Assembly (NCBI GenBank): GCA_009746045.1
Contig: RPFO01000297.1
Span: forward strand, 44,379-108,378
Length of the DNA: 64,000 nt
Direction: 5' to 3'
DNA from: Mesostigma viride
Taxonomy: Eukaryota > Streptophyta > Mesostigmatophyceae > Mesostigmatales > Mesostigmataceae
Shown piece by piece: positions 1 to 64,000 of this stretch (positions within the stretch are counted from its first letter, which is position 1; each line of letters opens with the position of its first letter). The notes below the pieces were generated by a model. That model made no database searches. It had not been told where the DNA came from and worked only from the letters and a program-made list of their open reading frames with translations. A program made the position numbers and the translations under genes.

Positions 1-57
1 TTCCTGGATTGAGACACGTTTTTTTCTTCATGCACAGCTGAAAAAACCTGCGCCGAG

Positions 58-1470
58 GTGCGGCACCGCGGCCGCCCCGCGTTGGGGGCTGCCGCCCCCC
101 AAACCCCCCGCTTGGGGGGCACGCCCCCCAACCCCCCCGCGTCCGCATCTCGCTCTTCCCCCCGCGCTTCCGGTTCCGTTGTTTTACGCACCTTCCCCAT
201 GCCTCCTTCACGACGACGCACCTCCCGGGCGCGGGATGCGCTGCCTAGCGGCGCACCTGCGCCGCGTCGGTCCTTACGCATCGCGGCGCACCTGCAGGAG
301 ATGGGCGACCTGGACGACGGCGGTCGTGGCGCCCCTGTGCCACTCTCGCTTGTGTGCGAGGTCTGCCACAGTGGTGAGGATGCCCCCCGTCTCCTTGTGT
401 GTGATTCGTGCCAATGCGGCTGGCACACGCGCTGCTTGGTCCCGCCCCTCTTCCGGCTGCCTCCCCCGGGTCCTTGGGCGTGCCCTCATTGCGTGGCCCC
501 GCCTCGGCCGTCCCTAGGCTCCCGACGCGCGGCCGTGTCGACCCCGGGATCCCATTCGGCCCGCGCCCCCTCCCGCAGCCCCTCGCTGGACCCTCTCCTG
601 GGCCTTGCGGCCCTCGTGGAGGGTTCCACACCGTGCTCCCGCTCTCCCCGCGCCGTCACGTCCGGCCCCTCCGCGGGGTCCCCTGGCCCTGCCCCGCCTA
701 GCTCTGGGGATCCACCTCCGGCCAGCCCGGCGGTGGCCACTGACCTGCGTCCTCCTGTGCTTGAGGGGTCCCTGGCGGCTCTCCTCCCTGAGGCTGTGGG
801 ACACCCTGCGGCGACTCCTGTGGTGGGCCCCTGGTCGGCCGCGCTTGGGTCCCACGACTTCTCCGTTTGGCCCCCCACCAACATTGCGGGCGTCAGCGCG
901 CTCCGGCACGCCACGTTCTCTTGGCTGTATTGCCCCTTGCTGTTGGACGCTGTCGGCTTGCACGCGGCGTTTCCTACGCTCCCACGGCCCCCTGAATTTA
1001 GTGCCCTTGTGGTTCGTGTCCGGCACATGCTGCAGGCAGCCTCCCCCCCTGTCCTTGCCTCCACGCTTTGGGGGTTTGTCCTCGAGGACTACCATGCCGG
1101 CGGCCGCCTGCCTTGGCACCTGCCCGCGGTGCGCCAAGAATGGCTCCTGAATCTGGACGCTCAAGTGGCGCAGGCGGTGGTGCTCTTTGCTACAGGGCTT
1201 GCCGTGCAGGCCCAGCAGGCCGCCCGTGCGACATATCTCGCTGGGGGGGCCACCGACCACGCCTTGCTCGATCGCCCTCAGCTGCACACGTTTCTTGCCT
1301 CTGCCGGGCCCGGCTCGGCCGGCCTTGTTGCGCAGGCCCACGGGCGCTTGACTACGGCGGTCACCCCAGCGCAAGCCGCCCGCCTGCGCGTTGACTTCGG
1401 GGCTCCTGTCACCGTGCACGCCGGCGACCTGGTTCTGTACGATGCGGGGGGGGGCGTGTTCTTGAGCTGA
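58..1470 (+). CDS. PHD-finger ORF of a mobile element (5' end uncertain)
   Basis: This frame encodes up to 470 residues. A C4HC3 PHD finger lies at about residues 99-145: CEVCHSGEDAPRLLVCDSC followed by a histidine and two further cysteine pairs, ending in a W-x-CPHC box. PHD fingers usually read histone H3 tails. A Pro/Ser/Ala-rich linker (about 150-270) follows, then an Ala-rich helical region without a recognised domain. The first Met is a convenience start, since the frame may run in from the left edge. The TGA at 1470 is followed after 14 bases by the endonuclease ORF in another frame, which suggests one transcription unit or one formerly continuous protein. The GC-rich composition fits a retroelement. 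Confidence 0.55.
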   Translation: MRHRGRPALGAAAPQTPRLGGTPPNPPASASRSSPRASGSVVLRTFPMPPSRRRTSRARDALPSGAPAPRRSLRIAAHLQEMGDLDDGGRGAPVPLSLVCEVCHSGEDAPRLLVCDSCQCGWHTRCLVPPLFRLPPPGPWACPHCVAPPRPSLGSRRAAVSTPGSHSARAPSRSPSLDPLLGLAALVEGSTPCSRSPRAVTSGPSAGSPGPAPPSSGDPPPASPAVATDLRPPVLEGSLAALLPEAVGHPAATPVVGPWSAALGSHDFSVWPPTNIAGVSALRHATFSWLYCPLLLDAVGLHAAFPTLPRPPEFSALVVRVRHMLQAASPPVLASTLWGFVLEDYHAGGRLPWHLPAVRQEWLLNLDAQVAQAVVLFATGLAVQAQQAARATYLAGGATDHALLDRPQLHTFLASAGPGSAGLVAQAHGRLTTAVTPAQAARLRVDFGAPVTVHAGDLVLYDAGGGVFLS

Positions 1471-1484
1471 GCGCGGGTGCGGCC

Positions 1485-2627
1485 GTGCCCGCCATCTTGC
1501 ACGATGTGCTCGAGCTTGCGGGCATCCCCCATGTCTGGCACCCTGCTGGTCCGCGGTTGGTCCCCAGCGCCGTCAGCGCCATTCCCGACTTGGTCACCCC
1601 ATCCCCCTTCCCCTTTGTGCAGGCTGTGCAGGATTCTTACCTCGGGATCCAGCAGGCTTGCGACCTCGTCCGCCCCGCTCAGGCCGTCCACCGTCGCCTG
1701 CCCCGGGGCACGCCCGGCGTGTCCACTGTCGTCAGTCCTAGTGTCTTCCCTGCCTGCGTTCATGAAAAACAACAAAAGACCTACGCGGGTATACTACACT
1801 GTGCCGACTGGATGGGTCTGCATGCGAGCTTGAACGATCAGGGGAAGGCTTGGCTTCACTCCGTTTCCCTTGAGGGGAGCGTGGGGTCCGCATTCCTGCG
1901 CGCCCTCCCCATGAGCCCTTTGTTCACACTGGTTCCGGCCCTTTACGCCATCGCTCTCCGCCACCAGCTCTTTGCCCCGCAACCTCTCATCACGGCGGGT
2001 GCGTCCTGCGGCAGCTGCGGGCTTGCTCTGGATACTACTGGGACGCACTACATCGCGTGCATGGGTGGCCAGCAGAACCAGAACTGGTTCCTCTATCTCC
2101 ATACCGCTCTCCTCCGGGTGGTGTGTGCCATGGTTCGGTCGGTCTTTCCCCACTCCACCATTAAGTGCGAGGACGCGGATGGGGCCGCCCTCTACTCACC
2201 CAACCACCGCCCCGACATTACCGTGCTTGACTACGACGGGCAGGGTTGCCACCTGCTCATCGATGTCTCCGTGGCTCGGCCGCTTTCCGGTCGCCACATC
2301 CTCCGGGCGGCTGTGGATGCCGGCGCTGCTGCCGCTGTGGCTGAGCGCGACAAGTTTGCCTCCTACGGCAATGTGGGGCCCCACCGGGTCATCCCCTTTG
2401 TCCTTGAGGAGTTCGGGGCCATGGGCCCCAAGACAGCGGAGTTTTTCCACGAGTGCTGCCAGCGCCGTGAAGACCGCCTCGACCTCGAGGGTCAGACCGC
2501 CCCGTGGTCGGCCCGCACGTGGTCCTCGTATTGGCGGCAGCGTCTGTCACTCGCCCTCACTCGCACCGTGGCTGATGTGTTATTCCGCCGCACCCGGGCC
2601 GACTTTGTCGCGACCCACGCGGTCTAG
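1485..2627 (+). CDS. C-terminal non-LTR module: CCHC zinc motif plus restriction-like endonuclease
   Basis: The 380-residue product has no RT motifs. Its middle (about 100-160) resembles the post-RT linker of algal and plant LINEs. It is followed by a CCHC motif, C-GSC-x10-H-x3-C (about 178-195), then a PD-(D/E)xK-like core: RPDITVLDYDG, a spacer, LLIDVSV, and a downstream ERDKFASYG lysine. This order (zinc knuckle, then R-PD, D, K) is that of the restriction-like endonucleases that nick the target in R2/CRE/Dualen-type retrotransposons. The start is an ATG 14 bases after the stop of the PHD ORF. The assignment rests on motif spacing. The missing RT means this copy cannot be autonomous. Confidence 0.55.
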   Translation: MPAILHDVLELAGIPHVWHPAGPRLVPSAVSAIPDLVTPSPFPFVQAVQDSYLGIQQACDLVRPAQAVHRRLPRGTPGVSTVVSPSVFPACVHEKQQKTYAGILHCADWMGLHASLNDQGKAWLHSVSLEGSVGSAFLRALPMSPLFTLVPALYAIALRHQLFAPQPLITAGASCGSCGLALDTTGTHYIACMGGQQNQNWFLYLHTALLRVVCAMVRSVFPHSTIKCEDADGAALYSPNHRPDITVLDYDGQGCHLLIDVSVARPLSGRHILRAAVDAGAAAAVAERDKFASYGNVGPHRVIPFVLEEFGAMGPKTAEFFHECCQRREDRLDLEGQTAPWSARTWSSYWRQRLSLALTRTVADVLFRRTRADFVATHAV

Positions 2628-3219
2628 ATTCCTTCCAGGCCTGCATGGTGGGCCGGCAGCGCTGTTGCTGCGTGTAGTTTTGTGATGTATAGTTAGTTGT
2701 ACCTTGTGCCGCTGGCGTGATCCTTGGATGTCTGTGTCAGATTACTATTAATTTCTTCAGGGTTATTCTCCCAGTCATCGGTTTTTTCCTTATGTTGCAT
2801 GCCTATCTCACCTTCGTAATCTATCATTCTCAATGAATATATAACCCAGAATGTGGCCCCCTGGCAACCATGTTCCACATGGTCACACAACCAGGTTCTT
2901 TATTAGCAACAGGTTGGAAACAGGCACTAGAAAACATATGTACAGCAACCTGTAAGAACCAACATTCGGGTTGCCCTTGCATGGCCTAACTGTTTGAGGC
3001 CAAAGGCGTCGACTTAAGTCCTGGCGACTCTTCTGAACCCCATGGGGAGGGCCAGGCATTATTCTCAGCTGGTAGGAGTGACATTCCACACCAACTCCTG
3101 TCCAGGAGGGTGTACCTAACCCTGAAGGACCGGCTGTCAACCAGTAAGCACCAGTCACCACCTGGTACTTTGGTCAAGCAGCCCACTGGGGACACCCAAG
3201 CTGAAGCAAGGCCTGGTCT

Positions 3220-3822
3220 CTATGGCCGCCCGTGTAAGGGGTCCATGAGCCCACGGAGCAGGGGGTACTGCCTCTCCGCCTTCTCCTCCAGCTTGGTGAG
3301 GGCATCTGCAGGGTTGTCCACACCAGGCACATGTTCAATGTGAGCTAGGTAGGACATCTCCTTGAGCAACAAGTAGTCAAGGTCCCTGCTCCTGGCCAGC
3401 TGCCTGTGCACAAATTGCACCATGCCCATGCTATCAGTCCTCACCAGTGTGTGCAGCTGCAACCTACAGGAAGCCACTTGACATAGCTGGTAGAAGAGCT
3501 CCCTCAAGTAAAGAGCAGTATGCAGCCCTTCACAGATTGCCCTGCACTCAGCAATATCACTGCTGGGTGTAACCCTGTTCTGCAACCGACTGTACCAGGT
3601 AACAAGTGAGGTGTGATCTTGCTCCAGGGTAACTAATGCTGCTGCCCTGCCCCTGACCTCTGTGACCTTCCTATTATCCATAGAACTGTCCACATAGAGA
3701 ACCATGTCAAGGGGCTTGTACAAATCCACAGGACCCAGTATAAGAGGGGGAGACATCATGACAGCCTGCACCACACTCTCAGCACCCACCTCAACCAGCT
3801 GGGAATCAGTAAGTCGACTCAA
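3220..3822 (-). CDS. RNase H of element B
   Basis: Copia-type RNase H: VLYVDSSMD, DIAECRAICEG, LVRTDSMGMVQF and NPADALTKL, ending HGRP. It degrades RNA in the RNA-DNA hybrid during reverse transcription. It is one base out of frame with the RT ORF that it overlaps. Intact through the point where A has a 4-bp insertion. Confidence 0.85.
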   Translation of the reverse strand: MSRLTDSQLVEVGAESVVQAVMMSPPLILGPVDLYKPLDMVLYVDSSMDNRKVTEVRGRAAALVTLEQDHTSLVTWYSRLQNRVTPSSDIAECRAICEGLHTALYLRELFYQLCQVASCRLQLHTLVRTDSMGMVQFVHRQLARSRDLDYLLLKEMSYLAHIEHVPGVDNPADALTKLEEKAERQYPLLRGLMDPLHGRP

Positions 3823-4907
3823 ACCAGCAAGTCAGGGGCACATATACTTGCAAGCCATGCCAGCATGCCCCTGATGGTAGCACACCTAGCCTGCGTGATG
3901 GGCTCCTGCAATGCATCTACAATCTGCTGTGGGTAGTCCTTACCACCCTCCATCCTGATGAACCACGAGCCCTTGGCTTGGAACAACGTAGCCTGCATGC
4001 CACAGAAGACCATAGGCTCATTCTCCACCATGTGCTGTATCTTACCCAGCTCAAACCGCTTCTGGATCTTAGCCAAGACAGCCTCAACCCAGTCTGGTGG
4101 ACCTATGAGATGCAGGTCATCACCATGCAGTGAGGCAAAGACAGGAAGGCCATTGTGGGACCCTTGGAACAAACAGGGATCCACTGGAGACACAGAAAAC
4201 CCACAAGTATTCTTCAAGAATTTCTCTAGGCTCTTTCTCCAGATAATGGGACTGGACCTGAGACCTTCCAACCCTTTCAGAATTCTCAGGTACCTGGCCT
4301 TTATCTCTGCTCTCCATACAGCAGGTACAGTCACAAAGAAAGGAGGGATATCTCTCCAAGTCTGCCTAGCCTGATCTTGGTCACCCTTGAGAAAAGCCCT
4401 CTTGAAATCAATCAGCACAGAGCTATAGGGCACACCCTTAACCAGAAAAGACAGAAATATACACAGCAGAATCCTCCACGTGTCATGCAGCATCCCTGGA
4501 GTATAGAGCTCCTCATCTAACAACTGGCCAGTGCCATGATACTCGGTTACAACTGGTCTGACATGTGGCACCTGGACACCATCTACCTCCTTGAGCTTGA
4601 GGACAAACATCAATCTGAGCAGCTGGTGAACTTCTGGCAGCTCATCCACAGGTTCTGCACAGTTGGAAACTATCCACTCATGCCCAGAAGCAACAAAGCC
4701 AAGAGTCCATGCCTTAGCCATCTTGGGGCTCTGCATCATCTCGACTAGCTGGCGCCAGGGAATAGGACTGTGAGCAGCTATCTGGTACCTGTTTACCCCT
4801 AACTGCCTTGGATCAAAGGTGGTTGGGATTATCAACAAGTCCTCAGCTATGGGCTCCTGACCTTGAGGACCCTCAGCTGGCTGACTCCTAACAGCCTTCA
4901 CCGCCAC
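3819..4907 (-). CDS. reverse transcriptase of element B
   Basis: About 360 residues of copia-type RT in sense order, the arrangement that is inverted in A. Motifs are TEYHGTGQ with ELYTPG (fingers), VLIDFKRAFLKGD (catalytic Asp, matching the D-x-K-x-AFL-x-G copia box), VDPCLFQ, and ASLHGDDLHLIG with an HGDD catalytic pair. The frame ends at CAPDLLV because of a one-base loss in a T run near 3825 relative to A, just before RNase H. The upstream junction with protease (4907-4945) is also out of frame. Confidence 0.85.
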   Translation of the reverse strand: MAVKAVRSQPAEGPQGQEPIAEDLLIIPTTFDPRQLGVNRYQIAAHSPIPWRQLVEMMQSPKMAKAWTLGFVASGHEWIVSNCAEPVDELPEVHQLLRLMFVLKLKEVDGVQVPHVRPVVTEYHGTGQLLDEELYTPGMLHDTWRILLCIFLSFLVKGVPYSSVLIDFKRAFLKGDQDQARQTWRDIPPFFVTVPAVWRAEIKARYLRILKGLEGLRSSPIIWRKSLEKFLKNTCGFSVSPVDPCLFQGSHNGLPVFASLHGDDLHLIGPPDWVEAVLAKIQKRFELGKIQHMVENEPMVFCGMQATLFQAKGSWFIRMEGGKDYPQQIVDALQEPITQARCATIRGMLAWLASICAPDLLV

Positions 4908-4935
4908 TGCAAGACCCTGGGAATAGTGATATCTT

Positions 4936-6743
4936 TCAAGGGGGAGGCTGCCCCTGCCTTTCTAGTGCCAACTCATCAGAGGTCAAAGTAACCCCTGGCA
5001 TGCACAAGAAGTTCTGACCCAGAATGGCAGGCCCCTGATAGCCCTCTACCACACAGAACGTGGTGGGCACCCCTAAGATAGGCACACTCACTTCCCCAAG
5101 GATCTTCATGGACACCTTTCCTGAGAAATCAGACACAGCAAGGCAACTGGGATGGGACATCTGTAAGCCTACAGCATCCTCTTCCCTGATGACAGACACC
5201 TGTGAGTTGGTATCTACCTCCATTGTAGCTGCCCAGCACGACCCCCACCCCGTGAGCTTGGATACCTTGGGATCATGTTTGCTGCGCATGAGTGCTCGGA
5301 TGACGTCCGCCATGAGAGGCCCCCGGGCCTTAGGTGGCTGCCCCGTCCCCTCTGGCCTTGTGACAGTTGCTTCAGCAGCCTCCTCCTGCTCGTCATCTTC
5401 CAGCAGGGACAGACCATCATCCACCACCAGAGGATTGTTAGCTGCTGCTGCCTGGCTCTGGCCTGGCTCCTCAACCCAGCTGGGAGGGCCTGGCCCGTCT
5501 GCAGGCCAGATTGCATGTGGCCTTCTTTCCTTGACATGAGCCCAGGACAACCTGTACACGTGCCTTGGATCCTTTTCCAAAGCCACCAGGCAAGATCTGT
5601 TAGCTTCCTCCACACGAGTGACAACCCCATCCTGCCACTTCCCCCGCTTGCCTGGAATAGATGGTTCCTTCCACATCCTGACCTTCAGCCCCACCTGAGG
5701 CCTCAGCACATTCCAGTTCTTGTCCTTACGTCTCAGCTGGGCAAATAACCTATCTGCCTTCCTAAGACTGGCCTGCACCACGTTCTCAGGCAACAAGCTA
5801 TACTGCAGGGCCAGGGGAGAGACAGCCACACCATCAAAGTAATAGTTAACCCTGTGGTTCAGCTGCTCTTCTATCCCCTTACACCAGGCTGCCCTCTCTA
5901 AGGCAGATGCCACAAGTGGCACTGACTCTGCTGCTAGCACCACTGTCTTCACTTCACGTATGGATCTCTCTACAGCCCCTTGCTGCCCATGACTCTCCCT
6001 GGGGACTACTACCAGCTTACAAGGCAGCTGGTCCTGATGCTTGAGCAAACAGTCAAACTGCAAGTCTGCCTGCACACTCTTGCACACCCCAAAGCCTGGG
6101 ATCAGGGCCTTCATACCCAACAACAAGTGGTGCTCCTGCATACCAGGCAGAACGTCTATCAGCCTGTATCTACTGAACCTGTCCACCCCCACCAATATAT
6201 ACAAGCCCCTGATATGCTGGATATCCATCTGGATGTCGCCACGCTCCCTAGCAGGCTCCCTAGCATGGGACTGAGGTGGGTGAACAGCATTCTCCTGGCA
6301 ACCACAGTTCTCAGCAGCAGCCTGGCAAGCCTCCCACAAAGGCTCCCTACCTAGCTTCCAAGCAAACATTGCTGCCTGCCCAGAATGCCCAAACATATGA
6401 TGCAATCTATGGCCAGCCTCAGCATAGCTCAGCACTCTTCAGTACTGACCTGGCGAGACGTCTGAACCGTGTGTGGGGACACATGATCCACTCCTGAGGT
6501 TCCAGGGCTTCCCTGCAGGCCCTCCTGACGCCCCAAGTCAGGCCCTGCACCCTGGACCGCTCCAGGCCCTTCCAGCAAGGTCCCTTGGCCCTCCAGGCCA
6601 GCACCTGCTGGAGACCCACCACCTGCATGAGGCATAGGGAATTCAGCTGCAGCATTGTTATTGCAATCCAGTGGAAGAACAACATCTTTACACCCTTGGT
6701 GCTGCACAAGGGGCACACCCCCGTCCTTATGTACATCCAGCAC
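4936..6743 (-). pseudogene. integrase-protease of element B, frameshifted near its start
   Basis: Same order as in A: zinc-binding HRLHHMFGHSG, D-D-E integrase core, GKRGKWQDG C-terminal region, then retropepsin DTNSQVSVI and ILGQNFL. The linker frame (6743-6429, beginning LDVHKDGG) is separated from the integrase frame (from 6435) by a one-base deletion near 6445. The ORF ends RQGQPPP at 4936, shorter than A's by a small deletion. About 500 residues of integrase plus protease are open. Confidence 0.85.
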
Positions 6744-6787
6744 ACCTTCCCCAAGGGGTGATTGACTATTTACAGGGGATGATGTAG

Positions 6788-8150
6788 CTAGTCACTGCTG
6801 CCCAGAGACTGGCCTCCTGCCCCAGCAGGCTTGGCCTTCCTGTCAGGACACTCACGACGCCAGTGACCTTCCTTGCCACACACAAAGCATGCTCCACCCT
6901 TCTTCCCAGACCCAGCCCCACCCTTGCCAGGCTTCCCCTGGCCTCCCTGAGGCTGCCCACCCTGCTTGCCCTGGTTGCCTTGAGCTTGGCCCTTGCCTTG
7001 CCCTTGGCCACCCTTACCCTGCTGACCACCAGCTTGCTGGCTCCCAACCCCTCCTTGGGAACCTGCACCCTTGCCACCCTGAGCCCCCTGCCTCTGGCGC
7101 CTGAAGCGCTTACGCTTGTTGGGCCTTGCCCCATCACGGGCTGGGTACCCGGGGACATCACCTTGGCCCTGCACAGCGGAGGTGGCATTGCTGCCATGGG
7201 ACTGGATAGCTTTGCAGGCAGGATCTGGCTTCCTTATGCTGAGGATTACAAGCTCCAGAGCACGCAAGGAGCCATCAGTCTGGTTAAGAAACATGCGGGC
7301 ACCGTTCCTCCCATCCACACTCAAACCCATACGGTCCAGGAAATAGTCTGCCAAGGCCCTATCTGTGACCAGGAAGCCATACTTGGCCCCCTTGTCCCTG
7401 ATACGGTTGAGCCTAGCCCATTCCTCTGCCACAGGACCCACTATCTCAAAGGTGTCATACTGATGTTTATAGTAGTTGGTGAGGTTGAGAACCTTGTCAG
7501 AGAACTCCTCCCTCAACCCTTCCAGGAACTGTGCCCAGGTTAGCTTATCCTTGACAGCAGTCCTAGCCTTTTCCCCTGACACGCTCTGACGAGTCCCTGT
7601 TGCACGTGGACGAGTGAAACACTTGCACTAGGTTGACAGTGGGGTCCACGGAGAGCACAACCAGCTCCATGTCCTCTAGCCACTTGTCTAGAGCTTCCTG
7701 TGCTAGTGGTGGGTTAAGAGGCTTTTGTCCATTCATAAGCGTGACTGCACTCATGTGAGGCCTCGACCCTGGCAGCGCCTTCACCGGCTCCACCACAGTG
7801 GGTGTCACAGCAACAACACCACTTGGGCCAGCAGGCACAGGGGAGATCACATCCACATGAAGCCTCTTACCATTGCCGTCAGCGGAGGTGTCCCTCTTAC
7901 GCTTCTCCACGGCTGGTTGCCCATTCGCCACCGTTATTGCATCAGTTTGCCCTGCCGCCCGCACCTTGCGCGCCTCCTCCACCGAGTCTTCGTGCCGCCT
8001 CTTGCTGCCTGGTCGCTTTCCCCCATCGCCGTCGCTGGCAGGGATTGCCTCCCCCACCAGCTGCTCCTTGTCCTGCCGAGGCTCCTGGCTCGCCCCAGCC
8101 GGTGCCTCCATCTCGCCCTTGTTGCCGTCTCCCGGTTTGCCACGAGGCAT
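6788..8150 (-). pseudogene. gag of element B, frameshifted
   Basis: Starts at MPRGKPGDG (8150) and matches gag of A. One extra base in the run near 7575 splits it into a 5' part (to 7563) and a 3' part (7582-6788). A 2-bp insertion near 6815 makes it end LGSSD instead of running to the TGA used in A. The capsid segment and CFVCGKEGHWRREC knuckle are otherwise unchanged. Confidence 0.8.
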
Positions 8151-8274
8151 TATATACAGTGGGATGGCAAAACAAAACAGGCGATAGACAAGGAATAACA
8201 GGCTCAAGCGCTGGCGCTGCCTGAAGAAGCCGCTGGCTGCTCTCCAGGTGCTGCCTCCTCTTCACAATCCTGCG

Positions 8275-8279
8275 CTGTG
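8275..8279. other. target-site duplication CTGTG, left of element A
   Basis: CTGTG directly precedes the AGTTAGC LTR start and recurs directly after the CTAACT end of the 3' LTR. Five bp is the usual integration stagger for copia elements. Confidence 0.85.
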
Positions 8280-8923
8280 AGTTAGCATTTTGGGCAACCA
8301 ATATGCTAAGTGGATGCAGTTTGGAAAGACCTTTCCAACGCCGTGCTGACCGCCTGAAACAGACAAGGGACGAGAAAGATATCAAGTCCCGAAGTCCTAG
8401 CCATCCGTGGCCGACTAGGGTGCAGTCCTCTGGTATAGTGGACAGGACACGTGGCAGGCCGTGCCTGCACAGGCTTAGCCTGATTATCACGTGACTGTGG
8501 TCCACGTAGATCAGAGGAGCAGCAGCCTGTGACTGGTGGAATACTGGAGCTGGCACAGGTCTGCAAGGATACTAGGCCTTGCAGGCTTGTGACAGGTCCT
8601 GTACTTCCTAGGTTGCAGAGTCTAGGCAAATCCAGTTCGTCCTGGCTCTGCACTGATGCCAGTGGACGTTGAGGATTTGCTTGCACGCCTGCACGTGCCT
8701 CGTCACGCCGATGGGAACGAGGAACAACGCAAAGGATATAGCTTGGTCATGGGGGATGACCAGCTATCTCGGAAAGCACGAACCGTGGGTGCCACCTTGG
8801 TCGTGGAAGTGCCCATTGTGGTCGTGGCCTGGTGAACAGATTTAAGGTTGCTGCCTTGCAACATTGGCTAAGACGCGCTGTGAAAGACCAAGAGCTCACA
8901 TACGTTGGGAGCTCTTTCTAACT
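8280..8923 (+). repeat. 5' LTR of element A
   Basis: This 644-bp direct repeat of 16140-16783 starts AGTTAGC and ends TCTAACT, a 6-bp terminal inverted repeat instead of the usual TG...CA. A TTTAAGG box near 8842 corresponds to TTAAAAGG in B's LTR and is a weak TATA candidate. Upstream of it A and B LTRs are nearly identical; downstream they diverge strongly. Confidence 0.9.
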
Positions 8924-8933
8924 CGTATTATTG
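8924..8933 (+). promoter_or_regulatory. conserved post-LTR sequence, possible primer binding site
   Basis: CGTATTATTG follows the 5' LTR in both A and B (B: complement 17895-17904), after which the leaders diverge. A primer binding site is expected here, but there is no TGG start as in full-length tRNA 3'-end priming. Priming by an internal tRNA fragment, as in Drosophila copia, would fit but is not shown. Confidence 0.3.
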
Positions 8934-8948
8934 TCTCCTTACATCTTC

Positions 8949-10135
8949 ATGTCCAACGTGCCGAGGGAACAGGCCATTGAGCCTTCGCAAAGCCAAAGCT
9001 CGCAGCCGCAGCTTCGGGTAGGAGCCCCGGAGCGATCACGACCTTTTCATCCCTACGCTCATCCGAGCACCGCATCAACCTTCGTCCAGGCGGCGTACCT
9101 GGCAAGGGGGCTGGCGAAGAAAGGTTGGGTGGCAGTTTGCGGAACTGCAGCAGGGCCGGCGGCGAGCGACCCCATTGTGATGCAGATTGAGGCTTCGACA
9201 GCTCCCGGCGAATTGGCGCGAGAGGCCGTCGAAAAGTTTGTGTCGATAAGGGACGAGCTGTCCTCGACGATTTACGGTCTGGAGGTGGCTCACCAGGGCG
9301 GGCACGTGACCGTGTCGCAGCTGGATTTGGCGCAGGAGGCACTGGGCCAGATCGTGGCCATTGGACTGGGAGCAGCGCGACTGTTCAACCATCAGGTGGC
9401 AACTTCTGTGCTGGGCGCGGGAGTTGAAGTCCCGGACGTAATCAGGCAAGCGCAGGCGCGCGAAGTCGACAACCCCTGGTCGTCGGCGGAGGTGGTTTCA
9501 CAAACGTGCGAACACCTCGTGAACATTCTTTTGCAGGAGTCACGGGGCAACGCAGACCGGTGGGTGATAACCACGAGACCATTTGGGATTTGGTCAACAC
9601 TCGATACACCGCGGGCGGCGGAACCAGAAGCACACGATCCAGTGGTCGAGGTCATCACGGGTCGGGAGGTAACGCCAGAAGACTTCCATTACCAATTCGT
9701 TGATCAGCCAGAGGGGATCATCGAACGTTCATCTCAGCAGATAGACGAAGGCGACGGTACCGTAGAAGGGTACGCTGCACGACGTCGTGCTGAGCTGCAC
9801 GTCCCGCAAGAGCCCGAACACGACTACGGTGGTCGTGGGGCCTGCAACAACAAGCGGGGTGGTGGACGCGGTGGGTGAAGAACCTTGAGTGGGATCGCCA
9901 GAGTGGGAGCGAGCCCCGGATCCCAGTGGAGAAATCTGCAGACGGGCGACCCGTTAGCAGAGTGCTAGGACCCTACGCCGACGGGGAGGACGCCGCTGGC
10001 AGCGACGAGGAGCGGCCAGAGACGCCCATCGCAGCCACTGCTCAAGAGCGAGAGCTGGAGGCAGCGAACCAAGCAGGTGCTGAGTCAGTAGCTGGGACGG
10101 TGCCCACGGCATCCCCCAGCGACGCCAGTGCTTGA
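8949..10135 (+). CDS. ORF1 of element A: extra 5' ORF of unknown function, frameshifted
   Basis: This is an additional ORF between LTR and gag, starting only 26 bases after the LTR. The first frame (8949-9878) encodes about 309 residues. A one-base shift near 9860 moves the reading to a second frame (to 10135). The B copy reads through this point in one frame (RWVRNLQW versus RWVKNLEW in A), so the intact protein would have about 395 residues. The core (about 30-215) is predicted helical and conserved with B, for example STFVQAAY, RGL, GWVAV, QGGHVT and QTCEHLVNIL. There are no zinc fingers, catalytic motifs or membrane segments that I recognise. The tail ends SDASA just before gag. Function unknown; capsid-like motifs are in the next ORF, so this is not a plain gag. 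Confidence 0.65.
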
Positions 10136-10188
10136 GTCAGTTCTTCCTTTTTCCTTCGCCTTTATTGTTGTGTCCCCACTTGTATATA

Positions 10189-11543
10189 ATGCCTCGTGGC
10201 AAACCGGGCGACGGCGACAAGGGCGAGGCGGGGCACCGGCTGGAGAGAGCCAGGAGCCTGGGAAGGGCAAGGAGACGCTGGTGGGAGAGGCGATCCCAGC
10301 CAGCGACGGCGATGGGGGAAAGCGACCAGGGAGCAAGAGGCGACACGAAGACTCGGTGGAGGAGGCGCGCAAGGCGCGGGCGCTGGGGGCATCTGATGCA
10401 ATAACGGTGGCGAATGGGCAACCTGCCGTGGAGAAGCGTAAGAGGGACCCCTCCGCTGACGGCAATGGTAAGAGGCCTCATGTGGATGTGCTCTCCCCTG
10501 TGCCTGCTGGACCAAGTGGTGCTGTTGTTGTGACACCCGCTGTGGTGGAGCCAGTGAAGGCGCTGCCAGGGTCGAGACCTCACATGAGTGCTGTCACTGT
10601 TATGAATGGACAAAAGCCTCTTAACCCACCACTAGCACAGGAAGCTTTGGACAAGTGGCTAGAGGACATGGAGCTTGTTGTGTTCTCCGTGGACCCCACT
10701 GTCAACCTAGTGCAAGTGTTTCACTCGTCCACGTGCAACAGGGACTCGTCAGAGCGTGTCAGGGAGAAGGCTAGGACTGCTGTCAAGGATAAGCTAACCT
10801 GGGCACAGTTCCTGGAAGGGTTGAGGGAGGAGTTCTCTGACAAGGTTCTCAACCTCACCAACTATTATAAGCATCAGTATGACACCTTTGAGATAGTGGG
10901 CCCTGTGGCAGAGGAATGGGCTAGGCTCAACCGTATCAGGGACAAGGGGGCCAAGTATGGCTTCCTGGTCACAGATAGGGCCTTGGCAGACTATTTCCTG
11001 GACCGTATGGGTTTGAGTGTGGATGGGAGGAACGGTGCCCGCATGTTTCTTAACCAGACTGATGGCTCCTTGCGTGCTCTGGAGCTTGTAATCCTCAGCA
11101 TAAGGAAGCCAGATCCTGCCTGCAAGGCTATCCAGTCCCATGGCAGCAATGCCACCTCCGCTGTGCAGGGCCAAGGTGATGTCCCCGGGTACCCAGCCCG
11201 TGATGGGGCAAGGCCCAACAAGCGTAAGCGCTTCAGGCGCCAGAGGCAGGGGGCTCAGGGTGGCAAGGGTGCAGGTTCCCAAGGAGGGGTTGGGGGCCAG
11301 CAAGCTGGTGGTCAGCAGGGTAAGGGTGGCCAAGGGCAAGGCAAGGGCCAAGCTCAAGGCAACCAGGGCAAGCAGGGTGGGCAGCCTCAGGGAGGCCAGG
11401 GGAAGCCTGGCAAGGGTGGGGCTGGGTCTGGGAAGAAGGGTGGAGCATGCTTTGTGTGTGGCAAGGAAGGTCACTGGCGTCGTGAGTGTCCTGACAGGAA
11501 GGCCAAGCCTGCTGGGGCAGGAGGCCAGTCTGGGCAGCAGTGA
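10189..11543 (+). CDS. gag of element A (capsid plus CCHC zinc knuckle)
   Basis: Gag forms the particle and packages the RNA. The start is the ATG of MPRGKPGDG, shared with B. A has one base fewer than B near 10230, so its first 14 or so codons are in a different frame from the rest. After a charged N-terminal region, a retrotransposon capsid-like segment (LTWAQFLEGLREEFSD, then YYKHQYDTFE) spans about residues 200-330. A Gly/Gln/Lys-rich linker follows, and a nucleocapsid knuckle CFVCGKEGHWRREC (C-x2-C-x4-H-x4-C). It ends in TGA, after which the same frame stays open into pol. From about residue 150 on it is almost identical to gag of B. Confidence 0.85.
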
Positions 11544-11547
11544 CTAG
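11541..11547 (+). promoter_or_regulatory. candidate leaky stop UGA-CUA-G between gag and pol
   Basis: The gag stop TGA is followed directly by CTAG, and the same frame continues open through LATSSPVNSQ into pol. UGA followed by CUA is the established type of leaky termination context used by several RNA viruses for readthrough. B keeps the same TGACTAG bases but has a 2-bp insertion just upstream that changes its frame. Confidence 0.5.
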
Positions 11548-13498
11548 CTACATCATCCCCTGTAAATAGTCAATCACCCCTTGGGGAAGGTGTGCTGGAT
11601 GTACATAAGGACGGGGGTGTGCCCCTTGTGCAGCACCAAGGGTGTAAAGATGTTGTTCTTCCACTGGATTGCAATAACAATGCTGCAGCTGAATTCCCTA
11701 TGCCTCATGCAGGTGGTGGGTCTCCAGCAGGTGCTGGCCTGGAGGGCCAAGGGACCTTGCTGGAAGGGCCTGGAGCGGTCCAGGGTGCAGCAGGCCTGAC
11801 TTGGGGCGTCAGGACGGCCTGCAGGGAAGCCCTGGAACCTCAGGAGTGGATCATGTGTCCCCACACACGGTTCAGACGTCTCGCCAGGTCAGTACTGAGA
11901 GAGTGCTGAGCTATGCTGAGGCTGGCCATAGGTTGCATCACATGTTTGGGCATTCTGGGCAGGCAGCAATGTTTGCTTGGAAGCTAGGTAGGGAGCCTTT
12001 GTGGGAGGCTTGCCAGGCTGCTGCTGAGAACTGTGGTTGCCAGGAGAATGCTGTTCACCCACCTCAGTCCCATGCTAGGGAGCCTGCTAGGGAGCGTGGC
12101 GACATCCAGATGGATATCCAGCATATCAGGGGCTTGTATATATTGGTGGGGGTGGACAGGTTCAGCAGATATAGACTGATAGACGTTCTGCCTGGTATGC
12201 AGGAGCACCACTTGTTGTTGGGTATGAAGGCCCTGATCCCAGGCTTTGGGGTGTGCAAGAGTGTGCAGGCAGACTTGCAGTTTGACTGTTTGCTCAAGCA
12301 TCAGGACCAGCTGCCTTGTAAGCTGGTAGTAGTCCCCAGGGAGAGTCATGGGCAGCAAGGGGCTGTAGAGAGATCCATACGTGAGGTGAAGACAGTGGTG
12401 CTAGCAGCAGAGTCAGTGCCACTTGTGGCATCTGCCTTAGAGAGGGCAGCCTGGTGTAAGGGGATAGAAGAGCAGCTGAACCACAGGGTTAACTATTACT
12501 TTGATGGTGTGGCTGTCTCTCCCCTGGCCCTGCAGTATAGCTTATTGCCTGAGAACGTGGTGCAGGCCAGTCTTAGGAAGGCAGATAGGTTATTTGCCCA
12601 GCTGAGACGTAAGGACAAGAACTGGAATGTGCTGAGGCCTCAGGTGGGGCTGAAGGTCAGGATGTGGAAGGAACCATCTATTCCAGGCAAGCGGGGGAAG
12701 TGGCAGGATGGGGTTGTCACTCGTGTGGAAGAAGCTAACAGATCTTGCCTGGTGGCTTTGGAAAAGGATCCAAGGCACGTGTACAGGTTGTCCTGGGCTC
12801 ATGTCAAGGAAAGAAGGCCACATGCAATCTGGCCTGCAGACGGGCCAGGCCCTCCCAGCTGGGTTGAGGAGCCAGGCCAGAGCCAGGCAGCAGCAGCTAA
12901 CAATCCTCTGGTGGTGGATGATGGTCTGTCCCTGCTGGAAGATGACGAGCAGGAGGAGGCTGCTGAAGCAACTGTCACAAGGCCAGAGGGGACGGGGCAG
13001 CCACCTAAGGCCCGGGGGCCTCTCATGGCGGACGTCATCCGAGCACTCATGCGCAGCAAACATGATCCCAAGGTATCCAAGCTCACGGGGTGGGGGTCGT
13101 GCTGGGCAGCTACAATGGAGGTAGATACCAACTCACAGGTGTCTGTCATCAGAGAAGAGGATGCTGTAGGCTTACAGATGTCCCATCCCAGTTGCCTTGC
13201 TGTGTCTGATTTCTCAGGAAAGGTGTCCATGAAGATCCTTGGGGAAGTGAGTGTGCCTATCTTAGGGGTGCCCACCACGTTCTGTGTGGTAGAGGGCTAT
13301 CAGGGGCCTGCCATTCTGGGTCAGAACTTCTTGTGCATGCCAGGGGTTACTTTGACCTCTGATGAGTTGGCACTAGAAGGCAGGCTGGCAGGGGCAGCCT
13401 CCCCCTTGAAAGATATCACTATTCCCAGGGTCTTGCAGTGGCGGTCAAGGCTGTTAGGAGTCAGCCAGCTGAGGGTCCTCAAGGTCAGGAGCCCATAG
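11544..13498 (+). CDS. pol N-terminal half of element A: integrase followed by protease
   Basis: After about 100 linker residues, the frame (shifted by a 2-bp insertion near 11785 relative to B) enters integrase. A zinc-binding region (HRLHHMFGHSG then CGC) is followed by the D,D-E core: D in IQMDIQHIRG, D in VQADLQF, and E in GQQGAVERSIREVK. A basic C-terminal domain with IPGKRGKWQDG follows. Only after it does a retropepsin-like fold appear near the end: MEVDTNSQVSVI, VSDFSGKV, then AILGQNFL. The catalytic box is DTNS instead of DTGA. No protease motif lies between gag and integrase. The ORF ends 13498, out of frame with RT. Confidence 0.85.
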
Positions 13499-13746
13499 CT
13501 GAGGACCTGTTGATCATCCCCCTTTGATCCAAGGCAGTTAGGGGTAAACAGGTACCAGATAGCTGCTCACAGTCCTATTCCCTGGCGCCAGCTAGTCGAG
13601 ATGATGCAAAGCCCCAAGATGGCTAAGGCATGGACTCTTGGCTTTGTTGCTTCTGGGCATGAGTGGATAGTTTCCAACTGTGCAGAACCTGTGGATGAGC
13701 TGCCAGAAGTTCACCAGCTGCTCAGATTGATGTTTGTCCTCAAGCT

Positions 13747-14173
13747 CTTGGAACAAACAGGGATCCACTGGAGACACAGAAAACCCACAAGTATTCTTCA
13801 AGAATTTCTCTAGGCTCTTTCTCCAGATAATGGGGCTGGACCTGAGACCTTCCAACCCTTTCAGAATTCTCAGGTACCTGGCCTTTATCTCTGCTCTCCA
13901 TACAGCAGGTACAGTCACAAAGAAAGGAGGGATATCTCTCCAAGTCTGCCTAGCCTGATCTTGGTCACCCTTGAGAAAAGCCCTCTTGAAATCAATCAGC
14001 ACAGAGCTATAGGGCACACCCTTAACCAGAAAAGACAGAAATATACACAGCAGAATCCTCCACGTGTCATGCAGCATCCCTGGAGTATAGAGCTCCTCAT
14101 CTAACAACTGGCCAGTGCCATGATATACTCGGTTACAACTGGTCTGACATGTGGCACCTGGACACCATCTACC
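13747..14173 (-). other. inverted RT-core segment inside element A
   Basis: About 427 bp of the RT domain lie in the opposite orientation to the rest of A. On the minus strand they encode YHGTGQLLDEELYTPG, VLIDFKRAFLKGD and VDPCLFQ, continuous with sense RT in B. The plus-strand RT ends at FVLKL on the left and resumes at HNGLPVFASLHGDD on the right. This destroys the RT of A. Confidence 0.85.
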
Positions 14174-14174
14174 C

Positions 14175-15122
14175 CCATGCACAATGGCCTTCCTGTCTTT
14201 GCCTCACTGCATGGTGATGACCTTCATCTCATAGGTCCACCAGACTGGGTTGAGGCTGTCTTGGCTAAGATCCAGAAGCGGTTTGAGCTGGGTAAGATAC
14301 AGCACATGGTGGAGAATGAGCCTATGGTCTTCTGTGGCATGCAGGCTACGTTGTTCCAAGCCAAGGGCTCGTGGTTCATCAGGATGGAGGGTGGTAAGGA
14401 CTACCCACAGCAGATTGTAGACGCATTGCAGGAGCCCATCACGCAGGCTAGGTGTGCTACCATCAGGGGCATGCTGGCATGGCTTGCAAGTATATGTGCC
14501 CCTGACTTGCTGGTTTTGAGTCGACTTACTGATTCCCAGCTGGTTGAGGTGGGTGCTGAGAGTGTGGTGCAGGCTGTCATGATGTCTCCCCCTCTTATAC
14601 TGGGTCCTGTGGATTTATACAAGCCCCTTGACATGGTTCTCTATGTAGACAGTTCTATGGATAATAGGAAGGTCACAGAGGTCAGGGGCAGGGCAGCAGC
14701 ATTAGTCACCCTGGAGCAAGATCACACCTCACTTGTTACCTGGTACAGTCGGTTGCAGAACAGGGTTACACCCAGCAGTGATATTGCTGAGTGCAGGGCA
14801 ATCTGTGAAGGGCTGCATTCTGCTCTTTACTTGAGGGAGCTCTTCTACCAGCTATGTCAAGTGGCTTCCTGTAGGTTGCAGCTGCACACACTGCATGGTG
14901 AGGACTGATAGCATGGGCATGGTGCAATTTGTGCACAGGCAGCTGGCCAGGAGCAGGGACCTTGACTACTTGTTGCTCAAGGAGATGTCCTACCTAGCTC
15001 ACATTGAACATGTGCCTGGTGTGGACAACCCTGCAGATGCCCTCACCAAGCTGGAGGAGAAGGCGGAGAGGCAGTACCCCCTGCTCCGTGGGCTCATGGA
15101 CCCCTTACACGGGCGGCCATAG
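14175..15122 (+). CDS. RT C-terminal part and RNase H of element A (frameshifted)
   Basis: The catalytic RT box reads ASLHGDDLHLIG (HGDD where most copia RTs have YVDD). The thumb region and a copia-type RNase H follow (VLYVDSSMD, IAECRAICEGL, RTDSMGMVQFV, and the terminal NPADALTK). A 4-bp insertion near 14893 shifts the frame before RTDSMG, so the product is split into 14175-14908 and 14895-15122. The ADALTK end and overall order identify copia-class RNase H. Non-functional because the RT core upstream is inverted. Confidence 0.8.
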
Positions 15123-16121
15123 AGACCAGGCCTTGCTTCAGCTTGGGTGTCCCCAGTGGGCTGCTTGACCAAAGTACCAAGTGGTGACTGGTGCTTACTG
15201 GTTGACAGCCGGTCCTTCAGGGTTAGGTACACCCTCCTGGACAGGAGTTGGTGTGGAATGTCACTCCTACCAGCTGAGAATAATGCCTGGCCCTCCCCAT
15301 GGGGTTCAGAAGAGTCGCCAGGACTTAAGTCGACGCCTTTGGCCTCAAACAGTTAGGCCATGCAAGGGCAACCCGAATGCTCAGTTCTTACAGGTTGCTG
15401 TATATATGTTTTCTAGTGCTTGTTTCCAACCTGTTGCTAATAAAGAACCTGGTTGTGTGACCATGTGGAACATGGTCGCCAGGGAACCACATTCTGGGTT
15501 ATATAATGCTTGAATAAAACATAATCATGTCATGTCATTCTCATGTTGTTCCCATGGTTGTACTGTTTCTCTTGTGTAAAGTTCCAGGTCACCTATAAAC
15601 CTGGAGGTTGGGGTGGGGTTCAATTCCCCAGCAGAGCCACAGCCTGGCATGAGTGATTCCTGGGCTTAACACCCAGTGAAGACATGGGCTCCCCAATAAG
15701 GCAGTATTTGTATAGGTGCTACCTGAGTCTCTTTGAGCATAAAAGGGAAAGGCTGGCCAAGGCGGGCGCCATAAGAACGGGCGCCTGTGATAACTGTGAA
15801 AGATCAGGAACTCACAATAATACGTTCTTGGCATCCTTTAATCCCAGCCATTGGACTAGGTAATGTGCCTTGACTTTAATCTAACACCAAGTTCCCAAGG
15901 AAAGGTTGGGAGCTGACCAAGGGGTCAGGGGATAACCTGGGGTGACCTCTGATTCACTGGCCAGTACACCTAGCCTGGTCCAAGGGCGTATATGTTGTTA
16001 CCCAAAAGGAGGCAGGACCCTGGGCCCTATCAGGTCTGATCAACCCCAAGGGATCGACCAAGCGGTCTGTGGCTGAGTGAGCACAAGCAAGGTTAGGCTT
16101 GTTTCAAGCTGGTCCAGCTCC
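15123..16121 (+). other. 3' non-coding region of element A
   Basis: About 1 kb separates the RNase H stop from the polypurine tract. Only the first 380 bases (to about 15503) are also present in B. No ORF with recognisable homology is seen. Confidence 0.6.
15439..15444 (+). terminator. AATAAA polyadenylation-like signal in element A
   Basis: AATAAA in TAATAAAGAACC, conserved in B (complement of about 2897-2902). A short hairpin GACCATG-TGGAA-CATGGTC follows. It lies well upstream of the LTR, so it may serve a subgenomic transcript or be incidental. Confidence 0.25.
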
Positions 16122-16139
16122 AAAAGAAGAAAGGGTTGG
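16122..16139 (+). promoter_or_regulatory. polypurine tract of element A
   Basis: AAAAGAAGAAAGGG followed by TTGG directly abuts the 3' LTR start AGTTAGC. This is the expected place for plus-strand priming. Element C has a similar tract. Confidence 0.8.
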
Positions 16140-16783
16140 AGTTAGCATTTTGGGCAACCAATATGCTAAGTGGATGCAGTTTGGAAAGACCTTTCCAACG
16201 CCGTGCTGACCGCCTGAAACAGACAAGGGACGAGAAAGATATCAAGTCCCGAAGTCCTAGCCATCCGTGGCCGACTAGGGTGCAGTCCTCTGGTATAGTG
16301 GACAGGACACGTGGCAGGCCGTGCCTGCACAGGCTTAGCCTGATTATCACGTGACTGTGGTCCACGTAGATCAGAGGAGCAGCAGCCTGTGACTGGTGGA
16401 ATACTGGAGCTGGCACAGGTCTGCAAGGATACTAGGCCTTGCAGGCTTGTGACAGGTCCTGTACTTCCTAGGTTGCAGAGTCTAGGCAAATCCAGTTCGT
16501 CCTGGCTCTGCACTGATGCCAGTGGACGTTGAGGATTTGCTTGCACGCCTGCATGTGCCTCGTCACGCCGATGGGAACGAGGAACAACGCAAAGGATATA
16601 GCTTGGTCATGGGGGATGACCAGCTATCTCGGAAAGCACGAACCGTGGGTGCCACCTTGGTCGTGGAAGTGCCCATTGTGGTCGTGGCCTGGTGAACAGA
16701 TTTAAGGTTGCTGCCTTGCAACATTGGCTAAGACGCGCTGTGAAAGACCAAGAGCTCACATACGTTGGGAGCTCTTTCTAACT
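16140..16783 (+). repeat. 3' LTR of element A
   Basis: Same 644-bp sequence as 8280-8923. One difference was seen, GCATGTGCC here against GCACGTGCC near 8693. It ends CTAACT before the CTGTG duplication. Confidence 0.9.
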
Positions 16784-16788
16784 CTGTG
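16784..16788. other. target-site duplication CTGTG, right of element A
   Basis: Matches 8275-8279. B's ORF1 sequence resumes immediately after it. Confidence 0.85.
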
Positions 16789-17873
16789 CGTGCCACCGGT
16801 GTCCCCACTCGTGGAACTGAGCGGACTTCCTCCGCGTTGTAAGGACCTAGCACACGGCTCACCGGCCTCCCGGCTGCTGTCTGCTCTACCGGCACTCCGG
16901 CAGTCTGGCCGCACTGCCACGGCGATACCACTGAAGGTTTCGGACCCACCGGCTACCACCCCCTCGCCGATCGTTGCGAGACCCCCGACCAATCTCAGCA
17001 AAATCGTGTTCCGGCTCAAATGGTATGTGTAACTCTGCTCTACGCCGAGCTGAGTATCCCTCGTTTGTGCCGTCACCCTCGTCAATCTGCTGCGACGACC
17101 GGGCTATGATGCCCGTTGGTCGGTCCACGAACTGATCGTGGAATTCTTCGTCGGTGACCTCCCGACCGGTGATTACCGTCACCGTTGGCCCAGTCGCCCC
17201 TGGCCTGCTCTGCACCGAGGCTCGGCGTGTCCAAGGTCGACCAAATGCCCGGCGGACGTGTTGTGATAACCCAGTGATCCGCGTGACCACGCGACTCCTG
17301 GATCAGAATGTTTACCAGATGCTCACAAGTTTGAGCCACCACCTCGGCCGAATCCCACGGGCTATCCGCCTCGCGCGTCTGCGCGTCCCGAATGATGTGC
17401 GACGCGTCGGTCCCCTCTCCCAGCGAGCTTGTCGCCACCCAGTGATTATACAGCCTGGTTCCACCTAAACAGATGGCCACCAGTTGGCCCAGCGTCTCTC
17501 GCGCTAAGTCAAGCGCCTGGATGGTTACGTGCCCGCCCTGGTACGCAACTTCTAAACTGTAGATCAACGAAGCAATCTCGTCTCGTATGGCAACGAGACG
17601 CTCCGTGCAGACCCTCCCTGTTTCTCCTGGCGACGTCGTCGCCCGAATCCTCATCACCACGGGGTCGTTCGCCGACGGCCCTGCTGCGTTACCGAACACA
17701 GCCACCCAACCGCCCTCCGCAAGGCCTCGCGCAACGTAGGCCGCTTGCACAAAGGTGGAAGCGTTGGATTGATGAGTATAGGGATAGAAAGCGTTCTCGC
17801 GCGCCGGCAACTCTGGTGCTGCTTCGCGCCTGGGAGACGACTCAGGTGTTTCAACCCGAGCCTCGGCCGACAT
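16789..17873 (-). pseudogene. ORF1 of element B, N-terminal part, interrupted by A
   Basis: Homologue of A's ORF1 at roughly two thirds amino-acid identity. It starts at the Met of MSAEARVE, aligned to MSNVPREQ in A. It shares STFVQAAYVARGL, QGGHVTI, QTCEHLVNIL and ITGREV. A frameshift lies near 17200. The frame VRNLQW then continues where A is broken, and a further shift leads to RPVSRVLGPY, matching A. It stops at the A insertion. The last 20 or so residues and stop lie at about 8274-8205 on the other side of A. Confidence 0.75.
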
Positions 17874-17904
17874 GAAACCCCGCAAACAGGAATGCAATAA
17901 TACG

Positions 17905-18553
17905 AGTTAGCAAACAACCAGAGCTGTGAGCTCCTGGTCTTTCACGCACACAACGGGATGAGCCAAAGTTGCAAGGCAGCAACCTTTTAACCCGTGCACC
18001 AAGCCACGACCACGGTGAGCCGGGTTCCACGTCCAATGTGGGAGCCTCGGTTCGTGCTTTCCGAGATAGCTGGTCATCCCCCATGACCAAGCTATATCCT
18101 TTGCGTTGTTCCTCGTTCCCATCGGCGTGACGAGGCACGTGCAGGCGTGCAAGCAAATCCTCAACGTCCACTGGCATCAGTGCAGAGCCAGGACGAACTG
18201 GATTTGCCTAGACTCTGCAACCTAGGAAGTACAGGACCTGTCACAAGCCTGCAAGGCCTAGTATCCTTGCAGACCTGTGCCAGCTCCAGTATTCCACCAG
18301 TCACAGGATGCTGCTCCTCTGGTCTACGTGGACCACAGTCACGTGATAGTCAGGCTAAGCCTGCGCAGGCACGGCCTGCCACGTGTCCTGTCCACTATAC
18401 CAGAGGACTGTACCCTAGTCGGCCACGGACGGCTAGGACTTCGGGACCTCATATCTTTCCCGTCCCTTGTCTGTTTCAGGCGGTCAGCACGGCGTTGGAA
18501 AGGTCTTTCCAAACTGCATCCACTTAGCATATTGGTTGCCCAAAATGCTAACT
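17905..18553 (-). repeat. 5' LTR of element B
   Basis: About 649 bp on the minus strand, starting AGTTAGCATTTTGGGC at 18553 and ending GCTAACT at 17905. It is nearly identical to A's LTR over the first 500 bases, then clearly diverged in the last 130. The flank on the right is CTAAG; no partner duplication is visible because B's other end is missing. Confidence 0.85.
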
Positions 18554-18571
18554 CTAAGCTATCTAGTCTGT

Positions 18572-19430
18572 CTATAAAATCCTAACTACACTACTCAGCA
18601 AAACGCCCCTTCCTCTTGGGGGGGGTGGCTTGCCCACAGGGGCTGGCGTGTGAGCCTGGAAAATCTTCTGCCACCGCTTCTTGTTATGCATGGCAGTCCA
18701 ATTAAGAAGAGAGAGGGAGTGGATGCGGTGTTCAAACTGAGCTGGGACCACTAGGTCGGCCAGCAACATCTGGGTGTAGTTTATGGCAGGTTTACCTAGC
18801 TTCCTGGGAATGTCCTTGGGGCCAGGCCAGGTCAAAATATGCCGCCCTTAGTAGTTGGCCAAGCCGCTGGGGGCCGGCCAGACCAAGGGCGGTGTCGACC
18901 TGGCTGGTTCGAGCAAGATGTCCTACAAATGCTATCCTACGCTGCCTAATCTTGTCAGAAATACAAGGCATACCCTGATAAAAAGACTCTAATGACCTGC
19001 GTTGGGAAAACCCTACATTCAGGACCTGTCGGAGCATCCTGTAAACCGTGCCGTCGAGCTTAGCTGCCAGTGTGTCCGTGAGTGTCCACGCCTCGGCGCC
19101 ATACGTAAGCACCGTGAGGACGATCGAGGACCTTGAAGAGCATGCGCTTGCGGTGCTCGCCCAGGCCCTTCGAGCGCCAGTAGGTGTTGAGCGAACGGAG
19201 CCTGGCCCAGGCCAGGCCGATGCGGATGTCCACATCGTCGGCGGTGTCAGGGAGCATGCTCCCCAGCAGTTTGAAGCGGTCACGGAACGGGACCTCCGTT
19301 CCGTCGAGCAGGCGCGGCAGCAGTGGGCGACTGGAGGCCCCAATCACCATCGCCTCAGTTTTGACACTAATCTCCAAACCCACCGCCCTCGCCTCCAAGC
19401 CCAGACAGTCCAGCCACTGTCGAGGTCTGA
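18572..19430 (-). pseudogene. LINE 3' fragment (RT C-terminal region)
   Basis: Two overlapping minus-strand frames join into the end of an APE-type LINE ORF2: ARAVGLEISVKTEAM and LLDGTEVPFRDRFKLLGSML, then LTYGAEAWTL, AAKLDG, FYQGMPCISDKIRQRR and HLARTSQVD. These are the same post-RT motifs as in the full-length LINE at 21499-26007 but from a diverged family. The end (18835-18572) carries GKPAINYTQMLL and AQFEHRIHSLS, shared with 36776-37003. Frameshifted and 5'-truncated. Confidence 0.75.
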
Positions 19431-20300
19431 ATGTGCTCGGGGCGCCTTTTATTTGCTAGTAACCCCGATATTCACAGTCTCCTTTCCCACACAGCGAAAT
19501 ATGGTGTTGTTCTTAGTCAGTTGCATCGTTTTTCCCGTCTGCGTTCTTATCGTGCCGATTTCGTCAAGACTCCTGTTGAGCTCTTGCATCATCAGTTGGT
19601 CAAAGACTACATGACCGAGACATTATGCTCCGTCAAGTCCGTTGTTTTTTTCATTGTCACCCACATCTGTTCGGTGCTGCCCCTGCACAAGCTCTACAAT
19701 ATTATTAAACAGGTCGTGGACCGGCGTACTGAGTATCTCCGATCGAGCATCTGAACCCTGTGATGCCAGATCTCCTTTGCGGCCGTTCCGAGCTAGGCAC
19801 TGGATTCGTTGTCCACACCGTCGCGTCGCTATGTAGTAACATGAAGTTTTCTGGCATACGTGGGCATTTGGTTCCCGCCGCACATTTGACGGAAAGTGAC
19901 GTCCTCCGGATTTTCGCCTTTGCACTGTGTGCAGTTCTTGGACCGGCTTGGCCGAAACATGGCATGGCTATCGTAATGACTGACTAGCTAGACCTTTTCA
20001 GTGGTTTTCCATTTGCGGGTATTCCCTCGTATATGGTGGGAGAGCGATCGCAGCAAGGGTGCTCACCACTATGTATATACTCCCGGCCATGCAGTTAGGC
20101 TCGAAACGCACGCTCTGATCAAGCAAGCTGTTTCCGGCCCCACCGTCTAGGTCACCTAGTCGCTCTTCACGCATGCCAGCCATAATTTCAATGAACAAGG
20201 CTACACATTTCCATCTCCATTCACATTCATCATCCTGAACGACTCGAAAACACGGAAAAGATAATGGCAGGCTCGAGCTACCATGGTCCGGATTCTCCCG
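19431..20300. other. non-coding stretch, nothing recognised
   Basis: Short ORFs occur on both strands but none shows motifs, start context or conserved partner elsewhere in the window. The base composition is near the local average. Confidence 0.4.
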
Positions 20301-20816
20301 ATTTCTGACCTGCGCTGGTTGTCTCCTTGATACAGATCAGCTGCTGGCTGATCTCATGGTCCTAACTCAGTTTGAACACCGAGTTTCCTCCCTGTAGATA
20401 GGATTTTTGTAGATTAGCTTAGAGTTAGCTTAGTTAGGCTTCGCTCACCCCCACCCATCAGCAATGGAATATGTGCTACATGATCTCCCAACGGAGTCAT
20501 GTTATTTTTTAATTTATTTTAATTTTTTAATGTCCTCCCTAGCTCTCTCTAGCTTGGACTGCCATGCAGGACAAGAAGAGATGGCAGACCATTGTCCGGG
20601 CCCACACGCCAGCCCCTGCGGGCAAGCCCCCCCCCCCCGCCCCCAGGAGGAAGTGGCGCTTCGCTGAGTAGAGTAGCTAGGATTTAGGTAGATTAGATTA
20701 GAGTTCTAGCCTAGTTACTTTTCGCGGCTCCGCTCACCCCCACCCACCAGCAATGGAATACGTGCTACATGATCTCCCAACGGAGTCATGTTATAATTTA
20801 ATAAATTAATTAAGGG
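20301..20816 (+). repeat. two tandem LINE 3' tails
   Basis: Two partial LINE 3' ends lie head to tail. The first (20301-20533) shares CGATTTCTG and GGTTGTCTCCTTGATA with 36674-36719, and ends GGAATATGTGCTACATGATC then an AT-rich tail. The second (about 20545-20816) starts in the last codons (matching the HTPAPVGKPP region), and repeats the same 3' UTR with GTGCTACATGATCTCCCAAC and a TTAATAAATTAATTAA tail. Both are dead 5'-truncated insertions. Confidence 0.65.
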
Positions 20817-21022
20817 GACGTGCGCCCGCCGAATTTTTGGCGCCAAAATTTCGCGGTACCGTCCGACGAGTGAAAAGTGAGGGTGCCCGGCGATGCACGA
20901 GTGCAATGCACGAGCGATGGCGAACACCCGAGCTGACGCCAGGCTAGAAAATGCTTGTCTCGCGCGACTTAGGGCATGGCAAACGGACTCTGAATTTTCC
21001 GGCGTCAACCTAGCTAGATGAT

Positions 21023-21271
21023 TTGTTGAACCGGGACAAATTAATTGCGCTGCCTCCATGCGGCAAGAATCACGTACCTCCAAAGCCGGGTGATTCGGCA
21101 CCTGCTAAACTCCGTCATGCTGCCTATCGCAATTTTGCGGATCGTTTTGGCTGGCTTAAGGACGGGAAATTCGCAAAACCCCTGCCTGGTGAATTTGAGA
21201 CAATTGTTAAAGACCGGTTTCCTGACCCCAAGGGGATTTACACAGGGTTTATCGAGACTTCGGACAGATAG
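21023..21271 (+). CDS. short ORF of unknown function upstream of the AT-hook ORF
   Basis: About 82 residues with a non-ATG first codon, so probably the end of a longer or spliced frame. It reads LRHAAYRNFADRFGWLKDG, FETIVKDRFPD, and GIYTGF before the stop. I do not recognise the family. The AT-hook ORF starts 36 bases after its stop, so both may belong to one degenerate gene or transposase. Composition is less GC-rich than the LINE. Confidence 0.3.
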   Translation: MLNRDKLIALPPCGKNHVPPKPGDSAPAKLRHAAYRNFADRFGWLKDGKFAKPLPGEFETIVKDRFPDPKGIYTGFIETSDR

Positions 21272-21310
21272 ATTTTCGCCTGAGTTTCTGTAACGCAGGC
21301 TTCTGTCGTG

Positions 21311-21498
21311 ATGGGGGGTGTTTCTGGACAAAAAGCTGCGCAACGTAAGCGTCGGCAGGCAGAGGCAGTAGGCAAGGATGAGCCGCAAAAATCAACTGCG
21401 AAACGAGGGCGTGGAAGGCCGCTCGGCTGCAAGAATGGGCCGCGGGTCGGCAGGCCAAAGAAACAGCAGAAGAAAAAAGGGCAGGGTAATAAAAAGCG
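21311..21498 (+). CDS. AT-hook ORF, interrupted by the LINE insertion
   Basis: A basic frame with Lys-rich N-terminus, AT-hook-like KRGRGRPLG and RVGRPKK boxes (minor-groove binding), then GQGNKKR where the LINE begins. On the other side of the LINE (26020) the frame resumes as KQNTVGIETG and leads, after two probable one-base shifts, to a PHD finger. The LINE ORF1 happens to be in the same frame, which gives a spurious 312-residue fusion. Could be a host chromatin gene or the C-terminal end of a DNA transposase. Confidence 0.45.
21487..21498. other. target-site duplication of the LINE, left copy
   Basis: TAATAAAAAGCG, repeated exactly at 26008-26019 after the LINE tail. Twelve bp fits target-primed reverse transcription. 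The first four bases could also be part of the TAAT tail. Confidence 0.75.
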
Positions 21499-21508
21499 GC
21501 CTAATAAA

Positions 21509-22246
21509 ATGACTGCCCAACTCGGCACCTTGTCCACCGCTATCCGTCAAGACACTGCCGAGCTCCGCTCCGGCATTGCCGAGGTCAAGGCTGCCCTGAC
21601 CAGCCCGCCCCAACCAGCCGCCCCCGCACCGGCCACCAGCTACGCTAACATGGTCAAACAGACGGACATTGCCAACCTAATGGAGGATGCCGCACGCAGG
21701 GGAGCGGCAGCCCACAAGACTGCTATCGAGGAGGACCTGCGCTCACGCAGTATAGTGGTCCGGTATTTCCAGGTCGCACAGCAGCCTGAAACGGACCTGA
21801 TGCTAGCGCAACGCCTGTACCACAGCCTCATCGTGGGCAGGCTGCAACTGGGCAACGAACGCATCCGCATTGAGTCGGCAGCCTGGATGGCGGGCCAGCC
21901 TGGCCCCATCCGGGTGACCTTTGCGAATGTGGCCAGCAAGGTGAAGGTACTCCAGGCCCGCAAGCTCCTAGGCGGGAGGAACGCGCCGAGCCTCGACGAC
22001 CTCCTCTCACCGGCCCAGCTAGTCATCAAGAATGGTCTGCTGGGCAGCGACGTGGCGACCAAGGCCAAGCAGAATGGCCAGAAGGTCTACGTCCGCCTCG
22101 TCCACGACACCCCCGTGCTATTCATCAACGGCCAGCGCACGGAGGCGCAGGCTCCGAACAAGCGGCACAAGTCGGGCCGTCCCAGGCCCGCCCCAGCTGC
22201 GTCATCATCGTCTACGCACGTCCCGGGTATGGATGGCGCCCGGTAA
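21509..22246 (+). CDS. LINE ORF1 protein
   Basis: About 245 residues from the ATG 10 bases inside the element (MTAQLGTLSTAIRQDTAELR). A short heptad-like helix (about 5-35), a Pro/Ala linker with SYANMVKQ, and a mixed domain (about 75-200) with RSRSIVVRYF and PGPIRVTFANVASKVKVLQARKL follow. That pattern resembles an RNA-recognition-like ORF1 domain of LINEs (binding of element RNA), but this is inference. It ends with a basic, Ser-rich tail. Upstream AT-hook residues in the same frame belong to the interrupted target gene, not to the LINE. Confidence 0.6.
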   Translation: MTAQLGTLSTAIRQDTAELRSGIAEVKAALTSPPQPAAPAPATSYANMVKQTDIANLMEDAARRGAAAHKTAIEEDLRSRSIVVRYFQVAQQPETDLMLAQRLYHSLIVGRLQLGNERIRIESAAWMAGQPGPIRVTFANVASKVKVLQARKLLGGRNAPSLDDLLSPAQLVIKNGLLGSDVATKAKQNGQKVYVRLVHDTPVLFINGQRTEAQAPNKRHKSGRPRPAPAASSSSTHVPGMDGAR

Positions 22247-22622
22247 GGGCACACCCTCGCGGCCTCGCGGTACAATAGGCTTTGGGCACAGCCTTTATAA
22301 ACAAGCCCCTTTCCATCCTCATGTCGCACCGTGCGAGCATGATCAGGATGCAAGGTCGCCAGGCACGCCACGGTCAACCTTCCCGCCAATTTACCAGCCT
22401 TACACGCCTCCTAGCCCGCCTTGAGCGGGATGAGGCCCAGTCGACACGCCGGCGACCCCAGCCAGGACGGAGACGACGCATATCCGTCCTGAAAGAAAGC
22501 CTCCATGCGTTGACAAGCATTAACCCCAATCGCCACCCTCCCCCTCCCCCCCCCCCCCACCCCCACCCCCACCTCCAGCACTACCCTTCTCCACCCCCAC
22601 CCCCACCCCCACCCCCCCGCTA

Positions 22623-25600
22623 ATAGGGCAACGGCCCATTCTTGGTATTGCAAGTTTTAACGTGCGCACCCTCCCTGCAGATCCTTCTACGAGCGGCGGC
22701 ACCCCAGCACGCCAACGCGTCGACGAGCTGATCGCCCTGTGCGCCGACAACAAGATCGCTGTTCTTGGAGTCCAGGAGCACCGACGCACCGTTGACCCTC
22801 AGCACGCGGTCAACGGTCTGCTGGTCGACGACCTGCGGCAGGCTGGCGGTTCCACTATGGTGGCGGCGACGCGCCGGGCCAAGGTGGTGTGGGCCTCTTG
22901 TGCTCGCCGGCAGCATCAGAGCAGCTCCAGTCCATCGTGCTGCGGTCCCCGCGTGTGCTAGTGGCCACTTTTTCGGCCACTGAGGGCCATTCACACCACA
23001 CGCTAACCGTTATCGTGGGATATGCACCACATGCGGGTCGAGCTCAGGCGGAACGTGAGGCCTTCTTCGACGCCCTCAAGGAGGAGGAGGCCAACATCCC
23101 AGCTCGGCACTTCCTGGTTATGCTGCTCGACGCCAACGCCACGCTGCCAGTTGGCACTGGGGGCGCTCAGTATTCCCCAACCAACACGACAGCCAACGGT
23201 AACACGCCTTTATTTGCGAATCTGCTGGCAGAATCTGCGCTGGTTGCATGCAATGCTTCTTTCGCACGCCCCGCTGAGCAGCTGGCCACCTTTTTTGGGC
23301 CGTCGGATCGGGTGGTGTGCCTTGATTATGTCTGCGTACGTCGGGCTCAGCGCCCCTCAGTTGTCGATGCTCGCGTCCTGCAAGATTCTGTCAGCACGGT
23401 GGAATCTGATCATCGTCTCGTGCTCGCTCGCATCAGATTGCGGTTTCCTGGGGTGAAACCGTCGCGACAGCTGGCACCTCAGCCAGATCTGAAAGTGCTC
23501 CGGATTGTGCTGAAGGATGCCGACAAGATGTCAGCAGAAGAGCAGGCCGCTATGTCGCACAGGGATGATTTCCTGGCCGTATTCGACGCCGGGGGCAGCC
23601 GACAGCAGTTACACGCCATTCCGCCGCCGGGGGATATTTCAGTGATCCTCCGTGGTGTCGCCGCCAAGTATCGCCTGGCTGCCCGCACCCTCCCCACCTT
23701 GCCTCCGCGTCGGCAGCTTGCTGTCCACCGTCACGCACCGACAGTGGTCGCCGCCAGGCAGATGCTCCGCCGCAACAGAGATCCGATCGCCAAACCTGGG
23801 CTGCAAGCAGCTCTGAGGGCCGCCTACGAGCAGGCTGAGAAGGCAGATGCTCAGCAGATGGTCAAGGACCTGCGCAGCTGCCAGCAGAAGCACGACGGCA
23901 AGGGGGCCTGGTTCTGGTACAAGCGCCTCGGGCACCCGGACGGCCTCGGCCGGCCCCACCGCCACGACGTCCCCGGCGCCCCAGCCAAGCGGCTTCGTAC
24001 CTGGGCCACGGCCACGGCCGAGGTCGTGGGGACAGCTGCGCCGCCCCCACCCCTGCTCCCAGCCGCCGCCGCCCGCCCGGCCGCCCTGGCCGGCCCCGCA
24101 GGGCCCCCGGCCCCGCCTAGGTCAGCGGCGGACTACCTAGTCCCCCCGCTGGTCGGCCCACTTGGCGACCCGTCTGACATGCCTCCTTTCACCTCTCGCG
24201 AGGTCACGGAGGCGGTCCAGCGCCTGCGTTATGACGCAGCCACCGGCTCTGACGAGATTCCGGCCGCAGTTGTAAAACTTGCAGCCGAATTCGAGGACAC
24301 AGGTGTTATGCTGCTCTTCCGGGACATCTGCAACCGCCTTCTGCTGTCGTCGCAACCACCTCCAGCGGCCTGGCAACACAGTTTTCGCACGATGCTGTAC
24401 AAGAACAAGGGGTCGCCTGCCGACCCCGGCAACTACAGAGGGGTGTGCATTCAAAGTGCCCCCCTCAAGCTTCTTATGCGGCTCATCCTGAACCGCCTGC
24501 GCACGGCCCTGGACGGTCACCTCAGCGAGACTCAGCACGGCTTCCGTTCAGGTCGCAACACAGTACAGGCGCTCTTCGCTACTCGCCGACTGGTGGAGGA
24601 ACTGCAACGCCTTCAGCCTGGTGAGTCCCCTTTGCACCTTGTGCTGGTGGACTTCATCAAAGCCTTCGATTCGGTTTTCTGGCCTGCGCTTTGGGACATC
24701 CTCGAGTTGTTCCGGATCCCCCGCCCCCTGATTGCTGTCATCCGCAACCTGTATGAAGGGTCCACCACTTCGGTGCGCACTTCTTACGGGACCACGCCCC
24801 CATGCCCTTTACAGAAGGGTGTGTGGCAGGGCTGCGTGCTGTCGCCCTACCTGTTCATTATTGTTGTCGAATACGTAATGATTCAGGCGCGCAAGCGATT
24901 TGCCCGCATCGTGGGCAGGGAACCAGGAGTGCAGGTTGCTAACAAATTCTGGCATGGCGGTGCGGACACGGAGATTCGGCTAGCAGACATCATTTACGCA
25001 GACGACACCACCCTCTTTGAGGACACTGAGCACGTGCAGACATGGCTTGACTGCCTGGCTCTCGAGGCCCGTGCAGTGGGGCTTGAGGTCAGCAAGAAGA
25101 CAGAGGCCCTGGCGGTTGGGCTCACCACCTCAGCGCCGCCCCTCTATCTCCTAGACGGCTCTCGAGTCCTGTATCGGGACCGCGTTAAGCTGCTGGGCAG
25201 CCTGCTCCCTAGCTGCGAGGTGATGTGGACCACCGCATCTCCCTCGCCTGGCACGCTTTACGCCAGTACCGGGCCCTATGGCGCAAGCCCCTGGGCAAGA
25301 TCGAGAAACAGGACCTGTTCAAGGTCCTCGTCCTTCCTGTTCTCACGTATGGCGCCGAGACGTGGACCCTCACCGCCGACCTGGCCCGCAAGCTGGACGG
25401 CGCGGTCACCAGCATGCTGCGTTCCATTTTCAGAGTAGGATATGCTGCTCATGTCCGCAATGAGGACCTGTACCAGGGCATGCCCTATATCACCAGCACA
25501 ATTAAGCAACGCCGCCTGCAGCTAGTAGGGCACCTAGCTCGCACCAACCAGGTAGACACCTCACGTGGCCCCCCCGCAGGACTGCGACCAGCCCAGCCTG

Positions 25601-25821
25601 GCCGGCACCTCCTGACGTGGGCTGGGCCCAGTGATGTTAGACGCCGCAAGGCCCGCACCTTCAAAGAACAGCTAGTAGAGGACATGGGGGGCCTAGGCCT
25701 CTCCGTGATTTGGAAGAAGATGATGGACAAGGCCAAGTGGGCCGAGGTCATAGAGGACAACGAGCCCCCCCCAGTGGGGAAGCGCCCGCGTGTGCAATCC
25801 CGCGGGAGGCACGCTAGATAG
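22623..25821 (+). pseudogene. LINE ORF2: AP endonuclease and reverse transcriptase, two frameshifts
   Basis: It begins ILGIASFNVRTLP without an ATG. The endonuclease (to about 23450) shows VLGVQEHRR, a frameshift near 22885, then VIVGYAPHAG, LLDANAT, DYVCVR and SDHRLVLARI (catalytic Asp/Asn/His set). RT (24210-25130) shows YRGVCIQSAPLKLL, QHGFRSGRNT, LVDFIKAFDSV, GVWQGCVLSPYLF and IIYADDTTLF. A second shift near 25217 leads to the C-terminal frame with LTYGAETWTL, KLDGAV and HLARTNQVD, ending at 25821. It would nick the target and copy the element RNA there. The missing ATG suggests translation by reinitiation or coupling after ORF1. Confidence 0.8.
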
Positions 25822-26007
25822 CTCCCCCTAGGGCAGCGTGCGGCTGCCTAGATAGATGTTGTAGTTAGAATGTTGTTAGATAGATGTAGTACGTAGCCAA
25901 TGTAGATAGATTAGACCGGTAGGAATGTGTGCACCCATCCATCCATCCATCGGGGTTAATGCTCCGTGACTCCCCAACGGGAGCACGAGTCTAATTAATT
26001 AATTAAT

Positions 26008-26019
26008 TAATAAAAAGCG
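26008..26019. other. target-site duplication of the LINE, right copy
   Basis: TAATAAAAAGCG, identical to 21487-21498. Confidence 0.75.
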
Positions 26020-26563
26020 CAAGCAGAACACGGTCGGCATTGAAACTGGCGCTGCACCAGCAGTTAACGATGGCATCATGGCAGAGCCCACCTCGCCTAA
26101 GTCACCTGACGAAGGTATGCCTGGCGATGCTCGCATCCGCTGCAGAAGAAGAGAAAGCGCCAGCAGGTGGTCAAGAAGACGCTAGAGTACAAGGCTGAGG
26201 CAGCCCGGGCGTGGCATGTGAAGCGTGGCCATCGCTGGGATGAGGGCAAGGTAGATGCCCAGAGGGGCCAGGTCACCTACACCAAGGGGGTGCACTATGG
26301 GGGTGTGGGGCTGCTACTGGGGGGGGGGGGCGGGCAGCAATGAGGATGATGATGACACTGCACACATCCCTTGCTTGCGCTGCTCTAAGACCGATGCATC
26401 TGATGATGACCCTTTCTTGCTGTGCAGCACACCCGGGTGCGATGGGGGGCTCCACCTGAGCTGCACGGTCCCTCTCCTGCCCAGCGTACCTGATGGGGAC
26501 TGGTTCTGCCCAGTTTGCTGCGGGGAAGACTGTGATGATGGCAGTGATAGTGACAGTGACTAG
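26020..26563 (+). pseudogene. C-terminal part of the interrupted gene, with PHD finger
   Basis: Resumes the AT-hook frame after the LINE (KQNTVGIETGAAPAV). A shift near 26140 leads to KKRKRQQVVKKTLEYKAEAA and KRGHRWDEGK, and a second shift in the G12 run near 26325 leads to NEDDDDTAHIPCLRCSKT. A PHD finger follows: CLRC, CSTPGC, HLSC and a final W-F-CPVC, ending in an acidic GSDSDSD tail before TAG. Homopolymer length makes the second shift suspect as a sequence error. PHD fingers bind histone tails. It is either a host chromatin factor or a transposase with a reader domain. Confidence 0.5.
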
Positions 26564-28257
26564 TATAATGGACGCCCAGGTGGCATGCTGCCAAAGAGCA
26601 TAACTTCCACACCGCTTGTCCAAATGCAGCCAGATTTTGCGAGCGTGTGTGTCGATGACTAATGGAATTTTAAATATCATGTTTGGCCCATTTCACATGT
26701 GTTTGGTATTTTATTATTTTTGGCATGTGTGAAAAACAGCGTTTTTGTACTTGCAAGAGCATAAAAATTCTAAAGCATGTCAGATATGGGTTGTGAGTGG
26801 CTCTAATTTTTGGCCACCCACGACCTGCTTGGAAAATATCATGGCTGGCCTGAATTGATGTGTGCATTGGCTGGGGCATACTGTGCCCTAATTAGCGTCT
26901 TTTTCTATTTTTAGCGCGATACCGGCGCGTGGTTGGGGGTAGAACCTTCAATGAATGCATGGATAACTCACTAAACATGTTATTTAGGGCCCCTAATCAT
27001 GGCTGGGCATAATTCAATTGAATTCATATTGAAACAATTGTATTCCAGTTTTGGGGGGTTTTGGTGGCACACCTCCCCTTAATGCCACTTAGCACTAGCG
27101 CTATCAAGCAGCGTGGATGCGTGACAGCTGCATGACTGCTCTGCATGTGGAATTCCAGATGCCTGTTTGGCGTCTTTTTGCTGGCATGTTTTTGGGTGCA
27201 GTTGCAAGTCTAGTAGTGGATCCGCATCACAGCAAAAGTGCGCAATCAACCTCTTAGCTATTTGATGCCGGTACATAGTCACGTGACTCGTGAGGTGCAC
27301 TCAGTCAACTTTGCCTCTCAGAAGGCTGTCCTATCATGCCATGAATCGGATGTGCGATGCATCCAATATTTCTGGTTGTCTCACTTCATGTGCTGTTGTC
27401 TCCCAGACCACTAGCCGCACGGATAACTGCCTGGCTTACTGCCCCTGAAATTAAGAACCAAAGGAACTCTTGTTGATAGCTCGTGTAGCGAAGTTTCTGG
27501 CTGCCCCCTGCCAAAGTAAAAATGAGCTGTGGTAAAAAGCAACAACACTGAGGTAAATATGTTCAAAATATGCCGATGTATTATGTAGTTATAACTTTCC
27601 AGCAAGCATTCAAGTACTCCAAACAATGTTGCGGCCACTTCCACCAGGAGAAACCCCTCGTCCGTTAGTGAATATCGTTTCATCGGTGGTTATGCCTGGT
27701 GCAGCACTGATCTCTTGACATGATGGTCCAGGGCTAGGCCCATACCAAGTTAGCACGGGAGCCGCATAAACTTGCATTTGTGTGCACCTGCCATCGTGCA
27801 CTAGCGTCAATACCTCTGGTCCATTAAACTGCCACTTGGCAGTGCCACATGAGAGTGCCTGCCATGCCAATTGCCAGCAAAAACAGCGCCAGATGACAGG
27901 CTCCCCCTGACAGGAAGACTGCTTTAACTCCCCAGATCCATGCAGGCCATCATCAATGTGGCTTCTTGACACCCCAAGGCATAAAAAGCATTCGAGCTCC
28001 GTTTTCTACAACACAAATGACTGCACTGTGTTGCTCCTTTGCATGTCCAGGCAAGGATGCTGCGACGATGCTGTCGCCAGACACCTGGGATCCCTTGCGC
28101 GGGCATTGCCAATTTATACAAAAAGTATGTCGTCCAATCGCACTCGGGCGCCGCAGCGCAAGTCCGGAAAGGGAAAGACTGAAAAGGGACCCTCGGATCG
28201 TACGGGACGTAGTCGAATTCGCAGCACAGCTGCTGACAGAGATTACGCACCTACAGT
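26564..28257. other. 1.7 kb without a supported gene
   Basis: AT-richer sequence with TA- and CATGT-rich words. No ORF with motifs or splice-consistent exon found. The left end may include the 3' end of the PHD gene and the right end the 3' UTR of the peptidoglycan-binding gene. Confidence 0.4.
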
Positions 28258-28806
28258 TTATTTCTTCTCATATTGCGAGCATGTGCGCCTGCAACTCTTA
28301 TCTAGTGCAGCTAGGCAGACCTTGTACTCTTCTGCCTCCGCACCTGTCCCCGTGGGGTAAGCCTGATCGCAGGCTGAGCTGTACGCCACCTGGCAAGCCT
28401 CTCGGCATGCATGGTAGAGTTCCGAGTCATTTCTAACACAACGCGTCTGGCACACCTCCTTGCCCTTGAACTGTGAGCAGACGTCAATGCACTTTTTGGC
28501 GACGCCATCTGCTTCCAGTTTTTTCTCTTTCCCCCTTTGCTCCTCGGCCGTAGGCAGGCCATGCAGCTTGGCATAGCGAAGGCGAGAAGTAGGTCCGTAA
28601 AACCCAAGAGCCGGGGTAATTCCCATAGAAGTTTGCCATTTAACCAACGCCTGCTCTGTCGCAGCCCCGAAAAACCCAGATGGTTTGTCCTTTAAGTAGC
28701 CCTGTTTCTGCAGGTATTGCTGCAGGCAGTTCACGTCACCACCGAAAGACCCCCGCGAAAGGTCTCGTGGAAAATAGCACGCGCTGCCATCACCCTCGTC
28801 CCCCAT
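28258..28806 (-). CDS. peptidoglycan-binding-domain, Cys-rich protein
   Basis: A single open frame of 182 residues. Residues about 20-75 form a PG_binding_1-like repeat: GGDVNCLQQYLQKQGYL, GFFGAATEQALVKWQ, then GFYGPTSRLRY. This fold binds cell-wall glycans or peptides in bacteria and is found in some algal and plastid-related proteins. The C-terminal half is Cys-rich (about ten Cys, in paired C-x3-C patterns such as CIDVC, CQTRC, CREAC, CRRTC), suggesting disulfides in an oxidising compartment. No signal peptide follows the chosen ATG (MGDEGDG), so an upstream exon with a signal is possible. It is divergent from COX5B, with about 500 bp between the starts. Confidence 0.65.
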   Translation of the reverse strand: MGDEGDGSACYFPRDLSRGSFGGDVNCLQQYLQKQGYLKDKPSGFFGAATEQALVKWQTSMGITPALGFYGPTSRLRYAKLHGLPTAEEQRGKEKKLEADGVAKKCIDVCSQFKGKEVCQTRCVRNDSELYHACREACQVAYSSACDQAYPTGTGAEAEEYKVCLAALDKSCRRTCSQYEKK

Positions 28807-29312
28807 GGCGAAACAATCAGCAAGTCGGGGTAAAGAGACCCGAGATCACGCTTTCTAATGGCGACGCCCAAACTAAATTGCTCGCTCTCGGGGGCTGCCT
28901 GCTGCCCGCTACCCATCTAGGCATGCGCCCAGCATCCATATTCCCGCCTTCCCGCGCGTGCGTCGGGACAATGTCAGTTGCAACGATTTTTCCATGGGGC
29001 TTCGAATTTGCGCCGCGCCGGGTGCTCACCTAAGGGTCGGACAGTTGAGACTGAACACCCCGCGCTGCGCCGCGCCGTACTGCCCAGGTAGCGAGTAGCA
29101 GGTCTTGCAGCTGGCGTCATGGGGCATCCAACGATACCGCGATGCGCGCATGGCCATTGCCCGGGCCCGTGCGCGTTCGCGTGGGGTGAGTTGTCAGTGC
29201 TGCCTGATGAGGAACCGAGCAAAGAGGCAAGGCGGGGCAGACGCGCAACTCGCCGATCCACCGAGGGGCGGACGTACCACGACGCTGCAGCTCGCCTGTC
29301 CGGTCAGGAAAC

Positions 29313-32300
29313 ATGGCGGCATTGCGTTCTGCTAGCCGCTTGCTTTTCCGTCGGGTTGTCAGTTCCGGCGTTAGCGCCCCCTCTCTGGCCTCGCCAGTGG
29401 TTGGCAGGACTCCCGCGGTCAATGCTCCCCAATGGCGGGCCCTGTCCAGCGGTCCTATCTCGAAATCGCCAGTCCTTCTTCATGATGCCCTTAGCCCAGA
29501 AAAGGGTAAGTTATGCCACGTCGCTTGCTGGTAGCCTCCCGTAGCCTCCCTGTAATGTCAATTGTCTTCTTGTATCTTGACCGTGGTCAACCAGCAGGAC
29601 GCCGCTTGCAGGCTGGGTTGCTCGGCCGTGCCTCCCTGCTTGGCATGTCAGCTTGGCAAATGTATAGCCTGGTTTTAGATATGCAGAGAGAAGGATGAGC
29701 CGCATTCGGCTAGGTTAGGATCTAGGACGCCAGGTTCCACCGGGAGTGGTATGCTCCCTTTCCTCGCTGGTGTAATGCAACCGGGCCGGAGTGTTAACTT
29801 AATGCACATTCGCCTGCTCGCCGCACGGATTTGACCAAGCAGAGAAGCAGCTGATCCAGGACTATGGACATGTCACGGGCTTGGAGAAGGAGGAGATCGT
29901 GGCCCAGATGCAGGTAATATAGTCGTCGTGGTTCCCATCGTGATCCGTGCTGCATGTGGCCGCCGTAACCATGGCAGTTTGGAAGCATTGTATAGCTTAC
30001 AATGCTCTGCCGCTGCTTTTTTCGCATACACTAGTGGCGAGTGAACTGGGGAGTGAAGCAAACGCTGTACCCCGCCCTAACCATGCTTATTGTGTGGCAT
30101 TGTGGCGTCTAGCACACACCAGAGTGCACACCAGGTCTTTTACAGGAAAGCAGCAGTCAGACCTGCTAGTGATTTCTCCCCTGTTTTAGATCTGGTCATT
30201 TACAACCACTTGAGGGGGAGAGTCATTTTTTGCAGGCCCTGGTGTTTCTTATTTGGTGTTTGTATGTGCAGCTGTCTGGTGTTCATGGTTGATTTCGATC
30301 GTTGTAGGCTGGGAAGCTGCCCTGCCGAGTAACTAGAACGTGGTGCGAGGCATTGAAAATTTCAGTACTTTTGAGATTTCTTAAACAATGTATTCAAGTT
30401 TTCATAAAATGTTTGCCCCCCTTTGCAGGTTTGGAGCAACTGTTAGTGCCATGGCGCCATTGGGCCTTCGAGAGCCATAGTCAGGACTCTCGAGGCTGGC
30501 AAGCGTTAGGGCTCCTCACTCATGCCTATGACTAAGCAGCGGTTGGCAGATGCCTCCGTTTGCAGCCAGGCAAAGTGCTGGGTTGAATTTAGTTGTGGCT
30601 TTGACTCTGGCGTGCATTCTTGGCCATCGCTCATGAGCCCTGTTGTGCTTGCGTTATTATGGTTTTGTGGAAGTGCCAACATGTGGTCTGTTGGAGTGCA
30701 TGCTTTTTGGCGTTCCCGATATTGGTTTATATCTGGTCACCCATTGGCGGGCCAGCGCCAGCGTTGCGGTGGGGTGGGTAGTGCACAGACAATGGGCTGA
30801 ACGGGCTAGGCGGCTGTGCCAACCGCCCTGGTGTCCTTGCCACGTTCCCCCCTTGCCCTCTCCTTCATGTACTGGAAATATATTTCTCTTCAGGCTTTCT
30901 TGACGCAGGGTTGGCTGTAGTAACTGATGTTGTCCACGTGTGTCGTTTTGCCGTCGCCCCTCCTGCCTTGGCTGATTTCCCCACGCGTGGGTGCAGGGGA
31001 AGCAACGCTTCAACATGCAGCCCGTGTCCGGCCCGTTTGGCACCCCGGTACGTGTGGTGCCTCGGATAGTGAGTGGCAAGTTGAGACAGCGGCACCTCTA
31101 AAGACCTGCACCGGTAGACAGTGCCGCTTGTCGGCTAGGTGGCGAGCTCAGCATGTGGATGTCAGAGTCTTCGATGCCCTTGTGGCCTGAAGCAGTCTGC
31201 ACGTGTGTGGGTTGTGGATGCCTCACTGGCGGCCAGCATGTGTGCCCACATGCGTGCCGCTGTGGGAGGTGTACAGCTTTATATAGCTTTGCCCGAGGCA
31301 TCAAGTCAACCTAGTATATCCATGCCTACTATATCCTAGTCAACCTAGTATATCCATGCCTTCTATATCCTAGTCAACCTAGTATATCCATGCCTAGCAT
31401 ATCCAGGTCAACCTAGTGTATCCATGCCTTCTATATCCTAGTCAACCTAGTATATCCATGCCTTCTATACCCTAGTCAAAGTATGTCCATGCCTAGTATA
31501 TCCAAGTCAACCTAGTATATCCATGCCTTCTATACCCTAGTCAAAGTATGTCCATGCCTAGTATATCCAAGTCAACCTAGTATATCCATGCCTTCTATAT
31601 CCTAGTCAAAGTATGTCCATGCCTAGTATATCCAAGTCAACCTAGTATATCCATGCCTTCTATATCCTAGTCAACCTAGTATATCCATGCCTTCTATATC
31701 CCAGTCAAAGTATGTCCATGCCTAGTATATCCAAGTCAACCTAGTATATCCATGCCATGCTGCTTGCTTGATGCTTCTTTTGCGGCGGTGCCAGCGTGAC
31801 TCTCGTGGCAGTGCTGTGACACAGTGGTGGTATTGGGGAGACAGGTGGCGGTGGTGGGCAGATCATGTGGCAAGCAACTCTCCTAGTTGCCGGTTCAATG
31901 ACTGTAGCGTGTGGCAAGCAACTCTCCTAGTTGCCGGTTCAACGACCGCAGCATTGCCTCCATAGAGTAAACTGTGCGTGTCATTCTGCTGGATATTGTC
32001 TTCCTTGGTAAGGAAGGGTGGCGGGGTCTGTTGCACGAGAGGTTTCTAGGAATGTTGAGGAACCTTTGCCGGTTTGGAATTTTGTGTTCGTGGCCATGCG
32101 CACACACGTGCATACATGGGAATACATGGGAACCTGGTGGCAGTGGCGGGGGGACCGGGCACAGGGGAGGCAAAAGGGAAGCATAGAGAGGGGGGGGGCA
32201 GGCTGCTGCTGGTGTGTTGGTACGGCAGCAGATTTGCCGCCCGCGACCGGGCAGGTTACACCGCACTCGTACTGTTTGGTGGCTTGGGGGCCCATGCCTA

Positions 32301-34024
32301 CTTGTGTGGGGAAAGGTTAGCTCGGACGTCGCTAATGGATGCGATGAGTGGGGACCAACCCGCGCGTCGCGTCTGCTCGTCCGTGCGGTGTTAGACGGCC
32401 GGCTGCTCCCTGGCATGGGGCCCGATGCGTATCCATCTGTTGTCCTACAAGTGCCCAACTGTGTCCTGGAAACGCCCCAAGTATACTGTCCCAAGTAAAT
32501 GCCCAAGTTTCGTGTCCCATGCCATAGTACTGAAGGTACCCCATGCCTCGCGGGTCCTCGCCGTCACCCCTCGTCCCGTGGAGGTTGCCTCGTGGGCATT
32601 GGGTGTCTAGGGGCATGTTCCCGTGTCAGACCCCAGTGTCGCGCTCCAGTGTGTTGTGTCACGCTGCATGCTGTGGGAGCGTGTGGGAGCCGCCTTGCAT
32701 GCGTGGCCACCCATTAGGTCACCACACGGTGTCCACAGGGTGCTGTGGCGGGTATAGAAGGATGGGAATCCAGGCCCTGTTGTGGCCTAGTTCGGTCCGT
32801 ACTTGTTAGCAAATGGCAATATACTCATATTCATCCGTTGCACGCGGCCCATTTGGTGCTCGGTGACTTGGTGCTCGGTGTTGGCCGGCGCATATCTTGG
32901 ATGCGTGCACGGCTTGACGTGTCTCCTGCCATGCCCCCCCCCCCCCCCCCCTCTCCCCCTTTCCCCCGATACCGCTGCCACTGCGCCCATACCTGCGCTC
33001 ACTGCGTCTGCGCCCTGTCCACCAGGAATCGCCGGCGTTCATCGAGTCGTCTTTTGATGAGCGGATAGTGGGCTGCACTGGAGGGTATGGAGGTATGTAC
33101 GAGCGCGCAGCCTGTGGTGGATGGACGGAAACGCACGGGGGGGCGTGCGGGGTCATGGCCTGGGGGTTAGCAGAAACAGTGTGCCGAGTGGGATGATGGG
33201 ACGGCTGGTTGGTCTTTCTCTTGCTGCCTATCTCGATCACGCAACTCGCAGTGGTATGCGCTGCATTGGTTGCAGTCAACGTGGAAAGCTACCGATGCAT
33301 CCATTTGTGTGCTGCCCATTTTTTATGTTGTGTGCTTGCGTGGGAAGGGTTGTCATAGGGCGGCGAGGGCGGGAGGGGTGGGTGCCTTGATGCATGTCGT
33401 GCTGTGGATAGACAGAGCTTTCTTGGCCCATTTCTTCCCACTGGCCCCAGCTATGCGCAGATTTTTTTTTCCTCCCTGGCATGCCGGCCCCCTGGGTGCC
33501 TTCTCATCGCTCCACGCGCCTGACTCGCCTGACTCGCCTGACTCGCCTGACCCGCCTGACTCGCCTGACTTGCCTGACTCACCGCGGCTACGTCCCACAC
33601 TGTGTGTGGTGTGGTGAGTGCGTGCGTGCTGCTTCGCCCTGTGCGCCCCACTCCAGAGGAGGAGCACGACATTGTCTGGTTCCGCCTTCACAAGGACCAC
33701 GACATCACCTGCCCCATCTGCTCGCAGTACTTCAAGGTGAGCTGCCGCCTGCTTCTGGTGAGGTGAGGTGGGGCTGGGGCTGGGGCTGGGGCTGGGGCTG
33801 GGGCTGGGGCTGGGGCTGGGGCTGGGGCTGGGGCTGGGGCTGGGGGAAGGGCTGGGGGAAGGGCTGGGGGAGGTTGGGTGGGTGGGGAGGTGGTGGCGGT
33901 GGTGGCGGTGGTGGCGGTGGTGGCGGTGGTGGCGGTGGTGGCGGTGGTGGCGGTGGTGGCGGTGGTGGCGGTGGTGGCGGTGGTGGCGGTGGTGGCGGTG
34001 GTGGCGGCGGTGGCGGCGGTGGCG

Positions 34025-34058
<34 letters not shown>

Positions 34059-35033
34059 CGGTGGCGGCGGTGGCGGCGGTGGCGGCGGTGGCGGCGGTGG
34101 CGGCGGTGGCGGCGGTGGCGGCGGTGGCGGCTGTGGTGGCTGTGGTGGCTGTGGTGGCTGTTGTGGTGGCCGTGCCGTGCGTTATGTGCCGTTTGCCTGA
34201 GAGCCAGGGAATGTTGGAAAGATTCCCTACAGGGGTACCGTCTTTGGGCGACAGGAGCTGCAAAGCATGTACCAGGTTTATGGTGTGAGCATTGTCCCAA
34301 AACCAAGCTGTCCAATGCAAAGATACCCTTGAAAACCCCATCCACAAATTTTTGCTCAACCAACGGGGGTAACAACAGAGAGGAAGCATACGTGTCATTC
34401 ATGCTGTGTGCCAGCGCTTCTTACCTTGGTTACCTTGCCTTGCTGGCGTATGATAGGTCTCTCCCATAATTTAGTGGGAGAAAGGCCAACAAACCATTTA
34501 TAATTCCTACCTACATTCAGTGCCACAAATCCAGTATGCCCCTCCGAACAACCGCTGTCACGTTATTTTCAGCACGATTGTGTGCTAAGAAACAATTTCC
34601 AGGTTTTCAGCCTTGAGCACATCGAAACCGCGGCTAAGAAAGGCTGCGTCAAAACTCACCTAAAGCTCAAGTGCTTTTGGGCAAATTTCTTCCATGAAAC
34701 CACACGACGAATACCTTAGTACTGCCGCCATCGCCATGGCTCGTGCCTTGACACATCCCAAACGTGTAACGTAGACCAAATCACTGAAAGCTGCCAGGGC
34801 TCTGGCTACGCGCAGCACGGAATGGCAAGCTACCTGGCGTTAACTGTACGGATTGAAGGCGAATGCACCCATTTTCTTTTCTGGCTGATCCTTTGCTCCC
34901 CCCTCTCAATGGTCTTTCATGATACTGACGCTCGTATTTCATGTGGGCCTGTCCCCTTGCTCCTATTGTTATGCTTACCCCCCCGCAGCTCAAGGTGACC
35001 GGCCCAGGTGGCGCCCCCGGTGCGCACCACTAA
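29313..35033 (+). CDS. COX5B: cytochrome c oxidase subunit 5b, mitochondrial (six exons)
   Basis: CDS join of 29313-29505, 29840-29913, 30997-31047, 33026-33092, 33657-33736 and 34989-35033: 510 bases, 169 residues. All junctions are GT-AG with matching phases (1, 0, 0, 1, 0). The first 50 or so residues are an Arg/Ser-rich mitochondrial targeting peptide (MAALRSASRLLFRRVVSS). The mature part matches the Cox5b/yeast Cox4 family: DYGHVTGLEKEEIVAQMQ, SGPFGTPESPAFIESSFDER, VGCTGG, EEEHDIVWFRL and TCPICSQYFKL, with the family's structural zinc cysteines in GC-T-GG and CPIC. It is a nuclear-encoded peripheral subunit of complex IV on the matrix side. It ends LKVTGPGGAPGAHH. Intron 3 is 2 kb and several introns hold tandem repeats. 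No frameshift in any exon, unlike the surrounding transposons. Confidence 0.93.
31303..31757. repeat. minisatellite in COX5B intron 3
   Basis: Two interleaved units built on CCTAGTATATCCATGCC, TTCTATATCCTAGTCAA and AAAGTATGTCCATGCC, each about 31-36 bp, giving a higher-order alternation. About 455 bp in all. Confidence 0.85.
33518..33580. repeat. 9-bp repeat GCCTGACTC upstream of COX5B exon 5
   Basis: About seven copies of GCCTGACTC with two variant units, ending 77 bases before the exon 5 acceptor. Possible influence on splicing is unproven. Confidence 0.75.
33769..33868. repeat. GGGGCT hexanucleotide array in COX5B intron 5
   Basis: About 13 uninterrupted GGGGCT units, then GGGGGAAGGGCT variants. 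It begins about 30 bases after the exon 5 donor. Confidence 0.9.
33885..34170. repeat. GGTGGC/GGCGGT array in COX5B intron 5
   Basis: About 280 bp of GGTGGC-type 6- and 9-bp units, with interruptions toward GGCGGC and TGTGGC at the right. It produces spurious poly-Gly, poly-Ala/Val and poly-Arg/Trp frames. Confidence 0.9.
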
Positions 35034-35177
35034 GGCCTGCCCTTCTGTGCTTTGGTGCATGACGGTGCACTGGGTGCCTTGGGAGGCACCCCTTGGACGT
35101 GCGCTGTGGCGGGGTGATGACGTCTCCTCAAGCACAGCGAACTTGGTGCTTGCTTGCTCCAAGCAAGGGCAACAATA
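35034..35177 (+). other. COX5B 3' flank before the minisatellite
   Basis: About 145 bases after the COX5B stop, probably 3' UTR. No clear polyadenylation signal was identified. Confidence 0.35.
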
Positions 35178-35399
35178 GTTGCCTGGCTGCCTGGCTGCCT
35201 GGCTGCCTGGCTGCCTGGCTGCCTGGCTGCCTGGCTGCCTGGCTGCCTGGCTGCCTGGCTGCCTGGCTGCCTGGCTGCCTGGCTGCCTGGCTGCCTGGCT
35301 GCCTGGCTGCCTGGCTGCCTGGCTGCCTGGCTGCCTGGCTGCCTGGCTGCCTGGCTGCCTGGCTGCCTGGCTGCCTGGCTGCCTGGCTGCCTGGCTGGC
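35178..35399. repeat. 8-bp minisatellite CTGGCTGC, about 27 copies
   Basis: An essentially perfect CTGGCTGC/GCCTGGCT array of about 220 bp directly downstream of COX5B, ending CTGGCTGGCTT. Perfection suggests recent expansion. Confidence 0.95.
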
Positions 35400-36333
35400 T
35401 TGGGCGTGGATCTAGGCGAAGGGCAGCGCGGGCCAGCAGCCCTGCGCGCCCTGGGCAGGGGCGCATGGCTCGGCCCTCGGTCTGTTGCCCTGCGATTGCA
35501 GTTTTATTGTTGTGCAAGCGCGGGCGTTGGATGCACGGCACGGCCTCCCCATGTGCTTGTGGTGACTGCTATTTTGGTGCCACTGCGGAGGGGGGGGGGG
35601 GGGGGGGCGGGGGCGCAGGTGGCCCAGATAAGTTCACATTGGGGTGGTGCCTGCATCAGGGCAGATAACATGCATGTCAGATAGGTCCTGTGAGCGGTAA
35701 CTAGAAAACCCATTTCCTATTCAGGGCATGGCATGCTGGAACGCTTGAAATCATGAGGCGTGTTGGCACATTTGCTGGCAACGGACACCCTGGTGGGTGG
35801 CCCTGGGTGGGGTGGTGGCATGCAGTGCTGGAGAGCTTGGCTGGAGCTGCCGCCATACCCTCTTGGTTTCAATAGAAACTGGGTACCTTGTTGGTTTCGA
35901 GAGAAACTGCTTAGTTTTAGGTGAAGCACATGGATGGCTTACAAGCACGACAGGATTAGTCTAGCGTGAGGCTTACAGCGTCATGGCTCTTGCTGCGTGC
36001 GCCATGGAAGCTGCCTGGTTGTAGTGCATGTTCTGTTTGACAATTTGCAGGGGTTACATGTATAGTAAATTTGGTGGAATACTAATTTCTTTCAATTGAA
36101 TCCCTGGCTCGTAGCGAGATGTGTGGCTGGATGATTTAGGTCACATCTGACGAAAATTTTGTGGTGTTCTCCACTTTATTGCGGAGTTGTGGCCGCTGAC
36201 ACGACGTCAGGCCTACTTGGTCTTGCTTGCTTCAGGCTAACTTGATCCCTATTTGTGTCATGCTAGCGGTTGATGTAGCCGGTAGCATAGATTGTAGACC
36301 ATGATAATTAGTTAATTAATTAAGAAAATGTCT
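35400..36333. other. region without a supported gene
   Basis: Contains a G-run of about 18 bases near 35590 and an AATTAGTTAATTAATTAA stretch near 36310 that looks like a LINE 3' tail. No coding motif seen. Confidence 0.35.
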
Positions 36334-37130
36334 CCGGCTGCAGCTTTGCCCTCTGGCCCTGAAGGCAGCTGTTCCACTAGCCAAGCACTAGTGGTGGCCT
36401 CGCCCCCCGGGATCGCGTCGCCTGAGCCCAAGCCTTGCCGCTGAGCGCAGTCGCCCTGCTGAGCCGAGCTAGGATGAGTTCGACTTAGACGCCAGCCAGC
36501 CCGGCTTTTTTGACACGCTCAACCACGACAGCCTCCTGGGCTACTTGTTTTTTGGATCGCGCGCCTGGCTTATTAACCTAATAAATGTGGGGACGCATGG
36601 GCTGCAATGGCCATCTCCAAGTGCTGCAAGGGGGTAAGATTCAGTGCTGGTGATTCCGTGTCAGCACGATGGTAGCATGCGATTTCTGGCCTGCCCTGGT
36701 TGTCTCCTTGATATTTGTCTCCACATTATGAAGCGGCTTGGACAGCCGGGGCGGCACATTCTGACCTGGCCTGGCCCCGCGGACATTCCCAAAAGGGTAG
36801 GGAAACCTGTCACCAACTACGTTCAGATGTTGCTGGACGACCTAGTGGTCCCAGCCCAGTTTGAGCACCGCATCCACTCTCTCTCCCGTCTTTGGACTGC
36901 CATGCAGGACAAGACGCGGTGGAAGAAGATTGTCAAGGCGCACACGCCCGACCCTGTGGGCAGGCCACCTCCCCCCAAGCGGAGGAGGCGTTTTGATGAG
37001 TAGTGTAGTTAGGATTTTCTAGATAGAGTTAGGATAGTTCGATCACGCGGCTTCCTCCACCCCATCCATCATGAAATATGTGCTACATGACCCCCCCACG
37101 GAGGCATGTTATAATTTAATTTAATTATGA
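36334..37130 (+). pseudogene. internally deleted LINE copy
   Basis: It follows a TTAATTAATTAA stretch with an ATG frame (MSPAAALPSGPEG) that may be the start of a LINE ORF1. From 36674 it matches the 3' part of the family at 18572-18835 and 20301-20816: ILTWPGPADIPKRVGKPV, AQFEHRIHSLSRL, AHTPDPVG and KRRRRFDE before the stop at 37003. The 3' UTR holds GTGCTACATGACC and ends in an AATTTAATTTAATTA tail. Most of ORF2 is missing. Confidence 0.6.
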
Positions 37131-37596
37131 AGCTATTAAAACCATTCCTTGGTCATACCCAAAAGAACGGCAACTGTTAAACAACATAGTCAATCAATGT
37201 ACACGCACCTCTTCGACATCAACTCACTCACATCCTTCTGACCTATACAACAAACGACCACAGAATATACAACGCCAGCCGCCTAAAACGCCCCCCAACC
37301 TGCTAACCCTATGCCAGAAACCAGTACCTCCTCTCAGATAGCCTGAGAAGTCCCTGCGATTTGCACGCTGCAGGCTGCATGACAAAGCCCGGTGGCAAAC
37401 TTCATCCCATCCCCTACCCTTATCCACAAATGGCCCTATATATCACAACCCGTAGTCACGCACTCTAGCTCGCGAAGCTCCGGAGCCATGCCAGTATCTA
37501 CGGGGGTGCCGTCGGCAGGAAAGGAGCGGCCCTCCCAGGAGAGAAAGACACTTGCACCGTGGGCACCAACCCAGAGGTCCGCCCCTCCTTGGCCCG

Positions 37597-40500
37597 TCAC
37601 TCCTTGGTCACGGGCGGCACAGCGGTGCCGTTGGTACCCTGAGCAGCCGCCATGTGCTGCAGCGGCATCAGCTGCAGCTTGTCGGCATCCGGGTACGCAG
37701 ACCCGCCATGCTTGCTCGCGTCCATGCCCTTGACCTCATCCTCGAGCGGCACGCGCAGCCAGCCCACCTTGTGCAGCAGATAGAAGCAGGGCGTGATGTT
37801 GACCACGATCCAGGCAAAGATGGTGAACGCGCCAATCACCTGGCAGGCAAACAGGCCGCCGTCACCGTAGAAGAGGCCCTCATACTTCATGCGCGTGTTG
37901 AACGCAGCGACAATGTTCTCCTTCTTCGAGAGGATGCCCGTGCCCATGAGACCCCAGAAGCCGCAGCCACCGTGCATGGCACCGGCCTGCACGCATCAAA
38001 GCAAATGATTAGCACACAACCAACCAAAAGATTAGCACACAACAAACCAAAAGTCCGTAAGTAAAATAAAAAACCAAAAAGTAAACTAGTGCACGGCGCC
38101 AGCCTGCAGGCATCCAAATGTCATGCATGGCATCTGCCTGGAGTTATACATCCGCTCAAACCGACCTGCGACTTGCATTGCCATTCTTAAAGTGGCGTTC
38201 AGTTTCGATACGTGGGGACAAGGGCATTAGCCATTGAGGACTTCATGCTCACGTGATGCAGTCTCCTTTATGGGTATACAGTCATTCACGCCTGTAGTTG
38301 CCGTGAACCCCAATAAACCCTTGAACCCAACTTACGATGTGAATGACTGTAATGATCTCTGGTTCTGTTTCATCAAAAACCAGGATGGGCAAGCGAGGGT
38401 GGACACAGGACCTGCATGCGCGAGGAAACTCCCGTGAAGCACCGCACGACCTTGTCTACAAGCAAAGAGAGGGGAGACTTGGCAAAGAGAGGGTGGTGGG
38501 GCCTTTCGTGCACTCCAGGGGCTATCCATTCTGTTCCCCCACCTGCAGGGGATCATCCACGCGCCACATGAGCAGCAGCTTATCCAAGTAGTAGAAAAGG
38601 ATGGCGCCAACGCCGCCCAGGATGAGTGCCGCCCACGGCTCCACAGTGGCACACCCAGCGGTGATGGAGACAAGGCCACACAGGGCGCCTGGACGGGGAG
38701 GTTCAAGCAGGGGGGGGGGAGAAGATCGAACACCCATACCATCAAGGTATACAGGGAGCATGTCAGGCCCTTGGCGACAAAAGACCATACAAACAAGGAG
38801 GCAGTTGACAGCACATAACCGAAAACATTTGCCACAGGCTGAACATAACATCCCCTGTTCATTGCATTGGTCAAGACCGACACGGTTCCCTTACTACTTG
38901 ACCCACCCAGTCTTCATACCAGAAAAACCATGTAACCACCAACCCACACACCGTTCATCGCGCCGGTGAGGTCCCACACTTTGTCCTTGAGCACCGCATG
39001 GAAGAGCGCAACCACGCCGCCCGACGCGCCTGCCAGGGTGGTGTTGACCGCAACCTTGGCGGCCACATGCGACAAGCCCACAATCGCACCGGTCGAGCCC
39101 GGGTTGAAGCCGTACCAGCCGAACCAGAGCATGAACACACCAAGGGCCGCGAAGGACACGTTGTGGCCCGGGATCTCCTTAGGCTTTCCGTCCATGTCAA
39201 AGCGGCCGATGCGGGGCCCGACGATCTTGGCGCCGACGATACCCGAGATTCCACCCACCATGTGGACCACGCCGCACCCTGGCAGGGGGGGCAGGGGGGA
39301 GAGAGAGTGATCCAGACAGGAACGCAGCAGCCAGAAGTAAAACGATGCGGTCGGTTTGTGAGCTGACTGCGCGATTATGGAAGACCATTGTCGGATGCCA
39401 GGTTGGCGTGGCGGGGGGCAGCAGACCCGGGAATTACTCCAACTTTTTCACAATCCACCCCCTTTACACCTAGAGGAAACATGAACTGTCGCCCACACCA
39501 GCTCATACCAGCAAGCGCGACCTCCCGCCTTCAACACCGATCCTTTCCCTCCGTCACATATCATCATTTCACCCCCTCTTGAACGATTACGTGAAATCGA
39601 ACCTACCAGCAAAGTCAATCATGCCGCTGTCGATGAGCAATGGGCCCGTTGTCTTGAAGGCTGACAGCCAGCCGCTACCTGACCACACCCAGTGGGCAAC
39701 GACCGGGTACAGGAACGCGGTCAAGAAGGAGGAGTAGACGATGTAGGCCTTGATCTGGGTTCGCTCGATGATGGAGCCCGACACGATGGTGGACGCGGTG
39801 GCCGCGAAGGTGAACTGTTTATCGGTTAGGATGGGGGGGAACGGGCAGGGCAGCCAGGAAGGCACACAGGTGGGTGGGGTGGGCAGGAGAAAAAGACAGA
39901 CAGAGGGTAGCATGGCAAGTAGCACAGAGGATAGAAAAAGCGGGTCAACACGTGCATTGGTCCGGGACAGAGCTTGGTACACCAAAAAAAAGAATGGAAC
40001 AAGAATGGAAACCACTGGATCACGTGACGGTGACAGCACCATGTATCTGTAAGAACCAGAAGTACATCTTTTGTTACGTGCTGTTGTCCAGCACCTGTAA
40101 GAACAAGAACTATATATATTGTTACTTGACGTTGTCCTGTACCTGGAAGAACCAGAAGTACATCTTCTGCAGTTGGAGACCCCTCATCCCGAAAAACTTG
40201 GAGCCGATGAACCCGTTCCCATCGTTGATCCAGTTGCCATCGGCGTCGTGCGCGGTGTCGTCACCATACGCAAACGCGTAGCCGAAACAGTACCAGCCCA
40301 GGGCACCGAACGTCGCGTCTAGCAAGATGTATAGCAGGATGTTCTTGACGTTCTTGGCACGGACCGCGCCGATGGAAAGCATGGCAAAGCCGCCTTGCCT
40401 GTGGGTTGGGGGGAGTAAGGCCCAGGGTGGAATAAGGAAGTATCAAGGATTGACATAGGTAAGGTATAGGAAGGAGATTTTTACGCACCAATGAGGCCTG

Positions 40501-41666
40501 CTATTAAAACCCCTTGGCACTGGCCTGTTGTTGTCTGTTTGGCATCTGTTTCGGTTCATGGGACACCCAGGGCAAGCTCCAGGGACGTGGCTAACGATCC
40601 GGTTTGCATTGGGTGATGAGGGCATTACCCCACAGGATATCAGCCCTATACATCACACAGCACATTCATTGAATTGCCGCAGCCTTACGCATTGTCAGTC
40701 AACAGAGTCCAATGTTTATGGTCCAAGCAGTCGTGTCTTCCACGACCAAGTGGTTGACAGCCAAGTGGTGTAACCACCAGAACCATAATAGGCAGCGCCA
40801 TGCATTCTGGACAGTAAATACCGGCACCAATTTTGCATTCTCAACACCACATAGACATTTTAAAGCCAAGCATTGAACCTGGAACGGGCCAAGGCTCTTG
40901 TCTCATTCTTTCTTGTGCTGCAGCCTGTATATCCACTCGCTTTGTTTTTCTCTATGTCCACTTGAACTTAGGGGTCATGAGGGCAAATGCATACCGGCAT
41001 TGGGGGCTTACGGTCCAACCACTGCAATCCCACTACCATTCAAGGAAAATATTCGCACTGCTTTACGGATAAAATCATACTGTAAAATGGTCACCATACC
41101 TAGCAACGAGACCGAGGAAAGTCAAGGCATAATCCTCCCAAACTGAGCCCTTGAGAGCAGGAGGGAAAGGGTGTGCGGGCATTAGAGTGAGAAACATTGC
41201 GCAATCGACACCGATGAATTGCGCAATCGACGCTGATGAAACGCAAGCTGGGGAGCCCGACTGACACATGCATAATTACATCTGTGTAGGTACTTCCAGT
41301 ACCCTCCCAGAACACGTGCATGGCGGATGAGCAGAAGCAAACCCAGGCAATGTGTGGCGCGTGCAACATTGAGTACACATTCCGGGAGGATAATCGTTTC
41401 ACTTATCGACGAAGCCTACAAGTAACCGAGAGAGCGAAGCCTTACAGTTGATTTTCCTTCCAGTCCATGGCACAACTCTTTACATTGAAGAAGATTGAAG
41501 GGATGAGCGACCGTACTTACATGAAGAAAATCAGGAAGGAGCAGAGCAACACCCACATCACGTTGGAATCAGTTTGCACCGAGGCGGACTTCTCAAGCAG
41601 CTCCAACAGGGCTTCCTGTTGTTGCAGCGTAAGCACCAAAGTCACTGTCTCGCCTTCGCCCGACAT
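37597..41666 (-). CDS. ammonium transporter, AMT family (six exons)
   Basis: Exons on the minus strand are 41666-41521, 40398-40143, 39814-39607, 39278-38952, 38688-38543 and 37986-37597. They total 1473 bases, 490 residues, with GT-AG introns and consistent phases (2, 0, 1, 1, 0). Diagnostic sequences are FFMQGGFAML with [11 protein letters not shown] (helix 1), [27 protein letters not shown] (family signature with Asp and the first pore His), [21 protein letters not shown] and [12 protein letters not shown] (second pore His). About 11 membrane helices are expected, in the plasma membrane. It conducts NH4+/NH3 for nitrogen uptake. Length fits AMT1-type proteins. The start [14 protein letters not shown] is the first plausible Met before the first helix. 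Intron 1 is 1.1 kb. All exons are intact. Confidence 0.93.
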
Positions 41667-43137
41667 TTTCTCGTCAAATGAAGAGAACAAGTATTGACAA
41701 CGGTCGAGATTACTGGTATCAGAGATACCAAACGAGCATGCACTCGGCCGACGTTGAACTGCCGATCCGCTTCGACAGCCGGAGTAAATGCCAGGACGCC
41801 GACAAAACCACTGCAAAAATGTTGGCACGAGGGAGGGTTAACAACGATCGCGAGGAGGGTTCACAACGAAATTCTGCGACAGTCTTGACACGATGGATGG
41901 GCGGCAACGACTACGAGGGCTCCGGCCGCCATGAACGGTACAGATAAACCGACTGACGAGCCTGGCGCGAGAATCAGCAGAAATTAATCAGCGAACAATT
42001 ATCCAGCGGCGTGTTGGCGCGCGCAGCGTTTGCCTGCTGGATGTGCCAAAGGTTGCAACTCTTGGATAGCACGGGTCGTCCGTCAAAAAGTGCTGCCATC
42101 TGGCGTCCGTTGCAGTCACCACGGGCCGGTTCGTGACCGGTTCGTGTCAGAAATGTGGGAATCCTTTCATTCCCTTTGCCGAGACCACAATCAAGGGCCG
42201 GGCGCCGGGCCGGGCGACGCGACGCCCCGGACCAGTTGCCGCAGCTTCCAGATCAGCAAAGCAGAGCAGGAAAATATCATACAGTATGTCATGCGGCCTT
42301 GCGGGTTGGGCTGTAGCAAGACGTTATAACTGAAATCTTCCTTGGAGCGCAGAGAGGCTGACCACAAACATTGACGCCGCGCAAGGCCAGATTCCTCTGA
42401 CCCTTCGCGCTTGAGCAGTCGCCTCAGGGTTCTCTCGTACGGAAGCAGACTTAAGCCAAGGCCGCCGCCAGGTCAAGTTGTATATAGGGTCGGCGGAGGA
42501 ATCGGGAAGTCGTCCGTCAAACACGGCAAGCAGAGATTCTTGATTCCTAGAATCGTCTTTTCGACGCACACCAAACTTTCTTTTCGGCCTGCTCTTTTCT
42601 TACTGTAGGGCTTCTTTCCTGGTTACCGTTGGGCACCAAGGAAATTGAAGTTGGTTTTCCCCCCGGAAGGCCAAAACCCGACAAGGAAAGCAGTGTTTTT
42701 TTTAAGGTTTTCGTTACAAGTGGCGCTAGGCCACTTGTGGCGTTTCGAACTAAGAAAACTTCAGTTTACTCGGCCAATGTGTGGCTTTAAGCCAATTAAA
42801 ATTGGGCTTGGCACGGCCACGTGTGGCGGGCTGGCTTTTTGGTTGACCCTGCCGGCCGGCAGCGGGGTCAGCGCGGCGCGGCGCCGTACTGGCTGTACAC
42901 AAGGCGGGCGAGCGTCTCCGTCTCAGGAATCGGCGCCAGGCGTACTTGGTAAATCAAGTAACGTGCGTGTTTGCAACTTGCCCGTTGAAACTCTACGGCG
43001 GAGCCAATTTTCGGAAGAACCTCACCCTTCTGCTTGCAAATTAGGGACAAATTCGGTGGATGGATGGAATTCGGAAGCGCATAATTTGTAGGGTTGGGTC
43101 CACGAGTACTAAGTCCACGAGTAGAAAAGGCAAGTAC
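41667..43137. other. AMT upstream region, no supported gene
   Basis: Probable AMT promoter and 5' UTR near 41667-42000. ORFs on the plus strand at 42030 and 42645 have no recognisable motif. Nothing else seen. Confidence 0.35.
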
Positions 43138-43430
43138 CGAGTAGTGAGTACTACTCACTACTCGGTACTCGCCATTTTTTTGGAGCCCGAGTAGTACTCG
43201 GTACTCGTACTCGCCGACTTTTTTCAGCCCGAGTAGTACTCGGTACTCGTACTCGCCGACTTTTTTTAGCCCGAGTAGTACTCGGTACTCGTACTCGCCG
43301 ACTTTTTTGAGCTCGAGTACTACTCGCTACTCGTACTCGTGAAAGTATCAGATACTCGAGTAGTACACGAGTAGTACTCATGAACCTGAGATGGTCGAGT
43401 AGTACTCGAGTAGTACTCATGTTCTGAGGA
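43138..43430. repeat. 42-bp minisatellite rich in GAGTAGTACTC
   Basis: Units of about 42 bp: GAGCCCGAGTAGTACTCGG then TACTCGTACTCGCCGAC and a T6-T7 run. Near-palindromic GAGTA/TACTC words predict hairpins. The same family recurs at 45220-45457 and 45917-45945. Confidence 0.85.
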
Positions 43431-43521
43431 CAATCATCATGGTTGTCATCAACGACGAAGTGCCTTTTCGAGTACACGGCAGACTAGGGATACCGGCTAC
43501 TTCTACATAAAAATCATAGGA

Positions 43522-44001
43522 CACTACAATACGCTTCCGCGGACACCTTTTTCAGCGGGGAAAGTGCCCCCGGGCTTCCGGGGCAAATTCAGCAAGCGCT
43601 GCGGAACTTAGATACTAAAATTTCGTTTTTGGTTCGTACCGTACAGCCAATCATTTTGCGCCCGGATCAAATTGTGATCTGGGCACTGAACACGAAAATT
43701 TCAGCGGAACGTACGAAACACCAACGCAACTACAGAAAATTTTCAGTGACGAAACTGTAGTACCGTATACCCAAGAAAAATGTAGTAGGACTTCGCTAAA
43801 TTCACGTTCGGAATTTTTCCCCGCAAGATTCCCCCGCAAGATTCCCCCGCACGATTCCCCCCGCTAGGTTCAGGCTCCAGTCGATGCTCGCCAAATGGCG
43901 CAAAAAAAGAAACATATGTTAAAATCAACGGTGCGAATCCTCGTTACCGCTCGGGTAACATTCTCACTCATTTCGCGTCTCCTACGAACCGTATTGTAGT
44001 G
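43522..44001. mobile_element. possible CACTA-like non-autonomous element
   Basis: Ends form an inverted repeat: CACTACAATACGCTTC at left and GAACCGTATTGTAGTG at right (one mismatch over 16). The CACTACAA terminus is typical of CACTA/EnSpm elements. No convincing 3-bp target duplication is visible, so the call is tentative. 480 bp, no coding capacity. Confidence 0.4.
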
Positions 44002-44002
44002 G

Positions 44003-44800
44003 ATGCACCCGGGTCGCCTGCGCTGGCACCCCGAGTGGCCGGGCTACACCTGGATCAAGAACATTACCTTGGCAGTTGATCACCCATTGGTTGACAAGCG
44101 GGCCACCGACGTCCAGCACCTGCTTATGCATCGGGCCATCGGGGTCAATTCCCAACTGCACCACCGGTACTCCCACGCGGCGGCGTGCTTATGCAACTTT
44201 CCAGATGAAACAATTGAGCACAGATTTCTGGACTGCCAACTCGCAGGGGTTTGGCAATGGCTGCTGGGTATATGGGCCAAGTGGATGGCTATTACAGCTC
44301 CCCCGCCCACCACCGTCACACTATCTACGGTTATTTTCGGCATCACGGGATTACGGGACGCGAGCCTCACAGCCAACCAGATGGCATGGATATGGCTACG
44401 CACGACGATGCTTCACACCATATGGCAAGTTCGCAACGAGACGGCCGTATTCACGTTACGTGCCGCGTACACGAGAGGTGCCGTGGTCCGCCGGTTTATC
44501 TCCTCTTGGAACCTGGCTATGCGTCGTTACTGGCTCCTGGCGACGGAACAACACAAAGTATGGGACCCGGGCCCTAACAATGACACCCCCAGCCCACTGG
44601 AAGTCTTCCATGCACTCATGGGCATGAACCAGGTCTTTACACTTATGCCGGATGACGATATATCTACAGTACACTGGCTACCTTGGTCGCAGGGCGCGCC
44701 TTATTAATGCGGGCACCCCAATTTAGGCACAACTAGGCATTTCAGGCTATTTTTGGCATACCTGGGTCACCTTAACTGTTATATGGAAATAAACTAACAC
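44003..44800 (+). pseudogene. LINE 3' fragment with zf-RVT domain
   Basis: The open frame 44003-44707 encodes about 234 residues. At about 70-90 it has CLCNFPDETIEHRFLDC, the zinc-binding motif (C-x-C...E-x-x-H-x4-C) found after the RT of many plant and algal LINEs, followed by WQWLLGIW and a helical C-terminal part. No RT is present, so this is a 5'-truncated insertion. The 3' side has an AATAAA (about 44788) without a long poly(A). It lies between two arrays of the same minisatellite and directly abuts the CACTA-like ends. Confidence 0.6.
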
Positions 44801-45219
44801 CCATTTCACCGGAAATCATGGTTGTCATGAATAGCGAGACATTCGACACGGGTCGACACTGGCTGGCCCGGCCTCACAAGTTCGCAGCCGGCTCGGAAAG
44901 GAAAAATGCCACCCACTGCCCTGCCCACGGCTACCGCCGCCATCATTCTCTTCTTGTCATCATGTCGGACTTGCAAGGCTGTCCGCATTATTATTTATTT
45001 GTTGTTCCGAGGGGTGCGGCTTACTCCTTAATAGTTGTTGACGGGGAAACAAGTTTATCTTCATAGCTATATTAATGTTTATTGTGACAATAAACATTAA
45101 TATTTGTTGTCTCTTTTCATAAAGTATTGTTATTTTCAGAAAGTATATATATATTTGGCCCGTTACTTCATAGTTTTTTTTGTAAATTTTAGGGAAATTA
45201 TATCAGCCAATAGTATCGC

Positions 45220-45457
45220 AGGTACTCGAGTAGTACTCGAGTACTACTCGGTACTCATACTCGCCGACTTTTTTTAGCCTGAGTAGTACTCGGTACTCGT
45301 ACTCGCCTACTTTTTTGAGCTCGAGTACTACTCGCTACTCGTACTCGCCTACTTTTTTGAGCCCGAGTAGTACTCGGTACTCGTACTCGCCAAGTTTTTC
45401 TGAGCCCGAGTAGTACTCGGTACTCGTACTCGCCGACTTTTTTTAGCCTGAGTAGTA
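45220..45457. repeat. second GAGTAGTACTC minisatellite array
   Basis: Same 42-bp family as 43138-43430. It is broken at GAGTAGTA by the element 45458-45916 and continues at 45917. Confidence 0.85.
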
Positions 45458-45916
45458 CCGTAGTGGTCAAAATCACTTTGCGACAAACCTCTTTGCGAAT
45501 CGACCTCGCAAACTACTTTTCATGGGCTTCATTTTGGGTCGCAAAGTTCAAAACTTACCGCGTCGCGCCTGCGCCGTGCCGCACGCAGACAGGTAGAACG
45601 AACGCGTGGCGCCAAAACTTTCGCGCCTTTTTGTCACTTGTCATGCGAAAGCCTAAGGTTTAGGCTTGTGCAGCCATGCACGTTGTCTTGGCACGAAGGC
45701 AGAAGAGCGGGGAGGCCGGCAGGCCAGCAGGCAGTATAAGCCTGCTGGCCTATAAATTTACAACATCGAGTACCTGCCAGTTGCCATTGACCATAAACAA
45801 GTCGATGGGCTCGCAAACCTAAAACTTTGCCTTCATTTTGGGTCGCAAACTATAAATTTCACCCTTTTTTTGGGTCGCAAAGTAGGTTTGTCGCAAAGTG
45901 ATTTTGACCACTACGG
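45458..45916. mobile_element. short TIR element (mariner/Tc1-type MITE) in the minisatellite
   Basis: 459 bp with about 33-bp perfect inverted ends beginning CCGTAGTGGTCAAAATCACT and ending with its reverse complement. It is flanked by TA on both sides (45456-45457 and 45917-45918), the target duplication of Tc1/mariner-class elements. The array unit GAGTAGTACTCGG is restored if the element and one TA are removed. Internally it has subterminal GGGTCGCAAA repeats. No transposase ORF. Confidence 0.8.
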
Positions 45917-45945
45917 TACTCGGTACTCGTACTCGCTGCCAAAAA

Positions 45946-46520
45946 TCCAGCGTGGACCCAACCCTAATAATTTGGCTCTGATGACACAAACTCTAGTGCG
46001 GGGGTGAGTGCGGGGTTCCGGGACACCACCGCACTAAGTCCGACGCGCCTGCCCAGGCCACGCCGCGCCGGACCGGCACACGAGTTACGCGGGAAAAAAG
46101 GGCCTGCCGCGCCAATTACTGTAGGACTTGGCTAATTTCTTTGTTGACTACAAGCGCAGTCAAGGATGATAAAACGTAGCAATGGCGGACATGTTAGGGT
46201 GATGCTCGGCTTAGGGACAGTGGACATGTTTGAGTGATTGCTCGCCAGACTCGAGCTCGCTGGCATACACGTCCGTGGCACCCTCGGCATTTAGCTGGGT
46301 TGACGCAAATCCTTGTACTGTTTACTGGTGTGTGCGATAATAAAGGAATGGTTATGCACGACATCTAAATGCGAATATCACACAAAAACTGGTTCCTGGA
46401 ATTCTCGCGAGCTGCGCGGCGTATGACTGGCCGTTTTTAAGTTGCTTCTCGCCTTTTGTGCTCCAAACAGGGGGGTCGTTTACATCCACTGCAACAAAGT
46501 GCTCGTGACCTCCAGCTTTC
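45946..46520. other. no supported gene
   Basis: Unique-looking sequence. An AATAAAGG near 46339 could end a plus-strand transcript, but no exon was supported. Confidence 0.3.
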
Positions 46521-46629
46521 ATGGCCCGGCCCTGCCTTTGCTGCTTGACCAGCACCAGACAGGGTGTGCTGGTGGCCATCCTCGCAATTTTTCTAGCGGT
46601 CAGCGGCATCGTGTGGGTCTGTGCCTTAG
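46521..46629 (+). CDS. candidate first exon of a membrane protein
   Basis: ATG followed by 36 codons: MARPCLCCLTSTRQ then one hydrophobic helix (GVLVAILAIFLAVSGIVWVC), ending at a GT-AAGG donor at 46630. Codon use and the helix look real, but no continuing exon was found before 47.3 kb. The opposite strand has a competing ORF (46609-46352). Low confidence. Confidence 0.25.
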
Positions 46630-46777
46630 GTAAGGCGTTAAGCCCTTATTCCAGTTTCTGTCCAAATGGCACATCATATTAACTGTACTTGCTTCGTCTT
46701 GCGCATGCGGACCCCCCCTTGTTAATGATGCGTTGTCCTGACATTAGCTTCGCATGTGCATTACAGGGGCAGCTCAC

Positions 46778-47000
46778 GTAGGTGGGACAGTGTTCCAACT
46801 CCGGTAGGTGGGACAAATTCAGCAAAGCGGGACATGTTCAGGTGTCCCACCTAACTGAAATTATGTCCCACCTTGTTGAATTTGGAAAAACATGGTGTCC
46901 CACCTACCGGCATTTGTGATACAGGTCTGTCTCACCTACCCGAACTTGAAGCTGTGTCCCACCTAACTGTATGTTTCTATGTGTCCCACCTTCCTGAATG
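46778..47000. repeat. degenerate GTCCCACCTA repeats
   Basis: About nine copies of GTCCCACCT or its complement AGGTGGGAC, spaced 20-40 bp. The first units are in one orientation and the rest in the other. Related words occur at 49.1-50.4 kb. Confidence 0.6.
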
Positions 47001-47268
47001 TAGTGGCTACGCACATATGGGCTCTATGTGTCATACTCCTACATATGTTATACATACATGTCCCTATTACTCCTATGGGGCATGCTACCTATTCTGCACG
47101 TTTGCTCATGGCGTAGGGACACTTGATCTGTGTGCAACCGATAATACGCTGGAAATTAAATCAATCAAGTGCAAATATGGTAGTTCTTGCAGATTTGTAT
47201 GACAACATTGTTATTGTTATATGGTGCATGGGGGTGGGGTTAGAACCCCCCACCCCCACCCCACTTCA

Positions 47269-47548
47269 CCCCACTTCACCCCACTTCACCCCACTTCACC
47301 CCACTTCACCCCACTTCACCCCACTTCACCCCACTTCCCACCCCCCACCCCACCCCCCCCACCCCCCCCACCCCCACCCCCACCCACCCCACCCCCACCC
47401 CACCCCCACCCCCCCCCCACCCCACCCCCACCCCCACCCCACCCCACCCCACCCCACCCCCACCCCACCCCACCCCCACCCCACCCCCACCCCCACCCCA
47501 CCCCACCCCCACCCCCACCCCCACCCCCACCCCACCCCCACCCCCACC
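47269..47548. repeat. CCACTTCACC array and CCCCAC-rich low-complexity tract
   Basis: About seven perfect 10-bp CCACTTCACC units (to 47340), then about 200 bp of CCCCCA/CCCCA units. Long Pro/His and Gly/Val frames here are artefacts. Confidence 0.95.
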
Positions 47549-47627
47549 ATATAACAACAACATAACAACACCACGATAAGAAATGACATCGTGGTGCAGT
47601 CGCCACCGCCATCATCAAGGAGACAAC

Positions 47628-47783
47628 CTGCGCAGGCCAGAAATCGGGAGAATTCGGGCAATCATGTACAAGACAACAGGCTCCAGGTCAGCCAAGCGCT
47701 CGTACGTGCGAAACTTGATGACTGGGTCTGCAATCGCCATAATCCAAGTGATGCACATGTACAACCACGTCATAACTCGGAAG
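47628..47783 (-). CDS. candidate internal exon encoding membrane-associated residues
   Basis: Minus-strand frame FRVMTWLYMCITWIMAIADP, then FRTYERLADLEPVVLYMIAR and ILPISGL, bounded by an AG acceptor and a GT donor. It lies 0.6 kb downstream of the acidic ORF 48931-48389 on the same strand and could be another exon of that gene. No family recognised. Confidence 0.3.
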
Positions 47784-48388
47784 CTTTGGATTAGGATCAT
47801 AAAAGATTGACTCAAACAATTACCGTGCTAGCAAGATGTGGGCAAGAGAATGCATCCATGGTTGTTGTAATGGTGTAAAAAGGGTGCCAGATTTTCAAGT
47901 AAGGAATCATGAATAACCATGCCGCACCTCATGGCCATGCATATACATGGTGGCAAAAAATTTCACATCATCCACACGGCCATGTGTGTGCCTGCACGTG
48001 TATGGTTGTGAAAATTGACAGCATTTTTATTATGCACACACCCATGTATGCATGATTGCCTATGACGTCCACGCAGGCATTAAAATTCACAAGGCCTCGC
48101 ATTCGATCGTGCTTGCAAAAAACTGTCCATCAACACAATACGCCTAGCCTGCAGCCTGCATGTAGTGCATGGTTGCACAAAACAGAACTACATGAACACA
48201 ATGAATGAATGCGCAAACTTTGTGCCCACACTTGGAATTACCCCAAACTGAACAACGCGGTTATAATGCACATGGCCTCACATTTCCTCATGCGAAAACC
48301 CTTTAAGCATCAGCACAATGGCCATCATGGGGAACCCAGCAACGGGATTCGTGATTGGAAGGATTCTGAATCACGCACCTGTGTTCAG

Positions 48389-48931
48389 TCATATTTGCAA
48401 AGAACCGACATCGGGTTGACCAGAGCTGACGTCCACGGACCACTCTTCGTCACTGGAATTCCCTTCATTATCCTCAGAACTTGAATCGCTGGGCTCAGAG
48501 CTTGAACCAGCTGCGACGTGTAGAAACTGCCCCGGCTTCTTGGTCGGTAAGAGAATGCCTTTCTGGGTGCGCACCAGCTTCCAAAACTTCTCCGAATCCC
48601 CGGAATCTGAAGACCCCCCGGAATCTGTTCTTGCCAAAACGGCCTCCGCTTCATTCCCTTGCCGGTTGTGAGTCTCAGAAGCCAAGGATGCAGAAGCTGG
48701 TTGTTCTTCCTGGATCACTGTAAGACCTGAAGGCGATGCCTTGGTACTTATGTCCTCATCATTTGTAGAGGACGCTAGGTCTGGGGTGGAGTTCAACTCA
48801 TCATCAACATCAACGCTGGGCTGGACCTTCACCGGTGTAGAGGCCCCGGAAGCTGCCTCATAAGCAGCCTCCGAATCTGCCTCTGAACCATGATGAAGCG
48901 CTTTAATCCATTGTTTCAAGAAGAAAAACAA
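48389..48931 (-). CDS. acidic, Ser-rich hypothetical protein (possibly partial exon)
   Basis: An open frame of 180 codons without an in-frame ATG at its start, so probably an exon rather than a whole gene; an AG acceptor near 48888 precedes EADSEAAYEA. The product is Glu/Asp/Ser-rich and predicted disordered, with DSGGSSDSGDSEKFWKLVR, TKKPGQFLHVAAG and SSDEEWSVDVSS near the end (CK2-like acidic serine clusters). It has no resemblance to the retroelement proteins in the window. Function unknown. Confidence 0.35.
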   Translation of the reverse strand: MFFFLKQWIKALHHGSEADSEAAYEAASGASTPVKVQPSVDVDDELNSTPDLASSTNDEDISTKASPSGLTVIQEEQPASASLASETHNRQGNEAEAVLARTDSGGSSDSGDSEKFWKLVRTQKGILLPTKKPGQFLHVAAGSSSEPSDSSSEDNEGNSSDEEWSVDVSSGQPDVGSLQI

Positions 48932-49136
48932 GCTATATTGTACCGCTAGCTGCTCACGGAGTGCAAGTATTTATGCAGTTAACGATACTTGATAATAAAG
49001 CCACGTCGAATTATATACAATACGTATGTGCGGTGTAGTGAAATATAGGTCTTGGTAGCAAGTTGGTAGTGATATGTGACCACTTGTGTGTATATGTACA
49101 CAGTACAGTACACCGCCTCACGGGTACTTGGGCTGT

Positions 49137-49275
49137 TCCCACACCACGTGGAAGTGGGACGTTTGCGTACTACGTAGCCGTGAAAGTGGGACGGTTCGCG
49201 TACCACTTAGCCGTGAAAGTGGGACGGTTCGCGTACCACTTAGCCGTGAAAGTGGGACGGTTCGCGTACCACTTA
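49137..49275. repeat. 34-bp tandem repeat, left part
   Basis: Units TAGCCGTGAAAGTGGGACGG followed by TTCGCGTACCACT, three good copies plus one diverged at the left. It continues after the inserted element at 49949. Confidence 0.85.
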
Positions 49276-49948
49276 GGGCCAACTCACACGGGTCGCGATC
49301 CGTGGTTCGTACGGTCATGGTTCGCGAACCGCTTTGCCGAGTGGCATCGAACCTTCTGCCACGTGGAACAGAAATTGGTTGACGAACCGGTCGCACTCAC
49401 ACGGCGGGTCGCGGGCGTTCGGATTGTTCAGATAGATAAAGATTGGTTCACAGTACCTTTTTTGCTGGCATTTCCGCACTTTCCGCTCTTTTCCGCACTC
49501 CTCCTCAATCTCCTCGTTGTCGCCACCTGTCCTTGGATTTACACATACAGGGGATATCTACGATATCGTATTCTGATTATTCGGGTGTATCCAGTGATTA
49601 TTTGTCTTTACTGGACGATACTAAATTCTTCCTGGCGAGACCGGCTTCGCTGGATCGAAGCTGTCCAGTTTTCCTCAGCACCCTGCCGTACTGGTTCTAC
49701 GCCGACTGAATTCGTACCATGAATTCCCGTACTTTCAGGTCTTTTTCGCACTTGTCAGGTTCGATTCACGGACACGTGGACTTTTCGCTCGCGAACATGG
49801 GTCGCGACACGATTTCCCGCGAACCACAAAGTCGGGTCGCGAACCATGCCCGTTTTCCGGCACTATCTGCCGACGCCGTGAGAAGATTCCTGCCACGCAT
49901 GACAAGAGTGCTCACGAACTACGGATCGCGACCCGTGTGAGTTAGCCC
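49276..49948. mobile_element. PIF/Harbinger-like MITE
   Basis: 673 bp with imperfect terminal inverted repeats of about 34 bp: left starts GGGCCAACTCACACGGGTCG, right ends CGACCCGTGTGAGTTAGCCC. Flanking TTA at 49273-49275 and 49949-49951 is the 3-bp TWA duplication of Harbinger elements. It interrupts the 34-bp repeat array. No transposase ORF; internal subterminal copies of TTCGCGAACC-type words. Confidence 0.8.
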
Positions 49949-50020
49949 TTAGCCGTGAAAGTGGGACGGTTCGCGTACCACTTAGCCGTGAAAGTGGGAC
50001 GGTTCGCGTACCACGTAGCC
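49949..50020. repeat. 34-bp tandem repeat, right part
   Basis: Two further units of the array at 49137-49275, starting at the TTA duplicate. Confidence 0.85.
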
Positions 50021-50039
50021 GTGGAAGTGGGCTGTATGC

Positions 50040-50420
50040 GCCTGTGGGACGGTCTCAACCACAATCTGAGTACGTGGAACAGGTGCCCCACCTTGCCGCG
50101 TAGGTGGGACAGTCCCATCCAAAATCCGAGTACGTGGAACATGTGGCCCACCTTGCTGCGTATGTGGAACAGTCCCTTACAAAATCTGAGTACGAGGAAC
50201 AGGTGCCCCACCTTGCTGCGTAGGTGGAACAGTCCCATCCAAAATCTAAGTACGTGGAACAGGTGCCCCACCTTGCTGCGTTGAGTTGCTGCGTTGGTGG
50301 GACTGGCTCTTCCAAAATCTGAGTACGTGGAACAGGTGGCCCACCTTGCTGTGTTGGTCGGTGGGCTGTCGCATCCACAATAACCGTACATCAGTACACG
50401 TGGCACTGTAGGCGCCCCAC
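50040..50420. repeat. about 60-bp tandem repeat with GTGGAACAGGTGCCCCACC
   Basis: Five or so units: GAGTACGTGGAACAGGTGCC, CCACCTTGCTGCGTAGGTGG, AACAGTCCCATCCAAAATCT. Inner units are most alike. Confidence 0.85.
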
Positions 50421-50886
50421 CTTATGAATTCCCCTTCTGCCGGCGTAATTAACATGGTACCTATACTGTAAGGAGGTGAGAGAGGCACACGCTGGCTACG
50501 TACAGTACGTGACTTTTGTTAGAGAGTGCTAGTCAGCTGCATCAGTTAATGATCAATTAACTAATTATTGAACACGTGACTGCATCCGTGGTCTGAGGTC
50601 TCTAACTATATACGGTGAGCCGCTATGGCGAGCGGGTCAGGCGAGCCGGAGTGCAGTCCATCATCCGCAGGGCCAGCTGTCGGCGGCTCGCGTGATGCCC
50701 GGCCCCCGCAGGTCTGGACCTGCAAGCTTTCTTGTGCCGCATGTCACCGAGGACGAGGGAAAAGCAACTACGACAGGCAGGGCTAACCACGGCATCAGAA
50801 GCGGGGCTGGTTAACTCCGACAAACCAGCTGACAAGGGCGAAAAAGTAAGCCGTGCGCCGCGAGATGAAATTAAATGTTCAGGGAT
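50421..50886. other. region before the transposase fragment
   Basis: A CTATATA box near 50606 and an ATG at 50625 (MASGSGEPECSPSS) could be the 5' end of the transposase gene, but the frame stops before reaching it. Confidence 0.25.
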
Positions 50887-51151
50887 ATGCGCACCAAGCG
50901 GAAGATTCTGGACGCCTTTCACGAGAGCGGATTGTCGCAGCGCCAATTCTGCAAAACTAGCGACCCCCCCATCCCGATTTCAACCTTCAACCGCATGCTC
51001 ACAGAGGAGGCGGCCATCAAGGCTGCAGCAGACAACCCCAAGCTAGCGGGGAAGAAGTGCCCAAGTCGTGTCAGAAACCCGACTACGGCCAAGTTTCCCT
51101 TGGTGGAGAAAGAGGTGGCCACTGAGATTCGCGAGTATCGGAGCAAGGGGT
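50887..51151 (+). pseudogene. pogo/CENP-B-like transposase N-terminal fragment
   Basis: About 88 residues: MRTKRKILDAFHESGLSQRQ then FCK form a helix-turn-helix, followed by PISTFNRML and later FPLVEKEVATEIREYRSKG, which resembles the start of a CENP-B-type second HTH. These DNA-binding domains precede the DDE domain in pogo/Tigger transposases. The frame is cut exactly at the LTR of element C (51152). The rest should lie beyond the right edge of the window. Could instead be a transposase-derived host gene. Confidence 0.5.
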
Positions 51152-51671
51152 AGTTATAGCACTCGTGCAATGGATGCGAACGTCTTTTTGATTATGCAAT
51201 GGCTGGCATATATCAATCCATGCAAGCTTGCCAAGCTGGATTGCATGGGCACGTAGGTTAGGGTAACCTAGCTATCCTGTACTAGTGCTAACCAATGAGG
51301 TGCTGGCTCCGTCCAGCTAGATCTACTCCAGCTAGGACTGATACGATGCCCACAGGCACCGGCTGCCTAACAGCACTACGTGGATGGTCCTGGACCTCCC
51401 CTAGGACCTCCGTACAGGACTAGCACTGCAACCACCTTGTGGTCTGCATCACAGCTCATAAACCCTACCACGTGAATACCCACGTGCGTGTGCCCTACAT
51501 ATCTCAGTGCTAATATCTAGCACCCACGTGCCCAATATGGCACGTGCGGATCTAAACCCTAGTAGAGATATGTCCAGTGTACTACACCACCGTCCATGTC
51601 CGTATCCCACTTGGGAGACGGGGACAACGCCACGTGTACTGATAGTCTAGGCCTGAAGTCCTAGAATAACT
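51152..51671 (-). repeat. 3' LTR of element C (inferred)
   Basis: Borders are inferred from a polypurine tract at 51672-51695 followed (on the minus strand) by AGTTATTCTAGGAC, and from the AGTGCTATAACT end at 51152, where the transposase frame is cut. AGTTAT/ATAACT ends mirror the AGTTAG/CTAACT ends of A and B. The second LTR is outside the window. Confidence 0.6.
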
Positions 51672-51695
51672 CCCATTATTACTTTTCTTTTGGGG
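51672..51695 (-). promoter_or_regulatory. polypurine tract of element C
   Basis: On the minus strand CCCCAAAAGAAAAGTAATAA then TGGG, directly before AGTTATTC. Position and content match the tract of element A. Confidence 0.65.
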
Positions 51696-51893
51696 AGTGA
51701 GGGGAAGACTCTTCCCACAACCCACTCATATGCCAACCACTACTGATAAGCAAGGTTCCCTACAGGGACAACCAGGACACTGAAAGAGATGCATTTATAA
51801 AAGCGCCCATAGCTCCTCCGTGTTGGATACAACATCCCCACTGGTTGGGTGCCTGTGTTAGGAAGACCATTGTCAGAAAAAATGACCACACGT

Positions 51894-51899
51894 TTTATT
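51894..51899 (-). terminator. AATAAA polyadenylation-like signal in element C
   Basis: AATAAA on the minus strand about 150 bases after the RNase H stop, in the same relative place as in A and B. Confidence 0.25.
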
Positions 51900-52046
51900 G
51901 ACAAAGAACAAGCCATCAATAAAGGAGGACCCTTCTGACCTCAATCTTTAATGACGCAAAGAGAGTCTTACGGGTGGGACACTTCGGACCCTGCCACCCC
52001 ATGACCACCCTCCTATCTGGTGCTAATAGCCCTAGGCTGAGGCACT

Positions 52047-53630
52047 TCACCCTCTGCCGTTATATGGGTTCATCAGCGTGTATAGGATTCTGTACTGAGG
52101 CCCTGCAGCCTGTGGCACTTTTGTGAGTGCATCTGCTGCATTGTCAGGGTCTCGGATGTGAGTCTTGGACTCCAGATAGGTACACTCCTGCTTGAGGACA
52201 ATCCAGTCCAAATCGGTGTGCACAGCCAAGGGGTTGTCCAGGAAGGAGAGAAGGGATTGACTGTCAGTCAGCAGATGAGATTTGACACCAGCATAACTAC
52301 CAGCCTGATGCTGCAACCACACCAGCAGATGGTTCAAGTACCTGGCATGCAACACAGCTGAGACCACAGCACGGCATTCCGCTACATTGCTGCTGACTGC
52401 CTTGCGCTTGTGGAGTCTGCTGAACCAGGAAACCAAAGATTGCTTGCCAGTGGGGTTAGACAACATAAAGAGACCTGCCTCTCTGGCTTGTACCTTAGTG
52501 ACTACCCGTGACTCCATGGAACTGTCCATCATGCATGTGATGTGGATGGGTTGGAACAGATCCAAAGCATGAAGAATAAGGGGAGGGCCATCATGCAACA
52601 CCTGTTTAATAGCCCTGGACCCTACCTCCAGAAGGACATCATCATCCACTCTGCTGACCACTGCCAGGTGAGGAGCACAAGTGGCACACAGCCAACCTAG
52701 CTTACCCCTAATAGTGGGACAGAGATCAGGAGTGATGTCAGAGGGAAGAACATCTTTGCAAGACATGACATACTCAGGGGAGGCTTTGAGAGAACACACC
52801 CACTCCTTCTGCTCCTTAAACAGGTTCAGAATGATGCCACAGAACTTGACAGGATCTTTTCCCAGCTCCAGCTGCTTGCCTAATTCAAAGCTAGCAGACA
52901 CTTGAGCAATGAAATCCTCCACAGCTGCCCTGGGACCAGTAATGAGCTGATCATCCCCATGCCACACAAACATCATCATACCAGCAGGATGAGGGATGGT
53001 GAAGAAACAAGGGTCAATATCATCATACTGGGCCCCCAGCTTCAGGAAGACCTCTTGGGCAGACAGCCTAAAAATTTTAGGTGCTGACTGAAGCCCTTCT
53101 ACCCCCAAGTTAGGTCTTAGATGAGGTTCCTTGATGTCCCCAGCCCAGACTTTGGGAGTGTTTACCACATAGACTTGACCCCTCCACACCTTTTGGGCTA
53201 TGTCAGGGTTGCCTTTAAGGAAGGCACGCTTAATGTCAGTGGCTTTACACACGTAGTCCTTACCAGCATTCAGATGGTGAAGGAAAGTGGCCAACAGGAC
53301 CTTAAGAGACGTCTGCTGAATACCTGGGGTATACAGTTCAGCCTCTGTTAGCTCAGTGGAGCCCCTGAACTCCGTGACACAAGGTCTGGCATGAAAAATG
53401 GGAGGTGTCCCATCTGCCTGGGGTTTATGCTTGCAGACAAACTTCAGTCTGAGCTTTCTGGCCCCTTGTGGCAGTGCCTCAATCGGTGTTACAGGTGGTA
53501 CCTGGGACTTACTACGTGGATCAGGACAAACCCATTCCTCTCTAGCCCTGTTAAAGGCTTCCATCCATTTCAGAAAACCAATCTGCGTTTGACAGTCTTT
53601 GACCACATCATCATAGGACAAGGGAGACAT
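52047..53630 (-). CDS. reverse transcriptase-RNase H of element C
   Basis: 527 residues in one frame. RT: TEFRGSTELTEAELYTPG, KATDIKRAFLKGN (catalytic Asp box), DPCFFTIP, and MMFVWHGDDQLITGP with HGDD as in A/B. RNase H: ITCMMDSSMES, SNVAECRAVVS, LLTDSQSLLSF and NAADALTKV. The frame is open upstream of the first Met to about 53730, overlapping the end of the protease ORF in another frame (near ACATAAAATAC), so RT may be expressed by frameshifting. No internal stop: the best preserved RT in the window. Confidence 0.88.
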   Translation of the reverse strand: MSPLSYDDVVKDCQTQIGFLKWMEAFNRAREEWVCPDPRSKSQVPPVTPIEALPQGARKLRLKFVCKHKPQADGTPPIFHARPCVTEFRGSTELTEAELYTPGIQQTSLKVLLATFLHHLNAGKDYVCKATDIKRAFLKGNPDIAQKVWRGQVYVVNTPKVWAGDIKEPHLRPNLGVEGLQSAPKIFRLSAQEVFLKLGAQYDDIDPCFFTIPHPAGMMMFVWHGDDQLITGPRAAVEDFIAQVSASFELGKQLELGKDPVKFCGIILNLFKEQKEWVCSLKASPEYVMSCKDVLPSDITPDLCPTIRGKLGWLCATCAPHLAVVSRVDDDVLLEVGSRAIKQVLHDGPPLILHALDLFQPIHITCMMDSSMESRVVTKVQAREAGLFMLSNPTGKQSLVSWFSRLHKRKAVSSNVAECRAVVSAVLHARYLNHLLVWLQHQAGSYAGVKSHLLTDSQSLLSFLDNPLAVHTDLDWIVLKQECTYLESKTHIRDPDNAADALTKVPQAAGPQYRILYTLMNPYNGRG

Positions 53631-53728
53631 GGACGCTATGTCCCATCTACCAAGCCCAAACGCAGAGGGGTGTAGCTTCTGAGAATGAATGAGGGAATCA
53701 ACACAGGGTTCCTGACCTGGGAGGTATT

Positions 53729-55918
53729 TTATGTGACAGCATTGATGGCTGCTTCCAGGCCATCACTGATCTGTGTTAAAGGAATTTTGAAATGGTCCAG
53801 GGTGACCTGCCCCACCCCAGTCACGCTCAACCTCCCAGCTGAGATGACAACTCCAGGGTATGAGACAAATGGTTCCCCCAGCAGTGCATTCCCCTTGTAG
53901 CCCTCTACTACCTGGAAGGGAGTGGGCACACCCAGAATGGGAATTAGCACTTGGCCTTTGACTGCCATTTTTGTTTTGCCTGAAAAATCTGACACTCTAG
54001 CCCAGGGCGAGCGTTGCAGACTTAGGCCAGATACAGCTTGTGCACTGATGATGCTCACCTGTGCCTGTGTGTCTACTGCCAGAATACTGGGATCCTGGTT
54101 AGATTCACCCACAGCATTGACTTGTGCTGCACCTGCTGCCATTTGTGCCTTGGCAGTGTGTGCTCTATGTAGAGCTTTGAGAGCCTCAGCAAATTTATTC
54201 CTGGGGACAACAGGATCTGCTGCTTCGCGTGGCTGTTCCTGAGATGAGGGAGGAGCGACCTGCTGCTCATCCAGTGCACGTTCCTCCTGCCCAGTTGGAC
54301 CGGTGGGCTGTGGTGGGGCTGCACCACTGAGGAACACAGGAGCGTCTATGGTTGTGTTGCTTGCATCAGCTATGTCCCTAGCCAATTCACTGGGTGAGAC
54401 CAACCCACCAGACTGAGGCTCTGAATCCATGTCCAAGAATTCTACCCCTGACACGTCTGCCAAAGGAGGGTAATAAAGCTTCAGTCTATGCTTGCCAACC
54501 ATTCGCTCTCTGTGATGCTGAATAGTCACCGTGTCCCCTGTTTCTGAGAACCTGATGATTTCAGCTGGACCATGCCATCTACCAGAGTGGGCTTTGTTCC
54601 CTTCCCCCTCCCTATAGTAGAGTACCTGATCCCCCACTTCAAACACAGGCCTGGCATTACTCTTATCCTTTTTTGCCAGCAACTTGGCCAAGTGTTGCCT
54701 TTGCGTGTTGTGGTGGTCTAGTACCTCCTGAGAGTAGCTACCTGATTGCAGGCCAATTGATGTGATTTCACCAAAAGGAGAAGACATGAGGGGCTTGGTG
54801 TTCAGAGTTCTGCACACTTCAGCTGCCCACGCTGTCCTATCAGCATAGCTCCCAGACTCTGCTGTCCTGAACTCATTTTTCTTTATGAGGTCCCTGATAG
54901 CACGCATGGTACGTTCAATCATCCCCTGGCGTTCATGATCTTGAGCCCCAGCAATGTCTATCTTGGGCAGATCAGGATAATCTTGTATCCACGTGAACTG
55001 CTGATCCAGCATTAATTTTTCCTGAGGATGATACCGTGCTAGTGCAATCAGCAGGGCTCTGTGCAGTTGTTCATTGGCCATGCCTGGCAAGGGTTCTATC
55101 ACCACAAACCTAGACCAGGCATCTTTTAGGACCAAGTAATACACCGTGTCCTTCACCACGTGTATCACATCCCCTACTAGCTTTCCTCTAGCCAGTGGTG
55201 GGGTGGCCACATGCCATCTCTTGGGTTTAGGTGCATGCAGTTGGCACGCTTCACAGTGCTTCCTGACATGCCTGCACATCTGTTCCAGGTCACGGCCATC
55301 AATTTTGTTGGCCAGCCTTTCTGCCACTGCCTCATGCCCCATTGCCTTGTGTAGCTGTTGGGCTAACCTGGCATAGGAGATAACCTTATCTGCTGCTGCA
55401 TCTACTAAGGAGGCTATAGTGGGATCTTGGGCCACCTGTGCTAACGTCATGTCATAAGCCAGGTCCCAGTCCACTTCCTCACTGTCAGGCAACACAGAGC
55501 AAATAGAAGGTACACGGCCATTGAGAAACCAGGGTACAGGAGACTTACAGTCGTCCTGAGTGCTGGCTTGTTTGTTGGGGCGCCCCGTTGAGGCTCCCTT
55601 CCTGGGCTTGTTGCAGCGTCCCCCTGCAGGTAACGGGTGGCGAGGCTCCCAGCAACCTGGGCATACATCCACATCAGATCCAAGTTCGGGTTTGCCCTTC
55701 CAGCAATCATCCCTCTCATGCCCCTTGCATGAGCACCTGGTGCAATACAGGGTGGAGTCATGAGGCTTACCTTTCTGACTAGGCCCCTGGGAGGGCCCAG
55801 CCTTACTGCCTGGGTTCCCCTTTCCCCCCTTGTCTGATTTCCCCTGCTGCTTGGAGGACCCCCCTGCCTTCTTACCTTGCTGGGGACCCTTGAACACCGC
55901 CTTGACCTGAGCTACCAC
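53729..55918 (-). CDS. gag zinc knuckle, integrase and protease of element C
   Basis: About 729 residues; no ATG at the 5' side because the frame continues from gag. A basic Lys/Gly linker and CTRCSCKGHERDDC (CCHC knuckle) come first. Integrase follows: LHKAMGH with CEAC zinc ligands, then D in VGDVIHVVKD, D in LMLDQQF, E in GMIERTMRAI, and a GRWHGPAEI C-terminal region. The retropepsin-like domain comes last (about 640-715): AVDTQAQVSII, RVSDFSGKT, LIPILGVPTPF and ALLGEPF. The catalytic box is DTQA. The order gag-integrase-protease is the same as in A and B, but without a stop between gag and integrase. Confidence 0.85.
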   Translation of the reverse strand: MVAQVKAVFKGPQQGKKAGGSSKQQGKSDKGGKGNPGSKAGPSQGPSQKGKPHDSTLYCTRCSCKGHERDDCWKGKPELGSDVDVCPGCWEPRHPLPAGGRCNKPRKGASTGRPNKQASTQDDCKSPVPWFLNGRVPSICSVLPDSEEVDWDLAYDMTLAQVAQDPTIASLVDAAADKVISYARLAQQLHKAMGHEAVAERLANKIDGRDLEQMCRHVRKHCEACQLHAPKPKRWHVATPPLARGKLVGDVIHVVKDTVYYLVLKDAWSRFVVIEPLPGMANEQLHRALLIALARYHPQEKLMLDQQFTWIQDYPDLPKIDIAGAQDHERQGMIERTMRAIRDLIKKNEFRTAESGSYADRTAWAAEVCRTLNTKPLMSSPFGEITSIGLQSGSYSQEVLDHHNTQRQHLAKLLAKKDKSNARPVFEVGDQVLYYREGEGNKAHSGRWHGPAEIIRFSETGDTVTIQHHRERMVGKHRLKLYYPPLADVSGVEFLDMDSEPQSGGLVSPSELARDIADASNTTIDAPVFLSGAAPPQPTGPTGQEERALDEQQVAPPSSQEQPREAADPVVPRNKFAEALKALHRAHTAKAQMAAGAAQVNAVGESNQDPSILAVDTQAQVSIISAQAVSGLSLQRSPWARVSDFSGKTKMAVKGQVLIPILGVPTPFQVVEGYKGNALLGEPFVSYPGVVISAGRLSVTGVGQVTLDHFKIPLTQISDGLEAAINAVT

Positions 55919-56114
55919 CTCCTTGATGAGCTTCTTCCTGCTAGGACCTGCACCGTCCTGACCACCCCCCCTTGGACCTTGTTAACCTTGGGTTCCTTGA
56001 CAGTTGAGAAGGGTTCTAGGCTCTGCTGAATGAACAACATGGCCCCCCGAAAATCATCCCACTTGTCTTTAAGGCCAGCCAGCAGAACTGCATTGGTGTT
56101 CTTGTCCAGCTCAG
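55919..56114 (-). pseudogene. gag remnant of element C, cut by element D
   Basis: Minus-strand frame ELDKNTNAVLLAGLKDKWDD then FRGAMLFIQQSLEPFS, a capsid-like end. It is separated from the next frame by an indel in a G7 run near 55965-55971. The upstream part is displaced beyond element D. Confidence 0.6.
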
Positions 56115-56698
56115 TGTTACGTCCCTGCCCTTTTGGTCGGACGTAACAATGGAATAAATTACTAAGGCTGTTTGGTCTATTGGACTTGGGTTTTATGGAC
56201 CTTGGCTATTGTGTGAATTGGACTAGTTATTTTGGTCCTAGGTTGTCCTTTTAGGGGCCGGCGCTGTGGCGCCGCGCCAGTTCTGAGTCCGTCAGTAGTT
56301 CTAGGCGTGGATCCTATAGTTGAGGGTCGATGTCGGCCCGGATCCTACGTGGAATGAGTGACTCGGATTGTTCTAGGGAAATTGGCGTGTATCTGCGCCG
56401 CCACCAACCTAGGTTAAATTGGTCCGAGGACGAGAGTCTCGTCCTCTTGGTTTAATGAATGATAAGTGCGAATACGCCTACACATTGAGCCCGGGGCATT
56501 ATCCATTTGTAATTGGTATTGCTAGCCAATATAAGTGTGAACTAATTAGCTTGGCATTAAGCCGTGATGCCAGATATCTCACGACTCACGTCGTGAAGCG
56601 CAACCTACTTTAGGCTATCTTGAATTATTCCTAATTCGGGCAAGGAGGGTCTTTCGCTACGTAGCTCAGGCTAGGTGAGTCTGGGCAGGGACGTAACA
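56115..56698 (+). repeat. 5' LTR of element D (inferred)
   Basis: 584 bp beginning TGTTACGTCCCTGCCC and ending with the exact reverse complement GGGCAGGGACGTAACA (TG...CA ends, 16-bp inverted repeat). CCAATATAAG at 56526-56535 is a CCAAT/TATA candidate. The 3' LTR is outside the window, so the border rests on ends, interruption of C and the following primer site. Confidence 0.75.
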
Positions 56699-56699
56699 C

Positions 56700-56712
56700 T
56701 GGTTATCGGAGG
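56700..56712 (+). promoter_or_regulatory. primer binding site candidate of element D
   Basis: TGGTTATCGGAGG starts two bases after the LTR; TGG complements the CCA end of a tRNA. The tRNA was not identified. Confidence 0.45.
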
Positions 56713-56809
56713 AAATGTGCTGGAAAGGTTAGCTAACTCTCGCGGAGAGGGTTAGTGAGCCAATTAGGATACCAAGACGAAGCTTGGCGTAGGTAGAGGT
56801 TCCGGAATT

Positions 56810-57030
56810 CAACGATTGCTGTCAGGCCGGCGGCCAGCCCGTAAAGGGATTCAACGACGACCTAGGCAGCAAGCGGCCAGTCTGGGATACTCGGCGGGGC
56901 TAGCAATAGTCCTGTGGTGAGGTGCTGTCAACGATAGCGTTCAGCTCTCCTGTTTTCAACGACACCTAGTGGCGGCCAGGGCTTGCCTTCAACGACACCG
57001 GGTGGCGGCCAGCTCAGGAGGGTTTAACGT
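56810..57030 (+). repeat. leader repeats TTCAACGA...GGCGGCCAG in element D
   Basis: Five copies of TTCAACGA or GTCAACGA, four followed by CGGCCAG within 20-30 bases (near 56810, 56850, 56930, 56960, 56990). This kind of repeated leader motif could form RNA stems for packaging or translation control, which is inference. Confidence 0.5.
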
Positions 57031-57443
57031 CATCGAAGATGGTACGTCCCCTAGTTAGAATTCTTTCTTTACAAAGCTATGCCTGCTGAAGGCTAGCTGG
57101 CGAGCTTGCTCTCTATCCGGGAACGCGCGCGCAGGGGGTTTATGTTATATGTTGTGCCTCTATAGGTTGTAAATGTTGTTGGTGCCCATGGACGTCGCGG
57201 AGACGGACATTCGTTGTTTGACCTGCAAGGGGTCGTGGGGGTGGATACCGTCTGGCTGTTGCCGACTGTGTTGACGGTGTTTACCTCCGTGTGTGCGTAT
57301 AGCCCGTTCCTGCGGAAGGCTCGGGCGTGTGCTGTGATACACTCCGTGCTCTCTCCTCGTTTGTTTAAGGTCACTGCATTAGAGGTAGCCTGGGTTTCCC
57401 CTTTCTCTCTTGCTTGCAAGCCGCTGCCAGACTATGATGTAAC

Positions 57444-57782
57444 ATGCCACGACGTAAAATAAACAAGGGTGGACAGTCTGGATTTCCTTACTACGCAGTA
57501 GCTCACGACGGGGATAAGGGTAGGCCTGCTATATTCTACAGCTGGAAGACTTGTGAGGAGCATATTAAAGATAAGATATTGTCCCAAGGCTCTAGTGCTA
57601 AGTGGAAAGGGTTTGATAACATTACAGATGCAGATAGGTTTGTTAGAGAACACATGCCATTGCCTGAGGGGATGCACGTCACACGTGAATGCTCCAAGCC
57701 ACCCACACTCAGCAGTCAGGGGGAGGGGACAGCAGTTACAGTGACTTTCTCTCAGCTGACCATTGGCCCTAGCAAGCAGTAG
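57444..57782 (+). CDS. small ORF with RNase H1-type hybrid-binding (viroplasmin-like) domain
   Basis: 112 residues from ATG at 57444 to TAG at 57782, between leader and gag of element D. Residues about 14-70 match the RNase HI N-terminal/Caulimo_VI fold: YYAVAHDGDKGRPAIFYSW, CEEHI, WKGFDNITDADRFVREHM. The pattern Y-A-V...G-x-P-x-I-F-x-S-W-x-x-C...G-F-x-x-x-x-x-A-x-x-F is that of domains that bind RNA-DNA hybrids. A basic start (MPRRKINKGG) precedes it and a Ser/Thr-rich tail follows. The frame is uninterrupted, unlike gag and pol of the same element. It may assist reverse transcription or particle assembly; no catalytic RNase H part is attached. Confidence 0.7.
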   Translation: MPRRKINKGGQSGFPYYAVAHDGDKGRPAIFYSWKTCEEHIKDKILSQGSSAKWKGFDNITDADRFVREHMPLPEGMHVTRECSKPPTLSSQGEGTAVTVTFSQLTIGPSKQ

Positions 57783-57916
57783 AGGAGACCATTACTAGGG
57801 AGTAGTATTAGGTTCTATAGTTATAGCTCTATAGCACGTGGTTGCTCTCTCTCCCTTGCTCTCTCTTCCTTCCTGGGGAGGTGTTGCCTGCAGTGTAAGG
57901 TACCGGTACGAGCACC

Positions 57917-58282
57917 ATGCCCACACGGTCCCAAACAAGGAACGCCAGAGATATAGAGGAAGAGACTAGAGAACGAGATCTAGAGAATACAGAGATAGAA
58001 CCGGTAGACAACCACGAGCACGGTACAGAGGGTATAGAGGTACCACTGCACGTCCAAGCAGGGACAAATACAGGTGAGGTCATGGAGAGACCTGCGGAAG
58101 GCTCCCCACGATCCAGAGATCAGAACCCTAGGTTCCCAGCGGATGGGGACAATATAGACGCCTTACCCAGGCAGGGAGATGACAGGAACGACCGAGAGAG
58201 GCTCCAAGAGTACTCGCAGCAGCAGCAACAGCAGCAGCAACAGCAGCAGCAACAGCAGCAGCAGCAACAGCAGCAACAGCAA

Positions 58283-58338
<56 letters not shown>

Positions 58339-60247
58339 GCAGCAACCGCAGCAGCAGCAACAGCAGCAACAGCATCAGCAGCAGCAACGGTCACCACAGC
58401 AGCAATGGCAACAGCAGCAACCCCGGATGCAGCAGCAACAACCCCAGACGAGACCACAATGGCTACCACCGGATCCAGAGCAGCAGGGAGACGATAATGG
58501 AGATACCCTGCACTACCGCCAGCAGCAGCCAGTCACCGGGCGGCCAACGCATCCTTGGGCAGGTCGGGGGCGGCCCCAGAGACCTCCACCGGGTCCCCCA
58601 CACCGGGGCAGACGCAGAGTGTCCTTCGGCAGCACGTCCCTGTTACCCACAGCGCTATGGTATTCGGACGAGGAAGGGGAGGCCCCAGGGGCAGATGGCG
58701 AGTTCGATGACCTGGAAGGGACTAACGAGGCGGACGAGGGATCTGTCACGCAGGGCCCGCCCGTTGGTTCTTATAGACCACGGACCAGCCCAGGGGAGAC
58801 CCGGAGCAGTGTCACCACCCGCGACGAGGAGACTCACCCGCCGCCCAGCGCCCGGCACCTCAACCGCAGCGTCTACGGGCGCTTGACAGTAGCGTGGTCC
58901 CTTCGCCCGCGGCCGTTGGTAACCTGAATTTCAGCAGGGTGGCACTGGATGACCCGGGGTACGAACACCCCTCGTCGGTACAGGTGCGCCGGACACACGG
59001 CACACCGGACAGATCCGGATCTCTCCCGCGGTCGCAGCCTCCAGCATTCGGCTCCATCTCCTACAGAGAGGTCGGTGGGCCTAAGCTTAACACGATAAAG
59101 GCCCCACCGATGCCTACCTTCAAGAATGTTCCCAAGCTGCACGCGGATATGAAACCGCGAGAGGTCGACGAATGGGGACGCATGTGGCAACAGCAGTATA
59201 CAGTTTGGTGCAATCACAACAGCTGGGAACTGGCCACCTGTGATTTGATCCCCACGTGGTCAACACCTGCATGGACCCCTCGGTGGTGAGCATCCTGAAC
59301 TGTGAGAGCATCGCATCCCAGTCATACCCGCAAACCGTGGAGGAGCTGATGGACCGGGTGCGCCGCAAGCTGATACCCCCAGACGCGGAGCTCCACGAGC
59401 GGATCGCTTTCGGCAAGCTGCGCCAGGGGACCACCCATATCGCGAGTTTCTGTCCAAGTTTGAGTCCAGCGCCGCTTATCTAACCGACATGACCTGGTAC
59501 GAGTACAAGATCAGATTCATCGAGGCGCTCAGCCCCGAGCTGCAGGACGAGGTATTCAAACACTACGCTGAGGTCCCCTGGAAGGAGTGGGACATCCTGA
59601 ATATCCAGAGATACCTTCTGCAGGTGGCCGACGTGGTGTCTCGCGGGCGCGCACCCTCGGTGCGCCGTTTCTTCAGACCTGCTCCCCGCGACGGGTGAAC
59701 CAGATGTACTCCACTGATTTCGCCGGCGAGGAGGAGGACGAGTACCTCGACGACCCTGACGAGGGCTACACTGACCTGGCGTCAACGCGATCGACGCTAG
59801 CAAGGCGCGCTGCTTCATGTGCAGCGAGGTGGGGCACCTCAAGCGCGACTGCCCCAAGCTCCGGGGCAAGAACGCCAGTCGTGGGACAGGAGAGGGACAC
59901 CCAGTGTTCGTTTCTCCGGCCCGGCCTTCGGCAGCCGCCCCGACTCCTCCGGTCCTCGGGATCGACCCCGCAACGCGGGTGAGCGTGCGGCTCGCCTGCA
60001 GCACGCCAGACAGGCCCCGACGCAGTACCAGCAGCCGCGACCACCCGCGACCAGCTCTACCAAGGGTGTGTTGCGTGCGGTCAACGAGATGGAGGCGCGG
60101 CGACAGTCCTCCTCTTCCGGCCAAACGCAGGCAGTGGCTGGCTACGAGTATGACGACGAGGAGGGGGCTGACGAAGAGGAGGAGGGGGGGGAAGAGGGCG
60201 GGTGGTCGGGCGAGGCGGCCTCCCGTCCCACCGCTCCTCGGGAGTAG
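57917..60247 (+). pseudogene. gag of element D with polyglutamine tract, frameshifted
   Basis: It opens MPTRSQTRNARDIEEETRER at 57917. A CAG/CAA tract encodes about 60 almost uninterrupted Gln (58217-58400). The frame ends at 58927, and capsid-like sequence continues in other frames: PMPTFKNVPKLHADMK and EVDEWGRMWQQQYTVW (to 59250), QTVEELMDRVRRKLIPPDAE (59340), MTWYEYKIRFIEALSPELQD (59489-59698). The knuckle CFMCSEVGHLKRDC is at 59811-59852, and the last frame ends PTAPRE at 60247. At least four shifts are needed, so this copy's gag is dead or the sequence has indel errors. Confidence 0.75.
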
Positions 60248-61545
60248 TAGCCCTGCCCATGGGCTTGGGTCCCGGGGTAGGGGATAGGATAGAAAAATCA
60301 GATGGTAGCCCAGACGCGGAGTCAACTAGAGTAGAGGTAGACGTCAATAACGTGGCCGCAGACGCGTCCTCCCAACCGGCGGCGCGTGCATCTCAAGGAG
60401 ATTCGCGGCATCTGTTCCTTTTCAGCGGAGGGTTATTGGTCCCTCCCACCGTCCTTGATCCGTATTTGAAGGAGAAAACGATCATGGACGTGAAGTTCCT
60501 GGTCGACACCGGCGCCTCCACGTCCTTCATCAACGAGGCCCTGGTGCGTCGGCTGGGCCTGGTACCCCGGCCTCACACCACGGCAGTCTATGTCACCTAC
60601 TCAGACGGTCGGCGACACCAATCGCCGGGCCTAGCAGACATCAAGGGTGTGCTGCAGGGCACGCCGGTGGACCTGGTGGCGACTATTGCGCCCCTGGGCG
60701 CTGCCGACATCATCATTGGAGTGGACTGGTTGGACAAGCAGGATGTGGACATCAGTGTGCGCCGGCGGGTAGTTTGGTTTCCTGATGGTTCATTCTGGTG
60801 CCCTGACAGCGAGTATAGGGCACAGGCCGCGGAGATCCATAACATTACACACGAGCGCTCGGCGGACGGGCCTCGACCAGCGTCCCAGATCCTGATGAGT
60901 AGCAAGACGCTGGCGCGCCAGCTTCGGAAGGGCAAGGAGTACGCGATGTATCGCATAGACCTGGATAGCACTCAGGCTCTGCTTAACGAGATTGGCGCCG
61001 GATTCACACCGGAGGAGCTGACGCGGTTCAATGCCGTCCTGGAGAAGCGCACTACCCTATTTGCGGATCGCACCCCCCAGTTCCCTCCCAATCGATCGGT
61101 GTTGCACCGTGTCCAGCTCCAGGAGGGTTCCGGTCCTACCGTGTCTCCCATGTACCGCATGGGCCCAGTCGAGCTGGTGGAGCTCAAGAAGATCCTCATT
61201 TCACTGCTCGACGCGGGGCTCATTGAACCCAGCAACAGCCCCTTCTCAGCGGGCGTGCTGCTCGTTCCCAAGCCAGGAGGCAAGTGGCGTCTGGTGACGG
61301 ATTACCGGAAGCTGAACGCCATCACCGTCAAGTCCCGGTATCCTCTACCGCGGATCGACGACATCTTCAACCGTGTCCAGGGGGCCACGTGTTTCACCGT
61401 CATCGACTGTGCGGACGGGTTTTGGCAGCTGCGCATCGCCCAGAAGACTGCCACAAGACCGCGTTCGCTACGCCCTTCGGTCACTATCAGTTTCGGGTGG
61501 CGGCAATGGGGCTGTGCAATTCGCCGGCGTCCTTCCAGATGCTGA
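60202..61545 (+). CDS. pol of element D: protease and N-terminal RT
   Basis: Overlaps the gag end in another frame, as expected for frameshift expression. Retropepsin is at about residues 95-190: MDVKFLVDTGASTSFI (DTGA active site) and DIIIGVDWL. RT begins near residue 300: SPMYRMGPVELVEL, FSAGVLLVPKPGGKWRLV, TDYRKLNAITVKSRYPLPRI and FTVIDCADGFWQLRI. A one-base shift near 61450 then leaves the RT frame and the ORF ends at 61545. Typical gypsy protease and fingers-palm sequence. Confidence 0.85.
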   Translation: MVGRGGLPSHRSSGVVALPMGLGPGVGDRIEKSDGSPDAESTRVEVDVNNVAADASSQPAARASQGDSRHLFLFSGGLLVPPTVLDPYLKEKTIMDVKFLVDTGASTSFINEALVRRLGLVPRPHTTAVYVTYSDGRRHQSPGLADIKGVLQGTPVDLVATIAPLGAADIIIGVDWLDKQDVDISVRRRVVWFPDGSFWCPDSEYRAQAAEIHNITHERSADGPRPASQILMSSKTLARQLRKGKEYAMYRIDLDSTQALLNEIGAGFTPEELTRFNAVLEKRTTLFADRTPQFPPNRSVLHRVQLQEGSGPTVSPMYRMGPVELVELKKILISLLDAGLIEPSNSPFSAGVLLVPKPGGKWRLVTDYRKLNAITVKSRYPLPRIDDIFNRVQGATCFTVIDCADGFWQLRIAQKTATRPRSLRPSVTISFGWRQWGCAIRRRPSRC

Positions 61546-61892
61546 TGAATGATATCCTCCGTCCGGTGATGGGCACAGCCCACTTGCCGCAGGTCTCCCA
61601 GGACCTGGCGGACCCGCAGAAGGGGGCGCGCCCGCCCTGGACCTACAAGCGCACGTGCGCGCTGGCGTATCTGGACGACATCCTGGTGTACTCCAAGACG
61701 TTCGAGGAGCACCTAGAGGATGTGGACGCCGTGCTGCAGATCATGGAGGATGAGCACCTTTCGGCGCGGAAAGCCAAGGTGCGCGCCGGCCGCTGCGTGC
61801 CGTTTCTGGGCCATACCTTGTCAGCAGACGGCATCGCGACCGACCCGAGAAGATCGAGTCCGTCCAGCAATGGCCTGTCCCTACGGACGTGA
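61452..61892 (+). CDS. pol of element D: RT palm with YLDD box
   Basis: Continuation of RT in the next frame: HKTAFATPFGHYQFRVAAMG, LCNSPASFQMLMND, then an insertion-like stretch and ALAYLDDILVYSKT (YLDD catalytic motif), LSARKAKVRAGRCVPFLGH and LSADGIATDP. Frame lost near 61845. The next frame (from about 61845) carries GVRSFLGLASYYRRFIP and FLWAEQCQQAFEALK. Confidence 0.85.
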   Translation, partial: HKTAFATPFGHYQFRVAAMGLCNSPASFQMLMNDILRPVMGTAHLPQVSQDLADPQKGARPPWTYKRTCALAYLDDILVYSKTFEEHLEDVDAVLQIMEDEHLSARKAKVRAGRCVPFLGHTLSADGIATDPRRSSPSSNGLSLRT

Positions 61893-62530
61893 AGGGGGTG
61901 CGCAGCTTCCTGGGATTGGCATCTTACTACCGACGGTTCATCCCGCGGTTTGCCACCATCGCCGCTCCGATCAACGCTCTTCTCAAGAAGGGTACCCCGT
62001 TCCTCTGGGCTGAGCAGTGCCAACAGGCGTTTGAGGCGCTTAAGCGCACCTCACCACAGCACCAGTCCTTATCCTGCCGGACCCGGCCCTTCCTTTCGTT
62101 GTGGCTACGGACGCCAGCAAGGTGGCCATCGGGGGGTCCTCCTGCAGGACCAAGGCAAGGGTCTTCAGCCCATCGAGTATATCTCACGCACAATGATTCC
62201 GGCGGAGCGGAATTACCCAGTGCATCAGCAGGAGCTTCTGGCAGTAGTCTACAGCTGCCACACGTGGCGTCACCATCTTCTGGGGGCCCAGTTTTCGGTG
62301 GCCATTAGTGAGCAGGGGGATCTCGACCCCCACCGCCTGGTGATCCACACCGACCACCGGCCGCTCACCCACCTTCTGGTGCAGCCCAACCTGACGCCCC
62401 GTCAAGCGCGGTGGATGGAGTACTTGTCACAGTTTGCGCCATTCAAGATCCAATACGTCAAGGGCGCGGACAACGTGGTGCCAGACGCCCTCTCGCGACG
62501 GGCGGACTATTGGTTCTACGAGGACATGGA
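61889..62530 (+). CDS. pol of element D: RT end and RNase H, frameshifted
   Basis: SFLGLASYYRRFIPRFATIA and INALLKKGTPFLW (RT thumb/connection) in one frame to about 62060, then RNase H in another: VVATDASKVAIGGVLLQD, IEYISRTMIPAERNYPVHQQ, ELLAVVYSCHTWRHHLLG, IHTDHRPLTHLL and NVVPDALSRRADY. Catalytic D, E and D are all present. Standard gypsy order (RNase H before integrase). At least two shifts are needed in this part. Confidence 0.8.
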
Positions 62531-62871
62531 TGTGCTTCATACCACTTGCGTACCAGTGGCCGCCCCGGGGACCGCCTACGGCGCGGAGCCACGGTCTCCC
62601 CGGGCCCGCCACCTGTTTCATCTGGGACACACCACCAGTGATGACTTGTCACCTCTCTTGGAGGAGACGAGTGCCCACGAGGACGTGGACGCCCCCGGGA
62701 GGGGGAGGGATCGCATATGCGCATGCCCCTTAGCCATGTGGTGCCGCCCCAGGGAATTTTTCAGCTTCAGCCGATCGGCCCGCCCACAGTCTTCTCCGAA
62801 TTCGTCAACCAGGCGAGTGCGGAGACAGACCGGCCGCGGACGCGTTCACAGTCACGTCGGAACTGGAGACG

Positions 62872-64000
62872 ATGATCAGTCGTTTCACGGTCACGGAGGA
62901 AGCGGCGCTTGAAGCCATCCGGGCGCATCCCCAGCAGATGGGTGCCTACCCTTGCAAGTTCCAGGAGGGACGCCTGTTCGTGAGTGTCCAGCCGGAGGAA
63001 TGGCGGCTGTATGTCCCGGAGCTTTGTAGGGCCGCCTTGCTGCACGAGCTCCACGATTCGTTTCTAGGCGGACATCAAGGAAGCCACCGTCTTTATCCTC
63101 GGGCCCGCAAACATTTCTACTGGCCAGGGATGAAGGAGTATATTGAGACATATGTGCGCCAGTGCCCCTCGTGCCAGATCATGAAGTCCAGGAACACGGG
63201 CTCGCAAGCCGTCCCCAAGACGTTACCTGATCCGATGGGTCCTTGGGACTCTATCATGATGGACTTCATCGGCCCGTTCAAGAAGACGAAGAGCGGCAAC
63301 AGCATGGTCCTGGTGTTCGTGGACCGCCTGACGCGCATGTGTCACTTGGCCCCGTGTCCGGCCGACCTCACTGCGGAGGAGTGCGCCAAGATATACCTGA
63401 CGCACGTGTTCCGTTCCACGGGCTCAGCCGACAGTTCATCTCTGATCGCGACAAGCTCTTCACGGCCAAATTCTGGCAGGAGTTTTCGAGCTGGGCACCA
63501 AGGTGTCGCTGGGTACGGCCTACCACAGTTCGTCCCATCTGGTGGAGCGGCTGAACCGTACAGTGCAAGAGACCATGCGACACTACACCGACGCGGTGGG
63601 CAGCAATTGGGAGGAACTTCTGGGCTTGGTGGAGTTCTCCCTGAACAATGCTCCCCAGGCCGCCCACGGATTTACCCCTTTTTCCTCAACTCTGGCAGGC
63701 ACCCTCTCACGCCTCCCGACCTGCTTATGAGCCCTGACGGGGAGAGGTCAGGTCAAGCTGGACACACGCCAGGGGTTGATCGCTTGCTGCAGCGGATGCA
63801 CCAGGCTCATAACAGTGCGTCCAGGGCTACCGCGCCGCGACCGACGGTATCTGGAGAGGACAGCCGGCAAGCGGGATAACCGGGCGCCGTCCATTGAGGT
63901 GGGCGATTGGGTCCTGGTGGAGGGCCCACAGATCGGACGATTCTCACACAAGGTGGAGAAGGAGCTGAAGACTAAGCTTCGTCCCATGTTCCTGGGCCCT
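62872..64000 (+). CDS. pol of element D: integrase, partial at window end
   Basis: HHCC zinc domain: LHELHDSFLGGHQGSHRLY through YVRQCPSCQIMK. Core: MMDFIGPFKKTKSGNSMVLV, then (after a shift near 63420) RQFISDRDKLFTAKFWQEFS, and (after another near 63500) AYHSSSHLVERLNRTVQETM with the catalytic Glu, and FSLNNAPQAAHGFTPF. The C-terminal part (VGDWVLVEGPQIGRFSHKV) is reached near 63900 and runs off the window. Whether a chromodomain follows cannot be seen. Confidence 0.8.

Follow-up and report, generated by a model that had tools for sequence, protein, structure and literature searches.

A copia-type retrotransposon lineage of Mesostigma viride with a retropepsin-like domain between integrase and reverse transcriptase

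LTR retrotransposon superfamilies are told apart largely by the order of their domains. In the survey by Neumann et al. 2019 (PMC6317226), GAG-PROT-INT-RT-RH is the order of 5410 Ty1/copia elements, and its passages on filtering state that elements of unexpected order were removed as likely mispredicted. Going by these passages, a lineage like the one described here would have been lost from the survey. Gmr1, a group of gypsy elements whose integrase sits in a copia-like position (Llorens and Moya 2009, PMC2774666, citing Goodwin and Poulter 2002), is the closest precedent that we found for an LTR retrotransposon lineage that breaks the domain order of its superfamily. As that paper presents it, Gmr1 differs from our elements in what is displaced: the integrase of a gypsy element there, the protease of a copia element here. 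Compared with the green-plant Ty1/copia elements as the survey characterises them (PMC6317226), the elements that we found in Mesostigma viride are alike in their RVT_2 reverse transcriptase (RT), their ADALTK RNase H, an integrase upstream of RT, a gag with a zinc knuckle and LTRs. They differ in having the order GAG-INT-PROT-RT-RH and a protease that is not Pol_BBD. We thus rate the lineage as copia by RT, RNase H and integrase, departing from copia in domain order and carrying another sort of protease. Our literature search, with most subscription journals and Repbase reports outside its scope, found no published description of an integrase-protease-RT order in copia elements, and it is on this search that we call the lineage undescribed. 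For Mesostigma itself, 60339 LTR elements have been reported, making up 27.9% of either the genome or its repeats, depending on how the passage is read (PMC6947507); the word "copia" is absent from its text, and our search found no title on copia elements of this organism.

The window that we analysed is a stretch of 64,000 nucleotides of the Mesostigma genome. Element C lies in it on the minus strand as a 5'-truncated copy (51152..56114) that matches another copy in the genome, L063, at 98.5% of DNA positions, and contains a gag remnant, a zinc knuckle, integrase, the retropepsin-like domain, RT, RNase H and a 3' LTR. One open reading frame (53729-55981, minus strand, by Pfam and motifs) holds the CCHC knuckle (55703..55744, a motif at ORF residues 80-93), the integrase N-terminal HHCC region (55196..55384, by alignment with element A) and the integrase core (54887..55195; Pfam rve at residues 266-332, E 1.8e-4), whose residues D271, D326 and E356 align with the same residues in A. 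After these comes the domain of interest (53822..54091), reading VDTQA ... SDFSG ... LLGEPF and matched by Pfam gag-asp_proteas at E 0.045 on the whole ORF (628-674) and at E 0.007 on the trimmed domain. RT, with an HGDD box, and RNase H, with ADALTK, follow at 52047..53762 (RVT_2, E 1.9e-8), also on the minus strand. Pfam and motifs thus confirm what the initial annotation had proposed from the letters, namely that a domain with the motifs DTQA, SDFSG and LLGEPF stands after integrase and before RT, and all three motifs are present as it quoted them. The 3' LTR (51152..51671, minus strand) has the ends AGTTA...TAACT and is 97% identical to the 5' LTR of copies on contigs C1978 and C1913. No 5' LTR was found for the window's C; that C lacks LTRs as a family was considered and rejected, as copies with complete ends carry them. 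The C locus is present twice in the assembly: contig C1908 repeats window 49120-60719 with flanks 99.9-100% alike. The copy L049 is the near duplicate in question, its flanks matching over 4.5 kb (99.9%) and 2.9 kb (100%), and the two loci are either separately kept haplotypes or a recent duplication.

Elements A and B are one family, with A nested inside B. A runs from LTR to LTR on the plus strand (8275..16788, with the identical 5-bp duplication CTGTG at both ends), and its LTRs (8280-8923 and 16140-16783) have one difference in 644 positions. It splits B, on the minus strand, into a 3' part with gag, integrase, protease-like domain, RT and RNase H (2838..8274, a 97-98% DNA match to A that ends at 2838) and a 5' part (16789..18554) with the 5' LTR at 17904-18554. 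A's gag (10092..11543, plus strand) has a CCHC knuckle (Pfam zf-CCHC, E 4.6e-6) and ends in a UGA stop (CAG TGA CTA G). It is followed, on the same strand, by an ORF with integrase and the retropepsin-like domain (11693..13498), in which the domain itself, VDTNS ... SDFSG ... ILGQNF, occupies 13112..13381 (gag-asp_proteas E 0.024 when trimmed), and by RT and RNase H (13514..15116, from tblastn with C's RT and from blastn). In B, the trimmed domain at 4960..5223 (minus strand) is likewise matched by Pfam; the one other match in this piece, weak and outside the domain, is to UBA_RAD5A. The integrase-protease stretches of A and B differ at 9 of 1479 nucleotides, one of them within the domain, and all nine changes are synonymous. 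Between the 5' LTR and gag, both elements carry an additional ORF of about 318 aa (8922..9878, plus strand, adjoining A's 5' LTR; 16955-17876, minus strand, in B). The two copies of this ORF are only 64-65% identical in amino acids, next to identical integrase-protease proteins, and A's has no domain above the Pfam cut-off. This suggests a mosaic element. In A's RT, some 430 nucleotides (13747-14173) are inverted relative to B, despite the near identity of A's LTRs.

A, B and C share one pol order, i.e. zinc knuckle, integrase, retropepsin-like domain, RT and RNase H. Blastn finds no match between C and A, in line with the remark in the initial annotation that its families have almost no DNA identity in common. 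At the protein level, tblastn aligns A and B with C colinearly, with 25-26% amino acid identity over integrase and protease and 27-44%, depending on the piece, over RT and RNase H; the claim that A and B repeat C's order, with DTNS, SDFSG and ILGQNFL as motifs, therefore held. That claim was made for two families, in each of which the order was found; the number of families is three, i.e. C, A/B and a further one, D, found elsewhere in the genome.

Searching the window's own 440-Mb genome, we scored only the best candidates of each family, and the copy counts are lower bounds: at least 65 matches for C (60 of 7508 candidates scored), at least 73 for A (73 of 7180) and at least 38 for D (38 of 10086). 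All 38 scored copies of D are identical over 1208 aa and free of stops, which points to a very recent burst. Uninterrupted frames exist in all three families. L049 of family C has an open frame of 1385 aa with the knuckle at 154, HHCC at 284, the protease-like domain at 709, HGDD at 1081 and ADALTK at 1356, and L063 encodes a Gag-Pol of 2110 aa in a single frame with the same order of motifs. An A copy (L055) has an uninterrupted pol of 1190 aa in the order integrase, protease, RT, and a D copy (L064), found beside a C copy on C1801, has one of 1208 aa. Since intact copies exist elsewhere, the frame breaks in the window copies, including those of A's pol, are damage and not design; a programmed frameshift between protease and RT was considered for these breaks and dropped, other copies being open throughout. 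Pol identity is 32-51% among the three families, D's pol sharing 50.5% of its residues with A's and 33.7% with C's. Pfam places rve before RVT_2 in L049, L008, L047, L063, L055 and L064, with weak rve matches (E 3.8e-4 to 0.18). RVT_2 exceeds its cut-off of 31.6 bits in C (34.6), L049 (32.5) and L008 (32.2) and stays under it in L063 (30.9), D (27.0), B (24.8), L047 (22.2) and L055 (21.8), where E is 2.6e-7 to 1.6e-4. Hence, the elements have the copia-type RT and the integrase upstream of RT that are expected of Ty1/copia, together with a protease-like domain between integrase and RT and an empty canonical place. The integrase-protease-RT order is real and common to the three families. Overall, we consider it probable that they form a Ty1/copia-type lineage with a polyprotein in the order gag - integrase - retropepsin-like protease - RT - RNase H.

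Outside these copies, relatives were few. None was found among viral contigs and prokaryote genomes, and protein searches, in which only the best 6806 to 7994 candidates by common words were scored, gave one match, a Mesostigma gene model (EukProt, Mesvir1) carrying C's RNase H tail. Its end is a piece of C's RNase H and the remainder aligns piecewise to a single contig (75-98%); this annotation seems to mix a host gene and an element.

The initial annotation had also seen no protease between gag and integrase, and our motif searches in A, B and C, and Pfam in A and C, found none either. The triplet D[ST][GAS] does not occur in the three sense frames of the scanned knuckle-integrase stretches of these elements, and Pfam matches nothing in the knuckle-integrase gap of A (two reading frames) or in C's gag remnant. 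In the complete Gag-Pol of L063, Pfam at E up to 1 returned RVT_2, rve and one unrelated weak match. Family D has a single DSGS before integrase, in a stretch rich in S, E and Q at 41 residues from HHCC, which leaves too little room for a protease. As controls we used eight conventional copia ORFs of this genome, belonging to about four families and picked from the best-scoring RVT_2 places. Three of them (L050, L051 and L052) have Pol_BBD (E 1.9e-9 to 4.1e-15), gag_pre-integrs, rve and RVT_2 by Pfam, and five (L056-L060) show the textbook order by motif. The usual order in all eight indicates that our method detects a protease in the canonical place where one is present. These conventional elements share host, superfamily and an HxDD box in RT with the new lineage, but in each of the eight the protease precedes integrase, in each of the three scanned it is a Pol_BBD, and the box is HVDD instead of HGDD. 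The usual RT box is YVDD, and we had taken HGDD as a wholly special trait of the lineage; with HVDD in 8/8 conventional elements, the glycine alone is special.

In an RT tree of 13 rows, unrooted and with several rows being near copies, a single branch with support 100/100 splits the five new-order from the eight old-order rows. Across it, RT identity to the four conventional elements compared is 23-29%. One separating branch together with a shared order makes inheritance of the new order from a single ancestor the simplest reading, and with three colinear families the order looks inherited, as had been proposed from the window.

Is the post-integrase domain a retropepsin? Pfam PF13975 matches the trimmed domains of C, L053, L054, A, B and L055 (E 0.0043-0.079), PF12382 those of L054 (E 0.0014), L053 (E 0.011) and C (E 0.22), and PF13650 those of C, L053 and L054, all these peptidase matches being under the curated cut-offs. 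In family D, Pfam finds nothing in the domain at E up to 1, and no peptidase was found with the whole ORFs L008, L047, L055, L063 and L064 at E 0.5 or 1. Pol_BBD was absent from the lineage at E up to 10 in trimmed domains and at 1 or 0.5 in ORFs. The window also contains a Ty3/gypsy element with protease, RT, RNase H and integrase in the usual order (60172..63876, plus strand; Pfam gag-asp_proteas at E 1.4e-9, RVT_1, RT_RNaseH and Integrase_H2C2), and PF13975 and PF13650 match its protease too. (At 22796-25438 lies an ORF with a LINE-type RT and a weak match to an endonuclease.) Pairwise, shuffle and hhalign comparisons of our domain with this gypsy protease were not significant; by phmmer, even this gypsy protease matched its relatives in the PDB no better than E 0.064. 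A profile of four rows from the three families, run against 177635 PDB sequences, gave 22 matches at E up to 10 (best E 0.0053), 21 of which are named protease or Pol. These are mostly HIV-1 protease variants, aligned in register over their second half; being variants of few proteins, they do not count as independent. Tethered dimers, which are scored twice, give the lowest E-values, and the best single-domain chain has E 0.34. The remaining match, apisimin (E 0.085), is unrelated. An earlier three-row profile had given four PDB matches, none to a retropepsin. Two AlphaFold models of the domain reached pLDDT 34.8 and 40.3, the alignment for the second including the window's gypsy protease, so that even a confident model would have been circular in part, and Foldseek with the latter model had no retropepsin in the best 50 of 299 rows. 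Weighing these comparisons, we think that the domain is very probably related to retropepsins.

Whether it cuts is a separate matter. The catalytic triplet D[TS]G is absent: all 25 matches to a pattern that requires D, leaves the next two residues free and then reads [AS]Q have DTQ or DTN, most of them being near copies. Replacement of the DTG glycine by Q or N possibly means loss of catalysis. The D and T are nevertheless invariant between families, and the domain is under strong selection, relatively stronger than that on conventional copia proteases. Within the integrase-protease ORF, C and A are identical at 41 of 87 positions of the domain (47%), as opposed to 29 of 101 in the integrase core and 24 of 102 in the linker, and none of 1000 shuffles reached the domain's C-A score. 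Between the three families, identity is 46-61% in the domain, 28-44% in integrase and 35-57% in RT. The domain is more conserved than RT in 6/6 pairs of new-order elements; among four conventional elements, the protease is less conserved than RT in 6/6 pairs. Between C and L054, dN/dS in the domain is 0.107. This relatively stronger selection leaves room for a second role. In our judgement, catalysis by the domain is nonetheless rather likely.

The ends of the elements conform to LTR retrotransposons, with direct LTRs and a 5-bp duplication in one copy each of A and C. The C copy is that on C1978, with 525-bp LTRs 99.05% identical and the duplication GTTAC. A duplication of 5 bp is typical of Ty1/copia. 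The LTRs of A and C have the ends AGTTA...TAACT and not TG...CA, and D's LTR starts with AGTTA, as read at 8280 and 16783 in the window and in L064, L066, L068 and L069. High in copy number, the lineage has been active recently and is under purifying selection.

In A/B and D, gag and pol are in one frame with a UGA between them. In the window, the UGA of A's gag at 11541-11543 is followed by CUA G and is in frame with the pol of intact copies. CAG UGA CUA G occurs in 10 of 11 A-family loci, the window's A included, and in the window's B; the one D copy read has CAG UGA CUG at the junction. UGA-CUA is a leaky stop context, and readthrough of the stop at the gag-pol junction of A/B and D is probable from these codons. 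A like arrangement is that of Tca2, reportedly a copia element of standard order. In this element of Candida albicans, gag and pol ORFs are separated by UGA, as in A/B and D, and in yeast its flanking sequence was not sufficient for readthrough of the stop (PMC2194720). Given that result, readthrough in A/B and D is something that we infer.

If the domain works as retropepsins do, it would dimerise in the particle and cut the Gag-Pol precursor, which would free the integrase N-terminal to it and the RT-RNase H C-terminal to it. In family C, this precursor would be made as one Gag-Pol chain, and in A/B and D the in-frame UGA would limit pol, and hence the protease, by readthrough. As for its origin, the Pol_BBD protease that copia elements carry between gag and integrase would have disappeared in an ancestor, and a retropepsin of gypsy type would have been acquired where integrase meets RT. 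We favour such a replacement over a move of the original protease because the peptidase models matching the domain are those that fit gypsy proteases, and never Pol_BBD. A move downstream of integrase, followed by divergence beyond recognition, would account for the empty canonical site and for the one protease-like domain left, all the more so as Pol_BBD is presumably a retropepsin-type domain itself. Yet the conventional Pol_BBD ends in LLS where the post-integrase domain has [IL]LG..F, the only peptidase models that match the domain are PF13975, PF13650 and PF12382, and hhalign found no meaningful match to the conventional proteases, so that we regard a move as unlikely. That a deep copia lineage swapped its own protease for a gypsy-type DT[N/Q] retropepsin at the integrase-RT junction, and is still spreading, has in our view about an even chance of being right as a whole.

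The replaced triplet in 25/25 matches and conservation above that of RT in 6/6 pairs, opposite to the conventional trend, would also suit a retropepsin fold that no longer cuts and serves for structure or binding, the element then lacking a protease or receiving one in trans. We find this doubtful, given that D and T are invariant between families, that the ORFs scanned hold no other protease and that D, with 38 identical scored copies, has moved recently. One might go further and see in the domain an unrelated fold with a DT and an LG motif by chance, as the low-confidence models and weak E-values would allow; but three peptidase models and PDB proteases match it over different halves, which makes such a coincidence quite improbable. 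The window taken by itself might even suggest that nested insertions, deletions or the assembly produced the order by accident: A sits inside B and has an internal inversion, C has lost its 5' end, and its locus is nearly duplicated on C1908. Three colinear families with intact frames and copies at many places already refute this, and we give it next to no credence. Replacement of the copia protease by a gypsy-type retropepsin thus remains the reading that we favour.

A recently active, high-copy lineage of another order implies that order filters can hide real biology. It also raises the question of how Gag-Pol is cut with integrase and RT flanking the protease, and whether DT[N/Q] can serve as an active site. 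If the protease was indeed replaced, domain order would not define a superfamily and the protease would be swappable as a module. In that case, the retropepsin installed in these elements would have become the best conserved part of pol.
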